Origin: a virus
Virus record (IMG/VR): IMGVR_UViG_3300037826_000110
Coordinates: 1-56,674 of that record
DNA length: 56,674 bases
Strand: one strand, 5' to 3'
Part shown: positions 1 to 56,674 of the stretch, in pieces
Numbering within the stretch: position 1 is the first letter of the stretch
Layout: each line of letters begins with the position of its first letter
Made by a program: the position numbers and the translations under genes
Notes under the pieces: model-generated
Told to the model about the DNA's origin: nothing
Database searches by the model: none
What the model saw: the letters and a program-made list of their open reading frames with translations, nothing else

Positions 1-127
1 TAATACGCCCATGCCATGCTCTCGGACGGGCCACCGACTAAGTCAAATCGGTGCGGCGACAGCAACGTAGCGTTACCGCTGTCGTCCTTCACGTAAGCCT
101 CGCCGCTGACGCTGTAAAATAGCGAGT
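1..127. repeat. Terminal direct repeat, left copy (circularity)
   Basis: These 127 bases are identical to 56548..56674. A tail gene reads in frame through the join, which shows that the window is a circular molecule of about 56,547 bp with a 127-base overlap. 127 is also a common assembler k-mer length, so the repeat is more likely an assembly overlap than a packaged terminal redundancy. Confidence 0.95.
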
Positions 128-1451
128 GCCCGGCGACAGCGCTGGGCGAGTTAACATCCTGGAGGGCCAGCACGCCGTTAATGTCGCACTTAGCGTCCGG
201 ACTCGTCGTCCCGATGCCGACGTTGCCATGTTGATCTATTACCATTACTTGATTCAAGCTAGCCCCATCATTAGTCCAAAATTGTAATTCAGAAGGATAA
301 GCCTGTGATCCTGTACCCCAAGCCCCACTTGCCATTCCTGATATTTTTGCTCCTGTTCCATTTTCCGAACTGAAAATATCATCCCCTGTAAAGAATATTT
401 CTCCCAGAATATAGTCTGTTGTGGCGTTAATTCCAGTTGAGCTGTTTCTCAAGCTGAGAATTGGTCCGAAATCATTGGCTCCAGTGTCGGCAATTTCCGT
501 TAGGGCTGTTGGACTCGCCGTCCCAATGCCAACATATCCAGTCGAGTCCTGCACGAAAACACCTTTGCCGCTATCCTCGTATAGTTTCAGTCCGTCAGAG
601 TCGCGGGCGTACACCGCATCAGTCACCACGCGACCGCCATTGGGCATGTTCAAGTAACCGTCCTCGTCAAGTCGCACACCACGTGACGCCGCTAGTGTCG
701 CTGGAATATCCGCACGCAACGCGGCAGGGGTCACGGCCACCGTCGTCGATGCACCCGCCTGCGCCTCGGCATTGGTCGCCAGCTCCACCGCTCCTTGGGC
801 TGAGGTGGTGGCGGCAGGTAAATCCGCTGCGACCAACGATCTAAACGCGGGCACGGCATCCCCACCCGTCGACGGCCCGGCAAATACCGTATTAGCCGCC
901 TGCGCATCCAGCCCTAGCTCCTGCGTGCTTAGCGAAAGAAGATTGCCGTTCAAATCCGCCGATAGCGTCACCGGATCGTGATGCGCGCTCGCCTCCCCCG
1001 CGTGCGTTGCAATCGCCGCCGTTAGCTCCGTCTCGGTCACATAGTCCCCGCCCCCCCCACCGGGTGGGATCGCCGCGCCGGTGTCCGTAAGGACAAAGGT
1101 AATACTCACGTCCCGATACCCACCGCCCCAGCGATCTAACTGCTCCGGCGTGGGAAAAATGGCAAGCGCATCACTCTCAATATCGTTATCATCGTCGTCG
1201 CGGGTCTCGATATAGCACTCCCCACTATAATCGTTGGCATCCGGGGTGAAGAGCGTGCTGCGCGCGGTGTCCCACTGCGATACCGTCAGGAAGGCAAACG
1301 TCCAGGTCACGCGCACGTGCCCCACGTAATCCGTCTGGCCGTCCAGTTTCTCGCGCGTGATCCCCGGCGAGTAGGTCACCCGTGGCTCGTGGCCAAAGAG
1401 CGCCTCAGCGGTGTACATGGTTGAACTATTAGGTCCGACGCGGTTGGTCAT
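1..1451 (-). CDS. Tail fibre/receptor-binding protein, N-terminal 5' part (continues at 56424..56674)
   Basis: The gene starts at ATG 1451, overlapping the stop of the tape measure gene by 4 bases (ATGA). It reads leftward off position 1 and, through the circular join, ends at 56424, giving 524 aa. The first ~120 residues look like a tail-attachment domain. A Gly-rich linker and an Ala/Thr-rich collar-like stretch (about 120-230) follow. The C-terminal half carries VGIGTASPT and VGIGTTSPD motifs, typical of beta-helical phage tail fibres. No S74 chaperone domain is seen at the C-terminus. Its place directly after the tape measure fits a distal tail or fibre protein; host-receptor binding is inferred. 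Confidence 0.85.
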   Translation of the reverse strand, partial: MTNRVGPNSSTMYTAEALFGHEPRVTYSPGITREKLDGQTDYVGHVRVTWTFAFLTVSQWDTARSTLFTPDANDYSGECYIETRDDDDNDIESDALAIFPTPEQLDRWGGGYRDVSITFVLTDTGAAIPPGGGGGDYVTETELTAAIATHAGEASAHHDPVTLSADLNGNLLSLSTQELGLDAQAANTVFAGPSTGGDAVPAFRSLVAADLPAATTSAQGAVELATNAEAQAGASTTVAVTPAALRADIPATLAASRGVRLDEDGYLNMPNGGRVVTDAVYARDSDGLKLYEDSGKGVFVQDSTGYVGIGTASPTALTEIADTGANDFGPILSLRNSSTGINATTDYILGEIFFTGDDIFSSENGTGAKISGMASGAWGTGSQAYPSELQFWTNDGASLNQVMVIDQHGNVGIGTTSPDAKCDINGVLALQDVNSPSAVAGHSLFYSVSGEAYVKDDSGNATLLSPHRFDLVGGPSESMAWAY

Positions 1452-4400
1452 GCTCCCTCCATTTGCTCACTAAGATTCCGATATACACGCCGCTCCAGGC
1501 TGTGCAGCTCCCCGCGCACGGTCTCCATGTCCTGCGCGCGCATGCCGCTGAAACTGGCTTGAATCGGAATATTGATACTGATGCGCCGGCCGCCGTCGCT
1601 CTGCTGGGCCGTCATGGAGGCTAGCAGGCTATCTTGCGTCAGCGATCCTCCTGCAGCCGCCTCGGCCATGCGCGTGGTGGACGGCGTGAGTACGAATTCG
1701 CCCGCATGCACGTCGGCCAGTCCCGTGATAGGGATGTAGCCGCCGCGTTGATAGGAGCCGGAGTATTGCGTGTACTGGTCCCAGGCGCTCATGCCGTCGC
1801 CTGTGCTACCACCACCGTAGCCGCTGGACGGCGTGGGAAGATTGGCAATGTAATCTTGCCAGATGGAGCGATTGGCCTCCAGCCAGGCCTTGGTGTCCTC
1901 CAGCATCGCCGCGTGATACTGCTGCTGTTGCTCCTCGGAGCGTGAGTAATATTCCAACTCGGCGTTGATCTTGTCGAAATATTGCTGTTTCAGGCGCGCC
2001 ATATCCTCCTCGTGCTCGGCCTGCATCTCGGCCACTTGCTCCTGATGCTCTAGGATGCGTTGCTCGCGCTGCTCTTGGTATTGCGCTTCGGCGTCCAGCA
2101 TATCCTGCTCGTATTGCTGTTGGCGCTGGGCGCGCTGTTGTTCGTATTGTTGCTGGCGCTGGGCTTGCTGGTCAGCATAGTCCTCTTCGGCGCGTGATTT
2201 TTCCTTCTCGTGCTGCCGCCGCTCGCGGATCAGGCCGTAGGCGTCGCGGGAGGCAATGAGGTCCTGTTCGCGGTCCTTGAAATCCTCCTCCATGCGGCGC
2301 ATGCGTTTGGCGTGCTCGGCGGCGTCCTGCGCCTGGCGCTCCTGATGCTGACGCTCGGATTCAGCCTGGCTTTCGTGGAATTGTTGCGTGCGTTGCTCGC
2401 GGCTGGCATAGTAATCGCGCTCCATCTGCGCCAGATCGTCTTGGAGCTCACGGTTGACCTCGGCGAGTTCGGCGTTGAAGTCTGTGACGGCTTGCTCTTG
2501 CTCCTGGAGCATCTCCACGTACAGTTTGGCGGCGTTGACCTCGGCGTCGGTGAGTTGAATGGTATCTTGGGCGGTGCGGTTGTACTCATAGAGATTGTAG
2601 GTGTGGGTCGCGGTGACCTCGGCGGCCTCGGTCTCGGCACGGGCCAACTCAATCCACTTCTGGTCAAAGTCGTCGATGCCGTCGCCGCTGGCTAAGGCCG
2701 CCTCGATGCCCGCTTGTAATTCTTCCAGTTCAGCTAGCTTGTCCACCATGGCCGTCGCGGAGAAGGACTGCACCGGTCCCATCAAATCCTTGATGATCTG
2801 GCCCTGGTCCCCGGCGCCGAAGGCGCCTTCCCAGAAGTCGCGGTCCAGGAAGGTGAACATGCCGGTGTCTGGCCCCACGACCTCGTTCAGGGCCGCGATC
2901 TGCTCGGTGAGGGTGCCTAGCTCGGCACGCAGTTCCTCCTCGCTGAGGCCGGCGAATTCCCCGAGGCGTGCTTGTCCGGCGGCTACGCCTTCTTCGCGGG
3001 AGAACCAGCCGCCGATGCCCTGGCCGGTGAGGGCCTGGGAGCCGATACCAGCAATGGCCAGCGCGCCCATGGTGCGTCCTAGCAGGCTAGCGACGTTGAG
3101 GGCGGAGGATTTCTCGATCTGCGCTTCTTCCAGCGCGCCGCTCTTTTCGATCTGGGCTTCCTCGACGGCACCGGCTTTCTCAATTTCGCCTTCCTCGACA
3201 GCGGATTGCCGGACGATTTGGGCGAATTGCTCGGCGGCGGAGACGACGGTGGTCTGGAATTGTTGCTCGGCTGAGGGGCGGCCTTTCATGGCGGCTTCAA
3301 AGGCAGTGAGGATACCGCGAATAAGATTAGCTGTCTTGGTGGCTATAGTGAGAGCACCAAAAACAGCACCAAGACCTATGGCTCCGGCCCCTATAGCAGC
3401 ACCAGCCTCGACAATCCAGGGATAACGTTCCGTCATTTGCGTAATTTCATCCAGAAAATCAGCGCCTTGCTCCAAATATGGCAGGGCCATATCGAGTCCT
3501 TGCTGGCCGATCGTCAACCACAACGACTTCCAGCGCATCTTGGCCTGCTCTACGCGGTAGACGTCGGATTCCTCCCAGTCGCCGACCTTCTGCTCCCAGG
3601 TATCCAGCGCCGTCTGGCCCAGGTCCTCGGCACGCGCTTCTAAGGCGTTGACACCCTCCTCGCGGGCTTTGGTCTGTTCGCGGATGAGCTGGATCATGGC
3701 GTTGAGTGCGTCCGTCTCGAAGACTTCGCCCAATGTCGCGCGTCGTTGTTCGTCGGTCATGTCGGCGGTCGCGGCGGCCAGCATATCCACCGCTCGGGCC
3801 ATGCCGATCCAGTTACCTTCCTGATCGAAGAACGGCTGCTGTACGCCAAAGAGGCGTTCCAGTTCGTCCGCTGCGGCTGCGGTGGGGGTCGCCAGGTTCT
3901 TATACACCGAGCGCAGGGATGTACCGGCCTGCGAGCCCCGGATGGCGTTATCGGCCAGAACGGAGAGCTGCGCGCCCACGTCCTCAATGGATTCGCCCAA
4001 CGAGGCCGCATCGGTGCCCACGTATTTAAAGGCTTCGGCGACGTGGTCGATCTCGGCTAGAGTGTCGTCGGAGACTTTGTTGAATACGGAGACCACGCGC
4101 GTGGTATCCGCTAACGATAACTCGAACTGGTTGATTGAGGCCGTGGTGGCGTCGGTGACGGTGCCAATGTCGGCTTGTCCCAGCATGGCCAACTGTTGCA
4201 CGGGGGCCGTCTGGGAGAGCAGCGCGTTGAGATCCTCCTGGGTTTCGACGAGCTGCCCAGTGGCTGTGGCCCAGGCGGTGACACCCTGCGCGGTGGACTC
4301 TGGATCCAGGACGGCCAGATCCGCCGACAAGTTGACGATCCCCTCCGCCATACGGTCGCTCATCTCGCGATTGAGGCCCAGCGCACGGCTGGCCGCGTCA

Positions 4401-6562
4401 GCCTCTTTGCGCAGGTTGACGAAGTCGCGCGCGGCGACGGTCAACCCCCCGGTGATAGCTGTACCGCGCATAGCCAGGCCCTGGGAGATATCCTGCAAGT
4501 CATTGGCCAATAGCCCGATGCCCTGTGATCCTTCGCGGGCATCATTCAGAGCCCGGGCGAAGCGGGTGACGGCATTGCCGGCGTCCTCGTAATCGCCCTC
4601 CATGCGGCGTGCTTGGCGGTTGATGTCCGCCTGTTCGCGTTCGGTGCGTTTGAGGGAGCCGATGATGGTGTTGATGTCGGCGTCCGCTTCCCCCATCTCC
4701 TGCTGCACGCGGTCCCAGGAGATCCCTAGCGCCGCAGCGCGTTGCTTGGCCTCGCCTTCCAGTTGGGCCAGGCGTTGGGTTTCACGGGCGGCGCGTTCGC
4801 GGGCTTTGACCTGCTCACGGAGTTCCACTGTCTCGCGCTTGGCGATCTCTTTGCGCTCCTGAGCCTCGGCCTTGGCCAGTTCTACGCGCACCTTGGCGTC
4901 GGCTTCCTGATCCTCGCCAATGGTGTCCAGGTATTTATTGATCAGCTCCACCATGTCGGGGATCACGCTGTGCCCGACCAGTTGATCTTTGACCCATTCC
5001 CAGACCCCGATGATGCCTTTGCCTGTCTCCTCGGCGGAGTCCTCCACCTCGCGCGCGGCCATCGCTTCGATCATGGCCTCTTTGATTTCAGCGCCGATGC
5101 GTTCACTGGCTTGGATCACGGGATCGGCGAGGGCACGGTCGGCTAAGTCCGTGATCTGCGCCACCTGCTGCGTGAGCCGTCCCAGGACCTCAGTCTCGCC
5201 CCCGGCCAGCTCCTCCATCGAGGTGCCCTTCTTGGCACGGTACACGTCCAAAACCTCAGACTTAGCTTGCTTTTGCAGTTTCTCGACGGCGTAGCGTTCG
5301 GCCTCTCCCAAGCCGGCCATGGCTAACTTGGCCTCGTCCATACGCTTGATCACTTTGCGCAGTTCGAGGTATTGCTGATGCAGTGCGTCGGTGGTGGATT
5401 CGACGACGCTACCCAGAGCACGCTCGGCGGAGATAAAGTCCACCATGGTCCCCTCGGCCGCTTCGGGCATTTCCACCTCGCCGCCTTTCTGCAACCCTCC
5501 GAAGGCGCGCTTCATCTGCGCCTGCAGGCGAGTGCGCTCGGAGGAGATGGTCTCCATTTCCTCTAGCGCAGCAGCCGCTTGACTCTGGCCATAGGAGCGC
5601 AGGGAGTCCGCCGCTTGCTTGACGCTCTCCATGCTCCACTCTTTCCAGAAAGCCATCTCGTCCTGCATGGGGCCTTCCAGTTCGCGGCGCCGGAACATTA
5701 GGCGTGTCTTGAGCTCATCGGCGTCACCGGTGAGCATCTCGAACTGCGCGTTGGTGACGTCCTCGCTGGCCTCCATGTAGGCGCGCTTAAGGCGCTCCAC
5801 CTCTTCCTCCCACGCGCGTGCCTCCTCGGTCACTGCCCCCACGGAGGGGGAATAACCTTCAGGACGGCTAGCCAAGGCACGCTTCAGTTCCTCGTGGACT
5901 TGCTCCGCATACTCGCGCAGCGGCTCCAGTTGCGCCTCCGCCTGCGCGCGGGCGGCCTCCTCGGCCTCGGCGACCTCGGAGGCCAGTGGAGCCAGCTCCT
6001 CCTCGATAGCTTTGCGCGCCTTGCGCACCTTCCCACGTGTATAGCGCTCGTCGAAGCCCTTGAAAAGCTCGGAGAGTGGTCGCAGCTCGCCCCCGGCGAG
6101 GGGTTGCACCTTCAACGCAGACAGCTCCCCAAAACGCTCATTCAGGCCCTTGACGCGGGCTTGGAGCTCCTGGAGTTTGAGCGTCAGGTCTAGGGCCTTT
6201 TTATCCTGCTGAGTGAGCGCCTCTTCCAGTTCTGGTAGATTATCCAGCATATCGGCAGCGATGTCGGTTTTCTCGCCGGCGTGCACCAAACCCGTGACCT
6301 GGCCCTGCAGCTTGGAGAGTTGGCCTTCCAGGATGTCCCACTGCCCGCTGAGGGATGAGGCTATCGCGCGCCCCAGGCTGCCCGCGTCCTTGCGCAGGGA
6401 AGCCATGTGTTCGCTGGCTTCTTCTAGCCCGGCGATGTCGATCTTGCCCTCAACGGTGATGGCCGCGATCTGCGCTTCGATAGCCTCGCGGATGCGCTTG
6501 GCATCCTGCGTCGCGTCTTTGCCGTCTATGCGGATCGTGATTTCAAATTCATTGTTCGCCAT
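1448..6562 (-). CDS. Tail tape measure protein
   Basis: This 1704-aa protein is the longest gene. The N-terminal half is charged coiled coil. Around residues 690-960 there is a TP901-type tape-measure region (DISQGLAMRGTAITGG, then an all-alpha stretch). A hydrophobic segment at about 1070-1110 (AGAAIGAGAIGLGAVFGALT) should be membrane-active during DNA injection. A short tandem repeat (EEAQIEKSGAL-type) follows, and then a Gln/Glu/Arg-rich coiled coil at about 1380-1560. At roughly 0.15 nm per residue the tail would be about 250 nm, so a siphovirus. The ATG overlaps nothing upstream; a small plus-strand gene sits just before it. Confidence 0.95.
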   Translation of the reverse strand: MANNEFEITIRIDGKDATQDAKRIREAIEAQIAAITVEGKIDIAGLEEASEHMASLRKDAGSLGRAIASSLSGQWDILEGQLSKLQGQVTGLVHAGEKTDIAADMLDNLPELEEALTQQDKKALDLTLKLQELQARVKGLNERFGELSALKVQPLAGGELRPLSELFKGFDERYTRGKVRKARKAIEEELAPLASEVAEAEEAARAQAEAQLEPLREYAEQVHEELKRALASRPEGYSPSVGAVTEEARAWEEEVERLKRAYMEASEDVTNAQFEMLTGDADELKTRLMFRRRELEGPMQDEMAFWKEWSMESVKQAADSLRSYGQSQAAAALEEMETISSERTRLQAQMKRAFGGLQKGGEVEMPEAAEGTMVDFISAERALGSVVESTTDALHQQYLELRKVIKRMDEAKLAMAGLGEAERYAVEKLQKQAKSEVLDVYRAKKGTSMEELAGGETEVLGRLTQQVAQITDLADRALADPVIQASERIGAEIKEAMIEAMAAREVEDSAEETGKGIIGVWEWVKDQLVGHSVIPDMVELINKYLDTIGEDQEADAKVRVELAKAEAQERKEIAKRETVELREQVKARERAARETQRLAQLEGEAKQRAAALGISWDRVQQEMGEADADINTIIGSLKRTEREQADINRQARRMEGDYEDAGNAVTRFARALNDAREGSQGIGLLANDLQDISQGLAMRGTAITGGLTVAARDFVNLRKEADAASRALGLNREMSDRMAEGIVNLSADLAVLDPESTAQGVTAWATATGQLVETQEDLNALLSQTAPVQQLAMLGQADIGTVTDATTASINQFELSLADTTRVVSVFNKVSDDTLAEIDHVAEAFKYVGTDAASLGESIEDVGAQLSVLADNAIRGSQAGTSLRSVYKNLATPTAAAADELERLFGVQQPFFDQEGNWIGMARAVDMLAAATADMTDEQRRATLGEVFETDALNAMIQLIREQTKAREEGVNALEARAEDLGQTALDTWEQKVGDWEESDVYRVEQAKMRWKSLWLTIGQQGLDMALPYLEQGADFLDEITQMTERYPWIVEAGAAIGAGAIGLGAVFGALTIATKTANLIRGILTAFEAAMKGRPSAEQQFQTTVVSAAEQFAQIVRQSAVEEGEIEKAGAVEEAQIEKSGALEEAQIEKSSALNVASLLGRTMGALAIAGIGSQALTGQGIGGWFSREEGVAAGQARLGEFAGLSEEELRAELGTLTEQIAALNEVVGPDTGMFTFLDRDFWEGAFGAGDQGQIIKDLMGPVQSFSATAMVDKLAELEELQAGIEAALASGDGIDDFDQKWIELARAETEAAEVTATHTYNLYEYNRTAQDTIQLTDAEVNAAKLYVEMLQEQEQAVTDFNAELAEVNRELQDDLAQMERDYYASREQRTQQFHESQAESERQHQERQAQDAAEHAKRMRRMEEDFKDREQDLIASRDAYGLIRERRQHEKEKSRAEEDYADQQAQRQQQYEQQRAQRQQQYEQDMLDAEAQYQEQREQRILEHQEQVAEMQAEHEEDMARLKQQYFDKINAELEYYSRSEEQQQQYHAAMLEDTKAWLEANRSIWQDYIANLPTPSSGYGGGSTGDGMSAWDQYTQYSGSYQRGGYIPITGLADVHAGEFVLTPSTTRMAEAAAGGSLTQDSLLASMTAQQSDGGRRISINIPIQASFSGMRAQDMETVRGELHSLERRVYRNLSEQMEGA

Positions 6563-6594
6563 TTTATGCTATACTCACTATAGGAGGTAATTGA

Positions 6595-6795
6595 ATGAAC
6601 AAGGGACCAAATCTTAGATTAGACCAAGTATTTCTTAGATTGGGTTGTATTTTTGCTATTCTTGGAATTGTTGTTTTGTGCATCGTCTTTGGGCTGTCGG
6701 CTCTAGCTAATCCTAAACCCGCTCCAATCTCCCTCGCAATACATTCTTTGCTTGCTTGTACAGTTGTTCTTCCATTCGCGTACTCAACCCAATAA
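6595..6795 (+). CDS. Small single-pass membrane protein on the opposite strand
   Basis: A 66-aa ORF runs against the tail genes and fits in the gap between the tape measure start and the end of the morphogenesis gene, whose last ~80 bases it overlaps. AGGAGG (6582-6587) lies 7 bases before ATG 6595, an excellent ribosome binding site. Residues ~15-38 are one strong hydrophobic helix. The sequence just upstream reads TATGCTATACTCACTATAGG, giving a -10-like element. Its AT content is higher than that of its neighbours. Function is unknown; a superinfection or lysis accessory role is possible but not shown. Confidence 0.55.
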   Translation: MNKGPNLRLDQVFLRLGCIFAILGIVVLCIVFGLSALANPKPAPISLAIHSLLACTVVLPFAYSTQ

Positions 6796-7258
6796 ACGGA
6801 CGCGGGGGCACCGGATTCCCCGTCTCCGTCGTCCCCCCGCTGTGCAGCGTCTCGATACGGTTGGGGGTGGCCGGGTCGTCCTTGGCACTCAGAATCAGAC
6901 CCGTCCACCCCGGCCCGCGTTGCACCTGCGTGATGTTGCGAGGGTGCCGAGGATTGACGAAGCTGAGCTTCAAATCCCCAGTACGCTGTAAGATCGGGTG
7001 CTCGCCGCCCGTGCGAAACGGTACGCCACGGGCGTCAATCCCGCTGCGCCGCTCCGCGACCGTCATCGGACGCAGCGGAGCCCAGCGCGCGCCGTTGGGA
7101 GCGCGTTCGTGCCCGAAGTTGTCCGCGATGCCCCGGCGCGCAGTGTCCGCGACGATCTCAGCCTCGCGGTTGGAGAGCTCGCCCACCTGGGTCAAGCCGG
7201 TCCATAGTCTATCCCAGGTGCGCGGGTCCTTTAACGCGGTGCGGAAAGTGGCTTTCAT
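6713..7258 (-). CDS. Phage virion morphogenesis protein (Mu gpG/HK97 gp10-like tail completion)
   Basis: A 181-aa protein with the family pattern of PF05069-type virion morphogenesis proteins: GARWAPL, then ILQRTGDLKLSF, then an HSGG turn and a conserved PPRPFIGLS near the C-terminus. These proteins join head and tail or cap the tail tube. The ATG overlaps the stop of the preceding mini-ORF. Its place between the tail chaperones and the tape measure is unusual; relatives normally sit between the connector and major tail genes. Confidence 0.75.
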   Translation of the reverse strand: MKATFRTALKDPRTWDRLWTGLTQVGELSNREAEIVADTARRGIADNFGHERAPNGARWAPLRPMTVAERRSGIDARGVPFRTGGEHPILQRTGDLKLSFVNPRHPRNITQVQRGPGWTGLILSAKDDPATPNRIETLHSGGTTETGNPVPPRPFIGLSTRMEEQLYKQAKNVLRGRLERV

Positions 7259-7301
7259 AGCAGGTCGTCGTTGACCAACAACAGATCAAACTCCACGGCG
7301 A

Positions 7302-7436
7302 TCACAGCACGTCCTCCCAGGTGTCCGCGCCCGCGATGGTCACGCTGCCATATTTGTGCACTGCGCAAATCCCTGTTGCATCGCCATTGGCGACGACGAT
7401 GCCGAACGGTAGCGTTCCGTATTCAAATAGCTTCAT
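7302..7436 (-). CDS. 44-aa protein of unknown function, coupled small ORF
   Basis: ATG 7436 is preceded by a good GGAGGG ribosome binding site. The 44-aa product starts MKLFEYGTLPFGIVV. Its TGA overlaps a GTG (7305) that opens a 16-codon ORF (7255..7305), whose own TGA overlaps the ATG of the morphogenesis gene. The three reading frames are therefore chained by overlapping stop and start codons, which suggests translational coupling. No family is recognised. One copy of the dispersed palindrome lies 14 bases upstream of the start. Confidence 0.55.
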   Translation of the reverse strand: MKLFEYGTLPFGIVVANGDATGICAVHKYGSVTIAGADTWEDVL

Positions 7437-7449
7437 GTCTTCCCTCCAT

Positions 7450-7465
7450 TATTTCCCAGGAAATA
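7450..7465. repeat. Dispersed palindrome, copy 1 of 9
   Basis: TATTTCCCAGGAAATA, centre CA, with partial ATT flanks. It lies just upstream of the ribosome binding site of the 44-aa gene and after the tail chaperone gene. Confidence 0.85.
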
Positions 7466-7501
7466 CTCCTCTAGCCAAAAGGCGCGGATCGCTCCGCGCC
7501 T

Positions 7502-7816
7502 CTACATCTCCAATTTGATGCGCCGATCCAGCCAGTTCAACAAGCGCATATCGTGCAGCCACCAATCCGGCTGCTCCAACAGGCTCCCCGGAAATGGTAA
7601 AAACTTTTCGCCGAAAGACTTCCATAGCTTCCAGATCTCAAAGCTCAGCTCCGGCCTATGTAGCGCCCAATCATCGTCATCTTCCGCCGGTTGCTCCTGA
7701 GCCGCCTCCAGCGTCTCATTGTAGTCAATTAACCAGTTTCGGATTCGGACGCGGCATTCTCCGCGTCTTTTTTTTCGGCGGTATCCTCCTCCGAAGCATT
7801 GCTTTTTGGTCGCCAT
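7502..7816 (-). CDS. Tail assembly chaperone, frameshift extension (gpT-like half of gpGT)
   Basis: This frame overlaps the 3' end of the upstream chaperone gene in the -1 register and has no credible start or ribosome binding site of its own. It is best read as the C-terminal part of a -1 frameshift product. Ribosomes starting at 8139 would slip at the A8 run (7768-7775) and continue RRGECRVRIRNWL to the stop at 7502, giving about 212 aa. The extension is Trp-rich (WALHRPELSFEIWKLWKSF). In lambda the equivalent gpGT binds the tape measure during tail assembly. Confidence 0.8.
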   Translation of the reverse strand: MATKKQCFGGGYRRKKRRGECRVRIRNWLIDYNETLEAAQEQPAEDDDDWALHRPELSFEIWKLWKSFGEKFLPFPGSLLEQPDWWLHDMRLLNWLDRRIKLEM

Positions 7817-8139
7817 TCGGGATTAAGATCGAAGACCACCTTGCGCCAAGCCACAAATAATTCTCTGGGTATTTTCGCCAGATCCTCCGGTTGCATGTCG
7901 CGGACATCAATGCCCTCAGATTCTATAGTCGCAGCGACGAGACTGGGGTAATAGAGATATGACAAAATGCCGCGTGCCGTCGTAGCCACATCCGCGCTGT
8001 TGGTGTCGATAGCGCCATATTCTTTCTGAATGCGACTTAGCAACAGGTCACGAATGATACCAGTTTCTGCCGTTGCCTCCGCAACGACCAGGCGGACGTC
8101 GTGTTCCTCGTCCCTATATGTGACGGTTGCGGTCTTCAT
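7729..8139 (-). CDS. Tail assembly chaperone (gpG-like)
   Basis: A 136-aa protein directly after the major tail gene, whose TAA overlaps its ATG by one base. The N-terminal ~100 residues are a compact alpha/beta chaperone domain and the C-terminus is acidic (ASEEDTAEKKDAENAASESETG in outline). Its position between major tail protein and tape measure, together with an overlapping -1 frame and a slippery A run, is the classic siphophage G/GT arrangement. Confidence 0.85.
   Translation of the reverse strand: MKTATVTYRDEEHDVRLVVAEATAETGIIRDLLLSRIQKEYGAIDTNSADVATTARGILSYLYYPSLVAATIESEGIDVRDMQPEDLAKIPRELFVAWRKVVFDLNPEWRPKSNASEEDTAEKKDAENAASESETG
7768..7775 (-). other. -1 ribosomal frameshift slippery site
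   Basis: On the coding strand the sequence is GCC GAA AAA AAA GAC. The heptamer A AAA AAA lets both tRNA-Lys slip back one base and re-enter the -1 frame at AGA CGC GGA. The -1 frame stays open for 88 more codons. Confidence 0.75.
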
Positions 8140-9023
8140 TAAGCCTGCTCGATTAGGGCGATAATGACGTCGTCGGATTCCGGCTCGGAGCCGGCGCCAA
8201 AGTCCACGGACGTGGCGTCAATGGTCACCGAGCTGGTCACGTCGCTGACGGTGCCGGCCGTGGCGCTGTAATGCCAGACCTGCACGGCGTAATCGCCGTC
8301 GGCACGCTGTCGCGCGGTGACAGCGTCACCATTCTCATCGGCAAAGGTGAAATCGTGGAGCGTGTCGTTGCCAAGCGCCCAATTTAGAATTGGCTGGCCA
8401 CGCCCTACGCCGAGCACGACTTGCCCTTCCTCGGCCCCTTCGGTGGCGGTGGCGAAGTCTACGCCCCAGATGTGTTTCCCGACCTTATCGGGGTATACAC
8501 CATACGTATGTTCGTCGGCGGCCCCTTCCTCCATCGGTGCACCTTGATGTACAACGCGGGCGCTGGGTAAGATGTGCCAGATCCAGCGCGTTTGACCGCG
8601 CGTGGAGGAACCCTTGCGGGTGTCGGTGGCCTGGCGATAGGCTAAGATCCCCATCTCCGGCTCTTCACCCTGCTTATCGGTGACCATCAACTTAGCCGTC
8701 ATCTCGCCGAGGCTAAAGGTATTCACGCCCTCAATTGTCGCAGCGATCTCCAAATCCGTCATCCCCGTGCGCAGCTCGTAGGATGCCAACTCCGTGGCCG
8801 GGAGCACCGTCTGGCCGCCTACGCGGTCACTACCGGTGTGCTGAACGATCGTCGGTTCTGGAAATGTGGGCGTCATGGCCTTGGCGAGTTCAAACCGGTG
8901 ACCGGCCTCCATGGTCCCAGCGGCAGCAGCCACAAAAGGCAAATTATTATCATCGAGGGGAATCAATTGCACGTGGCGCAACCCTGCGCCACTCGCCTTC
9001 CCCGTAACTGGATCAGCAGCCAT
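8139..9023 (-). CDS. Major tail protein (tail tube)
   Basis: A 294-aa protein with a strong AAGGAGG ribosome binding site before ATG 9023, placed just upstream of the tail chaperones. The composition is beta-rich, with Val/Thr/Ile strands and no transmembrane segment. The C-terminal ~70 residues (DYAVQVWHYSATAGTVSDV onward) look like an extra surface domain. The assignment rests on size, composition and order rather than on a diagnostic motif. Confidence 0.75.
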   Translation of the reverse strand: MAADPVTGKASGAGLRHVQLIPLDDNNLPFVAAAAGTMEAGHRFELAKAMTPTFPEPTIVQHTGSDRVGGQTVLPATELASYELRTGMTDLEIAATIEGVNTFSLGEMTAKLMVTDKQGEEPEMGILAYRQATDTRKGSSTRGQTRWIWHILPSARVVHQGAPMEEGAADEHTYGVYPDKVGKHIWGVDFATATEGAEEGQVVLGVGRGQPILNWALGNDTLHDFTFADENGDAVTARQRADGDYAVQVWHYSATAGTVSDVTSSVTIDATSVDFGAGSEPESDDVIIALIEQA

Positions 9024-9050
9024 AGAAAAACCTCCTTATAATCGCTTGTA

Positions 9051-9062
9051 GAACAAGCGTTC
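9051..9062. promoter_or_regulatory. LexA-like box GAAC-N4-GTTC (structural region)
   Basis: GAACAAGCGTTC fits the GAAC-N4-GTTC pattern of Gram-positive LexA operators. It sits in the gap ahead of the major tail gene. A TATAAG-like element lies downstream on the minus strand but no good -35 was found, so the site may be fortuitous. Confidence 0.35.
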
Positions 9063-9568
9063 TAATCCTGATATACTCGCATGTAGAGCGTGGGCGTGTA
9101 GGTGCCGGCCGTGCTGTAAATCTTGATACGAGCACAGCGACCGGTAACATCAAAAGCCCTGGCGGCGTCACCATCACCGGAGATCGTAAAATCATGCACA
9201 TCTTCTAGCGTAATCAGCGTGTCGGTGGCCGCCTCACTCTCCATAATCTTGTACTCTGTGGATGTGTACCAGTTTGTGGCTGACGCGCAATTCACCCCCG
9301 ACTGTCCTGATTGCTGCAACACAACCGTGGTTGTGCCGGCTCCCCCACTAACCACAACGTGAGCGTGAATATTGACCTTGTCGTACAGTGCGACGTAGGT
9401 CGCATCCGCATAACCGGTCGTGGTATAAGTAGCCTGATACGTGGTCTCTTGTGCCGGCGCAGCCTCTACGGGCTCCGAATTGGGCAATAGCGACAAGCCC
9501 ACAAATAACGCCAAAACCCCCAGCGCCACGGCCAGGGCCAATCTTAGATTATTACGTGTATTGATCAT
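9062..9568 (-). CDS. Secreted protein in the connector cluster, paralogue of 10554..11150
   Basis: The start at ATG 9568 is preceded by GGAGGGAGAAT. The 168-aa product has a signal peptide: basic MINTRNNLR, a hydrophobic stretch at about 11-28, and a polar Ala-rich cleavage region. The rest is Thr/Tyr-rich beta sequence and ends in GRCARIKIYSTAGTYTPTL. That end matches the C-terminus of the protein at 10554..11150 (VCVRLKMEGSSTYTPTV). Two exported paralogues inside a head-tail gene cluster are unexpected. Possible roles are a virion surface decoration or a host-surface protein; neither is shown. Confidence 0.6.
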   Translation of the reverse strand: MINTRNNLRLALAVALGVLALFVGLSLLPNSEPVEAAPAQETTYQATYTTTGYADATYVALYDKVNIHAHVVVSGGAGTTTVVLQQSGQSGVNCASATNWYTSTEYKIMESEAATDTLITLEDVHDFTISGDGDAARAFDVTGRCARIKIYSTAGTYTPTLYMRVYQD

Positions 9569-10016
9569 ATTCTCCCTCCAGTGGAGCGCTAAAATTGATC
9601 TGTTCATAATGCGTTTCAAAGTCGTTAAAAACCTCGTGCCCGCTGCGATTGTCGAACTCCAGTTTAATCACGGTCATATCCCGCGTCAGCGGAATCGGTT
9701 TCCCGGCCAGCGCTTCGATCACGGCCTCGCGTGCGTTGCGGATGTTGTCGTAGCCGTAATTGGAACCTCGGTCGTAGACATAGACGGTACAAGAGGCGCG
9801 TTGCCCACCTTGCTCGCCGGTGTCCATCACCAAGATGGCCAGCGCCTTACTCTCACCGTTTTCCTGCCGCGTGCGCTGGGCGGCTTGTAGGTCTGCGGCT
9901 GATAGATTGCCGGATTGGACGATGCCGGCTATACCGCCGATCACCAAATCTGTGACGGCGACGGTGACCTTAAGAGTCTCAATCGCCCACTGGGCGATAT
10001 CGCTGTACTCTGTCAT
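9552..10016 (-). CDS. Tail terminator/tail completion-like protein
   Basis: A start at ATG 10016 (MTEYSDIAQWAIETLK) gives 154 aa; an in-frame TTG further upstream is less likely. The protein has an alpha/beta pattern with YVYDRGSNYGYDNIRNAREAV and sits two genes before the major tail protein, where siphophages encode the tail terminator. The ribosome binding site is weak, and the start lies inside an overlapping small membrane ORF, so translation may be coupled. Function is from position and general pattern only. Confidence 0.5.
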   Translation of the reverse strand: MTEYSDIAQWAIETLKVTVAVTDLVIGGIAGIVQSGNLSAADLQAAQRTRQENGESKALAILVMDTGEQGGQRASCTVYVYDRGSNYGYDNIRNAREAVIEALAGKPIPLTRDMTVIKLEFDNRSGHEVFNDFETHYEQINFSAPLEGEYDQYT

Positions 10017-10131
10017 AGAGGTCCAATGCAGCGCGCACGCCAAAGAAAAAACCAAACACGGCGCCGATGGCCATCCCGATCATCGAGAAAGCCAGTAGCA
10101 GCAGCGCGGTCGCAGCCTGGCTAATCGGCAT
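9979..10131 (-). CDS. Possible 50-aa membrane protein overlapping two genes
   Basis: ATG 10131 opens a 50-codon frame (MPISQAATALLLLAFSMIG onward) with one strong transmembrane helix, an FGFFFGV segment and a basic tail. It overlaps the end of the upstream HhH gene by 11 bases and the start of the next gene by about 38. The ribosome binding site is weak and distant. It fills an otherwise empty ~105-base gap, which is the main argument for it. Confidence 0.35.
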   Translation of the reverse strand: MPISQAATALLLLAFSMIGMAIGAVFGFFFGVRAALDLYDRVQRYRPVGD

Positions 10132-10564
10132 ACTGTGCGGCAATCACCTTGATCTCGGCCAAGGATTTGGGGCCAATGCCATGTACGTCTAGCAAGGCCT
10201 CATCTCCCTGCTGCTCCAGCAGATTCCGCACCGCCCCCAGTGTCGCGATACCGGCATCCTCCAGCGCCGAGACGATGTCCGCACGCAACTCCGTTTCACC
10301 TAGGAGGATCTGATCCTCTTCGGAAAGCAGCCCCACGCCCACGGGTGCATAGTGCACCTCCCAGCGCTGGAATTGCTCTGGGATGACGGCCGTCACGGTC
10401 CCCACGGCCTCGCCGTTACGGAATAGCTCGGCACCGATGGGGATGGGTGGGTATTGCGGATGACGCGGGGTAATGATAACGCTGTGCTGTTTGTCCAGTC
10501 GATGAGCCTCGAAGCGCCACTGCACGTGGCCATCGACCATTACCACCATATCGTTATTGGCCAT
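10121..10564 (-). CDS. Head-tail region protein with C-terminal helix-hairpin-helix
   Basis: This 147-aa protein overlaps the upstream secreted-protein gene by 11 bases. The N-terminal ~95 residues are beta-rich with no recognised family. The C-terminal ~50 residues (SALEDAGIATLGAVRNLL, then LLDVHGIGPKSLAEIK) fit the helix-hairpin-helix fold of the RNA polymerase alpha C-terminal domain and of DNA-binding HhH modules. DNA contact in the connector region is an inference; the HhH could also be used for protein contacts. Confidence 0.5.
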   Translation of the reverse strand: MANNDMVVMVDGHVQWRFEAHRLDKQHSVIITPRHPQYPPIPIGAELFRNGEAVGTVTAVIPEQFQRWEVHYAPVGVGLLSEEDQILLGETELRADIVSALEDAGIATLGAVRNLLEQQGDEALLDVHGIGPKSLAEIKVIAAQYAD

Positions 10565-11150
10565 AGGTCAACCGCCCCCACACGGTCGGGGTATACGTGC
10601 TCGACCCCTCCATCTTCAGCCGCACACAGACCCCTGCGGCTTGCACCTGACGGCCCTCGGTCGTCCCTCCCGAAATCACCAGCGTGGGATTGATGCTTCC
10701 CTCGCTGAGTGTGGAGGTCGCTAGTGACGTCGAGGTGTCGGCAGTCAGGGTAGAGGTCACCGTTGTGGTGGAGCCCCCCGTGGAATTCACGGTCACCGTC
10801 TGGTTCGTGGTCGCGGCGACGGTTTGGGCGTTGTAGACGTGATATTCCTCGGCGTCGAACCACGAGGTTGCCGAGCGGCAAGCCACGGGCTGCATTGAGA
10901 ACTGCGGCGTGACGGTGATGTTACCGGTCCCACTCACCTCGCCTGTGCCGTGCAGTCGCAACAGATCGGCCTCATCCACCAGATAAGCGGTTGAGTACGT
11001 GGTGGTGGTATAGGCCGTGTTGCCGTCGGCGAAAGTGATCGCCGATCCCATCGACTGCGCGGGGACCATGGCCGTGGACAACAATACCAGCGCTACCCCA
11101 ATCAGCAGCGCGACAAATAGCCAAATGCCTTTTCCAATGTTGATCTTCAT
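10554..11150 (-). CDS. Secreted protein in the connector cluster, paralogue of 9062..9568
   Basis: ATG 11150 follows GGAGGTAAT. The 198-aa product begins MKINIGKGIW, then has a hydrophobic helix (LFVALLIGVALVLLSTA) and an AQS-type signal cleavage region. The mature part is Thr/Ser-rich beta sequence with two cysteines (ACRS, AGVCVR) and ends STYTPTVWGRLTYGQ. The same ending and cysteine placement occur in 9062..9568, so the two genes are paralogues separated by three others. Export of a structural-cluster protein is odd. Confidence 0.6.
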   Translation of the reverse strand: MKINIGKGIWLFVALLIGVALVLLSTAMVPAQSMGSAITFADGNTAYTTTTYSTAYLVDEADLLRLHGTGEVSGTGNITVTPQFSMQPVACRSATSWFDAEEYHVYNAQTVAATTNQTVTVNSTGGSTTTVTSTLTADTSTSLATSTLSEGSINPTLVISGGTTEGRQVQAAGVCVRLKMEGSSTYTPTVWGRLTYGQ

Positions 11151-11160
11151 ATTACCTCCG

Positions 11161-11472
11161 TTATTGCAGGCTATTCAAAATCACCTGCGTATTATGTAAA
11201 AACTCCTGGACCGCTACCACGCGATAGCGCGCGTGGCGATCGGCCCACGCTTCGTCTCCGGCCTCGATGTCGGCACGCGGCGGTGCATCCATTACCTTGA
11301 GTTGATCGGCAACCACCCCCTGCGGTAGGATAGCATCTTTGTACTGCCGTCCGGTGTCCGCGATCCTGGCGTTGTACGTTCCAATGCGCTGCCCCTCGCG
11401 CCAGATCTCGATTAGGTGATAGCTGTCTTGGGTGATTGGCCCGGCCGGGTTAGGTTTGAATCGTCCATGCAT
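11161..11472 (-). CDS. Head closure/stopper-like protein
   Basis: A 103-aa protein (MHGRFKPNPAGPITQDS) that overlaps the preceding adaptor gene by 23 bases. Small size and its place just after the head-tail adaptor fit an SPP1 gp16/HK97 gp7-type head closure protein. I see no diagnostic motif, so the call rests on order and length. Confidence 0.45.
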   Translation of the reverse strand: MHGRFKPNPAGPITQDSYHLIEIWREGQRIGTYNARIADTGRQYKDAILPQGVVADQLKVMDAPPRADIEAGDEAWADRHARYRVVAVQEFLHNTQVILNSLQ

Positions 11473-12043
11473 TATCCAGCTCCACCTCGTCGTCGATGAA
11501 CGGGGCCATCAAATCCTCGCGATCCTCGGTGTCCGCTTTGACCAATGCCACTAGGCCACTACCGACCTGTCGCTCCAGGCGAGTCAGTAGATCGTTAAGT
11601 CCCTCACGAACACTGCTGCGATCCACAGACTCCTGCCCGAAGGTGTACTTTATGAAGCGGTCCGTGTCGGCCAGCAACCACTCGATGGCACGAATCGCAG
11701 CGCGGGCTACACTGTCGTTTTGCTGGTCTAAAAGATCGTTGAGCTCGGTGTCGGTGAAGGTGGTGTGTTGGTACGAGGCGCGCACCTGCGTACTGTCTGC
11801 GGGCGCGGCGGTGAAAGTAACTAACCCCAGATCATTGTTGATGACGTAATCCACGTCGCGCGTCTGCGGAGTGGCCACACCCCCGGCGACGAGTTTCAGC
11901 GATTCGCTGCCGCTGACCACGGGGGCCAGGTGCATCTGAAACTCGGTTACCACACCATCGCCGATCCCCAACGTTTCGTCGAGGGTGACTTTGGCGCGGT
12001 CGGCGATGCGCAAACGCAGACGTTGCAAGGTGGTGAGGGCCAT
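11450..12043 (-). CDS. Head-tail adaptor (connector) protein
   Basis: This 197-aa protein has a beta-rich N-terminal insertion (RDVDYVINNDLGLVTF, resembling a small tail/virion repeat) followed by an alpha-helical domain (DTELNDLLDQQNDSVARAAIRAIEWLL) typical of gp6-like adaptors. It lies two genes after the major capsid gene, as in HK97-type head modules. Its start at 12043 is 4 bases from the preceding stop. Confidence 0.6.
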   Translation of the reverse strand: MALTTLQRLRLRIADRAKVTLDETLGIGDGVVTEFQMHLAPVVSGSESLKLVAGGVATPQTRDVDYVINNDLGLVTFTAAPADSTQVRASYQHTTFTDTELNDLLDQQNDSVARAAIRAIEWLLADTDRFIKYTFGQESVDRSSVREGLNDLLTRLERQVGSGLVALVKADTEDREDLMAPFIDDEVELDNAWTIQT

Positions 12044-12047
12044 GGCT

Positions 12048-12377
12048 TTAGCCTACGCCCCCCATTTGCACGACGCGGCGCTGAACGCGCAGACGATTAT
12101 CCCGTTCCACCTCGGCCACGCTCATCTCGTGCGAAGCCCCGCAGCGGTCGCGCTGCCATTCCTCGGCAAAGCGTCGGCCGCATTCCCCGCATTGCGGGAG
12201 TTTCTCAAAGGCTTTGCGGTCGGGCTGTGGGTCTAGCGAAATGACCAACTGGTGACGCAGAAGCGAGCCGTCGTTGATGTGGCCCTGGAGCTGGAACACC
12301 TGCCCCAGTTTTACTTTGCCGACGGCACCCTCGTCATAATGGAAATCTTTACTGGCTACTACGTACTGGCCTTCCAT
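12048..12377 (-). CDS. Small head-region protein with a Cys cluster
   Basis: A 109-aa protein starting within the stop of the major capsid gene (TAATG overlap). The first ~50 residues are a beta-type domain (YVVASKDFHYDEGAVGKVKLGQVF). The second half has CGECGRRFAEEWQRDRCG, a possible zinc knuckle. No family is recognised; its position suggests a head or connector component. Confidence 0.55.
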   Translation of the reverse strand: MEGQYVVASKDFHYDEGAVGKVKLGQVFQLQGHINDGSLLRHQLVISLDPQPDRKAFEKLPQCGECGRRFAEEWQRDRCGASHEMSVAEVERDNRLRVQRRVVQMGGVG

Positions 12378-13357
12378 TAAGCATCCACCGCGTCGCTCAT
12401 GAACAGGCCAGCGTCGCTGGCCACGGCTTTCTGGTCCCAGGCCTCGAAGACCTCGATCAAGTCACCGCGATCAGAGATAGGATCACGGCGCCGCTTGACG
12501 AAACGCGTACCGCCAAAGACGGTTTGCCACACGAACGTATACCCCGCAGAGGGGTTGAAAAGCGCTGGGCTAGGAGAGACGTATCCTAGCCACGCATCAT
12601 CGTCCCAGTTAGCGGTGTAAGTCACGCTGGCCTCGGCGGTCCCCTCCTCGTCGGCGGTATACATCGAGATGCCGACGAGGACACGGTCAAGCTCTAGGAG
12701 CTGAGCCATAAGTTGACGGTTGACCATCGCCGGGCTGTCGGAGTTAGATCCGTACTTAATACGGTCCAGAATATTGGGGTGATCGGCCAGCTTGTCATAG
12801 GTCAGGTCCCCCAGCACTAAAGTGTTAGGATTCCAGCCGCCCAATGCGCGCCGAATGTCGCGCTTGAAGCCGCGAATATCCTGGATGGGTGTCGAGGTGG
12901 CGTAGACGCTCCACTTGGTGAAGTCGCCCCCGCCCGTCTTATCCGTTCCCCACACGCCGGTTTTCCAAAAGTCGGAGACCCACATCCGTTCATTTTTGAG
13001 CTCCAACTTATCGGTAGCCCAGCGCGTGCCGTCGCGATCCGCGTCGAATGGGGCGTCGGTGTTGGCGCGGCGTTGGTCGCTGATGGCGTGGCCCTGACCG
13101 TAGGGCTGGCAGTAGTACGTATCCGTGACATCCACCCCGTACCCGGAAATCGGCGGAGCCTCCATCTCGCTCAGCGCCTTGGCCTCGTCCCTGAACCAAT
13201 CGCTTTTATCGTATTTCGGGACAATGTCAGACTGCTTCATCACCTGCACGACGGGAAAGATCTCGCGGGCGATGTATAGCGCGTTGGAGTAGCCAACGCT
13301 GATATTTGTAAGAAGTGCATCGACATGCACTTCGCTAGCACCTGGTTGATCAGGCAT
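12377..13357 (-). CDS. Major capsid protein
   Basis: A 326-aa protein with GGAGGTAAATA before ATG 13357. The N-terminus (ALLTNISVGYSNALYIAREIFPVV) and the C-terminal RFVKRRRDPISDRGDLIEVFEAWDQKAV match a widespread HK97-fold capsid family. It follows the protease and decoration genes and precedes the adaptor gene, the standard head order. There is no long delta-domain, which agrees with scaffolding being part of the separate protease gene upstream. Confidence 0.85.
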   Translation of the reverse strand: MPDQPGASEVHVDALLTNISVGYSNALYIAREIFPVVQVMKQSDIVPKYDKSDWFRDEAKALSEMEAPPISGYGVDVTDTYYCQPYGQGHAISDQRRANTDAPFDADRDGTRWATDKLELKNERMWVSDFWKTGVWGTDKTGGGDFTKWSVYATSTPIQDIRGFKRDIRRALGGWNPNTLVLGDLTYDKLADHPNILDRIKYGSNSDSPAMVNRQLMAQLLELDRVLVGISMYTADEEGTAEASVTYTANWDDDAWLGYVSPSPALFNPSAGYTFVWQTVFGGTRFVKRRRDPISDRGDLIEVFEAWDQKAVASDAGLFMSDAVDA

Positions 13358-13373
13358 TATTTACCTCCTTGAT

Positions 13374-13389
13374 TATTTCCTGGGAAATA
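13374..13389. repeat. Dispersed palindrome, copy 2 of 9
   Basis: TATTTCCTGGGAAATA, centre TG, with ATT flanks on both sides. It lies 17 bases upstream of the capsid start and is followed at 13401 by a half site (ATATTTCCC). Confidence 0.85.
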
Positions 13390-13410
13390 ATTGAGCCGAA
13401 ATATTTCCCG

Positions 13411-13800
13411 CTATGCCGCGCGATGCGGTGCGGCGCAATTGACCCAGGCGCGCACGATATCACCCGCAGCGCCGGCAGCCTCGAATACGGTACCGGCCAC
13501 GTACTCTGTGGTATCGGTGCCTGGGATCTTGCGATCCGCTTGGCCATCGGCTGATGGACCAATCAGATATCCCACGCTCAACGCGGCATCAGCCTCGATT
13601 TTGGTGGGACCAATGACAACGATCTCCGCCTGTTGCCCGGATTCCGGCGTATTTTGCAGCACGCCGGCGGGCACATCGGTCGCGGCGCTACAGGCCACTA
13701 CGGTGCTTCCGGAAAATTTGACGAAGTAGAATTGCTTATCGGAGAGATCCTCTCCGGCTTGCACACTGGTGATGATTGCTCCTTGTGCGACTGCCGTCAT
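13411..13800 (-). CDS. Capsid decoration/cement protein (DUF2190-like)
   Basis: A 129-aa all-beta protein with GGGAGGTTAGAACG upstream of ATG 13800. Repeated short strands, Gly turns (VPAGVLQNTPESGQQAEIVVIGPTK) and a small compact size match the DUF2190 type of head-stabilising protein, whose gene sits between protease and major capsid genes as here. Confidence 0.65.
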   Translation of the reverse strand: MTAVAQGAIITSVQAGEDLSDKQFYFVKFSGSTVVACSAATDVPAGVLQNTPESGQQAEIVVIGPTKIEADAALSVGYLIGPSADGQADRKIPGTDTTEYVAGTVFEAAGAAGDIVRAWVNCAAPHRAA

Positions 13801-13804
13801 CGTT

Positions 13805-14935
13805 CTAACCTCCCTTTTGCTCGCGCTGATACGCCTGATAGAGATCGGGGCGTTCGCGCATTACGGCACCGAGTGCGGTTTCGTAATCGGTGCCAGCGTG
13901 CTCCTGCATGTACTGGGCCACCGCAGCCTCGACCGTCTTGAGTGTATCCGTGCTACCACGCGCTACGCCCTGCTCGGCAAATGCCGCTGCAAACTGAGCG
14001 TCCGCCTTGCGCAACACCTCGGCGAAGAAGCTGGCGTGCGGTTGCTCATCCTCACGGTCGGCACTGTACAGCCAGCGCAGATGACCGGCCAGGTCGGGCA
14101 GCGCTACGGGTAGGTGGGCGTAGGTTTCGGCCATCACGTTGAAACGTTCGCTTTCGCGGGCGTCCTGCACCGAAGTCAAGCGCGTGGAGAGATTTTCCAC
14201 CTGCTGGCGATAGTCATCGCGCTCACCGGTGACCGTCTCCAGGCGCTCGTTGAGCTCCGCGAGGCGTTGGCCATACTCATCCATCTGCGCCTGCATCTCG
14301 CTGAAGCCTTCGGGTGGCGGCGCAGACATTGGCGGCGCGTCGGGATCTGAGGCGTTGGCCGCCTGCTTGGTCACCCAGGCCCAGAATTGCTGGAGCATGC
14401 CATCTCCAGCGGGTTGCAAATTTTCAGCCATGGTAATACCTCCTTGTTGGCGCACCCGCTCGCTATAAAGCGCTGTGGAGTCGCCAAAAAATGGATAGTT
14501 CGTCAGTGCGCCACCGCCGATCTGGTTGTAAACCCAGCGATTCGTCTTGCGGTCGCGCACCTCCCAATAAACAGTAGGGGAGAAATAAGCGTACTCTCCG
14601 CTCTCAAGTGCATCTCTGCCCTTGGATGTCCATGAAAACCTTGCCCCCAGACCATTCGGCAGGGCCACAATGTCCTCGTACCATCCCACAGCACCGCCAT
14701 TATGATCAAGGTCAACAGCAAGGCGGGATCTGCGTAAGCCAATCTCACTACGGTTTTGCCAATGGTCCACGAAATCAGAAATTACCTCATCGGTGACGTC
14801 AATGCGCTCTCCATAGCGATAAAAGGTTTCTTTAGGGAGTATAGTTATAACTTCTCCAGCCAACGCGCGCTTAGCAACAGCACCATCGTCGGCGTACAAG
14901 TCAAGCGGTTTTATTACGTATTTATCTCCACGCAA
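13805..14935 (-). CDS. Capsid maturation protease with scaffold domain (Mu I-like)
   Basis: I choose TTG 14935 because GGAGG (14943-14947) lies exactly 7 bases before it; the frame remains open further upstream but would cross a terminator. The product is about 376 aa. The N-terminal ~170 residues carry the Mu gpI signature (LAVDLDHNGGAVGWYEDI, GLGARFSWTSKGRDALESGEYAYFSP in outline); residues ~235-300 are coiled coil, a scaffold-like part released after cleavage. The gene has its own promoter and an attenuator-like leader. Confidence 0.8.
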   Translation of the reverse strand: MRGDKYVIKPLDLYADDGAVAKRALAGEVITILPKETFYRYGERIDVTDEVISDFVDHWQNRSEIGLRRSRLAVDLDHNGGAVGWYEDIVALPNGLGARFSWTSKGRDALESGEYAYFSPTVYWEVRDRKTNRWVYNQIGGGALTNYPFFGDSTALYSERVRQQGGITMAENLQPAGDGMLQQFWAWVTKQAANASDPDAPPMSAPPPEGFSEMQAQMDEYGQRLAELNERLETVTGERDDYRQQVENLSTRLTSVQDARESERFNVMAETYAHLPVALPDLAGHLRWLYSADREDEQPHASFFAEVLRKADAQFAAAFAEQGVARGSTDTLKTVEAAVAQYMQEHAGTDYETALGAVMRERPDLYQAYQREQKGG

Positions 14936-14951
14936 CGCTATTCCTCCAAAC

Positions 14952-14997
14952 AAAAAACCGGGGCCGCCTGCATTGCTGCAGACAGCCCCGGTTTTTT
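14952..14997 (-). terminator. Leader terminator L1 (attenuator candidate) before the protease gene
   Basis: On the minus strand AACCGGGGC and GCCCCGGTT form a GC-rich stem followed by T6; symmetric A/T tracts make it bidirectional. It lies between the promoter at 15023-15051 and the protease ribosome binding site. An upstream TAGCCC (just after the transcription start) could pair with GGGGCT in the 5' arm, forming an antiterminator. Leaders L2 and L3 share this plan. Confidence 0.8.
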
Positions 14998-15022
14998 CCT
15001 CACGTCGGGCTATATTATCTAC

Positions 15023-15051
15023 ACTATAGCACAAACGTTCTTTTTGTGCAA
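15023..15051 (-). promoter_or_regulatory. Promoter for the protease/capsid operon
   Basis: -35 TTGCAC (15046-15051), 17-base spacer, -10 TATAGT (15023-15028) on the minus strand. It lies just beyond the portal stop, so the capsid genes get a separate transcript controlled by the L1 leader. Confidence 0.65.
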
Positions 15052-15052
15052 A

Positions 15053-17161
15053 TCACAGCCAAACCCACCGCCCGTTCACTTCTTCCTCCAAGTGACAGCG
15101 GCAGCGTCCGTCGCACTCTGTGCCATACCCGGGCAAAGTTCCACCTGTCGTTGAAAGCATCGCACTCATAGAGGGGTAGGTACGATCTCCGAAGCGCAGG
15201 CAGGTAGGGCAATGCTCAGCCAGCGGGTCCCATTCCCAACGCACGGCGCCGTCCTCTTGGTCGTACTGCCGGCGCTGATAGATCCCGCTCCAAATCCCCC
15301 GCCACACGTGCCCCGCGTACAACTCCGCGCGGGAATAACTCTGTGTCGCCGCTTTCACCGCCTCGGTGACCTCAAAGATCACCTCTTCACGACGGTCCTG
15401 CTTGAGTAGAAGCATGATCGCCGCGATGCGCCCCTCCAGTGTGCCGGCAATATCTCCAAATAAGGACGGCCGCCCTTCGGGATTCTCACGGCGCAATTCC
15501 CCACCAGTCTCATAGCCGATCCACGAATCGGCCAACTGAATCTCTTGCTGTAGGGCCATCAGTTGCTCCGGTCCCCCGGAGGGCTTACCGAAGCCCATCC
15601 AGAAGGCGGCCGCGATGTCCAGCAGGGACTTTTCGCGGAAGAGCAGCAACCCGGCCAGGATCAAGTCATCCAGCGTCTCACGTACCTGGGTTGCCGTCGC
15701 GTCCTCGCCCAGATCGGCGACGGTCTCGGCGGTCTCGGCGGTCCAGGTCTCGATATTCTCACGTTGGGCACTGGCATTTTCCTCCGCCAGTGCCTCGTAC
15801 TCTTTTGGGCGCTGGGCGGGGGGCGGGTGCTGGCCGTCGGCAAAGTGGAGCAAATTATTTCCTGGGAAATAATGGGCCGCTTGCGGTTCCTCCTCCTCGG
15901 CGACCTCTTCTTCGTCTTGCACCGGCTCCGGGCGCTCCAAAGCCTCCTCCGGGGGCTCCGGCATTCCCGGAATTAGTGAGCGCAGGAAGGCTTCTGTGCG
16001 CATGTCGGACGTGAGCAAGCGCGCGCTTGTCAGCGTGCCAATGTATTGCGCAATCTGCGTCAGGTCCAAACTGCGCGGGGAGGAGTGGCGCAGCTCGGGT
16101 AGAGCCGTCAGACCGGGGAAGTCATTGTAGCGGAAAAGATACGGGATGGCGTGACGGTTGAACTGCCCGGCGATATTATCCAGATACGCCTCTACGGAGA
16201 GCACAAAGGCGTCCAACAGTGTCTCGGCCAGGGCCTGGGTCCCTACGGAACGCAAGCCCAGGAGGAGAAACTGCGCTAAGATAGCGCGTGCCATCTCGGA
16301 GTCCTTGCGCATGATAGTGTTGCTCATGGTGGTATCGACGTTACCCTCCGGGCCGCCGAGATCCAGATCCCAACCCGAGGGCATCACCGCGCCCATCAGC
16401 TTGTCATTGTAGATGTTCTCTACCAGGCCCTCAGCCTTGGCCTCGTCGGAGTCCTCGCCATCCTCCGTGCGGGTGGTCGCGGTTTCTGGCAACGTGACGC
16501 GGGGGAACCCGGCCCAGCGGCGATACAGGCCGATGCCCTCCACCTGCTCCAGGCGACGCTTGTATTGCCAGGGACGCACGGCCGGGCGGTAAATGCTCAC
16601 GCCTTCGGGATCGTCACCCTCTCGCGAGGTGCGGAAGAGCACGCTGCGCTCCAGCGGGATCAGCACCGGCGCGCCATCCAGGCGGTTTTGCCACATTCCC
16701 AGCAGGTCGCCGTCGGTATCGTATTGCCAGCGGTTGAGCGTCTGTTGCGGTCGCAGGGCGATTTTGCGATACCCAACGCGGCCGTCGTCGAACTTGGACT
16801 GTGACGGCCGGCGGCGCTTGAGTACCATCTCAAAGTACGCCCAACCAAACGGAAACATCAAGCACACATCCGAGATTAGATCTGAGAATGACAGGCTCAT
16901 ATCATTGAATGCCGACCAAGCAAACTCTGCCGCCTCGCGGTCCACGTCCTCCTCGCCCCCGGCCTCGCAGTGCCAAGAGACCTTCCGCACCATCAAAGAG
17001 AGCGTCAGGTACATCGCCGCCGCGGTCGGATCGGTGCGGCGCATTTCGTCATATTTGCGGATACCGTTTAGGCCCCGTAACGCAGGATCGGATTCGACGA
17101 GTAGTGAATCCCCCCACTGGGACCGTCCGGTCACGCCTAATTGCTTAAATGCACTGGGCAT
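15053..17161 (-). CDS. Portal protein fused to Mu F-like head morphogenesis domain
   Basis: ATG 17161 (MPSAFKQLG) has AAGGGGGATGAT upstream; a TTG nine codons earlier is less likely. The 702-aa product has a Mu gp29/DUF935-type portal region (residues ~1-420) and an acidic Pro/Glu linker. The C-terminal domain ends with HCPTCLRFG and GYGTECDGRCRCHL, the Cys/His signature of Mu F-like minor head proteins. One copy of the dispersed palindrome lies inside the linker and encodes HYFPGNN. The gene follows TerL, the usual order. Confidence 0.9.
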   Translation of the reverse strand: MPSAFKQLGVTGRSQWGDSLLVESDPALRGLNGIRKYDEMRRTDPTAAAMYLTLSLMVRKVSWHCEAGGEEDVDREAAEFAWSAFNDMSLSFSDLISDVCLMFPFGWAYFEMVLKRRRPSQSKFDDGRVGYRKIALRPQQTLNRWQYDTDGDLLGMWQNRLDGAPVLIPLERSVLFRTSREGDDPEGVSIYRPAVRPWQYKRRLEQVEGIGLYRRWAGFPRVTLPETATTRTEDGEDSDEAKAEGLVENIYNDKLMGAVMPSGWDLDLGGPEGNVDTTMSNTIMRKDSEMARAILAQFLLLGLRSVGTQALAETLLDAFVLSVEAYLDNIAGQFNRHAIPYLFRYNDFPGLTALPELRHSSPRSLDLTQIAQYIGTLTSARLLTSDMRTEAFLRSLIPGMPEPPEEALERPEPVQDEEEVAEEEEPQAAHYFPGNNLLHFADGQHPPPAQRPKEYEALAEENASAQRENIETWTAETAETVADLGEDATATQVRETLDDLILAGLLLFREKSLLDIAAAFWMGFGKPSGGPEQLMALQQEIQLADSWIGYETGGELRRENPEGRPSLFGDIAGTLEGRIAAIMLLLKQDRREEVIFEVTEAVKAATQSYSRAELYAGHVWRGIWSGIYQRRQYDQEDGAVRWEWDPLAEHCPTCLRFGDRTYPSMSAMLSTTGGTLPGYGTECDGRCRCHLEEEVNGRWVWL
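15856..15871. repeat. Dispersed palindrome, copy 3 of 9 (inside portal gene)
   Basis: TATTTCCTGGGAAATA, centre TG, flanked by ATT/AAT. This is the only copy well inside a coding region; it falls in the unstructured linker, where its encoded residues would be tolerated. Confidence 0.85.
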
Positions 17162-17204
17162 ATCATCCCCCTTATTGCCTGTAATCAATGTTATAGGTTA
17201 TTCA

Positions 17205-18674
17205 TCAGCCCCATGGGCTGTTTTTCTGCAATCGTTTATGTGATGACAGCGGATTAGCTGTCGGTTGTCCCCCGGCTGTAATGGCCAAGGCCCATGCCCA
17301 GAACTTATCCGCGTGGTGTTTCTCGTTGCGTTCCGTGTCGAAGCGCGAAAGCTTGCCGCTAGTAGTCGTGCGCTTGATACTGTGAATTTGATAGGCGATA
17401 TCCCGATCCAGGGGAAGCGGGGTATTACCGCGCTCGGCCTGTACCCGGGCCTCCACCGCCCACAACTCCTTATTGGCGTTGGTGAAGTCCACGCCCTCGG
17501 CCTTGCCAGTGCGCATCAGATTCTCTGCTAGCTGAGCGCCAATCCCGTTTTGGTCGATCAGGATCTTGGTCACCGGCAGGCGCTTGATGATCTCGCGCAC
17601 GCAACGCTCCTGATCGTCATACGGCACGCGATCCAGGCTCACCGAGAAACGCAGGGGGAGCCTTCCCGCTGTGGAGAGTCCCACTAATGCCAATTCCGAT
17701 AGGTCACGCTTGCGTCCGATGTCCATCCCCCCGGCGAAGGCCGTCTCGATTTCCTTGCGCTTGATAGCCAGTTGCACGTCGCGAATCAGATCCAGGGCCT
17801 CATCTACGTTACGCGCGTGCCAGAACTTTTCTACGGCTGGCGTCTGATTACGCTTGATCAGCTCCCACGAGATCCACGCGGTAAGCTCATCCACCCAGGC
17901 ACACTCATATTCCTGCTGGAAATCCTCCAGGAACATGTTTTCAAAGATATCAATAAGGGCTGGGGTGCCGAAGGCGTATACGCGCTCTTCGGTGGGCATG
18001 GACGGCGCGACGTTGGCGGCTAGTTTGACGTTGGTGCACAGGGCTCCGACTGTCCACCACGGCAGGATACGACGATGCTGATCGTAGCCCGGATACGCCC
18101 GCATCTGCTGCGTGACGATCTCCCAGAATAGCCCCCTGGCCCCTAGTGGCGAGGAACCGATGCGAATGTAGCCGTCACCTTTGGTGGTCGCAGGAAGCGC
18201 CGCGCGATATACCTCACGGTCCAGACCGTGGGGGTAATGCGCCATCTCGTCGAGGTAGATACGGGCACGTGGTTTCCCACGCGGGGGACGGCAGGGATGG
18301 GAGATCAGCCGTGAACCATTGTCAAGTTCTATCGCGGAGCGGCTGGCACGTTTGAGGCCCGGTCGAACGGGCGGATCCAGGGCCTCGATAGTGGCCTTGG
18401 CGTAGCGGATTTTCTCTTGGGCCTCCTCGCGGTTGATGGAGACGAAGATGTGTGGGGTGTCGGGGTTGAGGATGCCGTCCACTACGGCGTCCAGCGCAGC
18501 GGTGAAACTCCAGGCGATCTGACGTGCTTTGACGTCGATGCCAAAACGTTCGGTATTATTAAGGTACAGTAATTGAAACAGCTCCCAGTGTGCGTCCGGT
18601 ATCCCAGCCGCAGTAGGGAGATCGAGAAACTCTACGGCAAATTGCGCCTTGGCTGATAGGTCCGTAAGGCGCAC
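17205..18674 (-). CDS. terL: Terminase large subunit
   Basis: A 489-aa protein starting at GTG 18674 with GGAGG 7 bases upstream. The ATPase region has a degenerate Walker A (DVKARQIAWSF, lacking the usual GKS) and a clear Walker B (RIYLDEMAHY). The nuclease region begins GGMDIGRKRDLSELALVG, with acidic residues typical of the RNase H-like nuclease. It follows the small subunit by 2 bases. It translocates DNA into the head during packaging. Confidence 0.9.
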   Translation of the reverse strand: MRLTDLSAKAQFAVEFLDLPTAAGIPDAHWELFQLLYLNNTERFGIDVKARQIAWSFTAALDAVVDGILNPDTPHIFVSINREEAQEKIRYAKATIEALDPPVRPGLKRASRSAIELDNGSRLISHPCRPPRGKPRARIYLDEMAHYPHGLDREVYRAALPATTKGDGYIRIGSSPLGARGLFWEIVTQQMRAYPGYDQHRRILPWWTVGALCTNVKLAANVAPSMPTEERVYAFGTPALIDIFENMFLEDFQQEYECAWVDELTAWISWELIKRNQTPAVEKFWHARNVDEALDLIRDVQLAIKRKEIETAFAGGMDIGRKRDLSELALVGLSTAGRLPLRFSVSLDRVPYDDQERCVREIIKRLPVTKILIDQNGIGAQLAENLMRTGKAEGVDFTNANKELWAVEARVQAERGNTPLPLDRDIAYQIHSIKRTTTSGKLSRFDTERNEKHHADKFWAWALAITAGGQPTANPLSSHKRLQKNSPWG

Positions 18675-18676
18675 AT

Positions 18677-19189
18677 CTAGTCCTCCAGAGTGTCGGCGGC
18701 TTCTAGTAGCTCAGCAGCCTCATGCAAGCGCTGTTTGCGTTCGTCTTGCCACTGCTCGGCATCCCACAGTACGTGATCAATCGGGCTGTCGCCATTGGTC
18801 ATCTCGTACTCTTGTTTGATACCGCGTAACAGCGCCTGCAAATCCTTCTCGGCCCAGGCTGCGCGACGCACCTCCTGAATCTCGGCCAGCAGGCGCGCGT
18901 TGCGCTCGTGGATGTCGGCTACAGCATACTTGCGCCAAGCCTCCTCCACAGCTTGCAAATCATGGTTAATGGTACCCAGACTGTAAGGCTTGCCGGTGTC
19001 GGGGTTTTTGAAATCACGCAGCGCGGCCACAATCTCGCGTTGCGTCAATCCCCGCAATGACAACGCCGCCACCCTGCGGCGTCGTAAATCAATTAAAGCA
19101 GCACGGCTGTTCAGTTTCATGGCGTTCAGTGCTGCTTCACGGAATGCCTCGCCGTCGTCCAACGGCGTAATGTCGTCTGAATCGGGCAT
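18677..19189 (-). CDS. terS: Terminase small subunit
   Basis: A 170-aa protein with GGAGGGCAAC before ATG 19189. It has an N-terminal helix-turn-helix (LRGLTQREIVAALRDF) followed by coiled helices (residues ~85-130). It lies immediately before terL, where it would recognise the packaging site and recruit the large subunit. Confidence 0.8.
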   Translation of the reverse strand: MPDSDDITPLDDGEAFREAALNAMKLNSRAALIDLRRRRVAALSLRGLTQREIVAALRDFKNPDTGKPYSLGTINHDLQAVEEAWRKYAVADIHERNARLLAEIQEVRRAAWAEKDLQALLRGIKQEYEMTNGDSPIDHVLWDAEQWQDERKQRLHEAAELLEAADTLED

Positions 19190-19210
19190 GTTGCCCTCCT
19201 ACGATATTAT

Positions 19211-19948
19211 TCATGAGACGATCATAACCCTCTGCGTGCGCTTGACACGAATGAATAGATTCAGTCCCTTCTTGCTGCGGCGGATTTCTAGATGCTTACC
19301 CCATTTACTCTTGAGATAAGCTAGCTCGCGCTCGTTACGTTCACCGGAGCGCATGTGCGCGTTCCCTCCGGTGTTGTTAAAGCGCTGATGCATTATGGCG
19401 CAACGCTCGTCCACAAGCACGCAACGGTATTTTAGGAGTGCTTGGAGACAATAGTCGATATCCGCGCGCAGCTTCAACGAGGTGTCGTAGCGCAGCTCGC
19501 GTCCAATAATTCCAATCGCGCCCCCGACCCAGTTGTTAAGGGAAAATGGGTTCTGGGGGTGAAACTTGCGTACATCGCCACTGTGCTGTGAGAAACCAAA
19601 CACACAGGTCCCGAGGCCCCTGGCGATCCGGGCCGCGTTCTCAACCATTTGCAAAGCTACGTCAGGATCGACGACAGTCGCGGCGGCGGTGGTGCGTCCG
19701 GCGTTCATGCGCAGGTGGCTGACGTCGTCATCGACCATAAAGACGGTCTCCTCTGTGATATTATCCAGGATCCACTGTCGCAGGGGACCAATCCCCGCCA
19801 CGCTCGACGGGTGCGTGATAATTTCTGCATCCAGGACGGCATAGTCCTCCGCTTCGGCCTCATCTACGCACACGGCGGCCGAGGGGAACAGCTCAAGCGC
19901 CTTCCCACATAACGCTACTCTTCGTCGACTGGGGATGATGATGCGCAT
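19211..19948 (-). CDS. GT-A glycosyltransferase-like protein (TAGT-like)
   Basis: ATG 19948 (MRIIIPSRRRVALCGKAL) follows GGAGG by 10 bases and gives 245 aa. It has the nucleotide-sugar binding pattern of GT-A enzymes: an N-terminal IIIPSRRR strand, then RQWILDNITEETVFMVDDDVSHL with the DxD metal motif. A C-terminal domain holds KLRADIDYCLQALL. This resembles phage TET-associated glycosyltransferases that decorate modified DNA bases, which are often found beside ParB-like genes, as here. No TET or other base hydroxylase was seen, so the substrate could also be protein. Confidence 0.55.
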   Translation of the reverse strand: MRIIIPSRRRVALCGKALELFPSAAVCVDEAEAEDYAVLDAEIITHPSSVAGIGPLRQWILDNITEETVFMVDDDVSHLRMNAGRTTAAATVVDPDVALQMVENAARIARGLGTCVFGFSQHSGDVRKFHPQNPFSLNNWVGGAIGIIGRELRYDTSLKLRADIDYCLQALLKYRCVLVDERCAIMHQRFNNTGGNAHMRSGERNERELAYLKSKWGKHLEIRRSKKGLNLFIRVKRTQRVMIVS

Positions 19949-20670
19949 TGCTGTAAGACCTCCAAAAAGCGCGTGCCGTCCATCACGCGACATAACCCGA
20001 CTTTCCTCCGCAGATTGCCTTTGCTGGATTTATACGAAAAGGCACGCTCCCCGATGCCCAGTACCTCGATAGCCCGTGCCCAGTCCCAGGTGGTGCGAAA
20101 GACCAACATCACATAGTCGTAATGCTCGAAGGGTTGCAGTCCCATTTCGGGGATAGTAGCGTCGTCCGCTTCCTCAGCGATGGCCTGCTCCTCCGCGCTC
20201 AGCGCCTCGTACATCAGTTGATCAACCTCGCGCTGCTGGAAAAAGGCCACGATGTCCAGGCCCTCCTCGATATCAGCCGCGATCTGCCCGGCGTCCCAGG
20301 CTAGGTTGAGCTCGGAGGTGCGGTTATCGGCGTAGGCCAGGCTACGCGCTACCCCGCCGTCCTCCTCCAGATCCAGATCCTCACGCTGATGAACGACGAG
20401 GCCGTCGCCAGGCGTGCGCACGACGTAGATGGGCATGCCACCGAGGTCGCGTACCGTCTCCACGGTCTTGTTGCCAGAGACGACGCGCCCCTTGCGATCT
20501 GTCAGCACGGAACGCCCCGGGCCATAGCGGGCCAGGCTTTCACGCAAGGCCCACTGTCCACGACTGGTTCCCAGATTCGCATTGTGCTCATCGGAGTGCA
20601 AGTCGTCTAGCGAGGAGATCTCGGCGATCTCCTCTTCTAACGCTGTGACAAAGTCTTGTTCGTCGCTCAC
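19915..20670 (-). CDS. ParB/Srx-fold protein, phage type
   Basis: A 251-aa protein starting at GTG 20670 with GGAGG 8 bases upstream. The N-terminal domain (SLDDLHSDEHNANLGTSRG, then DRKGRVVSGNKTVETVRDLG, then NRTSELN) has the ParB-like fold pattern but lacks the GERRxRA CTP-binding box of true partition proteins. Such proteins act as nucleases or nucleotide-binding factors in phages. It overlaps the glycosyltransferase-like gene by 34 bases and is the first gene after leader L2. Confidence 0.65.
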   Translation of the reverse strand: MSDEQDFVTALEEEIAEISSLDDLHSDEHNANLGTSRGQWALRESLARYGPGRSVLTDRKGRVVSGNKTVETVRDLGGMPIYVVRTPGDGLVVHQREDLDLEEDGGVARSLAYADNRTSELNLAWDAGQIAADIEEGLDIVAFFQQREVDQLMYEALSAEEQAIAEEADDATIPEMGLQPFEHYDYVMLVFRTTWDWARAIEVLGIGERAFSYKSSKGNLRRKVGLCRVMDGTRFLEVLQQCASSSPVDEE

Positions 20671-20686
20671 AATTCAATCCTCCAAC

Positions 20687-20722
20687 AAAAAAGGGGCTGC
20701 CCCCATCGCTGGGAACAGCCCC
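20687..20722 (-). terminator. Leader terminator L2 (attenuator candidate) before the terminase operon
   Basis: GGGGCTG and CAGCCCC form a stem on the minus strand followed by T6, just upstream of the ribosome binding site of the ParB-like gene. The box GCCCAGCGAGA (20732-20742) precedes it; its AGCCC can pair with GGGCT of the terminator 5' arm. The same box occurs in L3. Confidence 0.8.
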
Positions 20723-20752
20723 GGAATCCTGTCTCGCTGGGCTTACACCTTT

Positions 20753-20781
20753 AGTGTATCACAATTGATATAGTAAGGCAA
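20753..20781 (-). promoter_or_regulatory. Promoter for the terminase operon
   Basis: -35 TTGCCT (20776-20781), 17-base spacer, -10 TACACT (20753-20758) on the minus strand. It abuts the stop of the previous gene and leads into the L2 leader. Confidence 0.55.
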
Positions 20782-21354
20782 TTATTCCGCCAAGATCTTG
20801 CAGATAGCGACGGCGTCTTCCATGGAAATGCGATCCAGCTCGAGGTTGACCGTCACCTCCTCGGCGGACGTGCCGACTTCATGCGGATAGGCACGGATAC
20901 GATAGCGCCGCGCGTCACCGGGCAGGCTGTAAACACACGGATTATTGGTATCAGCGTGCAGGATTTGGGCGTTCAACATCTTGGCCAATCTATCCAAAGC
21001 CGCGCGCTTGAGCCTGTCACTGCGGCGCTGGCGATAGCGTTGCCGCAAAGCACCCTCCGAGATCTGGTAGTAATCGGGCAGGAAGCGGCGCATAATATCG
21101 CCGGCAATGCTCTCCGGCGCGCGGGTGGCGCTGCAGGTAATGCGCGGGCTTTCCTCCCAGCGATAAAATTCCTGGGGATAGATCCCGTGCACAGCGATGC
21201 GTTTCCGTTTTTCCTGTCTGATGAAAAATCCGACATCTGGATCGTCTAGGTCATCGCGACGCAGAGTGGCGTGATGCTCGTTAGCGTGTTCTGTGCACAC
21301 GCGCCAGCCATCCAGATGCCGCGCTATGGCGGTAGCTAGTTCTGTGATATTCAT
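20782..21354 (-). CDS. Unknown 190-aa protein
   Basis: The ATG overlaps the previous stop as ATGA, so it is translationally coupled to the 80-aa gene upstream. It has basic, helix-rich central residues (LRQRYRQRRSDRLKRAALDRLAKML) and no transmembrane segment or zinc motif. No family is recognised. It is the last gene of the ribozyme-punctuated operon before the L2 promoter. Confidence 0.6.
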   Translation of the reverse strand: MNITELATAIARHLDGWRVCTEHANEHHATLRRDDLDDPDVGFFIRQEKRKRIAVHGIYPQEFYRWEESPRITCSATRAPESIAGDIMRRFLPDYYQISEGALRQRYRQRRSDRLKRAALDRLAKMLNAQILHADTNNPCVYSLPGDARRYRIRAYPHEVGTSAEEVTVNLELDRISMEDAVAICKILAE

Positions 21355-21593
21355 ACGTCACCTCTCCCTGGACGACGGAAACGAAAGACGTTACCGCCAA
21401 ACTTAACCTCCGCGATGCATTGCACGCTATGCGGATGACGATATTTGCAGTCTCGTAGCAAAACATCCGCGAAGCGCAGCATATAGCCCAGACACTCCAC
21501 GGCAAAGGGTTTGTCGCGCAGCCGTTGCCGGATGTCCTGTAAGTCCTCAAATGATACTTGCGCTTTATGATTAAGCGCGTATACTGTAGTCAT
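21351..21593 (-). CDS. Unknown 80-aa protein
   Basis: ATG 21593 (MTTVYALNHKAQVSF) has CACGGAGGTGATTGAG upstream, the same ribosome binding context used throughout this operon; a start 3 codons earlier is less likely. The protein is small, basic and soluble, ending RFRRPGRGDV. No family is recognised. Confidence 0.6.
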   Translation of the reverse strand: MTTVYALNHKAQVSFEDLQDIRQRLRDKPFAVECLGYMLRFADVLLRDCKYRHPHSVQCIAEVKFGGNVFRFRRPGRGDV

Positions 21594-21621
21594 CTCAATC
21601 ACCTCCGTGGTTGAGTAACAC

Positions 21622-21660
21622 GAGGGGGACGGGCCGCCTTACCCGTACCCCCTCATTTTT
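21622..21660 (+). terminator. Intrinsic terminator facing rightward
   Basis: GAGGGGG-A-CGGG pairs with CCCG-TA-CCCCCTC and is followed on the plus strand by ATTTTTTATT. The T tract faces the plus direction although all nearby genes run leftward. It may block antisense transcription into the operon; on the minus strand it is just a stable intergenic hairpin. Confidence 0.6.
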
Positions 21661-21662
21661 TA

Positions 21663-22085
21663 TTAATGTGTATGCCGTTGATGGTGGCTCAGCGTTTGGC
21701 TATCCACCACCGTATCAATCCCCGCAATCTCAGACTGGTAGATTTTTCCGTAGTGATCCGAGTGCGGCAATCCCGACCGGATCAGGAATATGCAATGATA
21801 CCGCACGCCCCCCCCCGGAAATACCGGCGTCCCTCCACTGATAATGATGGCCTTCGGAAAGAAATTGCCGTCAATCCGATGCAGACCGCGCTTGATCCAC
21901 ACCACCACAAATCGATCCTCTGCCGGTTTCAGTTTATCCGGCGTCACCGCGCACGCCTCAAATTTCATTTGCCGTGCGGATGTCTGACGGTTGATGCGCA
22001 GCACACCGTCACAACCCCGCTGCGGCGTGTTGCTAAACAGCGGTAACCCCTCGCCTTGCTCAAACATATAACCCTGCTTCTTCAT
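21663..22085 (-). CDS. Unknown 140-aa protein
   Basis: ATG 22085 with CACGGAGGTGAGAAG upstream. The middle part (AEDRFVVVWIKRGLHRIDGNFFPKAIIISGG) is beta-rich; the end is His-rich (SHHQRHTH). No known family or membrane segment is seen. It sits after the RarA-like gene in the same operon. Confidence 0.6.
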   Translation of the reverse strand: MKKQGYMFEQGEGLPLFSNTPQRGCDGVLRINRQTSARQMKFEACAVTPDKLKPAEDRFVVVWIKRGLHRIDGNFFPKAIIISGGTPVFPGGGVRYHCIFLIRSGLPHSDHYGKIYQSEIAGIDTVVDSQTLSHHQRHTH

Positions 22086-22107
22086 CTTCTCACCTCCGTG
22101 ATATCCA

Positions 22108-22719
22108 TTAAAACATCTGTAACTGTGTTTCCGCGTTGCCGGTTGGTTGCTCCTGCCGGCGTCGCTCCCACTCCGGGGCGTCGTCTTTGCCCTGTAACCA
22201 CAACTCTTGCGCTTCCTCTGCGTAGGGATCAGTGACGTTGCCTTGCGGATCCAGACGGCAGCCTTCGTCTAACCAATACTGCACATCGCGCCCCATCGCC
22301 CGACCGCGACCCGTGTGATTGTCCAGGGCGTGATCCGGGATGTCGTGGCGCTCGTCCATAAATTCCTGCGTGACCGCACGCTGAAAGTGATCGGCGACCC
22401 TCGACTTGGGTGCCCGACTCATTAGGAGCAGGGCGTTGCCCAAGATCAGACGGCAAGTGCCATCTTTGCCGTGCGATCGAAAAAAGAAGTACTGCGCACG
22501 CAGGGCCGGAATCGTGCTTAGCAACTCCGGACTGGCGATACCAATATCCTCGTTGACGATCACCAACAGACGCCGCCATAGGTATTGTTCGTAGCGTGGA
22601 ATCAGCTCCAGTGCCCAGTACATCGCCGAGCGTTCGTCTCCCCGACGAATCTCCTTCTGGATCGCCGAGATGACCTCCAATAGTGGATGGTTGTGCTGTG
22701 TATAGGCTCTAAATCCCAT
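22108..22719 (-). CDS. Stand-alone RarA/MgsA C-terminal-like domain protein
   Basis: This 203-aa protein resembles only the C-terminal tetramerisation/substrate domain of the RarA (MgsA, WRNIP1) clamp-loader-like ATPase: DERSAMYWALELIPRYEQ, then RRLLVIVNEDIGIASPELL, then LLLMSRAPKSRVAD. The AAA+ ATPase domain is absent. RarA acts at stalled replication forks; a domain-only version may hijack or inhibit host RarA, or work with the phage replisome. The gene follows ribozyme-like element 1. Confidence 0.7.
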   Translation of the reverse strand: MGFRAYTQHNHPLLEVISAIQKEIRRGDERSAMYWALELIPRYEQYLWRRLLVIVNEDIGIASPELLSTIPALRAQYFFFRSHGKDGTCRLILGNALLLMSRAPKSRVADHFQRAVTQEFMDERHDIPDHALDNHTGRGRAMGRDVQYWLDEGCRLDPQGNVTDPYAEEAQELWLQGKDDAPEWERRRQEQPTGNAETQLQMF

Positions 22720-22754
22720 CGTTTCTTACCTCCTCTACCTCCGTAGTTTTTATA

Positions 22755-22831
22755 TGACCTGCCTTATCAATGATCGGATGGTCAATCCCGATCAGACGCC
22801 CGGCCTAGAGGCCAGGCGTTTCGGCTATGTC
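22755..22831 (-). ncRNA. Type II hammerhead ribozyme-like RNA, copy 1 (RadC / RarA-like junction)
   Basis: Reading the minus strand: stem II strand GCC, GAAA core, stem III (10 pairs including one U-G, loop UCUA), GUC cleavage triplet (22797-22795), stem I UGAUCGG/CCGAUCA, core UUGAUAA, stem II strand GGC, then GGUCA, which can pair with UGACC in loop I. Predicted cut is between 22795 and 22794. The RadC stop codon overlaps its 5' end. Confidence 0.75.
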
Positions 22832-23538
22832 TCGAACCCCTTTCCCTGCTCGCGCAGGCTAATGTAACGGTTGTGGCCGATGACCATGTGATCCAGGACA
22901 TCCAGCTCCATCAGTTTCCCGACCTCCACTAATCTGCGGGTTAGCATAATGTCCTCCGGCGAGGGGTTAGGATCGCCAGAGGGATGATTGTGCGCGACGA
23001 TGATCGAAGCGCAGTTACGGCGAATCGCCCCCCGAAAAACCTCCGCTGTGCGGACCAGGGAAGTGTTGAGGCTCCCCTTATAGAGGATTTCCTTGTCGAT
23101 TACGCGATTGCGCGTGTCCAGATATAGGACCGCGAAGTTCTCTTGCTCGGCATCCCCGATGTAGGGAGTGAGGATGTGCGAGGCATCCGAAGGAGACCGG
23201 ATCTGTTCACGATCCGGCCCGGATTCCAAGGTCATGCGCACGCCCAGTTCCAGGGCCGCCATAAGGCGCGCGGCTTGTGAGGGACCAATGCCGTCGATGG
23301 CCGTCAATTGACTCTCCTCCGCCCGGCGCAAACCGTGCAACGATCCAAACTTAGCGACTAACTGATTGGCAATACTCAGGGCCTCGCCCCCCTGTACAAT
23401 TGCCGCTAGTAATTCCACCAAGTTCACGTACCGCACGCCTACCTCACGCACGCGGTTTACCGGTTTCTCGGACTCCGGTAAGTCGTCCACGCGCAATCCA
23501 GGCGGGGTATGTTGCAACATGCTCATTTGTGCTACCAT
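22825..23538 (-). CDS. radC: RadC-like JAB-domain protein
   Basis: A 237-aa RadC family protein. It has an N-terminal helix-hairpin-helix (LTAIDGIGPSQAARLMAALELG) and a C-terminal JAMM metalloprotease motif, HNHPSGDPNPSPED (H-x-H-x7-S-x2-D). ATG 23538 has GGAGGTGTAAGAGA upstream. RadC proteins are common on mobile elements and phages; the reaction is unproven, although the metal ligands are intact. It lies between ribozyme-like elements 1 and 2. Confidence 0.9.
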   Translation of the reverse strand: MVAQMSMLQHTPPGLRVDDLPESEKPVNRVREVGVRYVNLVELLAAIVQGGEALSIANQLVAKFGSLHGLRRAEESQLTAIDGIGPSQAARLMAALELGVRMTLESGPDREQIRSPSDASHILTPYIGDAEQENFAVLYLDTRNRVIDKEILYKGSLNTSLVRTAEVFRGAIRRNCASIIVAHNHPSGDPNPSPEDIMLTRRLVEVGKLMELDVLDHMVIGHNRYISLREQGKGFET

Positions 23539-23563
23539 TCTCTTACACCTCCGTGGTTTTGTA

Positions 23564-23636
23564 TGACCTGCCTTATCAATGACCGGGTGGTCAATCCCGG
23601 CCAGACGCCGAGGTTATCTCGGCGTTTCGGCTAATC
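23564..23636 (-). ncRNA. Type II hammerhead ribozyme-like RNA, copy 2 (63-aa gene / RadC junction)
   Basis: Same plan as copy 1: stem II GCC/GGC, GAAA, stem III of 8 pairs, GUC (23606-23604), stem I UGGCCGGG/CCCGGUCA, UUGAUAA, and pseudoknot UGACC/GGUCA. Predicted cut is between 23604 and 23603. The stop codon of the upstream 63-aa gene lies in the stem III loop, so its last codons (LAETPR) are part of the ribozyme core. Confidence 0.8.
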
Positions 23637-23805
23637 TCTCAATGGCCTCCCAGGGAGAATAGCGATTTCGGAAATACCATTCCAAATCACGCTCCAAAAC
23701 CTCCACCCCCCAGTGCTCGGCGATATTCAGCGCCTCGCGCATGTAATCCCAACGTTTTTCATAATATCCCGCCAGGCAGCGGTAATTAAACCAATCCCTA
23801 TACAT
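23614..23805 (-). CDS. Unknown 63-aa protein
   Basis: ATG 23805 with TAGGAGGGTGTGA upstream. The product is acidic/aromatic (MYRDWFNYRCLAGYYEKRWDYM) and largely helical, with no known family. Its 3' end is shared with ribozyme-like element 2, so its translation should disturb that fold. Confidence 0.6.
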   Translation of the reverse strand: MYRDWFNYRCLAGYYEKRWDYMREALNIAEHWGVEVLERDLEWYFRNRYSPWEAIERLAETPR

Positions 23806-23815
23806 TCACACCCTC

Positions 23816-24715
23816 CTACTGATAGGGGCACTCGCCCGGGATCAGGGGGCTAGGACCATTGGGGAAGGACACGATCTTGTGCTGCAATAGTCCGCGATAG
23901 ATCGTCCCCGCTATCCTTGCGGCCTCATCTTCGCCCGCGTCCACCAGATCCTTGATGTAGCGCTCCATCGCGCTGGCTACCGAGCGGGCCTTGCGCATCG
24001 AAGGAAGCTCGTCATCCACCGGAATCACCCGGTCCGGTCGCGCTTCCTCCTCCGCAGCGCGCACATCCTGGACCTTGGTCATAAAGGTGGCCATATCGAA
24101 CATCGCTTCCTGCGCCTGCTCTTCCAACAATCTCGCGCAGAGCTTGCGAAACTCTTTCAGGCGCGGGGTATCCACCTCCGCCAGATAACGCAGAGCAATG
24201 CGCTGCCGATTGGTATCCAGGTCGCGAAGCGCATACGCATATTTGATGCCCATCTGCCCGTCTTTGACTAATTTCTGAGCCTCGGGCACCGTATCCAAAA
24301 GCGCCAGTCGCAAGCGCACCCGCTGAGGACTCACGTTCGCAATCTTGGCGACCTGTTTGGCGTCCCAGCCAAATTTCTCCATCCGTTTTTGGTAGGCGCG
24401 CGCTTCCTCAATCGGATTCAGTTCGTTGCGTTGCACATTCTCCAAAAGCATGACGGAAGAGGCTTGCTGATCCGAAAGCGTGCGCACCAAGGCCGGAATG
24501 GTCTCGCGCTCCAGGAGGCCAAAGGCCCGCCAACGCCGTTCACCGGCTACCACCTGAAAGCGCTCCCCCACCGGTCGCAAGGTGATGGGCTGCGCGAGGC
24601 CGTGCTGCTTGATGCTGGCCGCCAGTTCCTGCAGGCTCTCTGTATCAAAGTCCTGGCGATCATTATCGCCGGGGTCAATTAGGACCATCCGTATATCCTG
24701 TATCTGCTCTTGCAT
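23816..24715 (-). CDS. parB: ParB/Spo0J-family partition-type protein
   Basis: I choose ATG 24715 (MQEQIQDIRMVLIDPG) because CACGGAGGTG precedes it; the longer frame would include ribozyme copy 3. The 299-aa product has the ParB CTP-binding box GERRWRA (58-64), the ENVQRNELNPIEEA segment (92-105) and a helix-turn-helix (WDAKQVAKIANVSPQRVRLR). True ParB clamps load on ~16-bp palindromes (parS) and spread. No ParA was found, so it may work with the ParM/ParR set, in gene control, or through the nine dispersed palindromes. Confidence 0.85.
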   Translation of the reverse strand: MQEQIQDIRMVLIDPGDNDRQDFDTESLQELAASIKQHGLAQPITLRPVGERFQVVAGERRWRAFGLLERETIPALVRTLSDQQASSVMLLENVQRNELNPIEEARAYQKRMEKFGWDAKQVAKIANVSPQRVRLRLALLDTVPEAQKLVKDGQMGIKYAYALRDLDTNRQRIALRYLAEVDTPRLKEFRKLCARLLEEQAQEAMFDMATFMTKVQDVRAAEEEARPDRVIPVDDELPSMRKARSVASAMERYIKDLVDAGEDEAARIAGTIYRGLLQHKIVSFPNGPSPLIPGECPYQ

Positions 24716-24737
24716 TCTCTCACACCTCCGTGGTTTA

Positions 24738-24811
24738 TGATCTGCCTTATCAATAATCGGGCGATCAATCCCGATTAGACGCCGGGGACTCCCGGCGTTT
24801 CGGCTATAACT
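24738..24811 (-). ncRNA. Type II hammerhead ribozyme-like RNA, copy 3 (54-aa gene / ParB junction)
   Basis: GCC, GAAA, stem III ACGCCGGG/CCCGGCGU, GUC (24780-24778), stem I UAAUCGGG/CCCGAUUA, UUGAUAA, GGC. Here loop I has UGAUC and the 3' tail has GAUCA: both sides of the pseudoknot changed together relative to the other copies (UGACC/GGUCA). Predicted cut is between 24778 and 24777. Confidence 0.8.
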
Positions 24812-24968
24812 CATGGCGTTGCGCACGTCCAAAAGCGCGCAATTCGTAGTATCCGATCACACATCCGCCCACCTCGATAGTGAAACGCTGCGCATCGCAA
24901 TACCACGCATAATCCTCAGCATCACGCACATCCTCAAAATACACGCCTTCCACATTATACAATTCCAT
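24804..24968 (-). CDS. Unknown 54-aa protein
   Basis: ATG 24968 with CACGGAGGTGTAAGA upstream, the same context as its neighbours. The 54-aa product begins MELYNVEGVYFEDVRDAEDY, is acidic with a CVIGYYELRAFG strand, and ends at a TAG inside the 5' edge of ribozyme-like element 3. No family is recognised. Confidence 0.65.
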   Translation of the reverse strand: MELYNVEGVYFEDVRDAEDYAWYCDAQRFTIEVGGCVIGYYELRAFGRAQRHEL

Positions 24969-24990
24969 TCTTACACCTCCGTGGTTTATG

Positions 24991-25064
24991 TGACCTGCCT
25001 TATCAATAGTCAGGTGGTCAATCCTGACTAGACACTGGAAATAACCCCAGTGTTTCGACTCTGT
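24991..25064 (-). ncRNA. Type II hammerhead ribozyme-like RNA, copy 4 (70-aa gene / 54-aa gene junction)
   Basis: Stem II strand GUC pairs with GGC (one U-G), then GAAA, stem III ACACUGG/CCAGUGU with an 8-base loop, GUC (25033-25031), stem I UAGUCAGG/CCUGACUA, UUGAUAA, GGC, and pseudoknot UGACC/GGUCA. Most stem I pairs differ from the other copies by compensating changes. Predicted cut is between 25031 and 25030. Confidence 0.8.
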
Positions 25065-25102
25065 TAAGTTTCCTACATCGGAATCAGAAGTTAAAAAAAA
25101 TA

Positions 25103-25315
25103 CTACGGTTTTGATATGGACGGGTATGGTCTTTCGCTATCGAATAGTATCGTAATCCTCGCCGGTACCACACTACCGTTGCTATTTCCCACAACTGCTC
25201 CCCCGCGTTGGGAATGGGATAATTCCTCCTCCGTTCCGTCAGTCACCCAGGTTCTCTGGGCGCTTGCGCGCGTGATCGTTCCTGAATCACTGACCGGGAT
25301 TCGGGTACCCCCCAT
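25103..25315 (-). CDS. Possible 70-aa first gene of the ribozyme-punctuated operon
   Basis: ATG 25315 (MGGTRIPVSDSGTITRAS) follows a run of six G, a poor ribosome binding site. The frame is open further upstream, but that part covers a promoter and terminator and looks non-coding. The product is polar and unstructured with no known family. It fills the gap between the promoter at 25369-25397 and ribozyme copy 4. I rate the gene as uncertain. Confidence 0.4.
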   Translation of the reverse strand: MGGTRIPVSDSGTITRASAQRTWVTDGTEEELSHSQRGGAVVGNSNGSVVPARITILFDSERPYPSISKP

Positions 25316-25368
25316 CCCCCCGTTTTGAGTTTCCGTTATGTTAAGGTTCGTTTCATCTTTGTATATAT

Positions 25369-25397
25369 AGTATAACGCATGCAAGCGGTTTTGTATA
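25369..25397 (-). promoter_or_regulatory. Promoter for the ParB/RadC operon
   Basis: -10 TATACT (25369-25374), 17-base spacer, -35 TATACA (25392-25397) on the minus strand, in an AT-rich stretch between the terminator of the lysis operon and the 70-aa ORF. The -35 matches TTGACA at only 4 of 6 positions. Confidence 0.45.
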
Positions 25398-25460
25398 TAG
25401 GAAATTAGTACTACGCATAAAATGTAATACATGACTAAACATGAAAACTTATCTTGCAAA

Positions 25461-25492
25461 GAAATAGGCCCATCCGTAAGGACGGGCCTATA
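25461..25492 (-). terminator. Intrinsic terminator after the lysis/accessory operon
   Basis: TAGGCCCATCC and GGACGGGCCTA form an 11-base stem with one mismatch and a GTAA loop. The minus strand continues TTTCTTT. It lies ~20 bases after the stop of the gene at 25512. Confidence 0.7.
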
Positions 25493-25511
25493 GAAGGAGG
25501 GGGTGGGGAAG

Positions 25512-25892
25512 TTAGGCGGACGCTTCCCGCACCTCCACCGCATGATCGCTGATTTTCTCGATGGTCACCCCGGCCACGGCGAAGGGACCGCGCGCTGCGG
25601 AGACCACGACGTCCAGAATATCCGGCCCCATCTCGGCCAAAACGTTGAGGTAATGCTGTAAACGCGAGGGACTCGGGCGCTCCTGATCAAGTTCCACCTG
25701 CAGCGCATCGACGGTATCGCGGGCTGCCAAGCGATCCACATCATCCAAGTCACTCTGATTGAGTGCGATAATTACCTCGTCACGCCAGGCCGCATTACTG
25801 CGCTGGGCTGGGTGGGTGATTTTATCGCGTCCCACCACGTCACCGCCGATATCGACCTCCCCACCAATATCGCCAAACGTTACACCGCTCAT
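25512..25892 (-). CDS. Small protein with GGDVVGRDK motif
   Basis: A 126-aa protein. It begins MSGVTFGDIGGEVDIGGDVVGRDKI, a beta-repeat signature also found at the extreme C-terminus of the gene at 26353..26730. This motif occurs in bacterial signalling/effector proteins beside predicted interaction domains. The rest is helical and ends with a soluble beta/alpha segment (PFAVAGVTIEKISDHAVEV). The shared motif suggests the two neighbours interact; function is unknown. Confidence 0.6.
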   Translation of the reverse strand: MSGVTFGDIGGEVDIGGDVVGRDKITHPAQRSNAAWRDEVIIALNQSDLDDVDRLAARDTVDALQVELDQERPSPSRLQHYLNVLAEMGPDILDVVVSAARGPFAVAGVTIEKISDHAVEVREASA

Positions 25893-26356
25893 AGCTCATC
25901 CTCCAAGTCTATGTCTATCTCGCGTAAAATCGCAAACACGCGCTTGAGCGTGCCGAACTCAAACGCCATATCATCTATGTTTTGCCGAATCCACTCCGTA
26001 GCATCCCACGAACCGGTATAGGCTCGTGAAGCCCCCAGCCAGTCGGCGATCATCTCGCGGATGTAGATTTCCGGCATAGGTAGCACTTCGTTTTCGCGAT
26101 TGCGCAGGACCCAATACTGATGATGGTGCTTATTGTGGTTCTGGTGGTGGAGCCAAGCGTTCAGGTAATCGAAATCTGGCTCCCCGCGTCGTTCGCCGCA
26201 GTACAGCCTAGCGTAGGGGGCAAACTCACAAGGTAAAAATTTGGAGAGATCGTGCGTAATCCGCAACCACAGCCCGATGCGCACCCTACGCCCGGCCAGA
26301 AACACAAACCACTTATGGCGCAGCACACGCCAAAAATATCGCCAATACACGCTCAC
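25889..26356 (-). CDS. DUF5662-like phage protein
   Basis: A 155-aa protein with ITHDLSKFLPCEFAPYARLY, AWLHHQNHNKHHHQYW and MPEIYIREMIADWLG, a His/Asp pattern typical of the DUF5662 family seen in many phages and reminiscent of HD-type metal-binding proteins. Both ends overlap neighbours by 4 bases (ATGA), so it is part of a tightly coupled operon. A metal-dependent enzyme is likely but the reaction is unknown. Confidence 0.65.
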   Translation of the reverse strand: MSVYWRYFWRVLRHKWFVFLAGRRVRIGLWLRITHDLSKFLPCEFAPYARLYCGERRGEPDFDYLNAWLHHQNHNKHHHQYWVLRNRENEVLPMPEIYIREMIADWLGASRAYTGSWDATEWIRQNIDDMAFEFGTLKRVFAILREIDIDLEDEL

Positions 26357-26730
26357 GTCTTATCCCTCCCCACTACATCACCATCCACGTTTACATCCCG
26401 CCCAGAGTTCAAGCGGGTCCCCACCAATACGTCCGTGTTGACGCGCGGGCCGCCACCGATGACCCGTAACAAATCTGCCAACCGCTGCGCTTCCGCTTCC
26501 CCGCTGCTCATCACGCGGGGTATAATGATGCGTTGAATTTCCAGTAGCGCGTCGATCTTCCGCTCGATACCCTGCAAGCATAAAAACATCTCCTGCTCGG
26601 CCTCCAGGCGTTGACGCTCGATTTCGGCACGCATTGCCTCGGCGTGCGCTTTTTGCTCTGTGGCCAGGATGAGTCGATCTATTTGCCGTGAAGCAACTTG
26701 GGGGCCATCAGTACGCTCATCGTTGCTCAT
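26353..26730 (-). CDS. Coiled-coil protein with C-terminal DGDVVGRDK motif
   Basis: A 125-aa protein whose middle (residues ~25-65) is a charged coiled coil (EQKAHAEAMRAEIERQRLEAE) and whose end reads GRDVNVDGDVVGRDKT, matching the N-terminal motif of 25512..25892. It overlaps both neighbours. No enzyme motif is seen; it may act as a scaffold. Confidence 0.55.
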   Translation of the reverse strand: MSNDERTDGPQVASRQIDRLILATEQKAHAEAMRAEIERQRLEAEQEMFLCLQGIERKIDALLEIQRIIIPRVMSSGEAEAQRLADLLRVIGGGPRVNTDVLVGTRLNSGRDVNVDGDVVGRDKT

Positions 26731-27469
26731 GTCTCAGCGATTCCAGCGTGTGGTTTGCTGATTCCTGGAGGTCCAGCGCTACGATATGCAGCGCTTGCCG
26801 GTAAGCAACGTACACATCGCGATACTCCTGCACCGCCTCGTCGCGCTCCACCTGCAACCTCCGCACGTGCACGTTCAGGATAGCCAACCCGTGCAGAAGC
26901 CGCGCAAAAGCAGCCACGGTCCGCGACCACGCGCAGGTATACGGTAACCCCCACGCCCCATCCACGACGATCCAGGCGATCAGAGATAAAGCGTACACCA
27001 AACGCAGATTACGCGGAGTCCAGTAATCCGAAGTCCACAACATATGTGCTAGGTAGATGTACGCGACCATCCCCGGTAGTGAACCGACCACAAACAACGC
27101 AAAAGACTCGGCCACCAAACCGCTCAGCATCGCTACCCGCCCCAACGAAATCGCCCAGACCCAGTAGGGATTGAGCGGTATATTACGAAAGCTGTACGCA
27201 GCGGCAATAATCAACAGTGGCCCCAAGGTATCCCAAGTGCATAGGATAATTACGGGCGTCTTGTGGTTTGTAATACCCTTAACGGCCATCCCGATCATGG
27301 TAATCGCGGCCAACACGTCCGCGACCTCGAAGGTTCCTAGATAGGCTAGATATTTGTGGTTGCTGATGGAGTAATAATACAGCGACCACAGGATAATGGC
27401 GAAAACCAGCGAGATCCCGGCACTGATCAGCGCCGGATAAAACCACGCACCGGGGCACCAAACATCCAT
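26717..27469 (-). CDS. Multi-pass membrane protein
   Basis: A 250-aa protein with about seven hydrophobic helices in the first ~190 residues and a soluble, helical, His/Gln-rich C-terminal tail (~50 aa). The start overlaps the endolysin stop by one base. No transporter signature is recognised. Its position after holin and lysin suggests an accessory lysis, exclusion or sensing role, but nothing in the sequence proves it. Confidence 0.6.
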   Translation of the reverse strand: MDVWCPGAWFYPALISAGISLVFAIILWSLYYYSISNHKYLAYLGTFEVADVLAAITMIGMAVKGITNHKTPVIILCTWDTLGPLLIIAAAYSFRNIPLNPYWVWAISLGRVAMLSGLVAESFALFVVGSLPGMVAYIYLAHMLWTSDYWTPRNLRLVYALSLIAWIVVDGAWGLPYTCAWSRTVAAFARLLHGLAILNVHVRRLQVERDEAVQEYRDVYVAYRQALHIVALDLQESANHTLESLRHEQR

Positions 27470-28131
27470 TATTCTCCGTCGAAGCGAGTTACGCGCGTCA
27501 ACAGATCGGCATCCACGCCGTGAACGGCGTAAAACCCAGACGGCTGGCGAAAGTCAAAACGCCGGTCCCCGCCAAAGGTCCACGGTGCCGGCACTTCCCC
27601 CACGCAGATCTGCTCATGCAGATGCGCAGCGTACATCCCGTGATTATTGCCAATGGTCCCCACCACGTCACCGGCCTGCACGATATCGCCAGGCTTGACA
27701 TAGATCTCGTCCAAGTGCGCGCCCATCCACGTGACCAGCTCTCCCTCCGGTGTGCGTCCCAGGATGCGCAGGATCAGCCCCCAATTGCCGCCATAGTCGG
27801 CGGCGTTGATGACAATACCCGCGAAAGGCGCAACCAAGGGTTCGCCCAGGTCGGAATCGCCTCCGCTCTCCAGGTTCCAGTCCTCGCAGCGGTCGGGGTG
27901 ATGATTGTAGGGGCCATAGCGACGACTAGCTTCGTACCACGCTTTGTCGAGATTGAGGAGCGGTAACACAAAACGCTCGGCGAAGGGGATGCCGTCGGCC
28001 CCCATGGTGATGGTTACCGGGCCGATGCATAAATGCGGCTCGCCGTCGCCGGGCAAAGGGACGACGACGCTATCGCCAGGTCCTACACGCACGGGCCTAG
28101 CCGTGGAATCATAGTCCCCCATCGTCGTCAC
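27469..28131 (-). CDS. M23-family peptidase, probable endolysin
   Basis: A 220-aa protein. The lysostaphin-type domain spans about residues 75-195, with HPDRCEDWNL, GEPLVAPFAGIVINA, the strand pair GDIVQAGDVVGTIG, and HLHEQI, which supplies the HxH zinc ligands. It lacks a signal peptide, consistent with release by the holin just upstream, whose gene it overlaps by 23 bases. It would cut peptidoglycan cross-bridges at lysis. Confidence 0.75.
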   Translation of the reverse strand: MTTMGDYDSTARPVRVGPGDSVVVPLPGDGEPHLCIGPVTITMGADGIPFAERFVLPLLNLDKAWYEASRRYGPYNHHPDRCEDWNLESGGDSDLGEPLVAPFAGIVINAADYGGNWGLILRILGRTPEGELVTWMGAHLDEIYVKPGDIVQAGDVVGTIGNNHGMYAAHLHEQICVGEVPAPWTFGGDRRFDFRQPSGFYAVHGVDADLLTRVTRFDGE

Positions 28132-28552
28132 CTGCGTAAATCGAAGGGCCTTCTACTAGGAGATCTCCGATCTCGTCATATTCCCGCCGCGGCTTGATGC
28201 CAAACTGGTACACCGCCTGTGACCCGGCCCACAGGAGAAAGCCTTGGGCCAGGGCGGCCCAGTAGGGCTGAATGGCCGTCCATAGATCTGGGGGCGTCAA
28301 TTGCAAGGCCGTCTCAGCCAGAACCGGCAAGGCAATACTGAGAATAAGAATAGTCCAATACTTGGTCTGTGAATCCAAGTTCTTGAACCACGTCATTTTC
28401 TGAAATAAGAATGCGATCACGGCTCCAGCACCCAGGCCACTGGCTACCCAATTGAGCACCGAAACGGGATCGGTAGCATCAGGTGCGGCACCCTGCGCAC
28501 AAACCGGAATCGCGATCAACGACAAAACCAACGCCAACAGTAAAGAGCGCAT
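28109..28552 (-). CDS. Putative holin
   Basis: A 147-aa protein with a signal-like N-terminus (MRSLLLALVLSLIAIPVCA) and hydrophobic helices near residues 33-50, 65-80 and 95-113, followed by a charged tail. Size, topology and overlap with the lysin gene fit a holin. GGGAGGTTTGAG precedes ATG 28552. The gene is controlled by the L3 leader and has a palindrome copy 20 bases upstream. Confidence 0.6.
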   Translation of the reverse strand: MRSLLLALVLSLIAIPVCAQGAAPDATDPVSVLNWVASGLGAGAVIAFLFQKMTWFKNLDSQTKYWTILILSIALPVLAETALQLTPPDLWTAIQPYWAALAQGFLLWAGSQAVYQFGIKPRREYDEIGDLLVEGPSIYAGDDDGGL

Positions 28553-28571
28553 CTCAAACCTCCCATGATAT

Positions 28572-28587
28572 TATTTCCCAGGAAATA
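28572..28587. repeat. Dispersed palindrome, copy 4 of 9
   Basis: TATTTCCCAGGAAATA, centre CA, with ATT/AAT flanks on both sides. It lies between the L3 terminator and the holin ribosome binding site. Confidence 0.85.
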
Positions 28588-28607
28588 ATTTTCCTGAGTC
28601 TGACAAC

Positions 28608-28642
28608 AAAAACGGGGCAGGCGGCTATAAGCCACCCGCCCC
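28608..28642 (-). terminator. Leader terminator L3 (attenuator candidate) before the lysis operon
   Basis: GGGGC-AGG-CGGC pairs with GCC-ACC-CGCCCC (two mismatches) and is followed on the minus strand by T5. The box GCCCAGCGAGA (28651-28661) precedes it exactly as in L2, and its GCCC can pair with GGGGC of the terminator. No convincing -10/-35 was found just upstream, so transcription may enter from 28.9 kb. Confidence 0.75.
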
Positions 28643-28678
28643 GGAATATTTCTCGCTGGGCGTGAAACGAAAGCTATG

Positions 28679-28900
28679 CTATGACTGATTTACAGTGAGA
28701 CCCATCGGTTCAACTAAGTTGCGCTCGAAGTCTATAGATTGCGTTGGTAGGATTTGCTTGATCTTACCGTTGTGGATCACAATCCGCAACTCGCCGTAGC
28801 CGGTCCCCTGCATTATGCTTTTGGTATACTCCCAAAGTGCTTTGAGGTATACCGAGCGCCAAGAACTGCCTTCGTCGTTGCATTGTTCATTTTCTTTCAT
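28679..28900 (-). CDS. YezD/DUF2292-like small protein, probably leaderless mRNA
   Basis: A 73-aa protein with GYGELRIVIHNGKIKQI, which resembles the small DUF2292/YezD family. GGAGG lies only 1 base before ATG 28900, too close to be useful. The -10 (TATAAT) ends 6 bases before the ATG, so the transcript should begin at or next to the start codon. A LexA-like box fills the promoter spacer, so induction by DNA damage is plausible. Confidence 0.65.
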   Translation of the reverse strand: MKENEQCNDEGSSWRSVYLKALWEYTKSIMQGTGYGELRIVIHNGKIKQILPTQSIDFERNLVEPMGLTVNQS

Positions 28901-28906
28901 ACCTCC

Positions 28907-28935
28907 ATTATACAGAACATCTGTTCGATAGGCAA
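28907..28935 (-). promoter_or_regulatory. Promoter with LexA-like box in the spacer
   Basis: -35 TTGCCT (28930-28935), 17-base spacer, -10 TATAAT (28907-28912). GAACATCTGTTC (28915-28926), a GAAC-N4-GTTC site, occupies the spacer, where a bound repressor would block RNA polymerase. Confidence 0.7.
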
Positions 28936-28957
28936 ATTTTACCCATCAAACGCAGCT

Positions 28958-29257
28958 CTAACCCGCCCCCGCGCATTGTCTTAAGGCTATCCGCAAGCGT
29001 TGATTCTCGCGCCAAAGTTCATCAACGCGATCACGGAGCACATCCACTTCGCCCAACTCCTCAAACTGCTCGCGCATCTCCCAGTCCTGCCCTCGCCACA
29101 CCCAATAGTGATCGTCAGATATGGCTTCTATCCCCCAGGTCTTCCCGTGTTTTTCTGTACGTTTTGGTTTGCCAACACTAACCATTGAGAAAACTATACC
29201 CGTTTCACGATGTCTCAAGTAATCAGCGTTTTCTAAATCATATGGATATTCACCCAT
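28958..29257 (-). CDS. Unknown 99-aa protein
   Basis: ATG 29257 with GGAGGTTTAAA upstream. The N-terminal part is Trp/Tyr-rich (DDHYWVWRGQDWEM) and the C-terminal ~35 residues form a short coiled coil (LRDRVDELWRENQRLRIALRQ). No family is recognised. It is the last gene after the ThiF-like gene in the ubiquitin-like cassette operon. Confidence 0.6.
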   Translation of the reverse strand: MGEYPYDLENADYLRHRETGIVFSMVSVGKPKRTEKHGKTWGIEAISDDHYWVWRGQDWEMREQFEELGEVDVLRDRVDELWRENQRLRIALRQCAGAG

Positions 29258-29277
29258 TTTAAACCTCCTTGCGTAAT

Positions 29278-30036
29278 TTAAGTTGTTATCCCAATACTTC
29301 GCGCACTGCCCGCCATCAAATCCAGATACGTCGCGTAGATATCCAGGTCGTGCGACATCACCAAGCGATACACGTACTGCGCGGCATACGTAGCCACCGC
29401 CTGATTGATCATCAAGCTCTGCGCATCCCGTATAGTCAGCTCCGCGCAGGACTCGGCCTCCGTCGCTGGCTGATCGGGAACCAAGAGCTCCGGATGCTGC
29501 ACGGTGGGGAGGGGAAGATCCAGACAGTGCCCGGCCTCGATGCTGGGCAATTTGCTGTTGGTCGTGTTCCCCAGTAGGACCTGACCGCTGGCCTCGTGGT
29601 TACCGCAGTCCAACCACCAGACGAGCCGCGAGGAATCGACGATGGCCTCGTGAATGGCCTTCCGGGCGGCAGCGTTATCCACCGCGCCCACGACCAGCGT
29701 GAACTGGTGACGCTTGGCGGTGATAAAGTCTGACTGGAATTTCTGCGGACGACACTGAATCCGCAGGCCGAAAGCCGTGCTGTACCGGCGTGTCAATGCG
29801 ACGGCCTTGTTACGTCCTATCTCGGCGGGGGCGAAGTTCTGCCGTCCGATGTTCTTTTCCTCCACGACGTCGGGATCGCAGAAGGACAACCGAACGTCTT
29901 TGCCCTGCGCGTGATAGGCCAGGCGCGCTAGGTGCAAAGCCAGGAATGAGCCGGTCCCTCCGCAACCCACCAGGAGGATATTGTACGCGGCGGGATCCCC
30001 GACTAGGACAGGGTAGCGTCTCTCCGGCCTATCCAC
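29278..30036 (-). CDS. ThiF/E1-like activating enzyme (PRTRC ThiF-like)
   Basis: GTG 30036 has GGGAGG 7 bases upstream and gives 252 aa. It has an adenylation Rossmann motif (ILLVGCGGTGSFLALHLARL), FCDPDVVEEKNIGRQNF and DCGNHEASGQVLLGN. The end is SCAELTIRDAQSLMINQAVA, close to the pattern of PRTRC-system ThiF proteins. E1-like enzymes adenylate the C-terminus of a ubiquitin-like protein. Neighbouring genes encode JAB, E2-like and ubiquitin-like proteins, so a full conjugation pathway is likely. Confidence 0.8.
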   Translation of the reverse strand: MDRPERRYPVLVGDPAAYNILLVGCGGTGSFLALHLARLAYHAQGKDVRLSFCDPDVVEEKNIGRQNFAPAEIGRNKAVALTRRYSTAFGLRIQCRPQKFQSDFITAKRHQFTLVVGAVDNAAARKAIHEAIVDSSRLVWWLDCGNHEASGQVLLGNTTNSKLPSIEAGHCLDLPLPTVQHPELLVPDQPATEAESCAELTIRDAQSLMINQAVATYAAQYVYRLVMSHDLDIYATYLDLMAGSARSIGITT

Positions 30037-30256
30037 GCCGCGCCTCCCGCTCGGCCTGCAATCGGGCACGCTCCTGATCTACTACGCGCCATAGGTCGCG
30101 GACCTCTTTCTGCAATGCGCGCGCCTGCACGGCCAACTCGTCGAAACGCTGGCGTATCTCATCATCGCGACCGCCAAGGCGAACGACGGAGCGAATGTAA
30201 TAATCCAACGTACCCAAATCTATGTACGGATACGTGTTGTCATCTGGGTTTTGCAT
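30029..30256 (-). CDS. Small coiled-coil protein
   Basis: A 75-aa protein. After a short N-terminal part (YPYIDLGTLDYYIRSVV) it is a continuous charged coiled coil to the end. The stop overlaps the ThiF start by 8 bases. It could be an adaptor for the E1/JAB proteins; no known family. Confidence 0.55.
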   Translation of the reverse strand: MQNPDDNTYPYIDLGTLDYYIRSVVRLGGRDDEIRQRFDELAVQARALQKEVRDLWRVVDQERARLQAEREARRG

Positions 30257-30264
30257 GGTTCCTC

Positions 30265-30882
30265 CTAAAACGGAATAGTGCGATTATGGACATCCTCAAA
30301 TGGCCATGCCCCGGTGAACAGTGTCTCAATAGCTACATTACCGTAGTCACCGTAGACACCCACCCGCAGACACATCTGCGGGCGCTCGTCGAAGATCCGC
30401 CCGATCACACCATAGAAACGCAAGCCTTGCTCGTCGCGGGTATCCTCGCTGGAAAAGAAAACGTTCATCTGGTGATGGCTGTGGATGTCGGCGATGATGT
30501 CCGCGTCATCGCCTCCCTCGTAGGTCAGGCGCGCACTGCCGGCCTGTTGCGACGGTCGCCACACGCTGACCAAGCCGTCACGCAGCACGAGGTGATACAG
30601 AACCTCACGCGGCCCCTCGCGGGCCACGCTGCGCGCGTTGACCAGGATCTGACGCAAGAGAATGTTTTGGATGGGGCTGAAGTCTAAGTCCACAAACGGC
30701 TCTAGCTTCGGCAGTCCAGCCACGCGACACGCCGCGACCTGAATGCAGGCGGTGAAGTGCCGCGCGCGGGCTAACTTGAAGATGCCATTGCCCGCGAGCA
30801 CGTAGGCGTAGGCTTTCCCCGACGACAAGCTCGGGGTATGGCCATTATGCATCAGATAATCTACGGGATTCGGTAACATCAT
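30265..30882 (-). CDS. JAB/JAMM isopeptidase (PRTRC protein A-like)
   Basis: About 205 aa, starting in the stop of the E2-like gene (ATGATG overlap); an ATG three codons earlier lacks a ribosome binding site. The JAMM motif is complete: HSHHQMNVFFSSED (H-x-H-x7-S-x2-D), followed by DTRDEQGLRFYGVIG, as in PRTRC system protein A. In eukaryotes and bacterial ubiquitin-like systems such peptidases trim or remove ubiquitin-like proteins; maturing the Ub-MazG fusion is a natural inference. Confidence 0.8.
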   Translation of the reverse strand: MMLPNPVDYLMHNGHTPSLSSGKAYAYVLAGNGIFKLARARHFTACIQVAACRVAGLPKLEPFVDLDFSPIQNILLRQILVNARSVAREGPREVLYHLVLRDGLVSVWRPSQQAGSARLTYEGGDDADIIADIHSHHQMNVFFSSEDTRDEQGLRFYGVIGRIFDERPQMCLRVGVYGDYGNVAIETLFTGAWPFEDVHNRTIPF

Positions 30883-31583
30883 GCCTCCCATAAGTGCCGA
30901 AGGGCCAGGTTACTATGTCTCAGGTCTTCAAGGGGATATTCATCCGCACCGACCACGACAGGATCGCGCCACATCGCGATGATGCTCTCCTCGTATTTCT
31001 TGGATTTGCCGTCTTCCAAGTCGTGATTGAACTGGCTAGCGAAGAACATTTCCGCAGCCTCACAAATCGTTTCCACCGTGCAAGCCGGGAACGGGACATC
31101 CCCCTGGCACACACGTCCGTCGCGCCAGATGTTTGGCGCGGGGAAATAGTACAGTGGTTCCCGTCCGGCTGCGGGGTAACGCCGGACCGCGAAGATCCTG
31201 TACGTGCGACCCTGCCCTACGAAAACGGCCGGTGGGAAGGGTACACGCATGTCCACCACTTCACCCTCATGGTACAGCTTCACCGTGCGCACCTGGGGAG
31301 GGCGATATATACCCAAACGCGGTTGTGCCCCCAGATCACAAAACAGGCAATTGCGGGGCAGCAACCCCGACACTATCGGCAGCCCGGCCATCGAGGCCGC
31401 CAGAGCATCCGGCGATACCTCGTAGCACTGCGCGACGTGCCCATGCTCAAAGCGCGTCATCACGATGGACTCGTCGTACAGGTCCAGGCGCATGCGCAGC
31501 GCCTGGCGTTGCTCTACGTCCACCCCGGTCCCTGCGAGACCCAAGGCAGATAGGTGTTCTATTTTTCCATTTTCTGGTTCCAT
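30879..31583 (-). CDS. E2-like protein (PRTRC protein B/Prok-E2_D-like)
   Basis: A 234-aa protein with GGAGTAAATAAA before ATG 31583. The middle and end match PRTRC protein B: PFPPAVFVGQGRTYRIFAV, YYFPAPNIWRDGRVCQGDVPFP and AEMFFASQFNHDL. The Cys in GRVCQG is the candidate catalytic cysteine of this E2-like family. Together with the JAB and ThiF genes it forms a ubiquitin-type relay. Confidence 0.75.
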   Translation of the reverse strand: MEPENGKIEHLSALGLAGTGVDVEQRQALRMRLDLYDESIVMTRFEHGHVAQCYEVSPDALAASMAGLPIVSGLLPRNCLFCDLGAQPRLGIYRPPQVRTVKLYHEGEVVDMRVPFPPAVFVGQGRTYRIFAVRRYPAAGREPLYYFPAPNIWRDGRVCQGDVPFPACTVETICEAAEMFFASQFNHDLEDGKSKKYEESIIAMWRDPVVVGADEYPLEDLRHSNLALRHLWEA

Positions 31584-31588
31584 TTTAT

Positions 31589-32473
31589 TTACTCCTCATA
31601 CGTTCGCTCTATCTGATACCGTCTGACGTCGTCAACCCACTCTTGCTCCACCAACGGCGGGGCGGGGGTACGATTGCGATAGTCCTCCTCCAGGCCGTCG
31701 AAGTAGCGCACCGCGTCCTCCACAGCGCGCCGAGGCTGTTCGTCGAAATACTCTTGCAGATCGCGACGTACAGGGACCCAGTGCTTGATCTCGCTGTAAG
31801 AGGTGGCCAAAAAGAGGATGTCGTGCAGATTGAATCTCGGCATCCCATAGTTCATACTGCCATACTCCTCAAAGTAGTAATCGCAGTAGTCAAACCACGG
31901 GTTGCCGGTTTCCTTGCGCACACACTGATACACCACGGCCAGGGCGCTGAAGGGCTGCGGCAGGGCCTCCAAATGCTCCACTGCCCATACCGCGTCGCTG
32001 GGCCAGGTGTACTGTCGCGGGGGGCGGATACCATGTGCCCCCCACCACTCTATGAGTCGCTCGCTGTACGAATCTACCCCCTCACAGACGTGGTTAATAA
32101 CGACGGCGATCATTAGGCAGGCCAGGGTGTCGAAGTTGCTGAAGTCCTCGACTTCCCACTCGATGCCCCACGCTGCGAAGGGAATCTCGTGCCAACCCTC
32201 CACCAGTGTCGGATGGTCGAACTCGCGCTCGTAGACCAGGTAATCGGCATACAAGCCGTTAAGCGGGAAGAACTCCTGATTGATACGAACCAGAAGCTCC
32301 TGCTCGGCAGCCTGCAAGCCCCCCAACACCGGGAGCTCATCGCCGAATAGCTCGCGCCACAGCTCGGCCATATTATGATACTCCTTATAGCCCCCCAGAC
32401 GGTCAGCGATCGCCCCGTAGGACGGCAGGCGATAGCGAGTCAAAGCCTGGACGACGGCTTGCAGAGAAATCAT
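31589..32473 (-). CDS. Unknown 294-aa protein of the ubiquitin-like cassette
   Basis: ATG 32473 overlaps the previous stop as ATGA. The product is acidic, Trp/Tyr-rich and mostly helical (YADYLVYEREFDHPTLVEGW, WPSDAVWAVEHLEALP). No motif is recognised. It sits in tight linkage just before the E2-like gene, which suggests a partner or target-binding role in the same pathway. Confidence 0.6.
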   Translation of the reverse strand: MISLQAVVQALTRYRLPSYGAIADRLGGYKEYHNMAELWRELFGDELPVLGGLQAAEQELLVRINQEFFPLNGLYADYLVYEREFDHPTLVEGWHEIPFAAWGIEWEVEDFSNFDTLACLMIAVVINHVCEGVDSYSERLIEWWGAHGIRPPRQYTWPSDAVWAVEHLEALPQPFSALAVVYQCVRKETGNPWFDYCDYYFEEYGSMNYGMPRFNLHDILFLATSYSEIKHWVPVRRDLQEYFDEQPRRAVEDAVRYFDGLEEDYRNRTPAPPLVEQEWVDDVRRYQIERTYEE

Positions 32474-32682
32474 GCTTCGCTGTCCAGGTCGAATAGCTCT
32501 GGCTGGCCCTGCCGTCGCATGATCCAGGCTTTCGGTATCGGTTGCGTGTGCCGACACTGTGGGAAGTTAGGGCAGCCCAAAAACTGAGAGTGGTTGTGGC
32601 GGTTGGTTTTGATGAGCAAGGGGACGTTGCACTCTGGGCAACGGAGTGCGGTGGGCTGGTTGTTCTCAAATAGCGGTTCCAT
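32470..32682 (-). CDS. Topoisomerase-type zinc ribbon protein
   Basis: ATG 32682 (MEPLFENNQPTALRCPEC) with GGAGAGGGCG upstream gives 70 aa. It has one zf-C4 topoisomerase-type ribbon, CPECNVPLLIKTNRHN then FLGCPNFPQCRHTQPIP, followed by a short tail. In topoisomerase I this module binds single-stranded DNA; here it stands alone. Confidence 0.7.
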   Translation of the reverse strand: MEPLFENNQPTALRCPECNVPLLIKTNRHNHSQFLGCPNFPQCRHTQPIPKAWIMRRQGQPELFDLDSEA

Positions 32683-33145
32683 CGCCCTCTCCAAAATGCT
32701 CGGCGTGCAGGCGTGACACATCCTGCTCCAAATTGTAACGCAGATCCTCGATGCGCCGCTGACACTCATAGTCCGCATCATCGACCACGCCGGCGCGCTC
32801 CTCCAGGATTGCATACAGATTTAGGTTATAAAGCCGGCGCAAGTCCTCGTACTCTCTGAGATACAAGAGTACGTCCAACGCCTTCCCCAAAAGGGCTGAC
32901 GCATCGACCGCCAGATGCTCCACATTCGTACCGGTTCCTAGATTGGCCAAAGCCTGCATGTCCGTGATCACCTGGTTGATCACGGCCTCCGGTTCAGCCT
33001 CGGTGCTGGCGATCACCGGACCCAACGCTTCAATGGCGTGCCGTGCCATCTGCCCAATCTCTGGCGGTGGGTTGGTGGCCATAGTGATCACGGCCATTTT
33101 CTGGCTGGCCTGGCCCACAAGGTCTGAGAGCCTATGCCGATCCAT
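32666..33145 (-). CDS. Unknown 159-aa helical protein
   Basis: Acidic, all-helical protein (EIGQMARHAIEALGPVIAST, LYLREYEDLRRLYNLN), overlapping both neighbours by 14-17 bases. No known domain or membrane segment; part of the ubiquitin-like cassette operon. Confidence 0.55.
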   Translation of the reverse strand: MDRHRLSDLVGQASQKMAVITMATNPPPEIGQMARHAIEALGPVIASTEAEPEAVINQVITDMQALANLGTGTNVEHLAVDASALLGKALDVLLYLREYEDLRRLYNLNLYAILEERAGVVDDADYECQRRIEDLRYNLEQDVSRLHAEHFGEGDGTAI

Positions 33146-33434
33146 TCAGCACCCCCAGAGCCTTCAGTAATAGCGCCTCGGCCTCGATCACGTTGGTCTC
33201 GATACACGTACCCTCGCCGTGAATCTCCATCGCCGCGAGGCCGTTCAACGCCTCGCGTACCGCAACGGTGATCTCGCCGTCGCTCATCGACGCCCGCCCG
33301 CCATTCAACAGTGGGGATAGTGACGCGGTTACGTCCGCCGCCATGCCCCACAGAATATAGCTGGGACTCACATGCAGCAGTGGCCCCACCCTTAAATTTG
33401 CTCTGATCAACAATGCCTCTACTTGTTGCTCCAT
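33132..33434 (-). CDS. Unknown 100-aa helical protein
   Basis: A 100-aa protein (MEQQVEALLIRANLRVG) overlapping the next gene by 14 bases; GGAGAACACT precedes ATG 33434. The C-terminal half (AVREALNGLAAMEIH, EAEALLLKALGVLNG) resembles a stretch of its 159-aa neighbour (VDASALLGKALDVL), so the two may be distant paralogues. Confidence 0.5.
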   Translation of the reverse strand: MEQQVEALLIRANLRVGPLLHVSPSYILWGMAADVTASLSPLLNGGRASMSDGEITVAVREALNGLAAMEIHGEGTCIETNVIEAEALLLKALGVLNGSA

Positions 33435-33443
33435 AGTGTTCTC

Positions 33444-33677
33444 CTAAAATCCTTCTGGCACCCGCTTACCGGGCACCGGGTCCAAAGCTTCCAGACGCTC
33501 ACGAAACTTCTCCACGGCTTCAATATGTGCGTAGAGGTCCAGGAGCGCCCGTTCTATCTCCGCCTGGCGCTGGGCGACATCCGCCCCGGCCTCCAGGTCC
33601 AGCAGGAGCCGGACGGCGGCGAGCTCCAACGGGGGAACCTCCGCCATCCGCTCCGCAAGCTCACGCGCCGTCGTCAT
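33444..33677 (-). CDS. Small helical protein
   Basis: ATG 33677 (MTTARELAERMAEVPPLE) lies inside the end of the Ub-MazG gene, so it is probably translationally coupled; the longer upstream frame is only that gene's shadow. The 77-aa product is helical and charged (RQAEIERALLDLYAHIEAVEKF). No known family. Confidence 0.5.
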   Translation of the reverse strand: MTTARELAERMAEVPPLELAAVRLLLDLEAGADVAQRQAEIERALLDLYAHIEAVEKFRERLEALDPVPGKRVPEGF

Positions 33678-34113
33678 CCGGGATAACCGGGCCGTGCTGC
33701 TCGAGGGCCGCGACGCAGAGAGCGGCCATTTTGACAATGCGATACCGTGCTCTGCTAAGTTCTTCAGCGCCAATATCTTGTGAAGCATGCCCCCATTCCT
33801 CAGCGATATAATCCAGCCACACGCTGGGACCATGGCGTTTTCCGTCAATCTCACCGTTTAACGTCATGCGTTCTTGCACGTTGCAGATTGCCGCTAGCAC
33901 ATTGGCGCGGCTGACCAACGCACCCTTGGTCCCCGCACGCTTGACGAAGGTAACCACCTTGTTACCTTCGTCGTCCTCGCTCTCCTCGACGCTGGCGTTA
34001 GCCAGCTCCGGAAAGTATTGGCGCAGGTGATCCTGCATCTGCTGCGTTGTAAGCTCGTCTTCCTCGTCCCGATATTCATAGTCCCCGTGGGGATATTTGT
34101 AAATCGTTGCCAT
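33661..34113 (-). CDS. Ubiquitin-like (PRTRC protein C-like) domain fused to MazG-like domain
   Basis: A 150-aa protein with GGAGGAATTGAGAG upstream. Residues 1-64 match the beta-grasp Prok_Ub family of PRTRC protein C (QYFPELANASVEESEDD, VVTFVKRAGTKG). In that family GTKG is normally the C-terminus. Here ~86 residues follow (VLAAICNVQERMTLNGE, PSVWLDYIAEEWGHASQDI, KMAALCVAALE), resembling a MazG-type NTP pyrophosphohydrolase domain with EEWGH in place of EExGE. Cleavage after GTKG by the JAB peptidase would free a ubiquitin-like protein; that step is inferred. Confidence 0.7.
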   Translation of the reverse strand: MATIYKYPHGDYEYRDEEDELTTQQMQDHLRQYFPELANASVEESEDDEGNKVVTFVKRAGTKGALVSRANVLAAICNVQERMTLNGEIDGKRHGPSVWLDYIAEEWGHASQDIGAEELSRARYRIVKMAALCVAALEQHGPVIPDDDGA

Positions 34114-34144
34114 CTCTCAATTCCTCCGTTGTGTGTTATGCGGA

Positions 34145-35614
34145 TCACGCCGGGGCGCGATCTTCCTCAGATTCCTGCTCAAATATATCAATGCCTATTT
34201 CCTCGCGGATCATTCTAGCCATCACCGAGGCCAGGTGCCCTAGGTCACTCTTGTCTATGGCCCCGGGCCGTCCGGGCTTTCCCACCGAGACGGTGACCGC
34301 CAGATCCTCCGGGCTTTCCCCATTCTGGGGTACGTCGATGCGGGCCGTGAGAATAATTTGCGGCTTGGGGGGAGGCGGAGGGGGCACCGCTGGCCTTGAT
34401 GATGCCGGCGGCGGCGATTGGGGCTCACTCAGCGTCCCCACCGCAACCCCACACCGCGCGTTATTCGCAATCCCCGCATCCTGCGCCGCGTCCACCGGCG
34501 CGCTGGCTATGTGCTCCGGAGCCGATAACTCATGCTCTTCCGGCTGCGGATTGCCGGCGCGTTCCCAGCAATCGGGGCAGATGTTGATGCCCGCGAAGCG
34601 GTACCAATCGCGCTCTTTGTCGTTGGCGACCTCGGTACCGCAGGCGCGGCAGCGGGTCCAGAACGTCGGGCGGTGCGTTTTCCACCCGGCGTGCTGCTCG
34701 TACATGCGCTTGGCCAACGCTGGTCCTTCGACCTGCTTCTCGAAGGTCGTGCTCTTGAGCTCAAAGCACGTCCGCCAAGAGCAGCGCAACTCCCGACCGA
34801 TCTTTGTCGCATACCGGCATCCCGCGCAGGCATGCATGATGCCGTTGCCGGGGACCTGGGGTTTCATCTCTGGCTCCCAGTCCATGGCCCACGGTGCACC
34901 ATCGAGGGAGGCCGTCTCCGTCTCGATGTGGCGCTTGACGGCCATCTCCACGTCGACCACGCTGCGCTCATGGCCCAGGAGACGCATGTACGTGGGCTTT
35001 TCCTCACCAAGGGCCACCAGGGGTAGCAGTGCCCGGGCGTGCCGTTCGCCCAGACCCCGCGCCACCTCATCCTGGATGAAGTCGGGGAGTTGCAGGAGGC
35101 GCAGTTTGTTGGCTACGGTGCTCTGACTGAGGCCCCAGCGGTTGCCGATCTCCGCCTGGGTCCAGCCAAATTTTTCCCCCGCCATCTGCATCATGCGCGC
35201 CTGCTCGATAGCGTTGTTGTCCTCGCGCTCTTGATTTTCCTGGAAGGCGATGTCGGCCATGGCCTCGTCGTCCAGTGCCTTGAGGTCGACGGGGAACGTG
35301 GCGTATGTGGTGTCGCTCTGCGCGCTGAAGGTCTCGTGAATCAGTCGGAAGGCGCGCAGACGCCGATGGCCGGCGGCCAGTTGGATCTCCAGCCCTTCAC
35401 GACGGCCGTCCTCGATCCGCGCCACGGCCTCGGCGGGATCCAGGACCTCGCCGTTCAATAGCGCCCGCGCCGGGGGGACGTGGATTAGGCCGCTGGTTTC
35501 GGGAAGCTCGTGGCGCATTTGTAAAATTGAGTTCTCCAGGTCGGCGGTGTAGTACTTCATCCGCGCCTGGAATGGATTGTCACTGATCATCTTATTTGCT
35601 ACTCTGGTAATCAT
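34145..35614 (-). CDS. ParB-family protein with zinc-binding C-terminus (PRTRC ParB-like)
   Basis: A 489-aa protein with GGAGGCAAAACCG before ATG 35614. It has a ParB CTPase-type box GHRRLRA (82-88), ENQEREDNNAIEQARMM and a helix-turn-helix (WTQAEIGNRWGLSQSTVANKL). A Cys-rich part follows (CAGCRYATKIGRELRC, then CRACGTEVAND, then CPDCWERAG), probably two zinc sites, and a Pro-rich region. ParB next to ThiF/E2/JAB/Ub-like genes defines PRTRC cassettes. A palindrome copy lies 23 bases upstream. Confidence 0.8.
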   Translation of the reverse strand: MITRVANKMISDNPFQARMKYYTADLENSILQMRHELPETSGLIHVPPARALLNGEVLDPAEAVARIEDGRREGLEIQLAAGHRRLRAFRLIHETFSAQSDTTYATFPVDLKALDDEAMADIAFQENQEREDNNAIEQARMMQMAGEKFGWTQAEIGNRWGLSQSTVANKLRLLQLPDFIQDEVARGLGERHARALLPLVALGEEKPTYMRLLGHERSVVDVEMAVKRHIETETASLDGAPWAMDWEPEMKPQVPGNGIMHACAGCRYATKIGRELRCSWRTCFELKSTTFEKQVEGPALAKRMYEQHAGWKTHRPTFWTRCRACGTEVANDKERDWYRFAGINICPDCWERAGNPQPEEHELSAPEHIASAPVDAAQDAGIANNARCGVAVGTLSEPQSPPPASSRPAVPPPPPPKPQIILTARIDVPQNGESPEDLAVTVSVGKPGRPGAIDKSDLGHLASVMARMIREEIGIDIFEQESEEDRAPA

Positions 35615-35636
35615 CGGTTTTGCCTCCTCTGGGAAT

Positions 35637-35652
35637 TATTTCCCAGGAAATA
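35637..35652. repeat. Dispersed palindrome, copy 5 of 9
   Basis: TATTTCCCAGGAAATA, centre CA, with ATT/AAT flanks on both sides. It lies between the 101-aa gene and the ribosome binding site of the ParB gene at 35614. Confidence 0.85.
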
Positions 35653-35657
35653 ATTGA

Positions 35658-35963
35658 CTATTGAGTTACGTCTTCGGCGAACAAATGCCGCAATAACAAG
35701 ACGGCGTTGCGACCGCTGGGTGTCTGCGGCCACACGCCGTCTTTAAGATAAGCCCGCCATTCCTCGATATGGGCGATGATAAGCTGGCGGTATACCTGGC
35801 GGGAGTAATCGGGTAACTCGGCCAGGATGCGGTCATAGCGTTCCAGGGCGGCTTGGGACTCAGCGTCCTGAGGTGCGAAGGGCTGGCGCGGGTCGTGGAG
35901 CACAGTGGGGTGGTTGCTCAGGGCGGTCATAAGGGGCTTTTGTTTGGATGTGCGTTGGGTCAT
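35658..35963 (-). CDS. Unknown 101-aa protein
   Basis: The start overlaps the preceding stop (ATGA). The C-terminal ~65 residues are helical (RYDRILAELPDYSRQVYRQL, RNAVLLLRHLFAED). No family is recognised. Confidence 0.55.
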   Translation of the reverse strand: MTQRTSKQKPLMTALSNHPTVLHDPRQPFAPQDAESQAALERYDRILAELPDYSRQVYRQLIIAHIEEWRAYLKDGVWPQTPSGRNAVLLLRHLFAEDVTQ

Positions 35964-36415
35964 TCCTCAAAGCCCTCGAAGCGTTGCTTGTTCTGACACC
36001 ACCACTCATAGAAGTCCGTCTGCGCATACTCTCCGCTCGCGGGGAGAATGTTATAGCCCACGCCGTACCGCCCGTCGCGAATCACATACCCCCACTCCTC
36101 AAGTTCACGCTTGATATGCTGAAGCTCCTCGGAAACATACGCCTGTAACACCGGCGTTATTTCCCTGATCGGCGTATCAAACTCCAGCATCAACTCATTA
36201 AAGATAGATATGTCCGCCACGGTATAATGATGATTCCACCAGAAGATCGCTTCACGGCCATCCTCACGACTCACCGTCTGCACATCGATGTCGGCGTCGT
36301 AGTGGTCCCATCCGCGAAACCGCACAGCAACCCGCATCGTTACTGGGTTTTCCTGCGTGGACGGCGCCGCCTCGCGCAGTAACTGTCCCAAACTCTCAAC
36401 TAACACTACCAACAT
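35960..36415 (-). CDS. Unknown 151-aa protein
   Basis: ATG 36415 with AGGAGAAGTGACA upstream; a GTG two codons earlier is also possible. The protein is acidic and aromatic (FRGWDHYDADIDVQTVSRED, EWGYVIRDGRYGVGYNI) with mixed alpha/beta pattern. No known family. Confidence 0.55.
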   Translation of the reverse strand: MLVVLVESLGQLLREAAPSTQENPVTMRVAVRFRGWDHYDADIDVQTVSREDGREAIFWWNHHYTVADISIFNELMLEFDTPIREITPVLQAYVSEELQHIKRELEEWGYVIRDGRYGVGYNILPASGEYAQTDFYEWWCQNKQRFEGFEE

Positions 36416-36429
36416 TGTCACTTCTCCTT

Positions 36430-37176
36430 CTAGGTCCGCACCTGCGCGCGGACAAACTTCAACAGTTTCCCGAATTCCTGCGTCTGCTTGGCTTGCGCCA
36501 ACAGCGCCTGAAACTCATCCATCTTCCGCACCGCCTGCTCGCTGATCTTGCCGTCGTCGCGCAGGCCGTAAAACTCCTTCCAAAAATCGCTGGGGCTTAC
36601 GGTGCCGTCGGCTGCCTCCGCGGCCCCTTCCTCCGGCGCCCCAAAATACTCCTCCAGGTCCTGCTCCGGCGAGGTCTCCTCAGCAGTCGTGGACATCGTA
36701 TCCATGACTGTTGACTCAGACGACTGACCACCGTTCACCGGCGTGGCCTCCACCACATCCCCCAGGCCCTCGGTGGTGACCGCATAACCCTCGGCGGGCT
36801 CCACCCACAGCACGTCACGATACGGGTTACCCTCTTTGTTCTTCTTCTCGGAGAACCCGTACACGCAGAAGAAGCGGGTCGGCAGCATCTCCTCTACGGG
36901 TAGTTGGTCAAAGTCCGCGATCCCGGCCTCGGCCAGGTCCGCGACGTCGAACAGCTTCGTGGACTCATACTGACAGCCACGGAAGAACAGCCGCACCCAG
37001 CCCTCTGGGGTAACTTGCATCTTGGTCACCAGGGCTCTGTGCTGCCCCTGGCCCAGCGGCCGCAGGGCACGCGGTCCCTGCGGCGCCGTCCGCGTCAACG
37101 CCTGCTGTTGGAGGCAGGCGGCGATAAGGCGGAGGTTTCGGTTCATCTCCTTCAATTGCTCTAAAATTGCTTCCAT
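36430..37176 (-). CDS. Unknown 248-aa protein, possible nucleic-acid accessory factor
   Basis: N-terminal helix, then a beta-rich middle (ALVTKMQVTPEGWVRLFFRGCQYE, RFFCVYGFSEKKN), an acidic linker (PEQDLEEYFGAPEEGAAEAA) and a helical C-terminus (LLAQAKQTQEFGKLLKFVRAQ). The architecture of a small beta domain plus acidic linker recalls single-strand-binding or recombination accessory proteins, but no motif proves it. Confidence 0.5.
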   Translation of the reverse strand: MEAILEQLKEMNRNLRLIAACLQQQALTRTAPQGPRALRPLGQGQHRALVTKMQVTPEGWVRLFFRGCQYESTKLFDVADLAEAGIADFDQLPVEEMLPTRFFCVYGFSEKKNKEGNPYRDVLWVEPAEGYAVTTEGLGDVVEATPVNGGQSSESTVMDTMSTTAEETSPEQDLEEYFGAPEEGAAEAADGTVSPSDFWKEFYGLRDDGKISEQAVRKMDEFQALLAQAKQTQEFGKLLKFVRAQVRT

Positions 37177-37185
37177 CGTTCACTC

Positions 37186-37839
37186 CTATAGTACATACGC
37201 CAGATCTAGCTCTGGCACCTGATCCGGGTCCATTACCTGAGGCAGCCACTCCGGCCGCCCCTGCGTGACCATCGGCTGCCCGTCATACATTGCCGCAACT
37301 TTGACAGCCTTGTGCCAGTCGTCGAAGGCGATGCGCATGCGCTTGATCTGCCCGGCGTTGCGCACGGGCATTTTCAGCCCATACCACGCCCGAATGAATC
37401 CGGGCACCTTGGTGAAGCGCCAAGCGTTCCAGTCGTCGTGGTCGCGCGGGCCATGCTCTTTAAGCCACTTCTCCACGTCCCACAACGCGATGTCGTCACG
37501 CACGTAATCGCGGTGTGGCTTGGTCGAGGCGTGCCAGCCGGCAAGCCATTTCTGGACAAGGATCCCCGTCGGCACGCGGCGGAAGTCCATGCGCGTGACG
37601 GGGAGATTGTCCCCCCGCCACGCTCGGATGAGGTAGCTGGGGCGCCATTTGGCGACGACCCAGCCACGCTCGGTTAGCCAGTCCAGCGCCTTGTCCAGAT
37701 CCCAGTCCACGGGCTTGGTCTCCTCAGAGAGGATTTCTAGTGTGCCGTGACGCTTGGTGACGGTCCACAGATGCGGGCTGCCGTCCTCTGGGGGGGCAAT
37801 CTGTCGGGTGAAGTCAATGCGCGTCACTATCGTTTCCAT
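37186..37839 (-). CDS. Unknown 217-aa protein
   Basis: ATG 37839 (METIVTRIDFTRQIAPP) with CGGAGGGGACC upstream. It is basic and Trp-rich, with two similar halves (WLTERGWVVAKWRPSYLIRA; FRRVPTGILVQKWLAGWH) that might be an internal duplication. No known family. Confidence 0.55.
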   Translation of the reverse strand: METIVTRIDFTRQIAPPEDGSPHLWTVTKRHGTLEILSEETKPVDWDLDKALDWLTERGWVVAKWRPSYLIRAWRGDNLPVTRMDFRRVPTGILVQKWLAGWHASTKPHRDYVRDDIALWDVEKWLKEHGPRDHDDWNAWRFTKVPGFIRAWYGLKMPVRNAGQIKRMRIAFDDWHKAVKVAAMYDGQPMVTQGRPEWLPQVMDPDQVPELDLAYVL

Positions 37840-38281
37840 GGTCCCCTCCGTTGGTGCGGAGAATGATTTTCCGTGCCAGGTCTCGGCGAACGTAATCCCA
37901 GCGTCCATCTGCCTCGAACGGGACGGCTTTGTCGATGCTGTCGATGACGGCCAGGATGTGGCCGGCCCACTCTTCGATGGGCGGGATGCGAAAAACCATG
38001 TGGCCGTCACAGCCACAGGAGATGAGTTGGAAGTTGGCTTGAGCCGCACACTTGAGGAGCTCAGAGCCGTGGGTGACGCTGAGCAGGGACATGGCTTCTT
38101 GCCCCTGGTCGCCCAGTTCATACGCGGCGTCCAGTTCGGCGCGCAGGCGGGCGATCTCTTCCTCGGCGGCGTCGAGGTCTGCGGCCTGGGCGTCGCATAT
38201 GCGTTCGGTTTCGCGGAGTTCGCGGGCCAGGACGCGGACGGCGACGCGGTCTTCGGTTTCGATGCGTGGGAGGCGGGTCAT
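37814..38281 (-). CDS. Unknown coiled-coil protein
   Basis: A 155-aa protein. Residues ~15-60 form a coiled coil (RELRETERICDAQAADLDAA) and the C-terminal half has ISCGCDGHMVFRIPPIEEWAGHI, a soluble alpha/beta part. It overlaps both neighbours (4 and 26 bases). No known family. Confidence 0.55.
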   Translation of the reverse strand: MTRLPRIETEDRVAVRVLARELRETERICDAQAADLDAAEEEIARLRAELDAAYELGDQGQEAMSLLSVTHGSELLKCAAQANFQLISCGCDGHMVFRIPPIEEWAGHILAVIDSIDKAVPFEADGRWDYVRRDLARKIILRTNGGDHGNDSDAH

Positions 38282-38838
38282 CGCGCACCCCCCGCGGCCA
38301 TGGCATAGGGGCCGTAGCTAAGGATTTCCGTGCTGGGGATTGTGTTGCCGTCTACCGGTTCGGCCCAGATGGTCCAGTCTGGCGGGGCTGCGCAAGGATT
38401 GGGGATCATGCCGATGAGGGCCTGGACGTGTTTCTGCTGGGCGCGCCGGATGTTCCAGAACTCGCGGGGATTGAGGTCGTTCTCTGTGACGCAGTCCCCG
38501 CAAAGGTACAGAGGTGCGTACTGGGGGCGATCCTGATGTTTGCCATCGGCGAAGGGCTCGTAGTAAATGCGGAGTGCTGTAGTTTCCAGGACCACGGCTC
38601 CGCAGCGTTGACATACGCCGTTGGCCATGGGCCAGTAAAACGGGCCGCCGTTGGTGACGTAGTCGGCATGCCAGTCCTTCATGAATTTGTCATGGCGGAG
38701 GATCTGGCGTGCCTCGCCGTATGATACGACATAGTGGTAATTCTTGGTGCGACCGTTCAGGCTAATGGTAAGGTGCAGAACACCTTCGCTTGCCTGATGG
38801 TCTTTAGCGAAGCTTTGTGCGATCTCTCGCGGTTTCAT
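38278..38838 (-). CDS. Zinc-binding protein, first gene of the long leftward operon
   Basis: A 186-aa protein with two CxxC pairs (CQRCGAVVLETTA and LCGDCVTEND), a probable zinc site, and a Tyr-rich N-terminal half. AATAGGAGGTAGTTACA precedes ATG 38838. A ~210-base untranslated leader separates it from the promoter at 39056-39084, and part of that leader can mask this ribosome binding site. No known family. Confidence 0.6.
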   Translation of the reverse strand: MKPREIAQSFAKDHQASEGVLHLTISLNGRTKNYHYVVSYGEARQILRHDKFMKDWHADYVTNGGPFYWPMANGVCQRCGAVVLETTALRIYYEPFADGKHQDRPQYAPLYLCGDCVTENDLNPREFWNIRRAQQKHVQALIGMIPNPCAAPPDWTIWAEPVDGNTIPSTEILSYGPYAMAAGGAR

Positions 38839-38844
38839 TGTAAC

Positions 38845-38932
38845 TACCTCCTATTGTGATAAGTTTCTTGTTGAGAAGCCCTCGCCGGTGCGGTTTGGCG
38901 GTTGCCTCTCTATTGTGGTACAATAGGAGGTA
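38845..38932 (-). promoter_or_regulatory. RBS-masking leader switch
   Basis: In the mRNA, TACCTCCTATTGT (38932-38920) is a perfect 13-base complement of ACAATAGGAGGTA (38857-38845), which holds the ribosome binding site of the gene at 38838. Between them, ACAATAGAGAGG (38916-38905) can pair with the same anti-RBS segment through ACAATAG. Two exclusive folds are possible, one open and one closed. A large hairpin (GACCCTCGA...TCGAGGGTC, ~38969-39003) lies further upstream. Confidence 0.6.
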
Positions 38933-39055
38933 ACCCTCGGTGCCGCTATTCCCGGTGCCTTGGGCTAGACCCTCGATTGGGAGCCGTTACTCCCGTCGAG
39001 GGTCGCTTGCTATAGAAAAGCCTCAGTCTGTCCTTTTCCCTTCGCAAGCACTTAT

Positions 39056-39084
39056 ATTGTACCATAGCTTGATTTTTTTGTCAA
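39056..39084 (-). promoter_or_regulatory. Strong leftward promoter
   Basis: -35 TTGACA (39079-39084), 17-base spacer, -10 TACAAT (39056-39061) on the minus strand. It drives the operon from 38838 leftward and is divergent from the promoter at 39147-39175. Confidence 0.8.
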
Positions 39085-39113
39085 TACCCAAATTTTCCTC
39101 CGCTACAAGTAGT

Positions 39114-39129
39114 TATTTCCCAGGAAATA
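39114..39129. repeat. Dispersed palindrome, copy 6 of 9 (between divergent promoters)
   Basis: TATTTCCCAGGAAATA, centre CA. It lies between the two divergent -35 boxes, 29 bases from the leftward and 17 from the rightward one, which is a natural operator position. Confidence 0.85.
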
Positions 39130-39146
39130 GCCATAGAAACTGCCTA

Positions 39147-39175
39147 TTGACATTTAAAAGCGGATATGATACAAT
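39147..39175 (+). promoter_or_regulatory. Strong rightward promoter
   Basis: -35 TTGACA (39147-39152), 17-base spacer, -10 TACAAT (39170-39175). Transcription should start near 39180-39182, right at the first hairpin of the structured RNA. Confidence 0.8.
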
Positions 39176-39179
39176 AATA

Positions 39180-39299
39180 GTGCTTACAACGTAGTAAGCA
39201 CCTATCAAGTGTGTAACGGCACACGCTAGGTAGTCGCCGGGATAGCGGCGGTCGATTCTGCTCATGCGATACGACCCCCGCACCCTGCGGGGATTTTTT
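39180..39299 (+). ncRNA. Compact structured small RNA or attenuating leader
   Basis: About 120 bases with successive hairpins: GTGCTTAC/GTAAGCAC (8 pairs, loop AACGTA), GTGTG/CACAC, CGCCG/CGGCG, GTCG/CGAC, and a terminator. It starts at the promoter's expected start point and ends in T6, with no credible ORF. It could be a free small RNA (for example a copy-number regulator) or the attenuated leader of the rep operon. Confidence 0.6.
39276..39299 (+). terminator. Intrinsic terminator before the HTH/rep genes
   Basis: CCCCGCA (39276-39282), loop CCC, TGCGGGG (39286-39292), then ATTTTTT. It lies between the rightward promoter and the first rightward gene, so that gene needs read-through or another start. 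Confidence 0.85.
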
Positions 39300-39329
39300 A
39301 ATCACTAGATACCAACAAAAGGAGGTCGT

Positions 39330-39599
39330 ATGGGCATAGCTATCATCCGGGAGGATTTTCAGATGAAAGACACCAACCTAGTTACGGTTAGCGATGCCGC
39401 AGAGAAAACCGGTTACACAGGAGCATTCATTAGACTTATAGCAAATCAGGGCCGAATCAAGGCCAAGAAGTTTGGCTATATGTGGCAAATCGACCTTGAT
39501 GACCTTCTCTCTTACAAAGAGAAGATGGATCAATTAGGTAAGGAAAAACATGCGCTACGCTACGACGGCGACGACGAACCCGCAAACGAAACAGGATAA
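39330..39599 (+). CDS. Small HTH protein (excisionase/MerR-like fold)
   Basis: An 89-aa frame. Two starts have good ribosome binding sites: ATG 39330 (AAAGGAGGTCGT) and ATG 39363 (GGAGG, 8 bases before), the latter giving 78 aa. The core reads LVTVSDAAEKTGYTGAFIRLI then KKFGYMWQIDLDDLLSYKEK, the winged-helix excisionase/HTH_17 pattern. It is first in the rightward plasmid operon and may regulate rep or the divergent promoters. Confidence 0.7.
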   Translation: MGIAIIREDFQMKDTNLVTVSDAAEKTGYTGAFIRLIANQGRIKAKKFGYMWQIDLDDLLSYKEKMDQLGKEKHALRYDGDDEPANETG

Positions 39600-39694
39600 G
39601 AAGCAGGGCAACACAAGATAGGAATCGAGGAGACAACTAACCAATAGCAAAGGGAGGAGCATTAGCCCGCCTTGGCGACGGAAGTGAGGATATT

Positions 39695-41143
39695 ATGAAA
39701 ATCACAGAAGCAACACCGCAGCAAAGAAACAACGCTCCCTTTGTGACGCATATGACTGCCAGGAACATCGGCAAGGGGTACGCCGAGACCCTAATACTAA
39801 TCGCCTACTATCTCCCGGACGGCGACGTCCTAGAGGGAACTAGCGAAGAATTCGGTGCAGTCTTCGACATTCACGAACGCAGCTTCAGGAATCATGTCAA
39901 GGCCCTATCACGAGCCGGATGCCTACTTTACACGAAACCAGAATACGGGCTATACAAAATCATAAGAATTTCACAGACAGAAGAGGAACTAAACACCCTC
40001 GTCGATTGCTGGAATTTCATTCCAGATGAGATCAAAAAGCGCGATGCGTTGGATTTTGTCACGTCTGCTTTCCTGTCGAAATGGAAAGAATTTTCCGAAA
40101 GTGGGGGGGAATGGAAAGAATTTTCCACCTTAGAGGAAGAGGCACCGGAAGCAAAACGGAAAGAATTTTCCGAAACTCCGCAAAATGGAAGAAATTTTCC
40201 AAGTTCAGACGAAGAGGAGCAAGGCGAGGAATGGAAAGAATTTTCCGAAAGTGGGGGAGAATGGAAAGAATTTTCCAACTCGGATGGCGAAAGACGGAAA
40301 GAATTTTCCGTAACCCCCATTGAACGGAAAAAAATTTCCGAAAGTGGGGGGAAACGGAAAGAATTTTCCGAAAGCGATCCCCCTGTTGTTGTTATTAATC
40401 ATGATCATGTCTTTGAGAGACAATTTTCTAAAGATAAAAAACAACAACAGCAAGCATCTGAGCCACAAAACGGCGATTCAGCGCAGGGGTTTGCGTCGAA
40501 CGATTTTTCCGAACGTCAAAAGCTTGCCTTGAATGCTCTGCGTTCCGTGCGTGTGGGTCGCAATGCACAGCGTGAATTCATACGCGACCATGATCCGCAG
40601 CGCATCCTAGACGTCGTTGCGGCGGCGAAGGTTGACGCAACCGTCAAAAACAAAGCGGGGTATGTGTGCAAGGCCCTCCGCGAAGGGTGGGAGATCGCGG
40701 TGCCGAAATCCGAGCCCGAGAAACGTCAGGAAAAATGGGCCGGATGGGAACAACAAAACGCCCAAGCCACCGCGCGCCTGCATCAAGCGGTCGCCGCTGC
40801 CGCCGAGCAATCCGGTAACGGCAACGGGGGCGAATCTGCCAAGATCTGGCGCGGCGTCCTGGGTGAACTGGAGCTCCAGATGACCCGCGCGACCTTCGAC
40901 ACCTGGCTGCGGGATACAAACTGCCTGGGTCGGGAGGATAACGGCGACGGTGAGACGCTGATCATCGGCGTGAAGAACGGCTACGCCGTGGAATGGCTAG
41001 AACATCGGCTGTACACCGTCATCCAACGCACACTCCACCGCGTCGTGGGGCAGCACACAGAGGCGCGCTTCGTTGTCTGGGATGAGGAAGCGCAGGAAGT
41101 CACAGAGCCGGCCTTGGAGCCGGTCACAGGAGGAGTAGGGTGA
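39695..41143 (+). CDS. Replication initiator: winged helix, iteron-encoding region, DnaA domain I-like C-terminus
   Basis: A 482-aa protein. Residues ~20-100 form a winged helix (AETLILIAYYLPDGDVLEG, FDIHERSFRNHVKALSRAG) as in phage/plasmid initiators. Residues ~128-226 are a repetitive WKEFSESGGE-type linker whose DNA is a set of iterons. Residues ~380-465 resemble DnaA domain I (KIWRGVLGELELQMTRATFD, LIIGVKNGYAVEWLEHRLY). DnaA domain I recruits the replicative helicase, so this protein probably binds its own gene and loads host DnaB. No phage polymerase or helicase was found in the genome. Confidence 0.75.
   Translation: MKITEATPQQRNNAPFVTHMTARNIGKGYAETLILIAYYLPDGDVLEGTSEEFGAVFDIHERSFRNHVKALSRAGCLLYTKPEYGLYKIIRISQTEEELNTLVDCWNFIPDEIKKRDALDFVTSAFLSKWKEFSESGGEWKEFSTLEEEAPEAKRKEFSETPQNGRNFPSSDEEEQGEEWKEFSESGGEWKEFSNSDGERRKEFSVTPIERKKISESGGKRKEFSESDPPVVVINHDHVFERQFSKDKKQQQQASEPQNGDSAQGFASNDFSERQKLALNALRSVRVGRNAQREFIRDHDPQRILDVVAAAKVDATVKNKAGYVCKALREGWEIAVPKSEPEKRQEKWAGWEQQNAQATARLHQAVAAAAEQSGNGNGGESAKIWRGVLGELELQMTRATFDTWLRDTNCLGREDNGDGETLIIGVKNGYAVEWLEHRLYTVIQRTLHRVVGQHTEARFVVWDEEAQEVTEPALEPVTGGVG
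40083..40369 (+). repeat. Nine iterons inside the rep gene (candidate replication origin)
   Basis: Copies of GGAAAGAATTTTCC begin at 40083, 40113, 40158, 40187 (variant), 40233, 40263, 40296, 40326 (variant) and 40356. Spacing is mostly 29-33 bases or about 45, roughly whole helical turns. An AT-rich stretch follows (40384-40455). Iterons within the initiator gene followed by AT-rich DNA mirror the lambda ori inside gene O. Confidence 0.75.
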
Positions 41144-41388
41144 CAGAAGAAAACGCAACATACAAGATCAAGGGCGAACAGATCATCGACTACACGGTGC
41201 TCCAGTTACCGCACTGCGCCACGTGCGACCAAAAGCTGATCCTGGAGCCCGTGAGTCACGCGCCGCACTTCGCATCCATCGAGGCGCGTTGCCCGGAATG
41301 CGGGAAGGCGTTTACCGTGATGGTCATCGCGGATACGCTGGCCACGGTGATGGGACGGCTCAAGGTGCTGACGGAATCGGAAGGCTAG
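41140..41388 (+). CDS. Small zinc-ribbon protein
   Basis: An 82-aa protein starting at GTG 41140, overlapping the rep stop as GTGA, with AGGAGTAGG upstream. Cys pairs CATCDQK and CPECGKAF form one zinc ribbon. It is translationally coupled to the initiator and probably assists replication or transcription. Confidence 0.65.
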   Translation: MTEENATYKIKGEQIIDYTVLQLPHCATCDQKLILEPVSHAPHFASIEARCPECGKAFTVMVIADTLATVMGRLKVLTESEG

Positions 41389-41394
41389 CATGAC

Positions 41395-41754
41395 ATGCCC
41401 CAGACCCCGCAACGCCGCGCGCGCTATCCCGCCGACTGGCGCATCATCGCCACCAGCGTCAAGGACCAAGCCGCCTGGTGCTGCGAGCACTGCGGACGGC
41501 CCCACGATCCTCTCAACGGTCACCCGCTCACCGTCCACCACCTGGACAACACGCCAGAGAACAACCAGTGGTACAACCTGGTGGCGTTGTGCCTGCCGTG
41601 CCATGCCAAGATCGCGGCGCATTACACACCGGGGCAGCGGACGTTTGATTTCTACGAGCCCCCGGCATGGATGGCCGAGCGGGGTCTGGTACGCGGGGCG
41701 CGGCAGATGGCGTTTTGGTTTTATGGACCTGGGGAATTATTTCCCAGGAAATAA
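41395..41754 (+). CDS. HNH endonuclease
   Basis: A 119-aa protein with WCCEHCGRP, LTVHHLDNTPENNQWYNLV and ALCLPCHAKI, the complete HNH signature with its structural zinc cysteines. The end (LFPRK) is encoded by a palindrome copy. HNH enzymes often lie near phage terminase genes; here it sits in the plasmid operon, so a homing or plasmid-processing nick is also possible. Confidence 0.85.
   Translation: MPQTPQRRARYPADWRIIATSVKDQAAWCCEHCGRPHDPLNGHPLTVHHLDNTPENNQWYNLVALCLPCHAKIAAHYTPGQRTFDFYEPPAWMAERGLVRGARQMAFWFYGPGELFPRK
41738..41753. repeat. Dispersed palindrome, copy 7 of 9
   Basis: TATTTCCCAGGAAATA, centre CA, with ATT/AAT flanks on both sides. It overlaps the last codons of the HNH gene, 25 bases before the ParM start. 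Confidence 0.85.
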
Positions 41755-41777
41755 TCACACAACACGGAGGAATTGAG

Positions 41778-42749
41778 ATGCAATTAGGCATAGACTTAGG
41801 TTACAACGAAGTAAAATCGGTATCGGACAAGGAACACCAGCGCTTCCCAGCGGTCATAGGCACGCCAGAGGAAGCCTCGTTCTCACTGAACGGCGATCAG
41901 AGCATGATCTTGCTCAAGCCGGCGCACGTCTCTCTGGGGATGGGGGCCGTGATGCACTCGCGTTTCAATAATCGCCGCGAGTCACGGAACTGGATTGAGA
42001 CGGCCGACTATCACCACCTGTTCTGTGGCGCGCTCACACAGCACACCACAGCCACACAGATCAGTGTGGACCTGGTGACCGGCTTACCCATCGCCTTCTA
42101 CGGCGATAAGGGACGTCTGGCCGGGATCTTGACCGGAGAGCACAGCGTCCAGGTCCAGGGGCGCACGGCGCAGCTCTTTAGGGTCAATCACGTGCGCGTG
42201 ATCCCGCAGCCGTTCGGAAGCTTGCTCAGCGTAGTTCTGGATGGCCGGGGGCAGATCGTGGACAATGACCTGGCCCTATCGCGGGTGGGCGTGATCGACG
42301 TCGGAGGCAAGACCACCAACCTCCTCAGCGTCCACAAGCTGACGGAGCTGGACCGTGAGTCCACCAGCGTCAGCGCTGGGGGGTGGCGCTTAGTGCGTGC
42401 AGTTCGGCAGTGGCTGGCGGCCAACAAGCCCGGCCTCGACGAAATGCGCGATCACGAACTGGCTGAGGCAATCAAGGTGCAGCGCATTAACTGCGCTGGC
42501 GAGCCGGTGAGCGAATTTCCGAGCATCGTCAGCGGCTACGCCGATAGCCTGGCTCAAGAAATCATCGCCACCGCCACACAACTGTGGAACGGTGGGGCGC
42601 TCCTGGACAAGATCCTGGTCACCGGGGGCGGAGCCCTATTACTGGGGGAGGCTATCCGCACCCGCTGGCCACGGGCGGAGATTGTTCCGTCGCCGGTATA
42701 CGCGAATGCCATCGGCTATCACCGCCTGGCTAAGCGGTTGTACGGGTAG
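41778..42749 (+). CDS. parM: ParM/Alp-type actin-like ATPase
   Basis: ATG 41778 (MQLGIDLGYNEVKSV) has GGAGG 7 bases upstream; the longer frame is rejected. The 323-aa product has phosphate 1 (GIDLGYNEVKS), phosphate 2 (GVIDVGGKTTNLLSV) and the adenosine motif (ILVTGGGALLLGEAI) of actin-fold ATPases. ParM filaments push plasmid copies apart by binding ParR-parC complexes. The candidate parC repeats and ParR follow directly. Confidence 0.85.
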   Translation: MQLGIDLGYNEVKSVSDKEHQRFPAVIGTPEEASFSLNGDQSMILLKPAHVSLGMGAVMHSRFNNRRESRNWIETADYHHLFCGALTQHTTATQISVDLVTGLPIAFYGDKGRLAGILTGEHSVQVQGRTAQLFRVNHVRVIPQPFGSLLSVVLDGRGQIVDNDLALSRVGVIDVGGKTTNLLSVHKLTELDRESTSVSAGGWRLVRAVRQWLAANKPGLDEMRDHELAEAIKVQRINCAGEPVSEFPSIVSGYADSLAQEIIATATQLWNGGALLDKILVTGGGALLLGEAIRTRWPRAEIVPSPVYANAIGYHRLAKRLYG

Positions 42750-42758
42750 CATGGCTAC

Positions 42759-42815
42759 GCTATCCGTTATTAAAAATTAATAACGGATAGCCGCCAGTAT
42801 TAAAAATTAATAACG
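42759..42815. repeat. Candidate parC centromere/operator repeats
   Basis: GCTATCCGTTATTAA (42759-42773), spacer AAA and TTAATAACGGATAGC form a perfect 15-base inverted repeat. A second copy of its core, TATTAAAAATTAATAACG, ends exactly at the ATG of the ParR-like gene. Repeats next to a ribbon-helix-helix gene are the usual ParR binding site. Confidence 0.75.
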
Positions 42816-43085
42816 ATGGTTACCAGAAAGAGCTTGGCCTTGGATAGCGCAGCGGATGCCGATATCCTGAAGTGGTTGGAGGCGCAGGATAATCAAAGTC
42901 GGGCAATCCGGGCCGCAATCCGGGCCTATATGAAAATGGAGAAAGACGTGACGCTCCAGGACGTGTACGAGGTCCTGGTGGAATTGCGGGAAAATGTGAG
43001 CCGTGGGGAATTTGTACCGCGCGACGGCGAGGCTACCGACGAAGATCCGGAGCTCGCCAACGCCCTGGATACCCTGGGGCTATAG
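42816..43085 (+). CDS. parR: ParR-like ribbon-helix-helix protein
   Basis: An 89-aa protein: KSLALDSAADADILKWLEAQ then SRAIRAAIRAYMKME, the beta-strand/helix/helix of RHH DNA-binding proteins, plus an acidic C-terminal tail that could contact ParM. No ribosome binding site precedes the ATG, which abuts the repeats; the message may be leaderless or translated by coupling. Order parM-repeats-parR supports a type II partition locus. Confidence 0.75.
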   Translation: MVTRKSLALDSAADADILKWLEAQDNQSRAIRAAIRAYMKMEKDVTLQDVYEVLVELRENVSRGEFVPRDGEATDEDPELANALDTLGL

Positions 43086-43095
43086 GAGGAGAGTA

Positions 43096-43587
43096 ATGTT
43101 TAGGAAGGCGGGAACGTTTTTGCTGGCAATTATTTGCCTAGTCGCCGTGGTCATCTGGGGCGGCGTCGCCCTGATGGACAAGCAGACCGAGTATCTCTAT
43201 GCTCGGTCGCAACTGGAGACCGCGTCCCTGGCCCACACGGCCGTCAAGGGACAAGCGGGCGTCTCCATGATACTGGGCCTGGTCCTGATCGCCGTGTTGA
43301 CGGGCTTGGGCCTAGGCGTGTATTTCTACTGGCGCAATTGGCAGGAGAAGCGCAACCGCCAAGCGCGCCGGCGCGTTGCGCAATCACAACCGCAGTGGCT
43401 CCCTGGTCCCCATGCGTACTGGGGGCAGGAACGACAGCCGCCGCAGGTGGGAATTAGCGACCTGGTGCAGTTGGAGATCCTGCGGATGCTGCGCGATCGG
43501 CAGCCACAGCCACCACCACAGCAGGCTCTGATCCTGGAAGAGGATGAGGAACCAGAGCCGTTGACGCTGCCCCCAAACTGGCATTAG
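43096..43587 (+). CDS. Two-helix membrane protein
   Basis: ATG 43096 (MFRKAGTFLLAIICLVAVV) with AGGAGGAGAGTA upstream gives 163 aa. Transmembrane helices lie at ~6-25 and ~57-78, followed by a basic then Pro/Gln-rich cytoplasmic tail. It precedes the lipoprotein and FtsK-like genes, with which it may form a membrane complex. No known family. Confidence 0.65.
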   Translation: MFRKAGTFLLAIICLVAVVIWGGVALMDKQTEYLYARSQLETASLAHTAVKGQAGVSMILGLVLIAVLTGLGLGVYFYWRNWQEKRNRQARRRVAQSQPQWLPGPHAYWGQERQPPQVGISDLVQLEILRMLRDRQPQPPPQQALILEEDEEPEPLTLPPNWH

Positions 43588-43620
43588 GAATTTCACCCTC
43601 ACTACCAGAAGGAGGAGGGG

Positions 43621-44679
43621 ATGCTTAGAATATTATCGTATATTTTCGTAGTAGGCGGCATTATCGCCGGGCTAGTAGCTTGTGGCGCGGCCTCGTCACA
43701 ATGGCCCCAGGCTACCCGCAGCGATTTCGACATCCTGGCGGAGGCACAGCAGATCCGCGAGGATGAGCAGTTCAACATCCTCTCCCGGGCTAGGGAGATC
43801 GAAATGCAGTTCACGGCTACGGCCGAGGCTGCCCGCGCCACCACCACCGCCGAGGCCTACCGCGTGTGGGCCGAGCAGGCTAAGGCCGAGGCGACTGCAA
43901 CGGCTGTCGCTGCCCAGATCCGGGCCACGGCCACTGCCGAGGCCAACTACATCCGCGCGACCGCCACCACTGAGGCTGTGCGCGCCACGGCGACCGCGGA
44001 GGCCGTGCTATTTGCGCAACAGGCTACTGTCACCGCGCAACAGTGGATGGAACGCGCCACGGCGACGGCGGAGGCGCAACGCCTTAATGCGATAGCTACC
44101 ACCTCCGCCATTTACGCTCAATCCACGGCGACGGCGGTGGAGGTGCGCAAACGCGAGTTGCAACTAGAACGGGAGGAGAATATGAACCAGGTCCGGGCTA
44201 TGATCCCCTACGGTATCATCATTCTATCAGCAGGCGTAATCCTGTGGGGGGCGGTGCGTTTGATCATGGCCGTTGAGTTGCGGGTGCGTGCGATTCCCCG
44301 TGATGAGCGCGGGGATGCGCCGGTGATGATGCTCTCCTTCCGGGGCGCCACGTATGCCTACGACCCGGATCGGGGATTCGGGCCGGTGACCATGTTCACC
44401 GCCGAGGGAGCCGCGCAACCGGCGATGGCACGTGAGGAGATCCAAGAGCGTGTCACCGCCAGGGACCAAACCGTGGACCTGGTACATCGGGGATTCGAGG
44501 GGCAAGGGGGCCGACGTCGGCGGGTGACAGCACAGCAGGCGGGGGAGCTGATGGCGCAGCCGGCCTTGCCCGGCCCGGTGCACGTCGTGCCTCCGGAGCA
44601 GGTGGGGCGTTGGCTTAAGGATGTTGAGCCGCAGGCTATGGCTCAATTAGTGGAGGGGGAGGTATTGAATGATAAATAA
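43621..44679 (+). CDS. Lipobox protein with ATAEA repeats and a central membrane helix
   Basis: A 352-aa protein with AAGGAGGAGGGG before the ATG. The N-terminus ends in a lipobox (LVAC-G, ~residue 21). Residues ~60-175 are repeated ATAEA/RATATAEA units forming an alpha-helical stalk. A second membrane helix (YGIIILSAGVILWGAVRLI) spans ~195-215, and a cytoplasmic C-terminal part follows (~135 aa). Ala-Thr-Ala-Glu repeats are common in Chloroflexota surface proteins. It may anchor the FtsK-like ATPase. Confidence 0.65.
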   Translation: MLRILSYIFVVGGIIAGLVACGAASSQWPQATRSDFDILAEAQQIREDEQFNILSRAREIEMQFTATAEAARATTTAEAYRVWAEQAKAEATATAVAAQIRATATAEANYIRATATTEAVRATATAEAVLFAQQATVTAQQWMERATATAEAQRLNAIATTSAIYAQSTATAVEVRKRELQLEREENMNQVRAMIPYGIIILSAGVILWGAVRLIMAVELRVRAIPRDERGDAPVMMLSFRGATYAYDPDRGFGPVTMFTAEGAAQPAMAREEIQERVTARDQTVDLVHRGFEGQGGRRRRVTAQQAGELMAQPALPGPVHVVPPEQVGRWLKDVEPQAMAQLVEGEVLNDK

Positions 44680-45946
44680 GCGAAGGATTATGGAAGCCAC
44701 CGCGGTGGCGCAGCGGGTACCGGAAGTTTTACGGGGTCGGGGATTGACCCCGGCGTTTCAGGACTGGCCACTCACCGAACACAACGGGCTCCTATGGCTG
44801 TTCGGGGTGCTGGATTTGCAGCACATCGAAAAGCTGGAGCGCTACACGGACGCCAGCCTGCTGCATCACATCAGCACCGTGCTGGGCGGTCTCCCCGTGT
44901 TTCTCTCCAATACCTCCGGCTTACGCTACGCTATTCTCCTCTCCCATCCTCCGCAGCTCCCCGACCGTATCGACTACCCCGGCCTCAAGCGGGGGCTGGC
45001 TCAACTGGGGCGCAAGTGCACCGGGGGCGGTGTCGCGGTACCGTGGGAGGAAATACGCCATCTTCTGGTAGCCGGGATGACGGGCGCGGGGAAGTCCAAC
45101 TTCCTGCGCCTGATCGCCTACCAGGGGCTTGCCGAGGGGCATCGGTTGCTCCTGGCGGACATGGACGGCGCCACCTTCCCTATGCTGGCCGGGCACGAGG
45201 CGCTGCTGGAGCCGTTGGCGCGTGATCCACAGGGGATGCTAGAGATCGTCGAGCGCGCCTTGGGGGAGTGCGATCATCGCGCTGAGTTGTACGCGCAGGT
45301 GCCCGGTTTCCCCGACAATCTACCGGAGTATAATGAACTGGTGGTCAAGGCCGGGGTCGCGCCCCTGCCGCGTTTGCTGGTGGTCTTGGATGAGTTCAAT
45401 TCCGCCGTGACCTCGGCGGGTGGTGCGCGGGGCACGCTGGCCAGTGCAGCCGCCGAGCTGGGATGGCGCGGGCGGAAATTCGGCATCAACCTGGTTTTTG
45501 CCGCGCAGGATTTCTCTAAGTCTGTGGTGGGCCGGGTGCGTGATCAGGTCGGGGCCGCGATCTGTTTCCGGGTGCGCAGCCGTGAGACGGCACGCGCCAT
45601 GCGCTGTGAGCAGGCGGCCAAGATTGCCCCGGGGCGGCCGGGTCTGGCGGTTACGGATCGCTGGGGACCGATGCAAGCGTATTTTCTGGATAAGTCACTC
45701 TTGATCCAGGCGGGGCGGTCCCGGGCGGAGAGTGGATTGAGCGAGGCGGAGCGCGTGATGGTCCGTTGGGCGATGGCGAATAACGAGGGTTATCTCCCTA
45801 CGCGCGTAATCCGTGAGCAATTGGGAGCCGGGTATCGGGAGGCGCGCAGTCTGGCGGAGGATTGGGAGCTGCGGGGGTGGCTGGCCAAGGACGCGGGGGC
45901 CAGGAACACGCGGCAGGTGACGGCGAAGTTGGAGGCGTTGGTGTGA
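44669..45946 (+). CDS. FtsK/TraB-type DNA translocase ATPase
   Basis: A 425-aa protein overlapping the previous gene by 11 bases. Walker A GMTGAGKS (~137-144), Walker B LLVVLDEF (~240) and an AAQD-type sensor (LVFAAQDFSKSVVG) mark the FtsK/HerA family. The C-terminal ~80 residues are a winged helix, like the DNA-reading gamma domain. It has no membrane helix of its own; the two membrane proteins before it may supply one. It could serve plasmid segregation or TraB-like conjugation. Confidence 0.8.
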   Translation: MINKRRIMEATAVAQRVPEVLRGRGLTPAFQDWPLTEHNGLLWLFGVLDLQHIEKLERYTDASLLHHISTVLGGLPVFLSNTSGLRYAILLSHPPQLPDRIDYPGLKRGLAQLGRKCTGGGVAVPWEEIRHLLVAGMTGAGKSNFLRLIAYQGLAEGHRLLLADMDGATFPMLAGHEALLEPLARDPQGMLEIVERALGECDHRAELYAQVPGFPDNLPEYNELVVKAGVAPLPRLLVVLDEFNSAVTSAGGARGTLASAAAELGWRGRKFGINLVFAAQDFSKSVVGRVRDQVGAAICFRVRSRETARAMRCEQAAKIAPGRPGLAVTDRWGPMQAYFLDKSLLIQAGRSRAESGLSEAERVMVRWAMANNEGYLPTRVIREQLGAGYREARSLAEDWELRGWLAKDAGARNTRQVTAKLEALV

Positions 45947-45964
45947 TGGGTGTTGGACGTAGAG

Positions 45965-45994
45965 AGCCCCCCGCTGGATCACCAGCGGGGGGCT
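45965..45994. terminator. Bidirectional terminator between convergent operons
   Basis: AGCCCCCCGCTGG, loop ATCA, CCAGCGGGGGGCT: a perfect 13-base stem followed by TATTATTT. It separates the rightward FtsK-like gene from the leftward gene at 46015. Confidence 0.85.
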
Positions 45995-45997
45995 TAT

Positions 45998-46013
45998 TAT
46001 TTCCTGGGAAATA
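45998..46013. repeat. Dispersed palindrome, copy 8 of 9
   Basis: TATTTCCTGGGAAATA, centre TG, with ATT/AAT flanks on both sides. It lies directly beside the bidirectional terminator, after the stop of the gene at 46015. Confidence 0.85.
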
Positions 46014-46014
46014 A

Positions 46015-46575
46015 TTACCAGGATACAGCGTCGTATTTCCACTCCAAGATATCGTTTACCGTCTCGGCATCCGCTGGAACCGGGCAACGTACCCGTGAGG
46101 GCCTGATAGACGCCAAAGTATATCCCAGCCGCTTATCAATCTCAACAATAGTCCCGATCATTAAAGGGCGATTGTTGGATGTGCGATCCACAGAATAGGA
46201 CCGCCCCACAATCAGATCGCCCTCCGCGAAGGGCTCTTTGGGATCAGTGCAAACTGGCGTCTCTGGCGCTGCGAGTCCCAGCGCCTCTTCAATCATATTG
46301 GCGCTGAGCGAGGAAACATTATGGAAACGGCGTGTATTGGGGTGGAAGCTTGATGCTGCAAGCTTCCCCTTTCCCCTGCTTCTATACCAATGCTCCAGAA
46401 TACCGACCACGCATCCATCAGGATCCAGCACCTGAACAGCATAGTGCCCACTGGTAGGCGGATCAACGCGCTCCCCCTCCATATAACCAGCCTGCGAGTT
46501 AACATCGCGGCAAGAATACGCACCGCGATATTGATCGGAGACCTTCTTCGTTGCATTCCAAATTTTGCTAATCAT
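46015..46575 (-). CDS. Unknown 186-aa protein
   Basis: ATG 46575 (MISKIWNATKKVSDQYRG) with GAAGGAGTTTGAG upstream, overlapping the previous stop. It is mixed alpha/beta with a Gly-rich strand region (HYAVQVLDPDGCVVGILEHW) and GDLIVGRSYSVDRTSNNRPL. No family is recognised. It lies directly after the anti-CRISPR-like gene; whether it also acts against defence systems is unknown. Confidence 0.55.
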   Translation of the reverse strand: MISKIWNATKKVSDQYRGAYSCRDVNSQAGYMEGERVDPPTSGHYAVQVLDPDGCVVGILEHWYRSRGKGKLAASSFHPNTRRFHNVSSLSANMIEEALGLAAPETPVCTDPKEPFAEGDLIVGRSYSVDRTSNNRPLMIGTIVEIDKRLGYTLASIRPSRVRCPVPADAETVNDILEWKYDAVSW

Positions 46576-46958
46576 CTCAAACTCCTTCCTCCATAATGAT
46601 ACACCTGCCAAAACTCCAACGTCGCCCCATCCGGAAGCTCCGTCGCCCCCGCCTCCAGTCGTGGCCCGCGATACTGGGCCACGATCAGCGAAGTCTCTCG
46701 ATCCAGCGTCACCGTGGGCCGCGTCGCCGCGACCTCAGCCCACTCCTCGGCCACGTCCTCGCTCTGGTCTAGAAGCCCGGCCACGACGCGGGCCGTGTCC
46801 GGGTGGCCAATCGCGCAAGAGAATTCGCCCTTGCGACGATGGCTTATCACCAACGCCCTGGCCGTAGCCTTGGCGACGGGTACAAACGCGATATTTTGCC
46901 CTCCTAACATCCGATCCATCATATTGATACTGAATGCATTGCATAATAAAAACTTCAT
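46572..46958 (-). CDS. AcrIII-1-like (DUF1874) ring nuclease, anti-CRISPR
   Basis: ATG 46958 with TGGGAGGAAACCCA upstream gives 128 aa. It matches the DUF1874/STIV B116 family: KFLLCNAFSINMM, SCAIGHPDTARVVAGLL (catalytic-type His at 52) and GPRLEAGATELPDGATLEF. Characterised AcrIII-1 members degrade cyclic tetra-adenylate and so shut off type III CRISPR signalling. Overlap with the preceding regulator gene (ATGA) puts it under that operon's control. Confidence 0.8.
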   Translation of the reverse strand: MKFLLCNAFSINMMDRMLGGQNIAFVPVAKATARALVISHRRKGEFSCAIGHPDTARVVAGLLDQSEDVAEEWAEVAATRPTVTLDRETSLIVAQYRGPRLEAGATELPDGATLEFWQVYHYGGRSLR

Positions 46959-47821
46959 TGGGTTTCCTCCCACTCCCAAGCCGCCAGATCAAACTCGGCG
47001 ACCTTCTCCAAATCCTTCCAAACGCTCAACCCCTCCACATCCTCCATAGTCTGCGCCCCCTCCAGTTTTTCGCGGATTGCCGGTGTGATCCGCGCCTGGA
47101 GGTGCACCCAGCCTTTTTCCTCGCCGGGCGTATGAACCACGTAGCGGTGCACGCCGGATTTAAACCCGGGCCACGGGGGGATAACGTCCTGCACCCGCAG
47201 GCGATCCAAGCGCGTGCGGTACCTGAGCCACCGCAGCACCCTGGCCCCTGCGGACCGGATGCGGTCCCTGCTGCACTCAAGCTCCTCTGCCAGCGCGGCG
47301 ACGTCATACTCACGCGCCTCGCCGGTTTCCAGATTCCACATCACCCGGAAAACCGGCAAGTCGATGTCACGGTACCTTTTCTCGGAGGGATATTCCTCCA
47401 AGACCCCCGGCAACCGATCCAGGTGCAGCGCCTGACGGCCGATGGCCCACTCGAGGTGACTGATTCCCATTTCCTCAGCCCCCTCGAGCATGGGATTGAG
47501 GATCCGCTCGGCCTGGCGTCGCCAGGCGGTGACGGAGGAGACGTGCTCTTTATCATACTCCTCCGCCAACCCCAGGGCCTTGCGCAGCCGGCCGGCCGTG
47601 CCCTGGCTAATCCCCAACGCCTCCTGGAGATCGGCGACGGTCTGCTCGGCGACCCAGTCGCGAAATTCCGCGCGGGCTTCCTCGCCGGCGAAGATGAGGA
47701 TGTTGGTGCCGTCCAGTTTCTCAACTGGGGGCAGTAAGCCGCGCTCGGCGACTACGGTGATGCCTCCCCCGGGCCGGGAGACGGTGAGTCTCCCGGCCGG
47801 ATCGAATGTTTTGTTAGTCAT
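46955..47821 (-). CDS. Putative regulator with HTH segments
   Basis: A 288-aa protein. A helix-turn-helix pattern lies near residues 60-85 (VADLQEALGISQGTAGRLRK) and a second near ~180-205 (YDVAALAEELECSRDRIRSA). The C-terminal ~70 residues are a soluble alpha/beta domain. It overlaps the DUF1874 gene by 4 bases, an arrangement that recalls anti-CRISPR-associated regulators, although the fold is not a simple Aca. Confidence 0.55.
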   Translation of the reverse strand: MTNKTFDPAGRLTVSRPGGGITVVAERGLLPPVEKLDGTNILIFAGEEARAEFRDWVAEQTVADLQEALGISQGTAGRLRKALGLAEEYDKEHVSSVTAWRRQAERILNPMLEGAEEMGISHLEWAIGRQALHLDRLPGVLEEYPSEKRYRDIDLPVFRVMWNLETGEAREYDVAALAEELECSRDRIRSAGARVLRWLRYRTRLDRLRVQDVIPPWPGFKSGVHRYVVHTPGEEKGWVHLQARITPAIREKLEGAQTMEDVEGLSVWKDLEKVAEFDLAAWEWEETQ

Positions 47822-48452
47822 CGTACGCCTCAGTTTCTAGCGCGACCAACCTGGCCTCGTCTCTCTCTATGTCAATAGCCTCCCGTTGAGTCGAGACAAA
47901 ATGCATAGCTGCGTCCTCTGGCGTGCCCATTGCCCAATCGTCGTCATGGGCATCTGTTTCCACGCGCCATGCTATGGTTTCCTCGTCGAGCATAATCACA
48001 GATAGTATCATTGGTCCATATTCCACCCCGGTTTCGGTAATACCACCAGAGCTGACGGTCATATCCAGCACGGCGCCCTTCTCAGATCGACTGAGCCAAT
48101 CGCGAATCTCACCCTCGACGATCACAGGACTGCGTACCGCAAAGATGCTCAAAACACGATCCGCGATTTCACCCTCGGTAATAAAACCTGTGACGGCATC
48201 CCATACCTCGGCCATTGCGAGGTTTCGCAATTCGTCGAGTTCGCCGTCCTCAATCTCGTTGTCACGTTCCCCGATTACCTGACTCAGGCTCGGGTACCAC
48301 ACGACAGAGTGACCAGCCTCCCCAGCTAGTTCTCTAAATTTTTCTGTCACGAGTTCGGCGAGTTCGGCCTCGTGACCCTCGACGGCCCCCCAGCCATCAT
48401 GTAACTCGCTTTCACTCCATTCGCTTCCGCGTTCTACTACTACCGTTGTCAT
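47814..48452 (-). CDS. Unknown acidic protein
   Basis: A 212-aa very acidic protein (~25% Asp/Glu) with CACGGAGGTATTGAG before ATG 48452 and no basic patches. Such DNA-mimic-like composition is frequent among phage anti-defence proteins, but no family is recognised, so that role is only a suggestion. Confidence 0.55.
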   Translation of the reverse strand: MTTVVVERGSEWSESELHDGWGAVEGHEAELAELVTEKFRELAGEAGHSVVWYPSLSQVIGERDNEIEDGELDELRNLAMAEVWDAVTGFITEGEIADRVLSIFAVRSPVIVEGEIRDWLSRSEKGAVLDMTVSSGGITETGVEYGPMILSVIMLDEETIAWRVETDAHDDDWAMGTPEDAAMHFVSTQREAIDIERDEARLVALETEAYDD

Positions 48453-48484
48453 CTCAATACCTCCGTGTAATTTGGTTTATGTAA

Positions 48485-48835
48485 TTATTCTACTATATTG
48501 TTTTCGAAATAGGCACACAGTCGGTTACCCCCGTCTGTGTACCAGCCATTGACTGCGCCGAGTTCGCCGCGCCTGGCGGCGTCTATAAGTTGGCTGGCTC
48601 TCGCCTTGCTCATATTTTTCTCAATCTCGACGTTTAAAATTCGCAGGTAATTAATCTGAGCCTCAGTCGCTGGTACAAATTCACTCAACTGCATTTCGCT
48701 GTACCAAAGCTCGTGCCCACCATCGCTCACCGTGAATATCGTTCCGTGTTGCGTCTCCCTGATTTTCGTTATTGTGCCAACAATTGCGTCGCCACCCAAT
48801 CCATCATCTGCCCAAACTGTTTGCCCTAAATTCAT
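48485..48835 (-). CDS. Unknown 116-aa protein, first gene of the anti-CRISPR operon
   Basis: ATG 48835 with CACGGAGGGCATTGAG upstream. The N-terminal half is a small beta barrel-like part (VGTITKIRETQHGTIFTVSD). The C-terminal half (ATEAQINYLRILNVEIEKNM, SKARASQLIDAARRG) resembles helical modules found at the end of nucleic-acid enzymes. The promoter with a palindromic operator lies just upstream. Confidence 0.55.
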   Translation of the reverse strand: MNLGQTVWADDGLGGDAIVGTITKIRETQHGTIFTVSDGGHELWYSEMQLSEFVPATEAQINYLRILNVEIEKNMSKARASQLIDAARRGELGAVNGWYTDGGNRLCAYFENNIVE

Positions 48836-48883
48836 CTCAATGCCCTCCGTGCTATTAGTTAACTTTCCTTCATCGGTAACTTA

Positions 48884-48912
48884 ATTATACATCAACTCTC
48901 TGAGAACGTCAA
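48884..48912 (-). promoter_or_regulatory. Promoter of the anti-CRISPR operon
   Basis: -35 TTGACG (48907-48912), 17-base spacer, -10 TATAAT (48884-48889), the best -10 in the window. It drives the genes from 48835 leftward to 46015. Confidence 0.8.
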
Positions 48913-48929
48913 TAGTACTTTAGTACTAT
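48912..48929. promoter_or_regulatory. Palindromic operator at the anti-CRISPR promoter
   Basis: ATAGTACT-TT-AGTACTAT is a perfect 8+8 inverted repeat touching the -35 box, where a repressor or activator dimer would bind. The operon's own HTH protein (46955..47821) is a candidate. Confidence 0.65.
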
Positions 48930-48948
48930 ACGGAAGCTGTAACGCAGT

Positions 48949-48966
48949 GTTCTATTTTTATAGAAC
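48949..48966. repeat. Inverted repeat upstream of the anti-CRISPR promoter
   Basis: GTTCTAT-TTTT-ATAGAAC, a perfect 7+7 inverted repeat ~37 bases upstream of the -35 box. It may be a second operator. Its half-sites point the wrong way for a GAAC-N4-GTTC LexA-like box. Confidence 0.45.
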
Positions 48967-48995
48967 AAACGGAGGTGGGGGCGCGTGGGAGCCCC

Positions 48996-49030
48996 ATAAA
49001 AAATGGCCGGTGACTCGCAGGTCACCGGCC
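48996..49030 (-). terminator. Leftward intrinsic terminator
   Basis: GGCCGGTGAC (49005-49014) pairs perfectly with GTCACCGGCC (49021-49030). On the minus strand the stem is followed by ATTTTTTAT. It ends transcription that starts at 49168-49195. Confidence 0.85.
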
Positions 49031-49162
49031 TGAACAAGAGGCGGGGGTAGCAAAATCAACGCTCCCCCCAACTTGGGCATCTCTCAGTAGGGGGCCTTCT
49101 CGGAGAAGAGAGCGCTCGCCCCCTGGTCACGTGCGCTCCCTTCCCGCAGAGAAGAACAACTG
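48996..49162 (-). ncRNA. Candidate SOS-controlled small RNA
   Basis: A promoter with a LexA-like box (49154-49195) is followed ~130 bases later by an intrinsic terminator. Between them there is no credible gene: the only frame is a 24-codon GTG ORF with a weak ribosome binding site. The transcript can form GGGGGC/GCCCCC around CTTCTC/GAGAAG hairpins. It would be ~165 nt. Confidence 0.5.
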
Positions 49163-49195
49163 TTCTAATTATACCCATCCTCCCCGGCTCGTCAA
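49154..49195 (-). promoter_or_regulatory. Promoter with LexA-like box over the start site
   Basis: -35 TTGACG (49190-49195), 16-base spacer, -10 TATAAT (49168-49173) on the minus strand. GAACAACTGTTC (49154-49165) fits GAAC-N4-GTTC and covers the transcription start. Confidence 0.65.
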
Positions 49196-49264
49196 GCGCG
49201 CGTCCGAGCGCTGCCCAATCCCCAAGCCGCTCGCCGCCATGCACATACCCCCTGACGCTCCCAA

Positions 49265-49341
49265 GTGCCAAACTGCCAAACGTGCCAAACCCCGCCAAAC
49301 CGGCGGAAAACCCTTGACAAACTGCCAAATCCGTGACAAAC
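49265..49341. repeat. TGCCAAAC direct repeats
   Basis: GTGCCAAAC, CTGCCAAAC, GTGCCAAAC, CCGCCAAAC, CTGCCAAAT and GTGACAAAC lie within 77 bases, between the end of the late lipoprotein gene and the LexA-box promoter. The stretch 49031-49386 holds no credible gene. Spacing is 8-11 bases for the first four. They look like protein-binding repeats; the binding protein is unknown. Confidence 0.6.
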
Positions 49342-49354
49342 AGGGCCTCCCTAT

Positions 49355-49369
49355 TATTTCCTGGGAATA
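49355..49369. repeat. Dispersed palindrome, copy 9 of 9 (one base shorter)
   Basis: TATTTCCTGGGAATA, centre TG, lacking one A in the right half. It lies just past the stop of the last late gene (49387). Confidence 0.75.
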
Positions 49370-49386
49370 ATGATACCAATTACCCC

Positions 49387-51576
49387 TCACGGCGTAGGCG
49401 ACGGCGTGACAATATCCCACAGCGTGTCCACGTCCGTGGGCGTGCTATCCCCCCATACCGACGCATGCCGCACCCACCACTGATCCGGCCACACCGTGAA
49501 CGTCAGCGGTACCGTGAACGTGTAGGCCCCGCTGCTCAGGCACGTGGTCGTGAAGTAGTTGGTTACCTGCCGCGTCATGGTCGTGGTTCCCGTGGGCGTG
49601 ATCCAGCGGTAGGCCCGTGCCTCCAGCGTCTCATCCGGGGCGCACTGACCGGTGAGGATTGTCGGCGAGACGCCCACCGCAGAGATCAGGCTCCCGGTCA
49701 GCGTGATCACGTCCAGCGTGCGCGTGAGCGTGGTCGTGTACGAGCTGAGATTCAGGATCGCATTATGGTCAATCGTTCGCGAGAATTGTAACGTCCCCGC
49801 CGTCGTCCACCACGGCACGCAGCAGGTCTCTGTGTACGTGGAGCCCACTTGCCTCAGCGTACCCGTCATTGGACTGTTGACGTTGCCGACGATCACGCGC
49901 CCCACGCGCTTGTCCACGCTGACGGGGCCGGGGGTGCCGGTGGCGCGGATACGGGTGGGGCATGGCGTGGGCGTGGGGGTAGGCGTGGGGGTGACGGTGG
50001 CGAAATGGAACGTGGCCGACCACTGCGTCTGTGTGGGCTCCTCGCCGTCCCATACGGCGTAGGCCTGATTGGATCCGTACAACCCGGTCCACACGCCGAT
50101 AGGGCCGCCTGGTGTGGGCGCGGGTATGATGTCCATTAGCACGAGGTCGGAGGTGACGTTGGTGTAGTTGATAGCGACACCCCGCGAGACCCATTCGCTC
50201 GGTGATGTGCCGGGGTACAGCGGCCCGGTGCAGGAGTAAACGCCCGTACAGCTAGCCCCCCAGGAGAGGTATTGAGGTATCCCGCCGGGCGTTTCGTACT
50301 TCCAGCGGCCGATGGAGGTTACGGGCTGCGGGGTGGCGGTGCCTTGGTATACGGTTACCTGGCCCCAGGGTGGCGTAGGTGTGGGCGTGGGGGTACCCAT
50401 CATGAAGGTGACACTGAGCTGGTTAGTGATTGTCGGGGGATACGACCACATCGCGGCATAGGTGTCCGCGTCGCCGTACAAAAAATCTTCATAGACTGTA
50501 TTGGACGGCACCGGCGTGACACCAATCACGCGTAATGCCGTGGCTCCGGTGGTGGTGAAGATAATCGCGCCCCCCTCCCAGATTCCCGGCGTAGAACGGA
50601 CTGCGAAATCCGACTCGCTCACGTCGTTGTCTTCGACTAGCCACTGCGGTGTGGCGGTGGCGTTGAGTCGCCAGGCCTCTCCGATGCCCGGCACGATCAC
50701 AGTTGGTAGCGGAAGCCCCGGCGTGATTGGGCTACGCACATATACGTAGATGCGCGGTAGGGGTGTAGGGGTGGCCAGGGGGGTGACATTCATAATAATG
50801 TTGTTTTCTACGTAAGGCGTGGGCGTTTTATTGGTCAACCTTCCATAGCCATACGAGCCCTTGGCGTCCGCCAGGACCTGACTAGATGACCACGACGAGC
50901 TATCACTAGCACTCACGCTCTTCTCCTGTCCCTCTGTACCGCTGTCGTCGTCTTGCGCTGTGGGCGTGCCGGACGTGTCGCCAAAAACACGCGCACGCAG
51001 ATAGAGGAACCGGCGCCGGCTTTGCATATCCTGATTCGCTGTGATGCTAGCCGTAAACGGTCCCGAGCTGCCCACCAGGCACAAAATGAGCTCCGTGCGA
51101 TGCGCTTTAAAATCCGCGTCTGGGAAGGTTCCTGCCCCCTCACAGCTATCCCCCGCGCACAGATAATATGCCTGATACTGTGTGCCGGTAGGCTGCAACT
51201 CGGTAATTGTCCCGTTGCTGGAAGAAACGTCACACTGCACGTCAAACGACGCATTACAACGGACGTTGTAGTTTGTGGTATCGCACTGGTAAATTTTCCC
51301 GATCGGCCCCGCCCAAGGCGTCGCGGTCGAGGCCGGGAATGCGACGCCGCCGCTATCTACCCACCATTGTATTAGGTCATCTGGCGTCGGAGACGGCGAT
51401 TGCGTGGGTGTCGCGGTCACGTGTTCCCAAGCGCGCGTAGCCGTCGCCGTGACCCACTCCGCCGTCGCCTCGAAGGGGGCCGCCGGATCGCCCCCACACG
51501 CCCCGATCAACGCCACCAACAGCGCAGCGCCTAGGAGCGCGAGTCCGACAAAGAGCAACCGGTTTCTTCTCATCAT
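49387..51576 (-). CDS. Thr/Pro-rich lipoprotein at the end of the late operon
   Basis: ATG 51576 (MMRRNRLLFVGLALLGA) overlaps the previous stop as ATGA and gives 729 aa. A signal peptide ends in a lipobox (LIGAC-GGD). Several PTPTPTP-type linkers separate beta-rich segments, and cysteine pairs occur throughout (CDTTNYNVRCNASFDVQC). Pro-Thr linkers and lipoprotein signals are typical of Chloroflexota surface proteins. The gene is the last of the tail module, so it may be a virion tip protein or a host-surface protein made late (exclusion). I cannot decide. Confidence 0.65.
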   Translation of the reverse strand: MMRRNRLLFVGLALLGAALLVALIGACGGDPAAPFEATAEWVTATATRAWEHVTATPTQSPSPTPDDLIQWWVDSGGVAFPASTATPWAGPIGKIYQCDTTNYNVRCNASFDVQCDVSSSNGTITELQPTGTQYQAYYLCAGDSCEGAGTFPDADFKAHRTELILCLVGSSGPFTASITANQDMQSRRRFLYLRARVFGDTSGTPTAQDDDSGTEGQEKSVSASDSSSWSSSQVLADAKGSYGYGRLTNKTPTPYVENNIIMNVTPLATPTPLPRIYVYVRSPITPGLPLPTVIVPGIGEAWRLNATATPQWLVEDNDVSESDFAVRSTPGIWEGGAIIFTTTGATALRVIGVTPVPSNTVYEDFLYGDADTYAAMWSYPPTITNQLSVTFMMGTPTPTPTPPWGQVTVYQGTATPQPVTSIGRWKYETPGGIPQYLSWGASCTGVYSCTGPLYPGTSPSEWVSRGVAINYTNVTSDLVLMDIIPAPTPGGPIGVWTGLYGSNQAYAVWDGEEPTQTQWSATFHFATVTPTPTPTPTPCPTRIRATGTPGPVSVDKRVGRVIVGNVNSPMTGTLRQVGSTYTETCCVPWWTTAGTLQFSRTIDHNAILNLSSYTTTLTRTLDVITLTGSLISAVGVSPTILTGQCAPDETLEARAYRWITPTGTTTMTRQVTNYFTTTCLSSGAYTFTVPLTFTVWPDQWWVRHASVWGDSTPTDVDTLWDIVTPSPTP

Positions 51577-52655
51577 CGCGTCACCCAATAATATACGTCG
51601 GCCTCAAGCACCCCGCTGGGCGCCTGGCCATAGACGTACAGCTCAAAGCTATCCGTAGCTTTACTGTCTTTATCCACGCCGAACCAGCACGCGGCGCCCT
51701 CCGCCGTGGCGAAGACGTGATAGTCGGTGTCCGCCTGCGCCGGACTGAGCGTCACGGTCTGGGAGTTGTACTGTGTGATCCCCGACAGCGTGGACGTCAG
51801 TTGAATGGTGAAGGTCCCCTCCTGCTCCAGGGATTTACTCAGCGCCGGCCCGAAGGTCAGGCCGTTCTCACCGGCTGAAACTTTCACAAATTCCCCGCCG
51901 TGATCGTCGTAACTGGATTCCGTATCTGAGAGGCCCAGGAACTCGCGCACGCCGGGCAAACTGACCAAGCGCAGATCGGCGATGTCGTTTTGTGTCAGCG
52001 CCTGGCCATAGGTCAACTGCACCGCAGCAATGGCGATGCCGCTGGGCGGATGAGCCAGCTCGCGTAGGAGCGTGGCGCTGTTGCTGTCATCGACTTGGAT
52101 TTGCCCCCACTTATCGCCGTAGATCAAAACGTATTTACTGCCAGAGCCAGGGAAGTAACTGCTCAGATCGAGGTCCTCGGCGTAGGTATACATGTAGCCC
52201 TCGTTATCCAGAGGTACCACGCCGGCCTGCACACGCACGGTCTGCGCGGCCTTGACCTGCACACGCGACGGCCAGTAGATCTGCAGCATGTGCAGCCACT
52301 GCAACTGATCGCGTCCCCCAAAGCCGTGGGTCGCGCTGTGCAGCGCTATACTCAGATCTGCGCCATCATAGTCGCTGGCCTCAATGGCCACCTGGTCCAA
52401 AGCCACAATCCAGCGTTCGCCGGTGAGCGGATCTTCCTCTAAGATCACGGGCGTGTTGGCCACGTCGGCCAGGGGAATCTTAGCGCGATATTTGCCCACC
52501 TCGTAGCTGACGCCGCGCTCTACGCGCACGTAGCGCCAGCCCGGACGACCGCTGACGGCGACCGTGCCGTCGTGGTCTCCCAGCAAGCCAAACCAACGCT
52601 GGCCCTTGGGCCGGCGACTGGCAAACGCGGCACGGATCCGACGAAGATCGTTCAT
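51573..52655 (-). CDS. Tail-associated protein
   Basis: ATG 52655 (MNDLRRIRAAFASRRPKG) overlaps the preceding stop and gives 360 aa. The beta-rich N-terminal half (WFGLLGDHDGTVAVSGRPGW, YVRVERGVSYEVGKYRAKIP) resembles structural repeats of tail baseplate/fibre proteins; the C-terminus (EADVYYWVTR) ends compactly. It lies between the large beta-propeller protein and the lipoprotein gene. A distal tail role is inferred from position. Confidence 0.6.
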   Translation of the reverse strand: MNDLRRIRAAFASRRPKGQRWFGLLGDHDGTVAVSGRPGWRYVRVERGVSYEVGKYRAKIPLADVANTPVILEEDPLTGERWIVALDQVAIEASDYDGADLSIALHSATHGFGGRDQLQWLHMLQIYWPSRVQVKAAQTVRVQAGVVPLDNEGYMYTYAEDLDLSSYFPGSGSKYVLIYGDKWGQIQVDDSNSATLLRELAHPPSGIAIAAVQLTYGQALTQNDIADLRLVSLPGVREFLGLSDTESSYDDHGGEFVKVSAGENGLTFGPALSKSLEQEGTFTIQLTSTLSGITQYNSQTVTLSPAQADTDYHVFATAEGAACWFGVDKDSKATDSFELYVYGQAPSGVLEADVYYWVTR

Positions 52656-55549
52656 CCGACCACCAGCACGCCATTGGGCGCTACGCCCCCACAATCGTAG
52701 GGGATGGAATCCACGCCGGTGATGGGACTGCTACCAGCGCGCCCGGTCAGACTCACGCCATTATCCGCACTGGCGTAGATGACGTGCGATTTGGCCAGAA
52801 TCAGGCTATCGCCATTCAACGGCAGGCCGAAGATGCGCCATCCCGGGCGCAGCGGATTCGGCGTGTAGAGCTGGCGCACGGGCACGTCGCTCATGCTATT
52901 GCCGCTGCCGATGGTCAGAGCGCTGGCATTGGTCCACGCATCCTCTGTATAACGCAGCGTCCCCTCGTCGACGAGGGCCTGATAGTCGGTGTCGCCGTCG
53001 AAAAACGACAGCACCGGGAACGAGTCGTCGAGGCTGAAGGCGCTGCCCTGGGGTAGCTCGCTGAGCACCGACCACTGCGAGCGGCCCAGATACTCATATA
53101 CGTAGGCGTCGTTTTTATTGTACGTGACGGTACCGGTCTCCATGGCTCCGACCAGCAACACCCCACTATATTCTGGATGCATGTACACGCTGGGGCTCCA
53201 GGACGAGGCGCCCAGCGGACGGCTGAGCACCCGCGTCCAACTCACGCCATAATTTTCACTATAAAACACATACCCGCGCGAGATAATGGGATTCACCGAA
53301 GCGCCTACGTATAGGATCGCCCCGTGTGCTTCCAGGTTACCGAATTCCAGCAGCGTTTTCCCTTCGATCAGCTTATAGGCATTCCAGTTGGCGCCGCGAT
53401 CCGAGGATGCCAGACAATACGGATCGGACACGCTCGGATCACCAAATAGACAATACATGCGCTGACCGTCACTTTTGTCGATGGCGATGCGATACAGCTC
53501 CCCGGAGGCCTCGCCGGTGAGCGTCCGAGCCTGCGCCGAGGTCAGGAGCGCTGACCAGTTCCCGCTCCCCAAACGGCGGTACAGGTCGTAGTCGGTGGCC
53601 GTGCCGGCGTTCTCCACCAGCACGTATTGATAGTCGGCGGGGGTCTCTGGGTCAATCGCTGCCCAGCGAATCGTAGTCGTGGGCAGGCCGCCGTTGACCG
53701 TGGCCCATGTGGGTTGGTCTCCGGTGGGCGCGCTGAAATTCTCGGTGTAAAACACGCCATCGTCCACCGTGGCCACGTACAGCGTGGTGGGCCAGGTGGG
53801 TTCTGGATCGGTGATCGGAGTGACGGGAGGACTATCGTCGGGCGGGTCAGGGTCAGGATCGGTGACCGTGGGAATTGGTTCCAGGTCACCCGGAGGCGAG
53901 TCACCATAGTTGCGGCCGCCAATCTGCAGGTCCCAGGCTAGATCGCGGCCCAGGCTCAACGTGACGTCCTCCACGGCGATGCGCTCGCCGTCCACCAGAT
54001 CCGCTACCAGATCCTCGGCGGGTTCCACATCGAGCTTGGATTGCACGGTGTAGCTGCCGGCGACGTTGGCCAAAGCATACTCCCGCTCGGCCCAGCGCAC
54101 GGCCTCCGCTTGCGAGATAGGGGCCATGTTGGTGACCTGGCGCGGATGGCCCAGCGCACCGGGATGCGCCGGGGCCTTGGCGATCACCGGATCAAAGCCC
54201 CCGCCGTCGTTTTGATACACGCCACTGACGCGCACTTCGCTGACCTCCTCGATGCCGCGTTCGATGTCAAACGACGGATAGACGTTGCTCTCAGAGGAGA
54301 GATCCACGGCCGTCAGGCCGTCGAAATACGACGCCTCACGATACAGGGGATCATCCACCAAAGTAGAGCCCCCGCCCCCACGTTGTTCGCGCAGCAGCTT
54401 ATGCGCAGCGTTGGCCACCTCCTGCATCTGCGCCCCGATGTTGCCCGTGGTGAACGGTTGCTCCTGAATCTCGCGGCTAGACGGCGTGCCTACGTCGCAG
54501 TTGACGATCTCCGGGATGTTGGAGTGCCAGTTTAAGAGGAAGGCCAAGGCCCGGGCTAGCGTGAGCGTTTTGACCTCGTTCCAGGCCGTGGGGCTGGCGT
54601 TAGTCTCCACGCCAAAGGGGTAGGCGTGCATGGCGCGGGCATAATCCAGGATCCCTCCGGCCTGCACATCGTGGCTGGCGGTGGGGAATTCATACCCGCT
54701 GCCCACGGTGCGCAGGAAGCCAAAAAACAGGGTCTCGTAGGTGTCCAGGTCCACCACGCACATTGGGGATGGGTAGAGCGGTAAAACGGTGTGCTGGAGC
54801 GAAAGTGACGCCTTCCAACCGCGCTCTGTGCCCCACGTCAGGCGGCAGGAGGTGATGGGCCAGGCGCTGCTGCCGATCCAGATGGGGATGTAGCGGTCGG
54901 CGCTGGTCCCTTGCGAGTCGGTGAGCGTGAGCTTGAGATAGCGGAAGCCTTCCGAGCTCCACTCCACGGTGATGGTGCCGGTCCCCGCGCCGGCGGTGAT
55001 GGTGCCGTCTGTGCCAGGTGTCCATGAATACGAGCTGATGCTGGCACTGGGGTACACGGCGATGGAGTCGGTGGCGTCGAACTGGATACCGGTATCGGTG
55101 GCCAGCCACACGCCCCCCGTGGGACTGTAGTCGCCGCTGCCCGGCGTGCGGCGGTGCTTGACGATGGCCAGCGGCGGTTGGCTAGCCGCATCGCCGGGGA
55201 AGGAAATGTCATAGTCTTTGTAGATGTTGCCGTCGTCGTCGATATACTGGAAGCGTGTCCACGGTACCCGCGCGGGATATACCAGGAGGATGTCCCCGGC
55301 CTCAAACTCGATGCCATTTTCACACAAGGTAATAGTGCGCGCGCCGGCGTTGACGCTGCGGATGCGCACCTTGGGGCCGTATTTGTGCGTTTTGTAGACG
55401 GCCAATCCCGCCGCGAGGTCGCTGAGGTTGCCGATGGCGCTGGTGACGGTGAGGGTGAAGGTGCTGTCATCGTAGGCCTGCACACTCCCCGACCACGTGA
55501 CGCGGTCGGGGAGGAACAAGGCACCAAGGCGAGATTTGGTGAGCTGCAT
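52652..55549 (-). CDS. Large tail protein with Ig-like domain and Asp-box beta-propeller
   Basis: A 965-aa protein. The N-terminal ~100 residues are a tail-attachment-like beta domain. A PKD/Ig-like domain (SISSYSWTPGTDGTITAG) lies near 165-215, and the middle resembles tail baseplate hubs. A Pro/Asp-rich linker (~560-600) leads to a C-terminal propeller with Asp-box motifs (SSDRGANW, SENYGVSW, SADNGVS), as in sialidases and sortilins. A carbohydrate-binding or receptor-binding tail protein is likely. Confidence 0.7.
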   Translation of the reverse strand: MQLTKSRLGALFLPDRVTWSGSVQAYDDSTFTLTVTSAIGNLSDLAAGLAVYKTHKYGPKVRIRSVNAGARTITLCENGIEFEAGDILLVYPARVPWTRFQYIDDDGNIYKDYDISFPGDAASQPPLAIVKHRRTPGSGDYSPTGGVWLATDTGIQFDATDSIAVYPSASISSYSWTPGTDGTITAGAGTGTITVEWSSEGFRYLKLTLTDSQGTSADRYIPIWIGSSAWPITSCRLTWGTERGWKASLSLQHTVLPLYPSPMCVVDLDTYETLFFGFLRTVGSGYEFPTASHDVQAGGILDYARAMHAYPFGVETNASPTAWNEVKTLTLARALAFLLNWHSNIPEIVNCDVGTPSSREIQEQPFTTGNIGAQMQEVANAAHKLLREQRGGGGSTLVDDPLYREASYFDGLTAVDLSSESNVYPSFDIERGIEEVSEVRVSGVYQNDGGGFDPVIAKAPAHPGALGHPRQVTNMAPISQAEAVRWAEREYALANVAGSYTVQSKLDVEPAEDLVADLVDGERIAVEDVTLSLGRDLAWDLQIGGRNYGDSPPGDLEPIPTVTDPDPDPPDDSPPVTPITDPEPTWPTTLYVATVDDGVFYTENFSAPTGDQPTWATVNGGLPTTTIRWAAIDPETPADYQYVLVENAGTATDYDLYRRLGSGNWSALLTSAQARTLTGEASGELYRIAIDKSDGQRMYCLFGDPSVSDPYCLASSDRGANWNAYKLIEGKTLLEFGNLEAHGAILYVGASVNPIISRGYVFYSENYGVSWTRVLSRPLGASSWSPSVYMHPEYSGVLLVGAMETGTVTYNKNDAYVYEYLGRSQWSVLSELPQGSAFSLDDSFPVLSFFDGDTDYQALVDEGTLRYTEDAWTNASALTIGSGNSMSDVPVRQLYTPNPLRPGWRIFGLPLNGDSLILAKSHVIYASADNGVSLTGRAGSSPITGVDSIPYDCGGVAPNGVLVVG

Positions 55550-55552
55550 AGG

Positions 55553-56008
55553 CTACGAGATTACCTCAGCCTCTTCGAGTGCATCTTCCAAGTCACAGAT
55601 CGCGGCCATCATTGCCGACGGAATTTCGGCAGGTTCGCCATCTGCATCCTCAACCCACACCTCGCGTTTGGATACCTCATCGAGAAGCCAGTCACGCTCA
55701 GGACCGCCGATTTGGAAGTCTTTTCCATATCCCTCATCGGAGAATCCTTCTTCACGCAACTCTTCCCAACCGATCCCGACCCCAAGCGTTTGCTTCGGAT
55801 CGAGACCCTCTTTATCTTGAAGTTCCTTGCGCTTCTCCGAACGCATTGCGTCCATCAAATCATTGAGATCGCGGATCTTGAACCGCTGCCTCAGATGCTT
55901 GACGTGTCGCCGGACGGTTCGCGAAGCCGTCTTTTGGGAATTTAGCATAAATTGCACCACATTCTGCTCCGCAGGGCCGATTCCCTTAACGCGTAACAAC
56001 GTCGCCAT
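55553..56008 (-). CDS. Unknown 151-aa protein of the tail module
   Basis: The first ~60 residues are basic and helical (KTASRTVRRHVKHLRQRFKI) and the rest is acidic (EDLEDALEEAEVIS in outline). It overlaps the upstream gene by one base. No known family; a small tail or assembly factor by position. Confidence 0.5.
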   Translation of the reverse strand: MATLLRVKGIGPAEQNVVQFMLNSQKTASRTVRRHVKHLRQRFKIRDLNDLMDAMRSEKRKELQDKEGLDPKQTLGVGIGWEELREEGFSDEGYGKDFQIGGPERDWLLDEVSKREVWVEDADGEPAEIPSAMMAAICDLEDALEEAEVIS

Positions 56009-56415
56009 TATAGATCAGTCCTTAGCTTGTTAACTGCCGTCTCATGATCCACGACGGCCAATGATTCATCGGCAGGCTCGGTGAAACCACCAGGATACCA
56101 CGTCGCGAATTGCTCCGCGAGCGTGATAATAGCCCCGATCTCCGCAGCGGTGTTGCCGGTAGCCTCAACGTCACTGTCCACCATCTCGTTTGCGCCGCCG
56201 CTGTTGTAGCCCCGATCGAAATAGACAGCCTTGACCTCATCTAAATCACGCGCTAGTTGTGCCATGACTGTCGCTAAGTTTTTCGCCTTATTTGCCAAAT
56301 CTATCTTTGCCATAATTATCCCTACCTCTCTCCTAGTATCCAAAACTTTCTCATCGCTCGCCAGTCCAGTCGGCGAGTAAGCCCACTTTCCATCATCCCG
56401 CTGATACAAACTCAT
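56008..56415 (-). CDS. Unknown 135-aa protein of the tail module
   Basis: Starts at ATG 56415 with AGGAGAGACG upstream, 9 bases after the tail fibre stop. The product is helical in the middle (ANKAKNLATVMAQLARDLDEV), then FDRGYNSGGANEMVDSDVEA. An internal ATG (MAKIDLANKAK) could be an alternative start with GGTAGGGATAATT upstream. Small proteins at this point are often fibre chaperones or linkers; no family is recognised. Confidence 0.5.
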   Translation of the reverse strand: MSLYQRDDGKWAYSPTGLASDEKVLDTRREVGIIMAKIDLANKAKNLATVMAQLARDLDEVKAVYFDRGYNSGGANEMVDSDVEATGNTAAEIGAIITLAEQFATWYPGGFTEPADESLAVVDHETAVNKLRTDL

Positions 56416-56423
56416 CGTCTCTC

Positions 56424-56674
56424 CTATGCCGCGAGCCTCGCGTCTGCTAAATCACGAATCACGACCAACTCCTCGCCACTCAGTTGTTCAAGTAATCGCA
56501 TAGCCTTCATCATATCCACATTCACTGCTCGACCGTCACGTTCGCTGTAATACGCCCATGCCATGCTCTCGGACGGGCCACCGACTAAGTCAAATCGGTG
56601 CGGCGACAGCAACGTAGCGTTACCGCTGTCGTCCTTCACGTAAGCCTCGCCGCTGACGCTGTAAAATAGCGAGT
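56424..56674 (-). CDS. Tail fibre protein, C-terminal 3' part (joins 1..1451)
   Basis: The end of the gene that starts at 1451; positions 56548-56674 duplicate 1-127. The last residues are LLEQLSGEELVVIRDLADARLAA, a helical tail preceded by a beta stretch with SESMAWAYYSERDGRAV. The same frame continues without a break across the circular join. Confidence 0.85.
   Translation of the reverse strand, partial: SLFYSVSGEAYVKDDSGNATLLSPHRFDLVGGPSESMAWAYYSERDGRAVNVDMMKAMRLLEQLSGEELVVIRDLADARLAA
56548..56674. repeat. Terminal direct repeat, right copy
   Basis: Identical to 1..127 over all 127 bases; see the left copy. Confidence 0.95.

Follow-up and report, generated by a model that had tools for sequence, protein, structure and literature searches.

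Our results point to a phage-encoded ubiquitin-like conjugation pathway that includes processing of its own precursor, a reading to which we give a probability of about 0.75. The sequence-only reading had proposed a PRTRC-like ubiquitin conjugation cassette borne by a phage, and family matches, gene order and predicted folds bear this out. The window, meaning the whole stretch of 56,674 nucleotides analysed, is a complete circular phage genome with a 127-bp direct terminal repeat and virion genes for large terminase, portal, head protease, major head protein (MCP) and tape measure. Sequence comparison shows its cassette to be a divergent form of the PRTRC / type 6d operon of plasmids. Such operons have been on record since 2006 (type 6d: PMC1779556), and we found no function for them in the papers searched, where the top word matches to PRTRC were largely the plasmid name pRtrCIAT899. 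So far known mainly from large plasmids, the cassette is now found in many phages, and the cultured carriers among them open its function to direct testing in the laboratory. If conjugation is confirmed, viruses would prove to encode a ubiquitin-like cascade in bacteria, with tandem precursors arranged like eukaryotic polyubiquitin.

Genes of the cassette and their conserved residues

The genes for ParB, the ubiquitin-like protein (Ub), E2, JAMM and ThiF all lie on the minus strand where the sequence-only reading had placed them, with catalytic motifs intact, and all five proteins score above their Pfam gathering cut-offs. The features of the cassette, from its first gene onwards, are:

34145..35614, minus strand: ParB-family protein, 489 aa, first cassette gene (HTH_ParB 71.3 bits, cut-off 22.6)
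33922..34113, minus strand: Ub domain, residues 1-64, ending KRAGTKG (Prok_Ub 26.9 bits, cut-off 25)
33661..33921, minus strand: C-terminal tail of the Ub precursor, residues 65-150, predicted three-helix domain (AlphaFold model)
33444..33677, minus strand: D, small helical domain, 77 aa from ATG (own HMM)
33132..33434, minus strand: o100, insertion in the window cassette (no family match)
32666..33145, minus strand: o159, insertion in the window cassette (no family match)
32470..32682, minus strand: topoisomerase-type C4 zinc ribbon protein (Zn_ribbon_Top1 43.1 bits)
31589..32473, minus strand: F', in place of PRTRC F, 294 aa from ATG (own profile)
30879..31583, minus strand: E2-like conjugating enzyme, family D (Prok-E2_D 75.1 bits, cut-off 25)
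30265..30882, minus strand: JAMM/JAB metalloprotease, PRTRC A-like (Prok-JAB 25.6 bits, cut-off 25; PRTRC_A 52.5 bits)
30029..30256, minus strand: o75, short ORF between JAMM and ThiF (open frame with cassette spacing)
29278..30036, minus strand: ThiF/E1-like adenylating enzyme (PRTRC_ThiF 172.9 bits; Pfam ThiF 63.5 bits, cut-off 28.1)

Given intergenic spacings of -17 to +31 nt, the window cassette reads as one operon, and conservation of the order Ub-F'-E2-JAMM-ThiF across dozens of loci rules out a chance assembly. The single-operon gene set proposed earlier is confirmed, although it had missed two conserved genes, D (33444-33677) and F'. Similarly, the ubiquitin-like protein assigned to 33661..34113 does contain a Ub domain, but one limited to residues 1-64 of 150 aa. 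The o100 and o159 insertions gave no family match in profile searches and have no relative in loci L002-L016. The likely start of the zinc ribbon gene gives 32470..32682, while its longest frame begins at 32814; the longest F' frame starts from GTG at 32557, so that F' spans 31589 to either 32473 or 32557.

The AlphaFold model of Ub has a beta-beta-alpha-beta-beta topology with pLDDT about 90, a beta-grasp and not the unrelated fold named beforehand as refutation. Lys63 and Gly64 are the sole invariant columns in an alignment of 42 Ub sequences, and Lys63-Gly64 is the predicted C-terminus of mature Ub. The pLDDT minimum of the precursor model falls at residues 64-66. In E2, the catalytic cysteine of the earlier reading is Cys159 within a PN-x4-G-x-V-C motif, present in 99 percent of 125 E2 rows and invariant in a 55-sequence set. 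The E2 model (pLDDT 88.5) has E2/UEV folds as its five best structural matches and no unrelated fold, and the fold match is weak, with Z scores of 3.1-4.4 and nothing below E 0.2 in Foldseek. ThiF, at 252 aa, belongs to a family in which G24xGGxG29, Asp54, Arg65-Gln66, Lys77, Asp120, Cys144 and Cys197 are invariant across 15 sequences. A PDB sequence search for a solved relative of E2, ThiF or F' returned none that was convincing.

The two added genes are widespread companions of the cassette. The F' profile matches 114 ORFs, nearly all immediately 5' of E2. F' is not PRTRC F, two profile comparisons having given no similarity to PRTRC_F (hhalign probability 0.1 percent). An HMM based on D matches about 90 ORFs that adjoin Ub or are fused behind it; D is a separate gene in the window and a C-terminal fusion to Ub in many relatives. 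PRTRC E was considered as a counterpart of D and found no support, the D profile giving plasmid E 1.9 bits.

Precursor tails and the JAMM protease

The tail behind the Ub domain of the window has no significant match among families or phage proteins; a MazG/NTP pyrophosphohydrolase identity, suggested by eye, was dropped with phage matches at E 0.2-0.4 at best and no Pfam match. Relatives carry unrelated tails. In the pair L015 and L070, whose Ub proteins share 98 percent identity, DNA similarity ends at the Gly codon and returns at the end of the ORF, and similarity between L042 and L045 breaks at the Gly codon too. Compared at the DNA level, close relatives exchange unrelated Ub tails exactly at the Gly codon. 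Tandem precursors carry the same boundary, with Lys-Gly at each junction between four near-identical head-to-tail Ub copies in Bacillus phage KLEB27-3, three divergent copies in Vibrio phage D69 and two copies in locus L079. The tail swap and the four-copy phage Ub together give a predicted reaction and cut site for JAMM.

The JAMM motif of the earlier reading, HxHx7SxxD, is present as HSH-x7-S-x2-D in the window and in 15 of 15 aligned sequences. A Ub tail accompanies JAMM in 72 of 80 JAMM-bearing cassettes (8 have no tail) and is found in none of the 22 JAMM-less ones, an association with a Fisher p of 5e-16 uncorrected for relatedness. No ORF with a JAMM motif occurs in the available flanking sequence of 21 of these 22; the remaining locus (L173) has a motif-bearing ORF merely 53 codons long. 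On the ThiF tree JAMM changes 5 times and the tail 8 times, leaving three supported independent contrasts, about two of which agree and none of which opposes, too few to reach significance. With so few changes in these traits, the count does not by itself amount to an independent test. Because tails track JAMM and tail swaps break at the Gly codon, these comparisons indicate that JAMM most probably processes Ub from a precursor. In the eight tail-less cassettes, where there is no tail to remove, JAMM must act otherwise, for example in deconjugation. It is quite improbable that JAMM chiefly strips Ub from substrates throughout and that its link to the tail reflects shared ancestry only: those eight cassettes and the few independent trait changes fit such a role, but swapped tails break exactly at the Gly codon, tandem Ub requires cuts at Lys-Gly to yield usable single modifiers, and the tail is absent from every JAMM-less cassette.

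From these parts we infer the following pathway. Ub would first be a precursor in which Lys63-Gly64 closes the domain and an unrelated tail follows, and JAMM would cut after Gly64, freeing the glycine. ThiF, as E1, would adenylate this terminal glycine and hand Ub on as a thioester to E2, which would hold it on Cys159 and transfer it to target proteins. The likely target-selecting partners are D and F', found alongside Ub and E2 in the majority of copies. The element may use the modification of a host protein or one of its own for its upkeep, during infection or in an extrachromosomal state.

Carriers and possible roles

The cassette occurs on about 52 other viral contigs and in cultured Burkholderia, Vibrio and Bacillus phages. 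Relatives on viral contigs were sought with ThiF as query since a scan with a single E2 sequence gave none; the E2 alignment, too, offered no segment of sufficient conservation for scanning them. Cassette order is conserved in phages, plasmids and bacterial genomes, and the same kind of operon lies on 150-450 kb plasmids of Burkholderia and cyanobacteria. The window MCP is shared only with L008, L038 and one Anaerolineae MAG, so that the virion modules of carriers are unrelated and neither the window TerL nor its MCP serves as a marker of all carriers. Phage copies are under purifying selection, with dN/dS of about 0.04-0.13 between L049 and L051 and 0.10-0.23 between L041 and L045.

The window ParB matches parB_part at 71.7 bits, above cut-off. 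Among the 94 cassettes with more than 2 kb of upstream sequence, 40 have ParB directly 5' of Ub, and no ParB profile match was found beside the cassettes of cultured phages. A partition-only role is weakened by this pattern, ParB preceding Ub in only some 40 percent. The window encodes two ParBs and an actin-like ParM-type protein, and no tyrosine integrase was found in it; from these genes a phage-plasmid is plausible. Of the phage-plasmid proposed earlier, the phage genome stands, and a plasmid state is plausible rather than proven. Replicon upkeep as the main benefit of the cassette is our tentative and somewhat doubtful choice. The broader proposal falls a little short of an even chance, namely that several unrelated phage lineages carry the genes for an entire, functioning ubiquitin system, with JAMM-matured precursors or polyubiquitin and swapped tails, that would tag host or phage proteins and control infection or a plasmid-like prophage state.

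In an alternative chemistry, ThiF and Ub would form a sulfur relay like that of ThiS/MoaD, with no protein conjugated. The E1 is matched by ThiF and MoeB models, and the Ub model has MoaD among its top structural hits (Z 5.2 over 58 residues). However, nearly all copies have a dedicated E2 with a conserved catalytic cysteine, the cassette contains no sulfur or cofactor gene, and the window Ub ends in KG where ThiS and MoaD end in GG, all of which makes a sulfur carrier very improbable.

Given conjugation, its use by a phage might lie in the host. Tagging of host proteins during infection could disable defence or divert the machinery of the host, as would suit the large cultured Vibrio and Bacillus phages whose cassettes have no recognised ParB alongside; in the Bacillus phage the cassette is surrounded by genes for nucleotidase, RNA ligase and polynucleotide kinase. 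Such a take-over leaves unexplained both the frequent link to ParB and the operon of the same kind on 150-450 kb plasmids, and we consider it rather unlikely as the main role. Competition between phages is unlikely: here the cassette would tag virion or other proteins of competitors during lysogeny and block their assembly. Such use against competitors, raised in the sequence-only reading, finds no direct support. Bil, an anti-phage system, is built of similar parts (PMC13373217, PMC11354881), and protection against invading replicons was suggested for such mobile operons (Iyer et al. 2006, PMC1779556). Against this, defence models gave the cassette nothing beyond generic E1 matches, BilD included, with no fit to BilA, BilB or BilC, and anti-phage defence would be less useful to large cultured phages carrying the cassette amid RNA-repair and nucleotide genes.

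Comparison with related operons

The PRTRC reference consists of NCBIfam TIGR03734-TIGR03742, which are hypothetical equivalogs, exemplified by Burkholderia ambifaria pBMC401 (NC_010553). The window matches the plasmid order ParB-(E)-C-F-B-A-ThiF with F' in the place of F, and profiles built from phage proteins retrieve plasmid A, B, C, ThiF and ParB. Of ThiF, A, B, C and ParB in the window, only ThiF passes its PRTRC-specific cut-off (TIGR03736, 172.9 against 144.75 bits); A (52.5 against 101.8), B (68.6 against 131.45), C (26.7 against 45.95) and ParB (29.7 against 278.6) fall below. The cassette differs further in lacking E and F, with no TIGR03741 or TIGR03742 match among the cassette proteins scanned, in having F' and D, in its long-tailed Ub and in its carriers, which are phages and genomes of Chloroflexota, Cyanobacteriota and Acidobacteriota.

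The type 6d operon, with Prok-E2 family D (Iyer, Burroughs and Aravind 2006, PMC1779556), likewise has Ub-like, JAB, E1 and E2-D proteins encoded by separate neighbouring genes, here all above Pfam gathering scores, and a Ub with a highly conserved C-terminal glycine, here Lys63-Gly64. An E2 without the HPN histidine, an extra conserved protein and cyanobacteria among the carriers are also shared (PMC1779556). In contrast, the histidine downstream of the E2 cysteine described as absolutely conserved, and the strictly conserved arginine and tryptophan of the JAB N-terminal domain (PMC1779556), have no counterpart here: no conserved histidine follows Cys159 among 125 aligned rows, and no arginine or tryptophan is invariant in the N-terminal part of 15 aligned JAMM proteins. 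The window variant is also borne by phages.

Bil shares a Ub-like protein, E1, E2 and JAMM with the window, and its Ub precursor is processed by a JAMM DUB (PMC11354881). The window has one Ub domain and a short, single-domain ThiF, whereas BilA has two Ub domains and BilD two adenylation domains; BilA, BilB and BilC models gave no match to window proteins. Unlike type II CBASS, with its E1-E2 fusion (Cap2), E1 and E2 are separate genes. In the cultured Burkholderia phage BgVeeders33 (OK665841) all five proteins score above PRTRC cut-offs, unlike in the window, and they include a true F, with no D or F' match. On the ThiF tree this phage groups with a Burkholderia plasmid (100*). Like the window, it has its cassette genes, here C, F, B, A and ThiF, together in a single operon, and its Ub extends 62 residues past GTKG.

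The cassette and its parts

The cassette lies in a minus-strand operon with tight gene spacing, in which the five genes named by the sequence-only reading (ParB, the ubiquitin-like Ub, E2, JAMM and the E1-like ThiF) were all found where it had placed them.

35614-29278, minus strand: cassette operon, in the order ParB, Ub, D (a small helical domain), two unknown proteins, a zinc ribbon, F' (at the place of PRTRC F), E2, JAMM, a short ORF and ThiF

ThiF scores 172.9 bits against PRTRC_ThiF, above the cut-off of 144.75, and the counterparts of A, B, C and ParB hit their own PRTRC models, each below its cut-off. Pfam gathering scores are exceeded by ThiF, Prok-E2_D, Prok-JAB, Prok_Ub and HTH_ParB, with a narrow margin for Prok-JAB and Prok_Ub. 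The classical eukaryotic E2 motif is HPN-x4-G-x-I-C; that of the window, PN-x4-G-x-V-C, has equal spacing with the histidine missing. E2 Cys159 is invariant in a 55-sequence alignment and 99 percent conserved across a larger set (125 rows), the JAMM motif is present in 15 of 15 aligned sequences, and ThiF cysteines 144 and 197 are invariant among those aligned.

The Ub model has a beta-beta-alpha-beta-beta arrangement at residues 3-57 (pLDDT about 90), with lowest confidence at residues 64-66 and three helices behind. Beta-grasp proteins (protein L/G, MoaD, ubiquitin and FAT10) make up most of its top structural matches, at Z 4.5-5.5 across 52-60 residues. For the E2 model (pLDDT 88.5) the top five matches of 996 aligned are E2 or UEV chains with low Z (3.1 to 4.4), a result that fits the expected fold and is weak evidence if taken alone.

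The Lys-Gly boundary of Ub and JAMM

Lys63 and Gly64 are the sole invariant residues in 42 aligned Ubs. Among 102 loci that combine Ub with E2 and ThiF, a tail follows Lys-Gly in 72 of 80 with JAMM versus 0 of 22 without (raw Fisher 5e-16, which is not an independent test as the loci are related). The available flanks of the JAMM-less loci contain no ORF with a JAMM motif save one of 53 codons (L173). The tree shows 5 changes of JAMM and 8 of the tail; about 2 of the supported independent contrasts (n=3) agree and 0 oppose, too few for significance.

Tails are swapped between close relatives. Two loci, L015 and L070, have Ubs identical at 98 percent of protein and 89 percent of DNA positions, yet their DNA similarity stops at the Gly codon and returns at the ORF end, enclosing unrelated tails of 81 and 89 residues; the break between L042 and L045 likewise falls at the Gly codon. 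Other tails resemble free-standing phage protein families, with matches to phrog_29525 for L007 (also 40 percent identical to a Caudoviricetes protein) and to phrog_1273 for L158 and L045. Domain D forms the Ub tail in many loci; elsewhere, the window included, it has a gene of its own immediately after Ub. The simplest reading of these sequences is that the Ub-tail junction is cut, and the segment behind it would therefore be free to change. Comparative evidence supports JAMM as the putative processing enzyme of Ub in the window's family. Iyer 2006 predicted that JAB proteins of such operons process Ub and also strip it from targets (PMC1779556).

Phage genome, relatives and host

The window is an entire viral record of 56,674 bases, and its direct terminal repeat of 127 bases marks it as a circular assembly. 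It encodes a tape measure, major head protein, head protease, portal and large terminase. A tyrosine integrase match is absent from it, as from the L008 and L038 records, the only viral ones to share its head protein (63 and 57 percent). Further window features are:

23816-24832: second ParB, canonical (ParB_N 88 bits), separate from the cassette ParB
41667-42749 and 39695-41143: actin-like protein of the ParM type, and protein carrying a DnaA N-terminal domain; both compatible with a plasmid-like prophage
22825-23538: RadC-family protein (143 bits), the phage's second JAB-fold protein
19211-19993: match to phrog_842, a beta-glucosyl-HMC-alpha-glucosyltransferase family (55.6 bits), whose substrate may be modified DNA or another glycan

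Relatives were found with a ThiF profile in viral and genome contigs. Neighbouring genes were then located with profiles made from phage proteins, and dozens of loci turned out to be arranged as Ub-F'-E2-JAMM-ThiF. In the ThiF tree (126 rows), 52 IMG/VR contigs beyond the window have ThiF and E2, and the window's group (support 98) comprises 18 rows, 14 viral and 4 from Chloroflexota. Of 52 viral records searched, many of them fragments, 17 have a match to a large terminase, and the family used may miss terminases. The closest genomic cassette (ThiF 59 percent) comes from an Anaerolineae MAG that also has a head protein at 63 percent, from which we infer that the host probably belongs to the Chloroflexota class Anaerolineae.

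Other viral contigs are arranged differently. Four (L071, L072, L073 and L078) form a distinct ThiF-tree branch with the order E2, ThiF and a Ub ending DKG, and no JAMM. In L090, L094 and L101 a long ORF of about 630 aa that contains JAMM precedes two ThiF genes, possibly another type of ubiquitin-like system; L090 additionally has an 856-aa ORF containing E2.

Cultured phages also carry such genes. In Burkholderia phage BgVeeders33 (OK665841), C, F, B, A and ThiF all exceed PRTRC cut-offs; the only annotations there are 'hypothetical protein' and 'dinucleotide-utilizing enzyme', and the BgVeeders33 paper searched mentions neither PRTRC nor ThiF. The common order of Ub, E2, JAMM and ThiF recurs in Vibrio phage D69 and Bacillus phage vB_BauM_KLEB27-3, both with repeated Ub units.

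L186:4797-8720: BgVeeders33 PRTRC C-F-B-A-ThiF operon, in which a 61-aa ORF separates C from F
L190:5931-6638 (OM634661 172930-173637): KLEB27-3 Ub gene, annotated hypothetical protein gp199; four near-identical head-to-tail copies, each ending GVKG, and a 7-residue tail
L187:1412-2203: D69 (OZ195729) single ORF comprising three divergent Ub-like units that each end in TGTKG, set apart by differing linkers

The tandem layout in KLEB27-3 resembles eukaryotic polyubiquitin.

Proposed function and relation to PRTRC and type 6d

Most likely, JAMM would mature Ub at Gly64, ThiF would activate the matured protein and E2 would transfer it, with target choice aided by D and F'. A link with replicon upkeep is favoured by the ParB immediately upstream of Ub in about 40 percent of the cassettes that have enough flanking sequence, and a role in infection by presence in large cultured phages. 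By analogy with Bil, an anti-phage system with similar parts, the cassette may instead serve in defence.

Gene order and Pfam families are common to the window cassette and PRTRC / type 6d. However, its A, B, C and ParB counterparts fall below the curated PRTRC cut-offs, no match to proteins E and F was found among the cassette proteins scanned, and the aligned members of the window family do not conserve the downstream His of the type 6d E2 or the JAB Arg and Trp. Because these several PRTRC and two type 6d features were tested and differ, the cassette is a variant of the PRTRC / type 6d kind rather than a strict PRTRC member, and would be expected from its genes to work like those systems.

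Follow-up and report, generated by a model that had tools for sequence, protein, structure and literature searches.

The question raised by this locus is why the ubiquitin-like (Ubl) protein of a putative conjugation cassette runs on past a GTKG motif into a MazG-like domain. The locus is located in the window, the whole stretch of 56,674 nucleotides that was analysed, which corresponds to positions 1 to 56,674 of IMG/VR virus record IMGVR_UViG_3300037826_000110. The original prediction described a Ubl fused to a MazG-like domain at 33661-34113 and allowed for either a precursor cut by the neighbouring JAMM peptidase or a Ubl that serves to target a nucleotide-hydrolysing domain. The fusion itself is confirmed, on the minus strand, by a Prok_Ub match, a beta-grasp model and a profile of 13 MazG-like proteins.

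The record encodes major head, portal, large terminase and tape-measure proteins and is therefore a tailed phage. Its host is probably a Chloroflexota bacterium, since the nearest cellular relatives of its ThiF protein are from Anaerolineae/Chloroflexota genomes (up to 59%, among the best 80 of 196 loci). The cassette genes (Table 1) are arranged in the order ParB, C (Ubl), F, B, A, ThiF, which is the order on Cupriavidus pMOL28, with extra small genes in between and no protein E seen. The cassette is, as judged by profile scores, a diverged relative of PRTRC, because ThiF passes its curated cut-off while A, B, C and D fail theirs (NCBIfam scores and cut-offs of 52.5 and 101.8 bits for A, 68.6 and 131.45 for B, 95.6 and 214.8 for D). 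Properties of PRTRC are not automatically transferable to it, since the JAMM, E2 and Ubl proteins of the window lie below the NCBIfam cut-offs. The F-position protein had no family match in Pfam or NCBIfam, and the ParM/PRTRC_D-like protein probably belongs to the same maintenance module as the cassette. The JAMM gene lies about 2.8 kb downstream of the fusion gene, with an extent of 30265..30891 in place of the 30265..30882 given in the original prediction. Its active-site set is complete: all 12 relatives compared share E96, H137, H139, S147 and D150, and 99 of 100 homologues have the JAMM motif.

Table 1. Coordinates of the fusion gene, its parts and the associated cassette genes in the window.
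Feature	Position	Strand	Basis
E1-like ThiF protein, PRTRC type	29278..30069	-	TIGR03736, 172.9 bits, above cut-off of 144.75
JAMM peptidase PRTRC_A, intact HSHx7SxxD and E96	30265..30891	-	Prok-JAB; TIGR03735 E 4.5e-14, below cut-off
E2-like protein PRTRC_B	30879..31583	-	Prok-E2_D E 7e-21; Cys159 invariant in 12/12
PRTRC F-position protein	31589..32557	-	Position; homologues in 5 related loci
GF helical domain gene h81, 77 aa, 17-nt overlap with fusion end	33444..33677	-	Fused-tail profile, E 1.5e-10
Fusion ORF, 150 aa	33661..34113	-	ATG start; GGAGG a few bases upstream
MazG-like tail, residues 65-150 (86 aa), predicted inactive	33664..33921 (stop codon 33661-33663)	-	13-protein MazG-like profile and genome matches
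EEWGH, altered EExxE motif, residues 105-109	33787..33801	-	Alignment with 13 MazG-like proteins
GTKG codons, predicted site of cutting (after Gly64) and of conjugation	33922..33933	-	K and G conservation in relatives
Ubl beta-grasp domain, residues 1-64, ends KRAGTKG	33922..34113	-	Prok_Ub, beta-grasp model and sole Ubl-profile match in the window
ParB-like protein, cassette head	34145..35614	-	HTH_ParB; TIGR00180 above cut-off
ParM/PRTRC_D-like partition protein	41667..42749	+	TIGR03739 E 2.7e-27, below cut-off; phrog_691 partition protein E 1.1e-46

The fusion gene has a good ribosome-binding site. Residues 12-62 of its product match Prok_Ub PF14454 (E 4.2e-6, 26.9 bits) above the Pfam gathering cut-off of 25, which makes the protein a member of that family. 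Residues 15-64 match PRTRC_C, TIGR03738 of NCBIfam (E 4.5e-6, 26.7 bits against a cut-off of 45.95), and the match stops exactly at GTKG, whose proposed position at residues 61-64 was correct. The Ubl is thus related to PRTRC_C but, by the curated rule, not a member. The original prediction depended on a beta-grasp N-terminus, and AlphaFold2 predicts one with confidence: residues 3-57 are modelled as strand-strand-helix-strand-strand (block pLDDT about 88-95). The linker is poor (pLDDT 51) and the tail helices at 69-86, 96-113 and 116-140 are middling (57-80). Foldseek of the model against the PDB returned nothing at E 0.001 or better. A further structure search gave mostly beta-grasp matches (protein G/L, MoaD, FAT10, SUMO) with Z of about 5, which would be evidence for a beta-grasp and nothing more specific; the modelled Ubl of the relative L120, residues 1-61, superposes on ubiquitin 1-76, also with Z of about 5. 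When the Ubl profile was run against all ORFs of the window, the fusion gene scored E 2.9e-21 and the next-best match 0.72, and the fusion gene is on this basis the sole predicted Ubl gene in the window.

The tail received no name from Pfam, NCBIfam or PHROGs (best PHROG 0.064), and a sequence search of the PDB with it gave no match. A profile built from 13 standalone phage or prophage MazG-like proteins gave the fusion protein as its top hit in a set of 20,643 ORFs (E 0.0078); the native tail scored 18.1 bits and its shuffles at most 8.9 (2000 generated, 1899 reported by the program), a gap of 9 bits. The tail alone had two matches at E ≤ 0.01 in 201 Chloroflexota genomes (0.0033 and 0.0047), both MazG-like proteins. 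In the phage collection its only two matches were weak (E 0.2 and 0.4) and were near-identical proteins of two phages, one of them annotated as putative NTP pyrophosphohydrolase; the phage family of the MazG-like matches includes records annotated as MazG-like. Two independent searches with the tail both point, with moderate strength, to small phage MazG-like proteins, and homology to MazG-like proteins is proposed with moderate confidence. The structure search with the whole fusion was dominated by the N-terminal domain, and the absence of a MazG structure among the matches listed is no evidence against a MazG fold of the tail.

The acidic motif residues of MazG enzymes bind the metal. The tail does not carry the acidic motif EExxE plus ExxD/ELxQ of MazG-like NTP pyrophosphohydrolases: all 13 MazG-like relatives have E-E-x-x-E, with the third E kept in 13 of 13, and E-L-[IV]-[QE], and the window tail has EEWGH, with H in place of the third E, and RIVK. 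The earlier suggestion that EEWGH marks an inactive enzyme thus gains support from the alignment, and the predicted loss is wider than EEWGH, as it includes the change of ELxQ to RIVK. Loss of the catalytic motif is assigned with good confidence, and the tail is probably an inactive MazG-like pseudoenzyme. It shares the W..IL.EE and AA..A.E core with small phage MazG-like proteins such as gp039 of Pantoea phage AAS21 and that of Xanthomonas phage XbC2 but the third E of EExxE and two residues of ELxQ, E and Q, are absent from it; these proteins are standalone, whereas the MazG-like domain of the window is fused behind a Ubl. No close relative of the fusion with the same tail was found in the viral-contig scans with the fusion and with the tail or in the phage collection.

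Relatives were obtained only through ThiF searches and Ubl alignment, as overlapping sets of 15 loci, the best 80 of 248, the best 80 of 196 (ThiF searches) and 18 (Ubl alignment); scans of viral contigs with single queries (fusion protein, tail, Pantoea gp039, and a Ubl unit of Bacillus phage KLEB27-3) yielded no relative. All comparisons lie inside one superfamily of loci, collected mainly via ThiF. An iterated Ubl profile over 194 sequences gave 134 ORFs, or 107 distinct proteins. The Ubl ends at most 6 residues from the motif in 32 of these, is followed by a short tail in 3, by a helical domain of about 80 residues, usually ending in GF, in 48, and by other long tails in 24. The original prediction took GTKG as the normal end of PRTRC C; this is accurate for the 32, and fails for the 72 of 107 that run on for at least 25 residues. 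An assembly artefact with a lost stop codon was considered as the source of the tails and ruled out, since many unrelated contigs and MAGs are tailed.

The window, L002-L005, L007 and L008 each have a separate gene behind the Ubl to which the GF domain is homologous (E 1e-6 to 8e-14); judged by this homology, the domain is fused in some systems and a separate gene in others. The copies tested had no significant Pfam, NCBIfam or PDB match, and PDB searches with Ubl and Ubl-GF profiles gave no convincing relative. Among the 24 other long tails, L157 and L186 were judged frameshifted run-ons and L056, L057, L107, L111, L152 and L175 possibly diverged GF domains, leaving 16 clear other passengers; a separate GF gene lies close behind in 13 of these 16 loci. 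The GF domain is not universal, because no GF gene was found nearby in many relatives that end at KG, which counts against the reading preferred below. The passengers include, besides the MazG-like domain of the window, a phrog_29525 domain in L007 (E 4e-10) and phrog_1273 domains in L172 (E 3e-16), L034 (1.5e-6) and L027 (0.0017). Independent gains of tails were left uncounted, since the deep forks of the ThiF tree (best-scoring 60 of 103 rows that passed) are poorly resolved. Burkholderia phage BgVeeders33 (L199:4947-5336) is, besides KLEB27-3, a second isolated phage with a PRTRC-like cassette, and its Ubl continues for about 62 residues past GTKG.

Conservation of the Lys-Gly pair was tested with a Ubl profile deprived of its last 8 columns, and thus blind to the motif, to avoid circularity. 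KG was at the expected place in 100 of 103 distinct Ubl proteins, and was kept in 71 of the 72 with at least 33 residues beyond the profile, the single exception being L157, a probable frameshift. In 56 non-redundant fused proteins K and G are present in 56 of 56, with zero entropy, and the next 12 positions have 3.28-3.95 bits; this set omits L061, L157 and L171, which stop short of the profile end and are all three included in the motif-blind count. K and G are also the only two invariant columns in 35 diverse proteins with a Ubl and a GF-type tail. Selection at this site would act on the protein and not on a nucleotide signal, because the codons vary (AAG 41, AAA 30, and all four GGN used).

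The boundary behind KG is also visible in DNA. L047 and L062 are 88.8% identical up to positions 4219 and 4286, respectively, one base before the KG codons end; the tails that follow are unrelated, and 85% identity resumes at 4463 and 4554, with the last codon of the tail and the stop codon. A similar replacement is seen between L003 (as L018) and L129. Tails are, as these alignments indicate, exchanged precisely behind KG. In other relatives further Ubl units follow one another. Protein gp199 of Bacillus phage vB_BauM_KLEB27-3 (OM634661.1; L198:5488-6195, annotated as hypothetical), whose gene adjoins PRTRC_A-like and ThiF genes, consists of four tandem 57-residue Ubl units without linkers, each ending in GVKG, and then the 7 residues MPRIVVK. 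Units two and three are identical in protein and differ in 31 codons, all synonymous, with 0 nonsynonymous differences; other pairs of units have 18-29 synonymous and 1-6 nonsynonymous codon differences, and the two units of L071 have 26 and 3. Since the protein is kept despite synonymous divergence, all units apparently have to function as one and the same protein. Eukaryotic polyubiquitin units are conserved more in protein than in DNA. Tandem Ubls rest on these two cases, as a scan with a mixed Ubl alignment returned only two contigs, both already known. In the one pair compared for selection, L027 and L028, dN/dS is 0.27 for the tail and 0.28 for the Ubl; the passenger is under purifying selection, and passengers are not junk everywhere.

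The reading preferred here, with a probability of about 0.76, is that the cassette makes its ubiquitin-like modifier as a precursor, the fusion protein, which is cut by JAMM after Gly64 to provide Ubl-KG for conjugation, and that the MazG-like domain is a passenger in a permissive slot. The JAMM peptidase would cut behind GTKG and free a 64-residue Ubl with a C-terminal Lys-Gly, which would be adenylated by the ThiF/E1-like protein and passed to targets by the E2-like protein; JAMM may also take the Ubl off targets. The same cut would release the MazG-like domain as a separate protein of 86 residues. Because the join is cut, the position after KG would be permissive, so that unrelated small genes could be fused in frame and exchanged. 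The MazG-like passenger would derive from an entire small MazG-like ORF that was fused close to its start and later lost its catalytic residues; once released it may be a relic or, speculatively, a regulator, for example by pairing with active MazG-like dimers. The cut, the conjugation and any role of the released part are inferred. This reading draws its support from the internal KG, invariant while the following residues are unconserved; from unrelated tails swapped directly behind it; from the Ubl units in tandem; from the cutting and conjugating machinery (intact JAMM, E2 Cys and ThiF) encoded beside the only Ubl gene; and from the GF domain, which is fused after KG in 48 of 107 proteins yet a separate gene in the window. 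Cleavage by the neighbouring JAMM, as originally proposed, is in this respect well supported by sequence comparison.

A functional linker motif can likewise persist in two-domain proteins, which counts against the precursor reading, as does a site with Lys-Gly in place of Gly-Gly. In a stable two-domain effector the Ubl would remain attached so that E1/E2/JAMM or a partner could dock on it, the tail would do the work, and GTKG would be a linker or interaction motif. A physical partnership is suggested by the GF domain being fused or separate, and the L027/L028 passenger, constrained like the Ubl, indicates that passengers can matter. Such an effector is nevertheless unlikely, as the same slot holds unrelated tails in related phages, only K-G is invariant in the 35 tailed proteins, tandem units each finish in KG, and the conjugation enzymes would be left without a free Ubl C terminus where there is a single Ubl gene. 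The MazG-like part moreover lacks its catalytic positions. The other option of the original prediction, in which the Ubl permanently targets a nucleotide-hydrolysing domain, is disfavoured: the catalytic positions are lost, unrelated domains occupy the slot, and a blocked C terminus would deprive the E1/E2 genes of a usable substrate.

Two further readings dispense with cleavage or with function. The MazG-like domain could also be made from an in-frame TTG, with AAG GGT as a weak ribosome-binding site. The window codons are AAG GGT GCG TTG GTC AGC, with the TTG two codons past the AAG GGT of KG, the MazG-like relatives begin at the aligned position (MSQADILAAI against LVSRANVLAAI), and an ATG stands directly after KG in L062 and L067. 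This explanation is highly improbable, since most tails have no start codon beside KG, the Lys codon is AAA in 30 of 71, and the C terminus of the full-length Ubl would still be blocked. Slightly less probable again is a chance fusion, in which the Ubl gene recently lost its stop codon and ran on into a decaying MazG-like gene, with neither part affected and nothing gained. The degenerate appearance of the MazG-like part and the failure to find a close relative with the same tail would fit it; against it, fusions are the majority state (the 72 of 107 proteins above), the frame is open, and the passenger is conserved in the one pair tested (L027/L028). A chance origin would be compatible with the precursor reading, because cleavage would render such fusions harmless.

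The gene set of the window cassette corresponds to operon type 6d, with a Ubl, a JAMM with N-terminal extension, E1-like, E2-like and alpha-helical proteins in one operon, in the available description by Iyer, Burroughs and Aravind (2006, PMC1779556); from this gene content type 6d appears to be the later-named PRTRC cassette. In that description the Ubl is small and standalone with a C-terminal glycine, whereas that of the window superfamily has long exchangeable tails; unlike type 6d, the window cassette is in a tailed phage and has several components below the NCBIfam PRTRC cut-offs. The 2006 authors predicted that in such systems the JAB peptidase processes the Ubl and strips it from targets, and they described tandem Ubls in another operon type, 6e (PMC1779556). 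According to the part of a review that was available, BilA is processed by its peptidase before use (PMC11354881). The 6e/Bub polyubiquitin-like and BilA systems likewise have tandem or tailed Ubls with a JAB peptidase, but belong to other operon types and Ubl families, and the excerpts describing them contain no swappable tail cassettes. Tail protein I (TAPI) of lambda/T1 is, in the same 2006 account, a phage Ubl with a further domain, for which the JAB-containing tail protein K was proposed to cut (PMC1779556). It resembles the window fusion in having a Ubl, then a second domain, and a JAB nearby as proposed cutter, and differs in being a tail-assembly gene without E1 or E2. For other systems, a 2020 eLife paper proposes that a larger protein is cut by a JAB to release a Ubl (PMC7159879). 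The principle of JAB processing is hence already known, as a prediction.

Eukaryotic ubiquitin is made as precursors, namely polyubiquitin, ubiquitin-ribosomal protein fusions and FUBI-eS30, as summarized in the available part of the review (PMC11354881). Like the phage Ubls, these have a conserved C-terminal site inside the precursor, unrelated tails and head-to-tail units; the phage Ubls differ in having Lys-Gly and not Gly-Gly, a dedicated adjoining JAMM and many passengers, and their processing is predicted. There is about an even chance that phages and their relatives treat the Lys-Gly end of the Ubl as a slot in which genes can be exchanged. The Ubl would then be a cleavable carrier, yielding from one reading frame either a modifier with an interchangeable small accessory protein or several copies of the modifier; tails would be replaced as cassettes precisely behind the cut, and the arrangement would be the viral equivalent of polyubiquitin and of ubiquitin-ribosomal-protein fusions. 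The literature searched, as judged from listings, offered no account of tailed Ubls in phage PRTRC cassettes, and four features appear to be undescribed in it: the slot for exchangeable tails, the GF domain as a partner, the MazG-like passenger and the tetra-Ubl of a phage. PRTRC-type conjugation cassettes are common on plasmids: 393 of 72,556 plasmid records carry a ThiF relative (E ≤ 1e-5), although not all of these are necessarily PRTRC. Yet a literature search, judged by titles, turned up no experimental paper on them. Natural precursors that differ only past an invariant site are ready substrates with which a processing role of JAMM can be put to the test. With its tetra-Ubl, a cultured Bacillus phage would supply a polyubiquitin-like gene from a bacterial virus, open to experiment in a laboratory host.

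Several other features of the window were recorded. A second ParB-like protein is encoded at 23816-24832 (-), with TIGR00180 above cut-off; together with the ParM/PRTRC_D-like protein and the cassette's own ParB this suggests that the phage may persist as a plasmid. The sequence GGAAAGAATTTTCC recurs at 40083-40369 (+), in seven exact copies and two near copies with 2 mismatches, spaced about 30-45 bp. The array lies within the gene at 39695-41143, and the encoded protein shows a DnaA-like match at its C terminus (TIGR00362, E 4e-6). Sites of this type number 11 in the whole window against 0.18 expected, with one further near copy at 28581, and the array resembles an iteron-type origin of replication lying within an initiator gene. 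An FtsK/SpoIIIE or EccC-like ATPase is encoded at 44669-45946 (+) (phrog_1358, E 4e-21; TIGR03924, E 9e-18, below cut-off). The genes at 22108-22719 (-) and 22825-23538 (-) encode a protein that matches only the later part of RarA/MgsA-type ATPases and an adjoining RadC family protein.

Follow-up and report, generated by a model that had tools for sequence, protein, structure and literature searches.

Two related structured leader RNAs on divergent phage promoters as candidate put-like antiterminators

The put RNAs of phage HK022 are the textbook example of an RNA that reprogrammes the polymerase that made it, without the involvement of a protein factor. In phage lambda, the nutL and nutR sites (boxA-boxB), which act with protein N, show identical hairpin loops on changed stems in divergent transcripts. 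A structural study from 2022 presented an alignment of ten known put sequences (PMC9378689). The known put structure includes a G12-U32 pair, and mutation of A9 or of G35 impairs put (PMC9378689); put binds to the beta' zinc-binding domain, and beta' Arg77 is a contact residue which wedges into the RNA. For the present comparison 11 lambdoid put RNAs were gathered, from HK022 (putL and putR), HK75, HK639, O276, PDP110P2, UPF_BP1, phiEt88, S9-5, CobraSix and PdC23; all of the put relatives found come from enterobacterial phages. The bases invariant among the 11 are GAACGGC.C and GUCGG, followed after exactly six bases by GGCG.GG. Some put relatives are unannotated or overlap a hypothetical-protein annotation, as at 1768-1836 in Pantoea phage PdC23 (L201) and 1797-1871 in CobraSix (L198).

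The stretch of DNA analysed here, referred to as the window, is a single IMG/VR virus record of 56,674 bases. The proteins recognised in it are a terminase large subunit, ParB, RadC, a ParM-like actin, an FtsK-like ATPase and an HNH nuclease. The terminase has more than 100 relatives among viral contigs, and others occur in genome bins of Chloroflexota, in one Desulforudis bin and in one Omnitrophota bin; judged by these matches, Chloroflexota are the likeliest host phylum. The region of interest contains two divergent operons:

38278..38838, minus strand: first gene of the leftward operon, encoding 186 aa of no known family
39056..39084, minus strand: leftward divergent promoter, TTGACA-17-TACAAT with TG before the -10 box
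39147..39175, plus strand: rightward promoter, TTGACA-17-TACAAT with TG before the -10 box (-35 at 39147-39152, -10 at 39170-39175)
39330..39599, plus strand: first gene of the rightward operon, encoding an 89-aa HTH_17/excisionase-type DNA-binding protein
39695..41143, plus strand: rep-like gene; its product has a DnaA_N domain at the C-terminus, and seven iteron-like repeats lie inside the gene (40078-40377)

The rightward operon runs HTH-rep-ParM. Its opening genes, an HTH/excisionase-type protein followed by a rep gene with iteron-like repeats, support the reading of this locus as a phage control region. This arrangement recalls cro...O of lambda, where the origin lies inside O. The seven palindromic copies at 40078-40377 (plus strand) are built around GGAAAGAATTTTCC, lie within the rep gene, are spaced mostly by 30 or 75 bases and have an AT-rich stretch on their 3' side; they look like origin iterons located within the gene for the initiator, as in lambda O.

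Exact matches to TTGACA-N15-19-TACAAT number two in the window, against 0.03 expected. The rightward one, of the extended -10 type, matches the consensus at 11 of 12 positions and stands directly before the 8-bp hairpin at 39180-39201, as an earlier note on this DNA had described. The second exact copy, absent from that note, lies 62 bases away and points in the opposite direction; from their position, both promoters are probably early. Between the two -35 boxes, at 39115-39128, is a near-palindrome, ATTTCC-CA-GGAAAT, a possible shared operator of both. On the plus strand, opposite the leftward leader, 38895-38932 holds a third site resembling a promoter, TTGGCG-18-TACAAT, and after it AGGAGGT, the latter created by the anti-Shine-Dalgarno (anti-SD) sequence of the minus strand.

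The leader transcribed from the rightward promoter has the following parts, all on the plus strand:

39180..39201, plus strand: hairpin P1, GUGCUUAC-AACGUA-GUAAGCAC, 8 bp, at the presumed 5' end
39202..39233, plus strand: hairpin I with UAACGG(C); AACGGC at 39215-39220 is the loop sequence of put hairpin I
39236..39240, plus strand: GCCGG, counterpart of put GUCGG and possible pseudoknot partner of the loop
39245..39281, plus strand: stem II, GCGG-C-GGUCG...CGACC-C-CCGC, mutually exclusive with the terminator, which it overlaps
39269..39276, plus strand: AUACGACC, a weak complement of the HTH gene's Shine-Dalgarno/start region (GGUCGUAU, 39324-39331)
39276..39299, plus strand: intrinsic terminator, CCCCGCACCCTGCGGGG-ATTTTTT

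Three further statements of the earlier note hold for this RNA. It was said to be a chain of stems ending in a terminator, and about 100 nt of it are strongly structured (fold z = -4.96, reached by 0/200 shuffles). It was said to lack a protein-like frame, and no ORF of at least 60 aa lies within it; the one listed ORF that touches it, at 38940-39194, ends inside the first hairpin. This 84-aa frame spans both promoters and was judged to be no gene. Finally, the RNA was placed just upstream of the HTH/rep operon, and a Shine-Dalgarno sequence and the small HTH gene do follow directly behind the terminator. The order of promoter, RNA, terminator and gene is also that of type III toxin-antitoxin systems, a candidate rejected on the grounds that no repeat array is seen and that the downstream gene encodes an HTH protein.

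The opposite promoter drives a 214-nt leader (fold z = -7.16) upstream of the 186-aa gene:

39005..39049, minus strand: P1 of the leftward leader, GCUUGC...GCAAGC; the transcript begins GUGCUUGC
38968..39004, minus strand: hairpin I, loop UAACGG on a 5-bp stem with compensatory changes relative to the plus copy
38890..38956, minus strand: ACCGG-GAAUAGC-GGC core (7-nt spacer) and an extended stem II-like hairpin (38946-38890)
38920..38932, minus strand: UACCUCCUAUUGU, complementary over 13 nt, without mismatch, to the ribosome-binding site further downstream (ACAAUAGGAGGUA, 38856-38844)

The earlier note had offered two functions for the rightward RNA, copy control or attenuation of rep, and it is the second which fits. 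This RNA shares the strand of the HTH/rep operon, which it directly precedes, and its terminator competes with a stem of nearly equal energy. A countertranscript role in copy control is disfavoured: rep and this RNA are transcribed in one direction, the opposite promoter points away, and no promoter antisense to the RNA was found. With a divergent twin leader, the likely function moves closer to antitermination and to a paired control of the two operons.

A related proposal is that of a trans-acting, terminated small RNA, either an immunity RNA of the C4/CI type or a copy-control RNA, which would pair with its own operon's ribosome-binding site. A strong promoter and terminator would indeed yield a discrete RNA of about 120 nt, and, as in the immunity RNAs C4 of P1 and CI of P4, a structured RNA encoded in a leader is complementary to a downstream ribosome-binding site. 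In the plus leader this complementarity comprises the eight contiguous bases of AUACGACC, and the twin carries its longer anti-SD sequence; but the former is weak, being equalled in 58/2000 shuffles, and is partly buried in a hairpin. Moreover, the Rfam C4 family is unmatched, processing and action in trans are putative here, and an RNA of the same sense as rep is no countertranscript. We regard this proposal as improbable.

Stem II of the plus leader uses the 5' arm of the terminator, so that the two folds are mutually exclusive, and their predicted energies are -54.2 and -55.1 kcal/mol (a difference of 0.9). When the upstream sequence was shuffled, 19/400 and 34/400 shuffles were as close, making the competition mildly unusual. 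Taken alone, the near-equal energies are therefore only suggestive of a switch, as 5 to 9% of shuffled upstream sequences come as close. The 13-nt anti-SD sequence of the minus leader is equalled by 0/2000 shuffles, and its strand is predicted to be able to form an alternative, local hairpin during transcription.

These two features bear on the main rival reading, in which the leaders would be attenuators of the sensor type: a shared hairpin domain would bind a phage protein or small molecule, with the terminator as rightward and sequestration of the ribosome-binding site as leftward read-out, and RNA polymerase would not itself be acted upon. The joining of one conserved domain to two different platforms farther downstream is typical of riboswitches and of autogenous leaders, including those of the ribosomal-protein type, in which a structured domain precedes control of a terminator or ribosome-binding site. 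The nearly isoenergetic folds and the anti-SD match unrivalled in shuffles are in keeping with it. However, the alternative fold of the plus leader is just mildly rarer than in shuffles, no Rfam riboswitch or leader family scores above its gathering threshold for either leader, the setting is that of phage operons, and the resemblance of the core to put, together with its placement, is left unexplained. This reading is accordingly considered rather unlikely.

The kinship of the two leaders is apparent at several points. Both transcripts start with GUGCUU[A/G]C, with G[U/C]AAGC as the stem partner in each. Both have a hairpin loop UAACGG on a 5-bp stem, GUGUG/CACAC in one and GGGAG/CUCCC in the other, and share CCGGGA(A)UAGCGGC on the 3' side of this hairpin. 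The window holds 234 hairpins with six-base loops and at least 5 Watson-Crick pairs; only two have the loop UAACGG, one in each leader, and the sharing of any such loop was seen in 0/3000 shuffled leader pairs. All 11 stem pairs compared are kept between the copies, three of them through changes on both sides, a compensatory count which by itself is non-significant (65/500 shuffles) and comes from two sequences only. A plain alignment of the leaders is weakly above chance, 27/1000 shuffles scoring as high, and the case for their relationship therefore rests on the pattern of a loop with compensated stems and on the order of the elements. The leaders are real, structured, paired and related, and they stand on divergent promoters.

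The weak alignment, along with the shared promoter and start sequence, would also suit ordinary insulation, in which a leaky terminator would follow the promoter, the hairpins would be incidental and the twins would resemble each other through partial duplication of the promoter region. Identity of the loops on compensated stems and the match to the put core both argue against this, and it is thought very improbable. Another parallel is provided by the lambda nut sites. If the UAACGG hairpins were analogues of boxB, recognised by an N-like antitermination protein of the phage, both divergent leaders would be expected to have the same loop on changed stems. Yet neither leader has a clear boxA (judged by eye), the 186-aa product of the first leftward gene belongs to no N-like or other known family, and no recognisable N is present. 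The RNA here is also longer and more complex than nut, and the conserved CGG-6-GGCGG part would go unexplained, so that a nut-like function is credited with little likelihood.

It was the pairing of RNAs on divergent operons of a phage that suggested a comparison with HK022 put. As in HK022, where putL lies just behind PL, two related RNAs lie downstream of divergent, probably early promoters. Each has a 5' hairpin with the AACGGC loop sequence, a [G/A]YCGG strand further downstream that could pair with it, GGC(GG) after a spacer of 6 nt in the plus leader and 7 nt in the minus leader, and a second long imperfect stem. A template, GAACGGCNC-gap-GUCGG-N6-GGCGG, was built from the 11 puts with no information from the window. 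When both strands of the 56.7-kb record are scanned, the best match to it is at 39214 on the plus strand, inside the plus leader, with two mismatches in 18; 0/5000 shuffled leaders contained a site as good, and in a control scan of HK022 the template recovered putL and putR. The minus leader fits it no better than do shuffles.

In the plus copy, exactly 6 nt separate GCCGG from GGCGG (39247-39251), the spacing of put RNAs. The one mismatch of this part, GCCGG for GUCGG, keeps the pairing, as G12-U32 of put is replaced by G-C. Counterparts of A9 and G35 exist in the element. In the minus copy the core reads ACCGG-7-GGCAC; with ACCGG in place of GUCGG, pairing with the final C of AACGGC is lost, but in this copy that C sits in the hairpin stem. 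A put covariance model (11 sequences from a narrow clade) gave the plus leader 8.9 bits, with an E-value of 2.2 and rank 3 window-wide, and E = 0.021 when limited to the 551-bp control region; the minus leader was undetected, and neither leader scored significantly window-wide. Rfam silence on the leaders says nothing about put, since HK022 put itself gets no Rfam match.

There are differences from put as well. The leaders have an additional 5' hairpin, P1, which lacks a put counterpart; the invariant closing G of GAACGGC is U; stem II overlaps the adjacent terminator; anti-SD elements are present; and the phage genome is a very different one. The GYUCA-GGA-DGARC hairpin of put stem II and the GGCAA strand with its essential A64 are absent from the plus leader, and a GGCAA in the minus copy may be incidental. 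The position of beta' Arg77 is occupied by Asn in the three Chloroflexota genomes checked and by Arg in the Desulforudis and Omnitrophota bins. The leaders are accordingly described as put-like, and formal membership of put is not claimed.

On balance, the reading preferred here is that the two leaders form a put-like, cis-acting pair of antiterminators on divergent phage operons, combined with local attenuation, a reading to which we give about an even chance. Hairpin I would display its AACGG(C) loop, the downstream (G)CCGG strand would pair with that loop, and the extended stem II would follow. By analogy with HK022 put, the nascent leader would then dock on the transcribing RNA polymerase, which could pass terminators. 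In the rightward leader stem II would take the 5' arm of the immediate terminator, folding thereby choosing between a terminated RNA of about 120 nt and transcription of the full operon; in the leftward one the region 3' of the element could sequester the ribosome-binding site of the first gene. Polymerase binding, antitermination and regulation by the leaders are what we infer from the features described.

A bolder form of this proposal, put forward tentatively and thought doubtful, is that the pair represents a divergent branch, found in phages of uncultured bacteria, of factor-free antiterminator RNAs acting on RNA polymerase. In this phage the element would be fused to a terminator having one strand in common with stem II, and to sequestration of a ribosome-binding site, one element setting both the elongation mode and the local expression of two operons. 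If confirmed, the rare put trick would extend past lambda-like phages; the occurrence of such a pair in an unrelated phage would mean that the solution is not confined to enterobacterial phages, and such distant sequences would help to define the key bases. Should the part about the polymerase prove wrong, the twin leaders still suggest a coordinated RNA switch at a divergent phage control region.

The main weakness of the case is that related virus records and some 800 genomes yielded no homologues of the leaders by which covariation across phages might be followed. A covariance model built from both leaders found 0 matches in 49 related virus records, 0 in 398 genomes from the phylum of the Desulforudis bin, and in 400 Chloroflexota genomes two marginal, chance-like matches, one being OTC-like coding sequence. 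A looser pattern of the put core, adjusted after the window had been seen and with a chance rate estimated very roughly at one per 15 Mb, was as frequent in 400 Chloroflexota genomes as its reversed control. Relatives sharing the terminase, ParM or FtsK genes carry different leaders in their control regions, and searches of phage collections with the leaders and flanking proteins gave nothing useful. Scans of IMG/VR for the UAACGG...GGGAUAGCGG pair and for the promoter with the start sequence gave matches which look like chance, lying within genes, in 16S-like sequence or without hairpins.

One viral contig, L183, was rejected as a relative, its promoter and start being identical and its RNA different. 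At 2840-3001 (minus strand) this unrelated contig has TTGACA-N16-TACAATATAAGTGCTT and then an RNA upstream of a small ORF. The RNA has two mutually exclusive long stems, GCTTAGGGACA/TGTCCCTAAGC and GGGCCTTGCGG/CCGCAAGGCCC, and is possibly another switch.

Elsewhere in the window, a PRTRC-type gene set is carried at 29278-31583 on the minus strand, in which PRTRC ThiF scores above the curated cut-off and PRTRC A (JAB) and PRTRC B below it. Two genes for ParB-like proteins, at 34145-35614 and 23816-24832 (minus strand), are grouped with this set. The protein encoded at 43621-44679 (plus strand) has many ATATAEA-type repeats between hydrophobic segments, and its counterpart in a related contig (L018) adjoins the FtsK-like gene.

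Follow-up and report, generated by a model that had tools for sequence, protein, structure and literature searches.

Can a phage start its replication from within the gene of its own initiator? The question is raised by the IMG/VR virus record IMGVR_UViG_3300037826_000110, analysed here over its full 56,674 bases (hereafter the window). Its first and last 127 bases are identical and the phage genome is therefore probably complete and circularly assembled; it encodes a terminase, a portal, a head protease and tail proteins. The original prediction placed a replication origin inside the initiator gene, here called rep, on the basis of nine near-identical units spaced by about 30 or 45 bases in its linker-coding part and followed by AT-rich DNA. 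The replication origin of this phage is very probably 40083-40510, where the initiator gene encodes the linker of its product, and it would work through Rep binding, melting of an AT-rich core and helicase recruitment by a DnaA domain I. Judged from the sequence, such an origin appears to be the best explanation for an initiator-type protein, confined palindromic units, an AT-rich element and a conserved layout.

The array agrees with its first description (Table 1). Nine palindromic units of the form GGAAA-NNNN-TTTCC, seven exact and two with two mismatches, succeed each other at spacings of 30, 45, 29, 46, 30, 33, 30 and 30 bases in the part of rep that encodes the linker between the Rep domains. 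The exact word GGAAAGAATTTTCC occurs seven times in forward and never in reverse orientation in the whole record, and the control word read backwards is absent. With up to three mismatches, the record holds 17 matches against 3.0 expected, a number reached by none of 100 shuffles, and 11 of them fall within 40083-40510; the close matches found outside rep at 15849, 28581 and 41731 overlap a different palindrome.

Table 1. Position of rep, its domains and its internal DNA elements in the window.
Feature	Position	Strand	Basis or remark
rep (initiator) gene, 482 aa	39695..41143	+	open frame; C-terminal DnaA_N; relatives with same domain order
Predicted winged-helix DNA-binding domain, residues 27-92	39773..39970	+	AlphaFold2 model of residues 1-128
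Unit 1	40083..40096	+	exact GGAAAGAATTTTCC
Unit 2	40113..40126	+	exact GGAAAGAATTTTCC
Unit 3	40158..40171	+	exact GGAAAGAATTTTCC
Unit 4	40187..40200	+	GGAAGAAATTTTCC, two mismatches; other reading frame (NGRNF)
Unit 5	40233..40246	+	exact GGAAAGAATTTTCC
Unit 6	40263..40276	+	exact GGAAAGAATTTTCC
Unit 7	40296..40309	+	exact GGAAAGAATTTTCC
Unit 8	40326..40339	+	GGAAAAAAATTTCC, two mismatches; half-sites GGAAA/TTTCC retained
Unit 9	40356..40369	+	exact GGAAAGAATTTTCC
Left triplet arm	40383..40393	+	CTGTTGTTGTT
AT-rich core, proposed melting region	40394..40439	+	46 nt, 24% G+C
Right triplet arm	40440..40450	+	AACAACAACAG
Weak tenth unit, far side of core	40497..40510	+	CGAACGATTTTTCC, 3 mismatches
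Predicted helical middle domain, residues 273-330	40511..40684	+	AlphaFold2, block-mean pLDDT 84-89 over 271-330
DnaA domain I (DnaA_N), C-terminal	40838..41104	+	Pfam PF11638 E 3e-7; PDB 4tps E 3e-9

The DnaA_N domain is the sole Pfam match of Rep at E values up to 0.1, and the same search detected neither an AAA+ ATPase nor a Bac_DnaA_C domain. The fold of this C-terminal domain matches 4tps_D (Z 16.3, rmsd 0.9 over 84 residues) and 60 of its 83 residues (72%) are identical to those of the chromosomal DnaA of an Anaerolineae MAG (L130); the C-terminus of Rep thus looks like a copied helicase-recruiting domain of its host. In DnaA domain I of Bacillus subtilis, T26, W27 and F49 are reported to be needed for DnaD binding (PMC10201431); the aligned residues of the window are T, W and Y, and the T-W of the helicase-recruiting surface is invariant. 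E21 and F46, described as binding DnaB in Escherichia coli (PMC5742627), align with T and Y of the window. The N-terminal domain matches nothing in the PDB by sequence. Its model has a block-mean pLDDT of 78-87 over residues 31-70 and matches winged helices, the best being 5trd_A with a Z of 9.6 (rmsd 2.0 over 64 residues), a score that differs little from those of unspecific matches; a winged helix is predicted there with moderate confidence.

As a single query, Rep (P0001) found no relative in viral contigs or phage records and, in plasmids, only matches to the C-terminal DnaA_N. Relatives were therefore reached via the terminase and via DnaA_N alignments. In the 21 genes collected, including that of the window, a linker and, before it, an N-terminal region precede DnaA domain I. 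The corresponding part of the gene contains repeats of another sequence, palindromic for the most part, in the majority of the relatives tested; diverged relatives keep the layout, while repeat sequence, reading frame and linker residues change. For 10 of the 21 Reps, the best DnaA outscored the best other Rep; because the 74 DnaA genes compared had been fetched by similarity to the domain of the window, repeated capture of host DnaA domain I by phage Reps is only suggested. When the N-terminal and middle domains were searched in 396 genomes of the class of L130, the 4 and 8 weak matches obtained (E 0.002-0.01) were judged to be chance among the ORFs inspected.

In a second phage architecture, DnaA domain I is N-terminal and is followed by a different domain (L111-L114, L117, L120, L121, L124-L129, L242, L246, L248). 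A gene of an Anaerolineae MAG (L152, 2597-4288) encodes an N-terminal region that may resemble phage O proteins, a poly-Thr run and, at the C-terminus, a DnaA domain I.

The AT-rich core and its inverted triplet arms

The 75 nt starting at 40383 have 29% G+C against 52% for rep and are the most AT-rich stretch of the gene, in keeping with the AT-rich DNA announced after the units. There, at 40383-40450, inverted triplet repeats of the form (GTT)n...(AAC)n enclose an AT core, an element that the initial feature list had missed together with the weak tenth unit at 40497 and the DnaA domain I. Folded as single-stranded DNA, it has a z of -3.1 (0 of 200 shuffles), eight elements of this type, that of the window included, range from -2.1 to -5.7, and two other stretches of the window give -1.8 and -0.4.

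To count as a triplet element, a stretch needed a stem of at least 8, a loop of 10-60, a period of three in its arms and a core whose G+C is lower than that of the gene by 0.12 or more. It is present in 10 of the 21 genes (0.56 expected from shuffles) and in none of 98 control genes, and with a stem of at least 9 in 8 of the 21 (0.14 expected), the criterion having been fixed after the first examples were seen and the 21 genes, the window's included, being relatives rather than independent samples; at the chosen cut-off, 11 of them lack it. The triplets found in relatives are GAT/ATC, TGT/ACA, GGTAGT/ACTACC, ATG/CAT, AGG/CCT and GAA/TTC. Repeated sites, with motifs chosen by eye, flank the core on both sides in 9 of 11 genes with a core, among which are L115, whose core is a non-triplet palindrome, and L254, which has 7-bp arms, neither belonging to the 10 above. 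Examples of such two-sided sites are AGTGCGGAAAATCGCACT in L227 and GCACAAAATGTGC in L257; the far-side copy of the window is weak.

Scans with the arms only provide a check that is less open to this post hoc criterion. Among 2.9 million viral contigs, the arms of the window were found in one other record, inside the initiator gene of L122; the window's own record may be excluded by design from such scans. The scan for GATGATGAT...ATCATCATC returned at least 120 stretches, from which 80 loci with 71 distinct cores were examined. Six of these 71 cores are at least 0.2 below their surroundings in G+C, the next highest value being 0.15, and all six lie within open frames; a 10-mer common to both sides was found for 5 of the 6, against 13 of the 65 others. 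Two of the corresponding genes have a C-terminal DnaA_N (L270 and L277, E 2e-11 and 2e-8), L271 shows a match to DUF1376 that stays under the cut-off, L275 and L333 weakly match helix-turn-helix-type families, and L319 has no match. As only L270 and L277 carry DnaA_N, the triplet element may exist independently of DnaA domain I. Arms of the same kind also occur in L116, L123 and L256. The mirrored triplet repeat is a compact searchable signature: used as a DNA query with no protein information, it pointed to initiator-type genes of other phages. It could offer origin prediction in metagenomic phages and a way to ask how far the structure of the DUE, rather than its sequence, is conserved.

With stems of 8-15 bp whose arms pair on the message strand too, the inverted repeat could act as an RNA hairpin, in translation or antisense control, and not as DNA. 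However, the length of its AT-rich loops (19-46 nt), its place between initiator-type sites and the variety of the triplets all favour an element that acts as DNA, and a role as RNA is unlikely. The units themselves could be operators by which Rep represses or times its own transcription, with the origin elsewhere. Palindromic sites of such size are in general often operators, and initiators commonly autoregulate. Nevertheless, the array lies 0.4-0.7 kb within the coding sequence and not on the promoter side, an AT-rich core with inverted triplets adjoins it, and the sites of relatives are found on both sides of the core; a purely regulatory role is quite unlikely. Autoregulation could coexist with origin function.

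A tentative joint reading, about which some doubt outweighs confidence, is that an AT core, inverted triplets and palindromic sites on both sides, within an initiator gene, constitute an undescribed origin module, common to phages whose initiators recognise unrelated sequences. The triplet would be free to change (GTT, GAT, AGG, AGT, GAA) while the arms stay complementary. Because only this complementarity would need keeping, the runs encoded in the linkers of triplet-arm genes (poly-Asp/poly-Ser, poly-Glu/poly-Ser, poly-Val/poly-Gln, Ser/Thr) would be the coding shadow of the DNA structure. The period of three may reflect a host AAA+ protein, for instance DnaA, that grips single-stranded DNA three bases at a time and could be brought in by the DnaA domain I of Rep. 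A weak negative is that no published description of an inverted-triplet origin was found in the open-access literature. The DnaA-trio is described as a repeated 3'-(G/A)AT-5' motif beside a DnaA box (PMC10797057); reading the arms as this fixed motif was rejected, their triplets varying among relatives (GTT, GAT, AGG, GGT/AGT, GAA).

Selection on the DNA or on the linker peptide

The original prediction also held that codon choice keeps the DNA repeats identical while residues vary (WKEFS, RKEFS), as expected from selection on DNA. Given the codon usage of the phage, AAA-GAA-TTT-TCC has a probability of 0.0125 per KEFS unit, and rep contains 225 repeated 9-mer pairs against 32 in synonymous-codon shuffles (0 of 1000). 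The codon constraint is thus found, but for the window alone it is also compatible with recent tandem duplication, because eight of the nine units are in one frame and the out-of-frame repeats (6 against 2.85 expected, 119 of 1000 shuffles) are not in significant excess. Furthermore, the W/R variation corresponds to a T/C position just outside the unit. Better arguments for selection at the DNA level are provided by the out-of-frame unit at 40187, whose frame shift is offset by the compensating spacings of 29 and 46, and by the relatives.

The synonymous-shuffle test covered 10 of the 21 Rep-type genes plus two otherwise unrelated initiators, L014 and L015. Seven of the 10 Reps of this architecture display a repeat excess at p 0.01 or better, L104 and L106 showing none at 0.01, whereas this is the case for 2 of 72 host dnaA genes (from a set of 74, two being skipped for ambiguous letters). 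Four of 18 genes in which DnaA_N is not C-terminal, and likewise 1 of 10 other ORFs of the window, reach 3 of 300 shuffles or fewer. Out-of-frame repeats are in excess at p 0.01 or better in L115, L122, L123 and L152, as well as in L014 and L015 (0 of 1000 shuffles), and copies of one motif stand in different frames in L115, L122, L123 and L228.

These data bear on the explanation in which the (W/R)KEFS peptide repeat is selected as a multivalent linker and the identity of the DNA results from recent tandem duplication. Besides the common frame of eight units, duplicated blocks of up to 28 nt in rep speak for it. Yet the nine copies share a pairwise identity of 0.94 within the unit against 0.43 and 0.39 in the 14-nt flanks, which have strongly diverged; unit 4 is read in another frame; the linker peptides of relatives differ while DNA repeats are kept, several in mixed frames; and none of the 1000 codon shuffles matches the gene. 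Tandem duplication combined with selection on the peptide could account for some of the identity, but as the cause of the array it is very unlikely.

Pairs of GGAAANAANTTTCC were found at 8 loci in viral contigs. In two initiator-like genes, L014 (6619-7458) and L015 (8991-9698), GGAAA...TTTCC words stand in mixed frames ahead of AT-rich DNA, and no DnaA_N domain was seen; we read them as putative internal origins, unrelated or distantly related, that use the same word. In a large phage, L010 (1788-1909 on the minus strand, at about 142.1-142.3 kb of a 180-kb record) has four GGAAAAAAATTTCC/GGAAAAAATTTTCC units within a very AT-rich stretch; built on the same class of words, this array is possibly an origin or a set of operators.

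Proposed mechanism and comparison with known systems

Units, core, arms, domain order and conservation are read from the DNA; for binding, melting, helicase recruitment and origin firing, the following scheme is proposed. Rep would bind the GGAAA-NNNN-TTTCC units via its N-terminal winged helix, probably as a dimer, and the Rep-loaded array would strain the AT-rich core and melt it. For the triplet arms on either side, three roles are conceivable: they could set the boundaries of the melted region, form hairpins after melting, or present single-stranded DNA with triplet spacing to an AAA+ protein. The cluster of C-terminal DnaA domain I copies would then recruit the host replicative helicase, either directly or via a host DnaD/DciA-type or DnaA partner, which would replace a phage loader; at oriC, several copies of DnaA domain I are thought to recruit the helicase (PMC5742627). 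The two-sided sites of relatives suggest that loading might occur in both directions. Rep would thus seem to plug into the host via a copy of the host's DnaA domain I and would dispense with a phage helicase loader. Of the ORFs of the window, the 40 submitted to Pfam, which are the larger ones, gave no match to a helicase, loader, primase or polymerase; a loader could hide in small or unscanned ORFs.

Origins inside initiator genes are known from few models (lambda, SPP1 and RepA_N plasmids), and the present locus would extend them to phages of uncultured Chloroflexota. The internal-origin logic is already known; what is new here is DnaA domain I as candidate recruiting module and the inverted-triplet core.

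In lambda, O acts together with the loader P. In lambda and Stx phages, the origin is described as lying mid-gene beside an AT-rich unwinding region; its iterons are imperfect inverted repeats containing an A-tract, and their number alters protein length (PMC7466680). The window likewise displays iterons and an AT-rich tract inside its initiator gene. However, Rep has no Pfam phage O match and ends in a DnaA domain I, no P-like gene was seen by Pfam, and there are 9-10 units and inverted triplet arms around the core. The parallel drawn with lambda O is right as an analogy of layout, with no Pfam homology behind it.

The RepA_N plasmids are at least as close in logic. In pSK41, a winged-helix N-terminal domain is reported to bind Rep boxes located centrally within rep, the ori-encoded central domain being a linker and a genus-specific C-terminal domain contacting the replisome (PMC5703833). 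The repeats of the window are also central and encode a linker, in the same three-part logic, but Rep lacks any PF06970 match at E up to 0.1, has more sites, and ends in DnaA domain I instead of a DnaG-binding domain. In SPP1, gp38 is described as binding direct repeats of oriL within gene 38, with an AT-rich DUE (PMC6316719); there too the initiator gene carries repeats and an AT-rich stretch, although SPP1 has a second origin, oriR, a loader, gp39, and a helicase, gp40, none of which was seen in the window. Unlike bacterial DnaA, Rep has neither the AAA+ domain III nor the DnaA-box-binding domain IV, and it carries domain I at the C-terminus, in one protein with an unrelated DNA-binding domain. 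Among Bacillota, uncharacterised DnaA_N proteins (NCBIfam PRK06672; WP_015256685.1 of Thermobacillus plasmid pTHECO01) also have DnaA_N near the C-terminus, preceded by another region, but neither a repeat array nor a strong inverted repeat occurs in the middle of the Thermobacillus gene.

Host and neighbouring elements of the phage

In a genome scan with the DnaA domain, the best 80 of 307 confirmed loci bear Chloroflexota-type titles, some of their genera being, we assume, members of Chloroflexota. The phage appears to be a virus of uncultured Chloroflexota-type bacteria, an assignment drawn only from DnaA-domain similarity since its terminase had no match in 12 Chloroflexota genomes. The G+C skew turns near 38 kb, where gene orientation also switches; being confounded with gene strand, it was rejected as independent support for an origin. 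The window contains no exact DnaA box, and its 11 one-mismatch boxes (7.2 expected) all lie away from rep.

A PRTRC-like cassette extends over 29278-35614 on the minus strand and includes the actin-like gene at 41667-42749 on the plus strand, downstream of rep, which corresponds to the D protein (PRTRC_D/ParM models). ThiF scores above its cut-off and the matches of proteins A, B, C, D and ParB lie below theirs; prokaryotic ubiquitin, E2 and JAB domains are also encoded. The cassette suggests a phage-plasmid lifestyle. That the array in rep is a centromere (parC/parS-like) for this ALP/ParM-type gene, about 1.3 kb downstream, or for a ParB is scarcely plausible: ParMRC systems are described as using iterated sites (PMC6669507), but relatives hold the array within rep whatever its sequence, and better partition candidates are the eight exact TATTTCCCAGGAAATA palindromes and the palindrome between the ALP gene and 42816.

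These eight copies of TATTTCCCAGGAAATA, against 0.16 expected, are located at 7450, 13374, 15856, 28572, 35637, 39114, 41738 and 45998, with a variant at 49355. The word is one base away from TATTTCCCGGGAAATA, given as the consensus of the Noc binding site (PMC7383237). Matches to the Noc model, under its cut-off, come from two ParB-like genes on the minus strand, at 23816-24832 (E 1e-39) and 34145-35614 (E 4e-26). A Noc-like ParB with dispersed sites would be unusual on a Chloroflexota-type phage. The strong palindrome CTATCCGTTATTAAAAATTAATAACGGATAG, with a second partial copy, occupies 42763-42815, between the actin-like gene and the next ORF, and is possibly a partition site or a terminator. 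Finally, 19211-19993 (minus) encodes a TET-associated glycosyltransferase domain (PF20691, E 7e-13), which points to possible DNA base modification by the phage.
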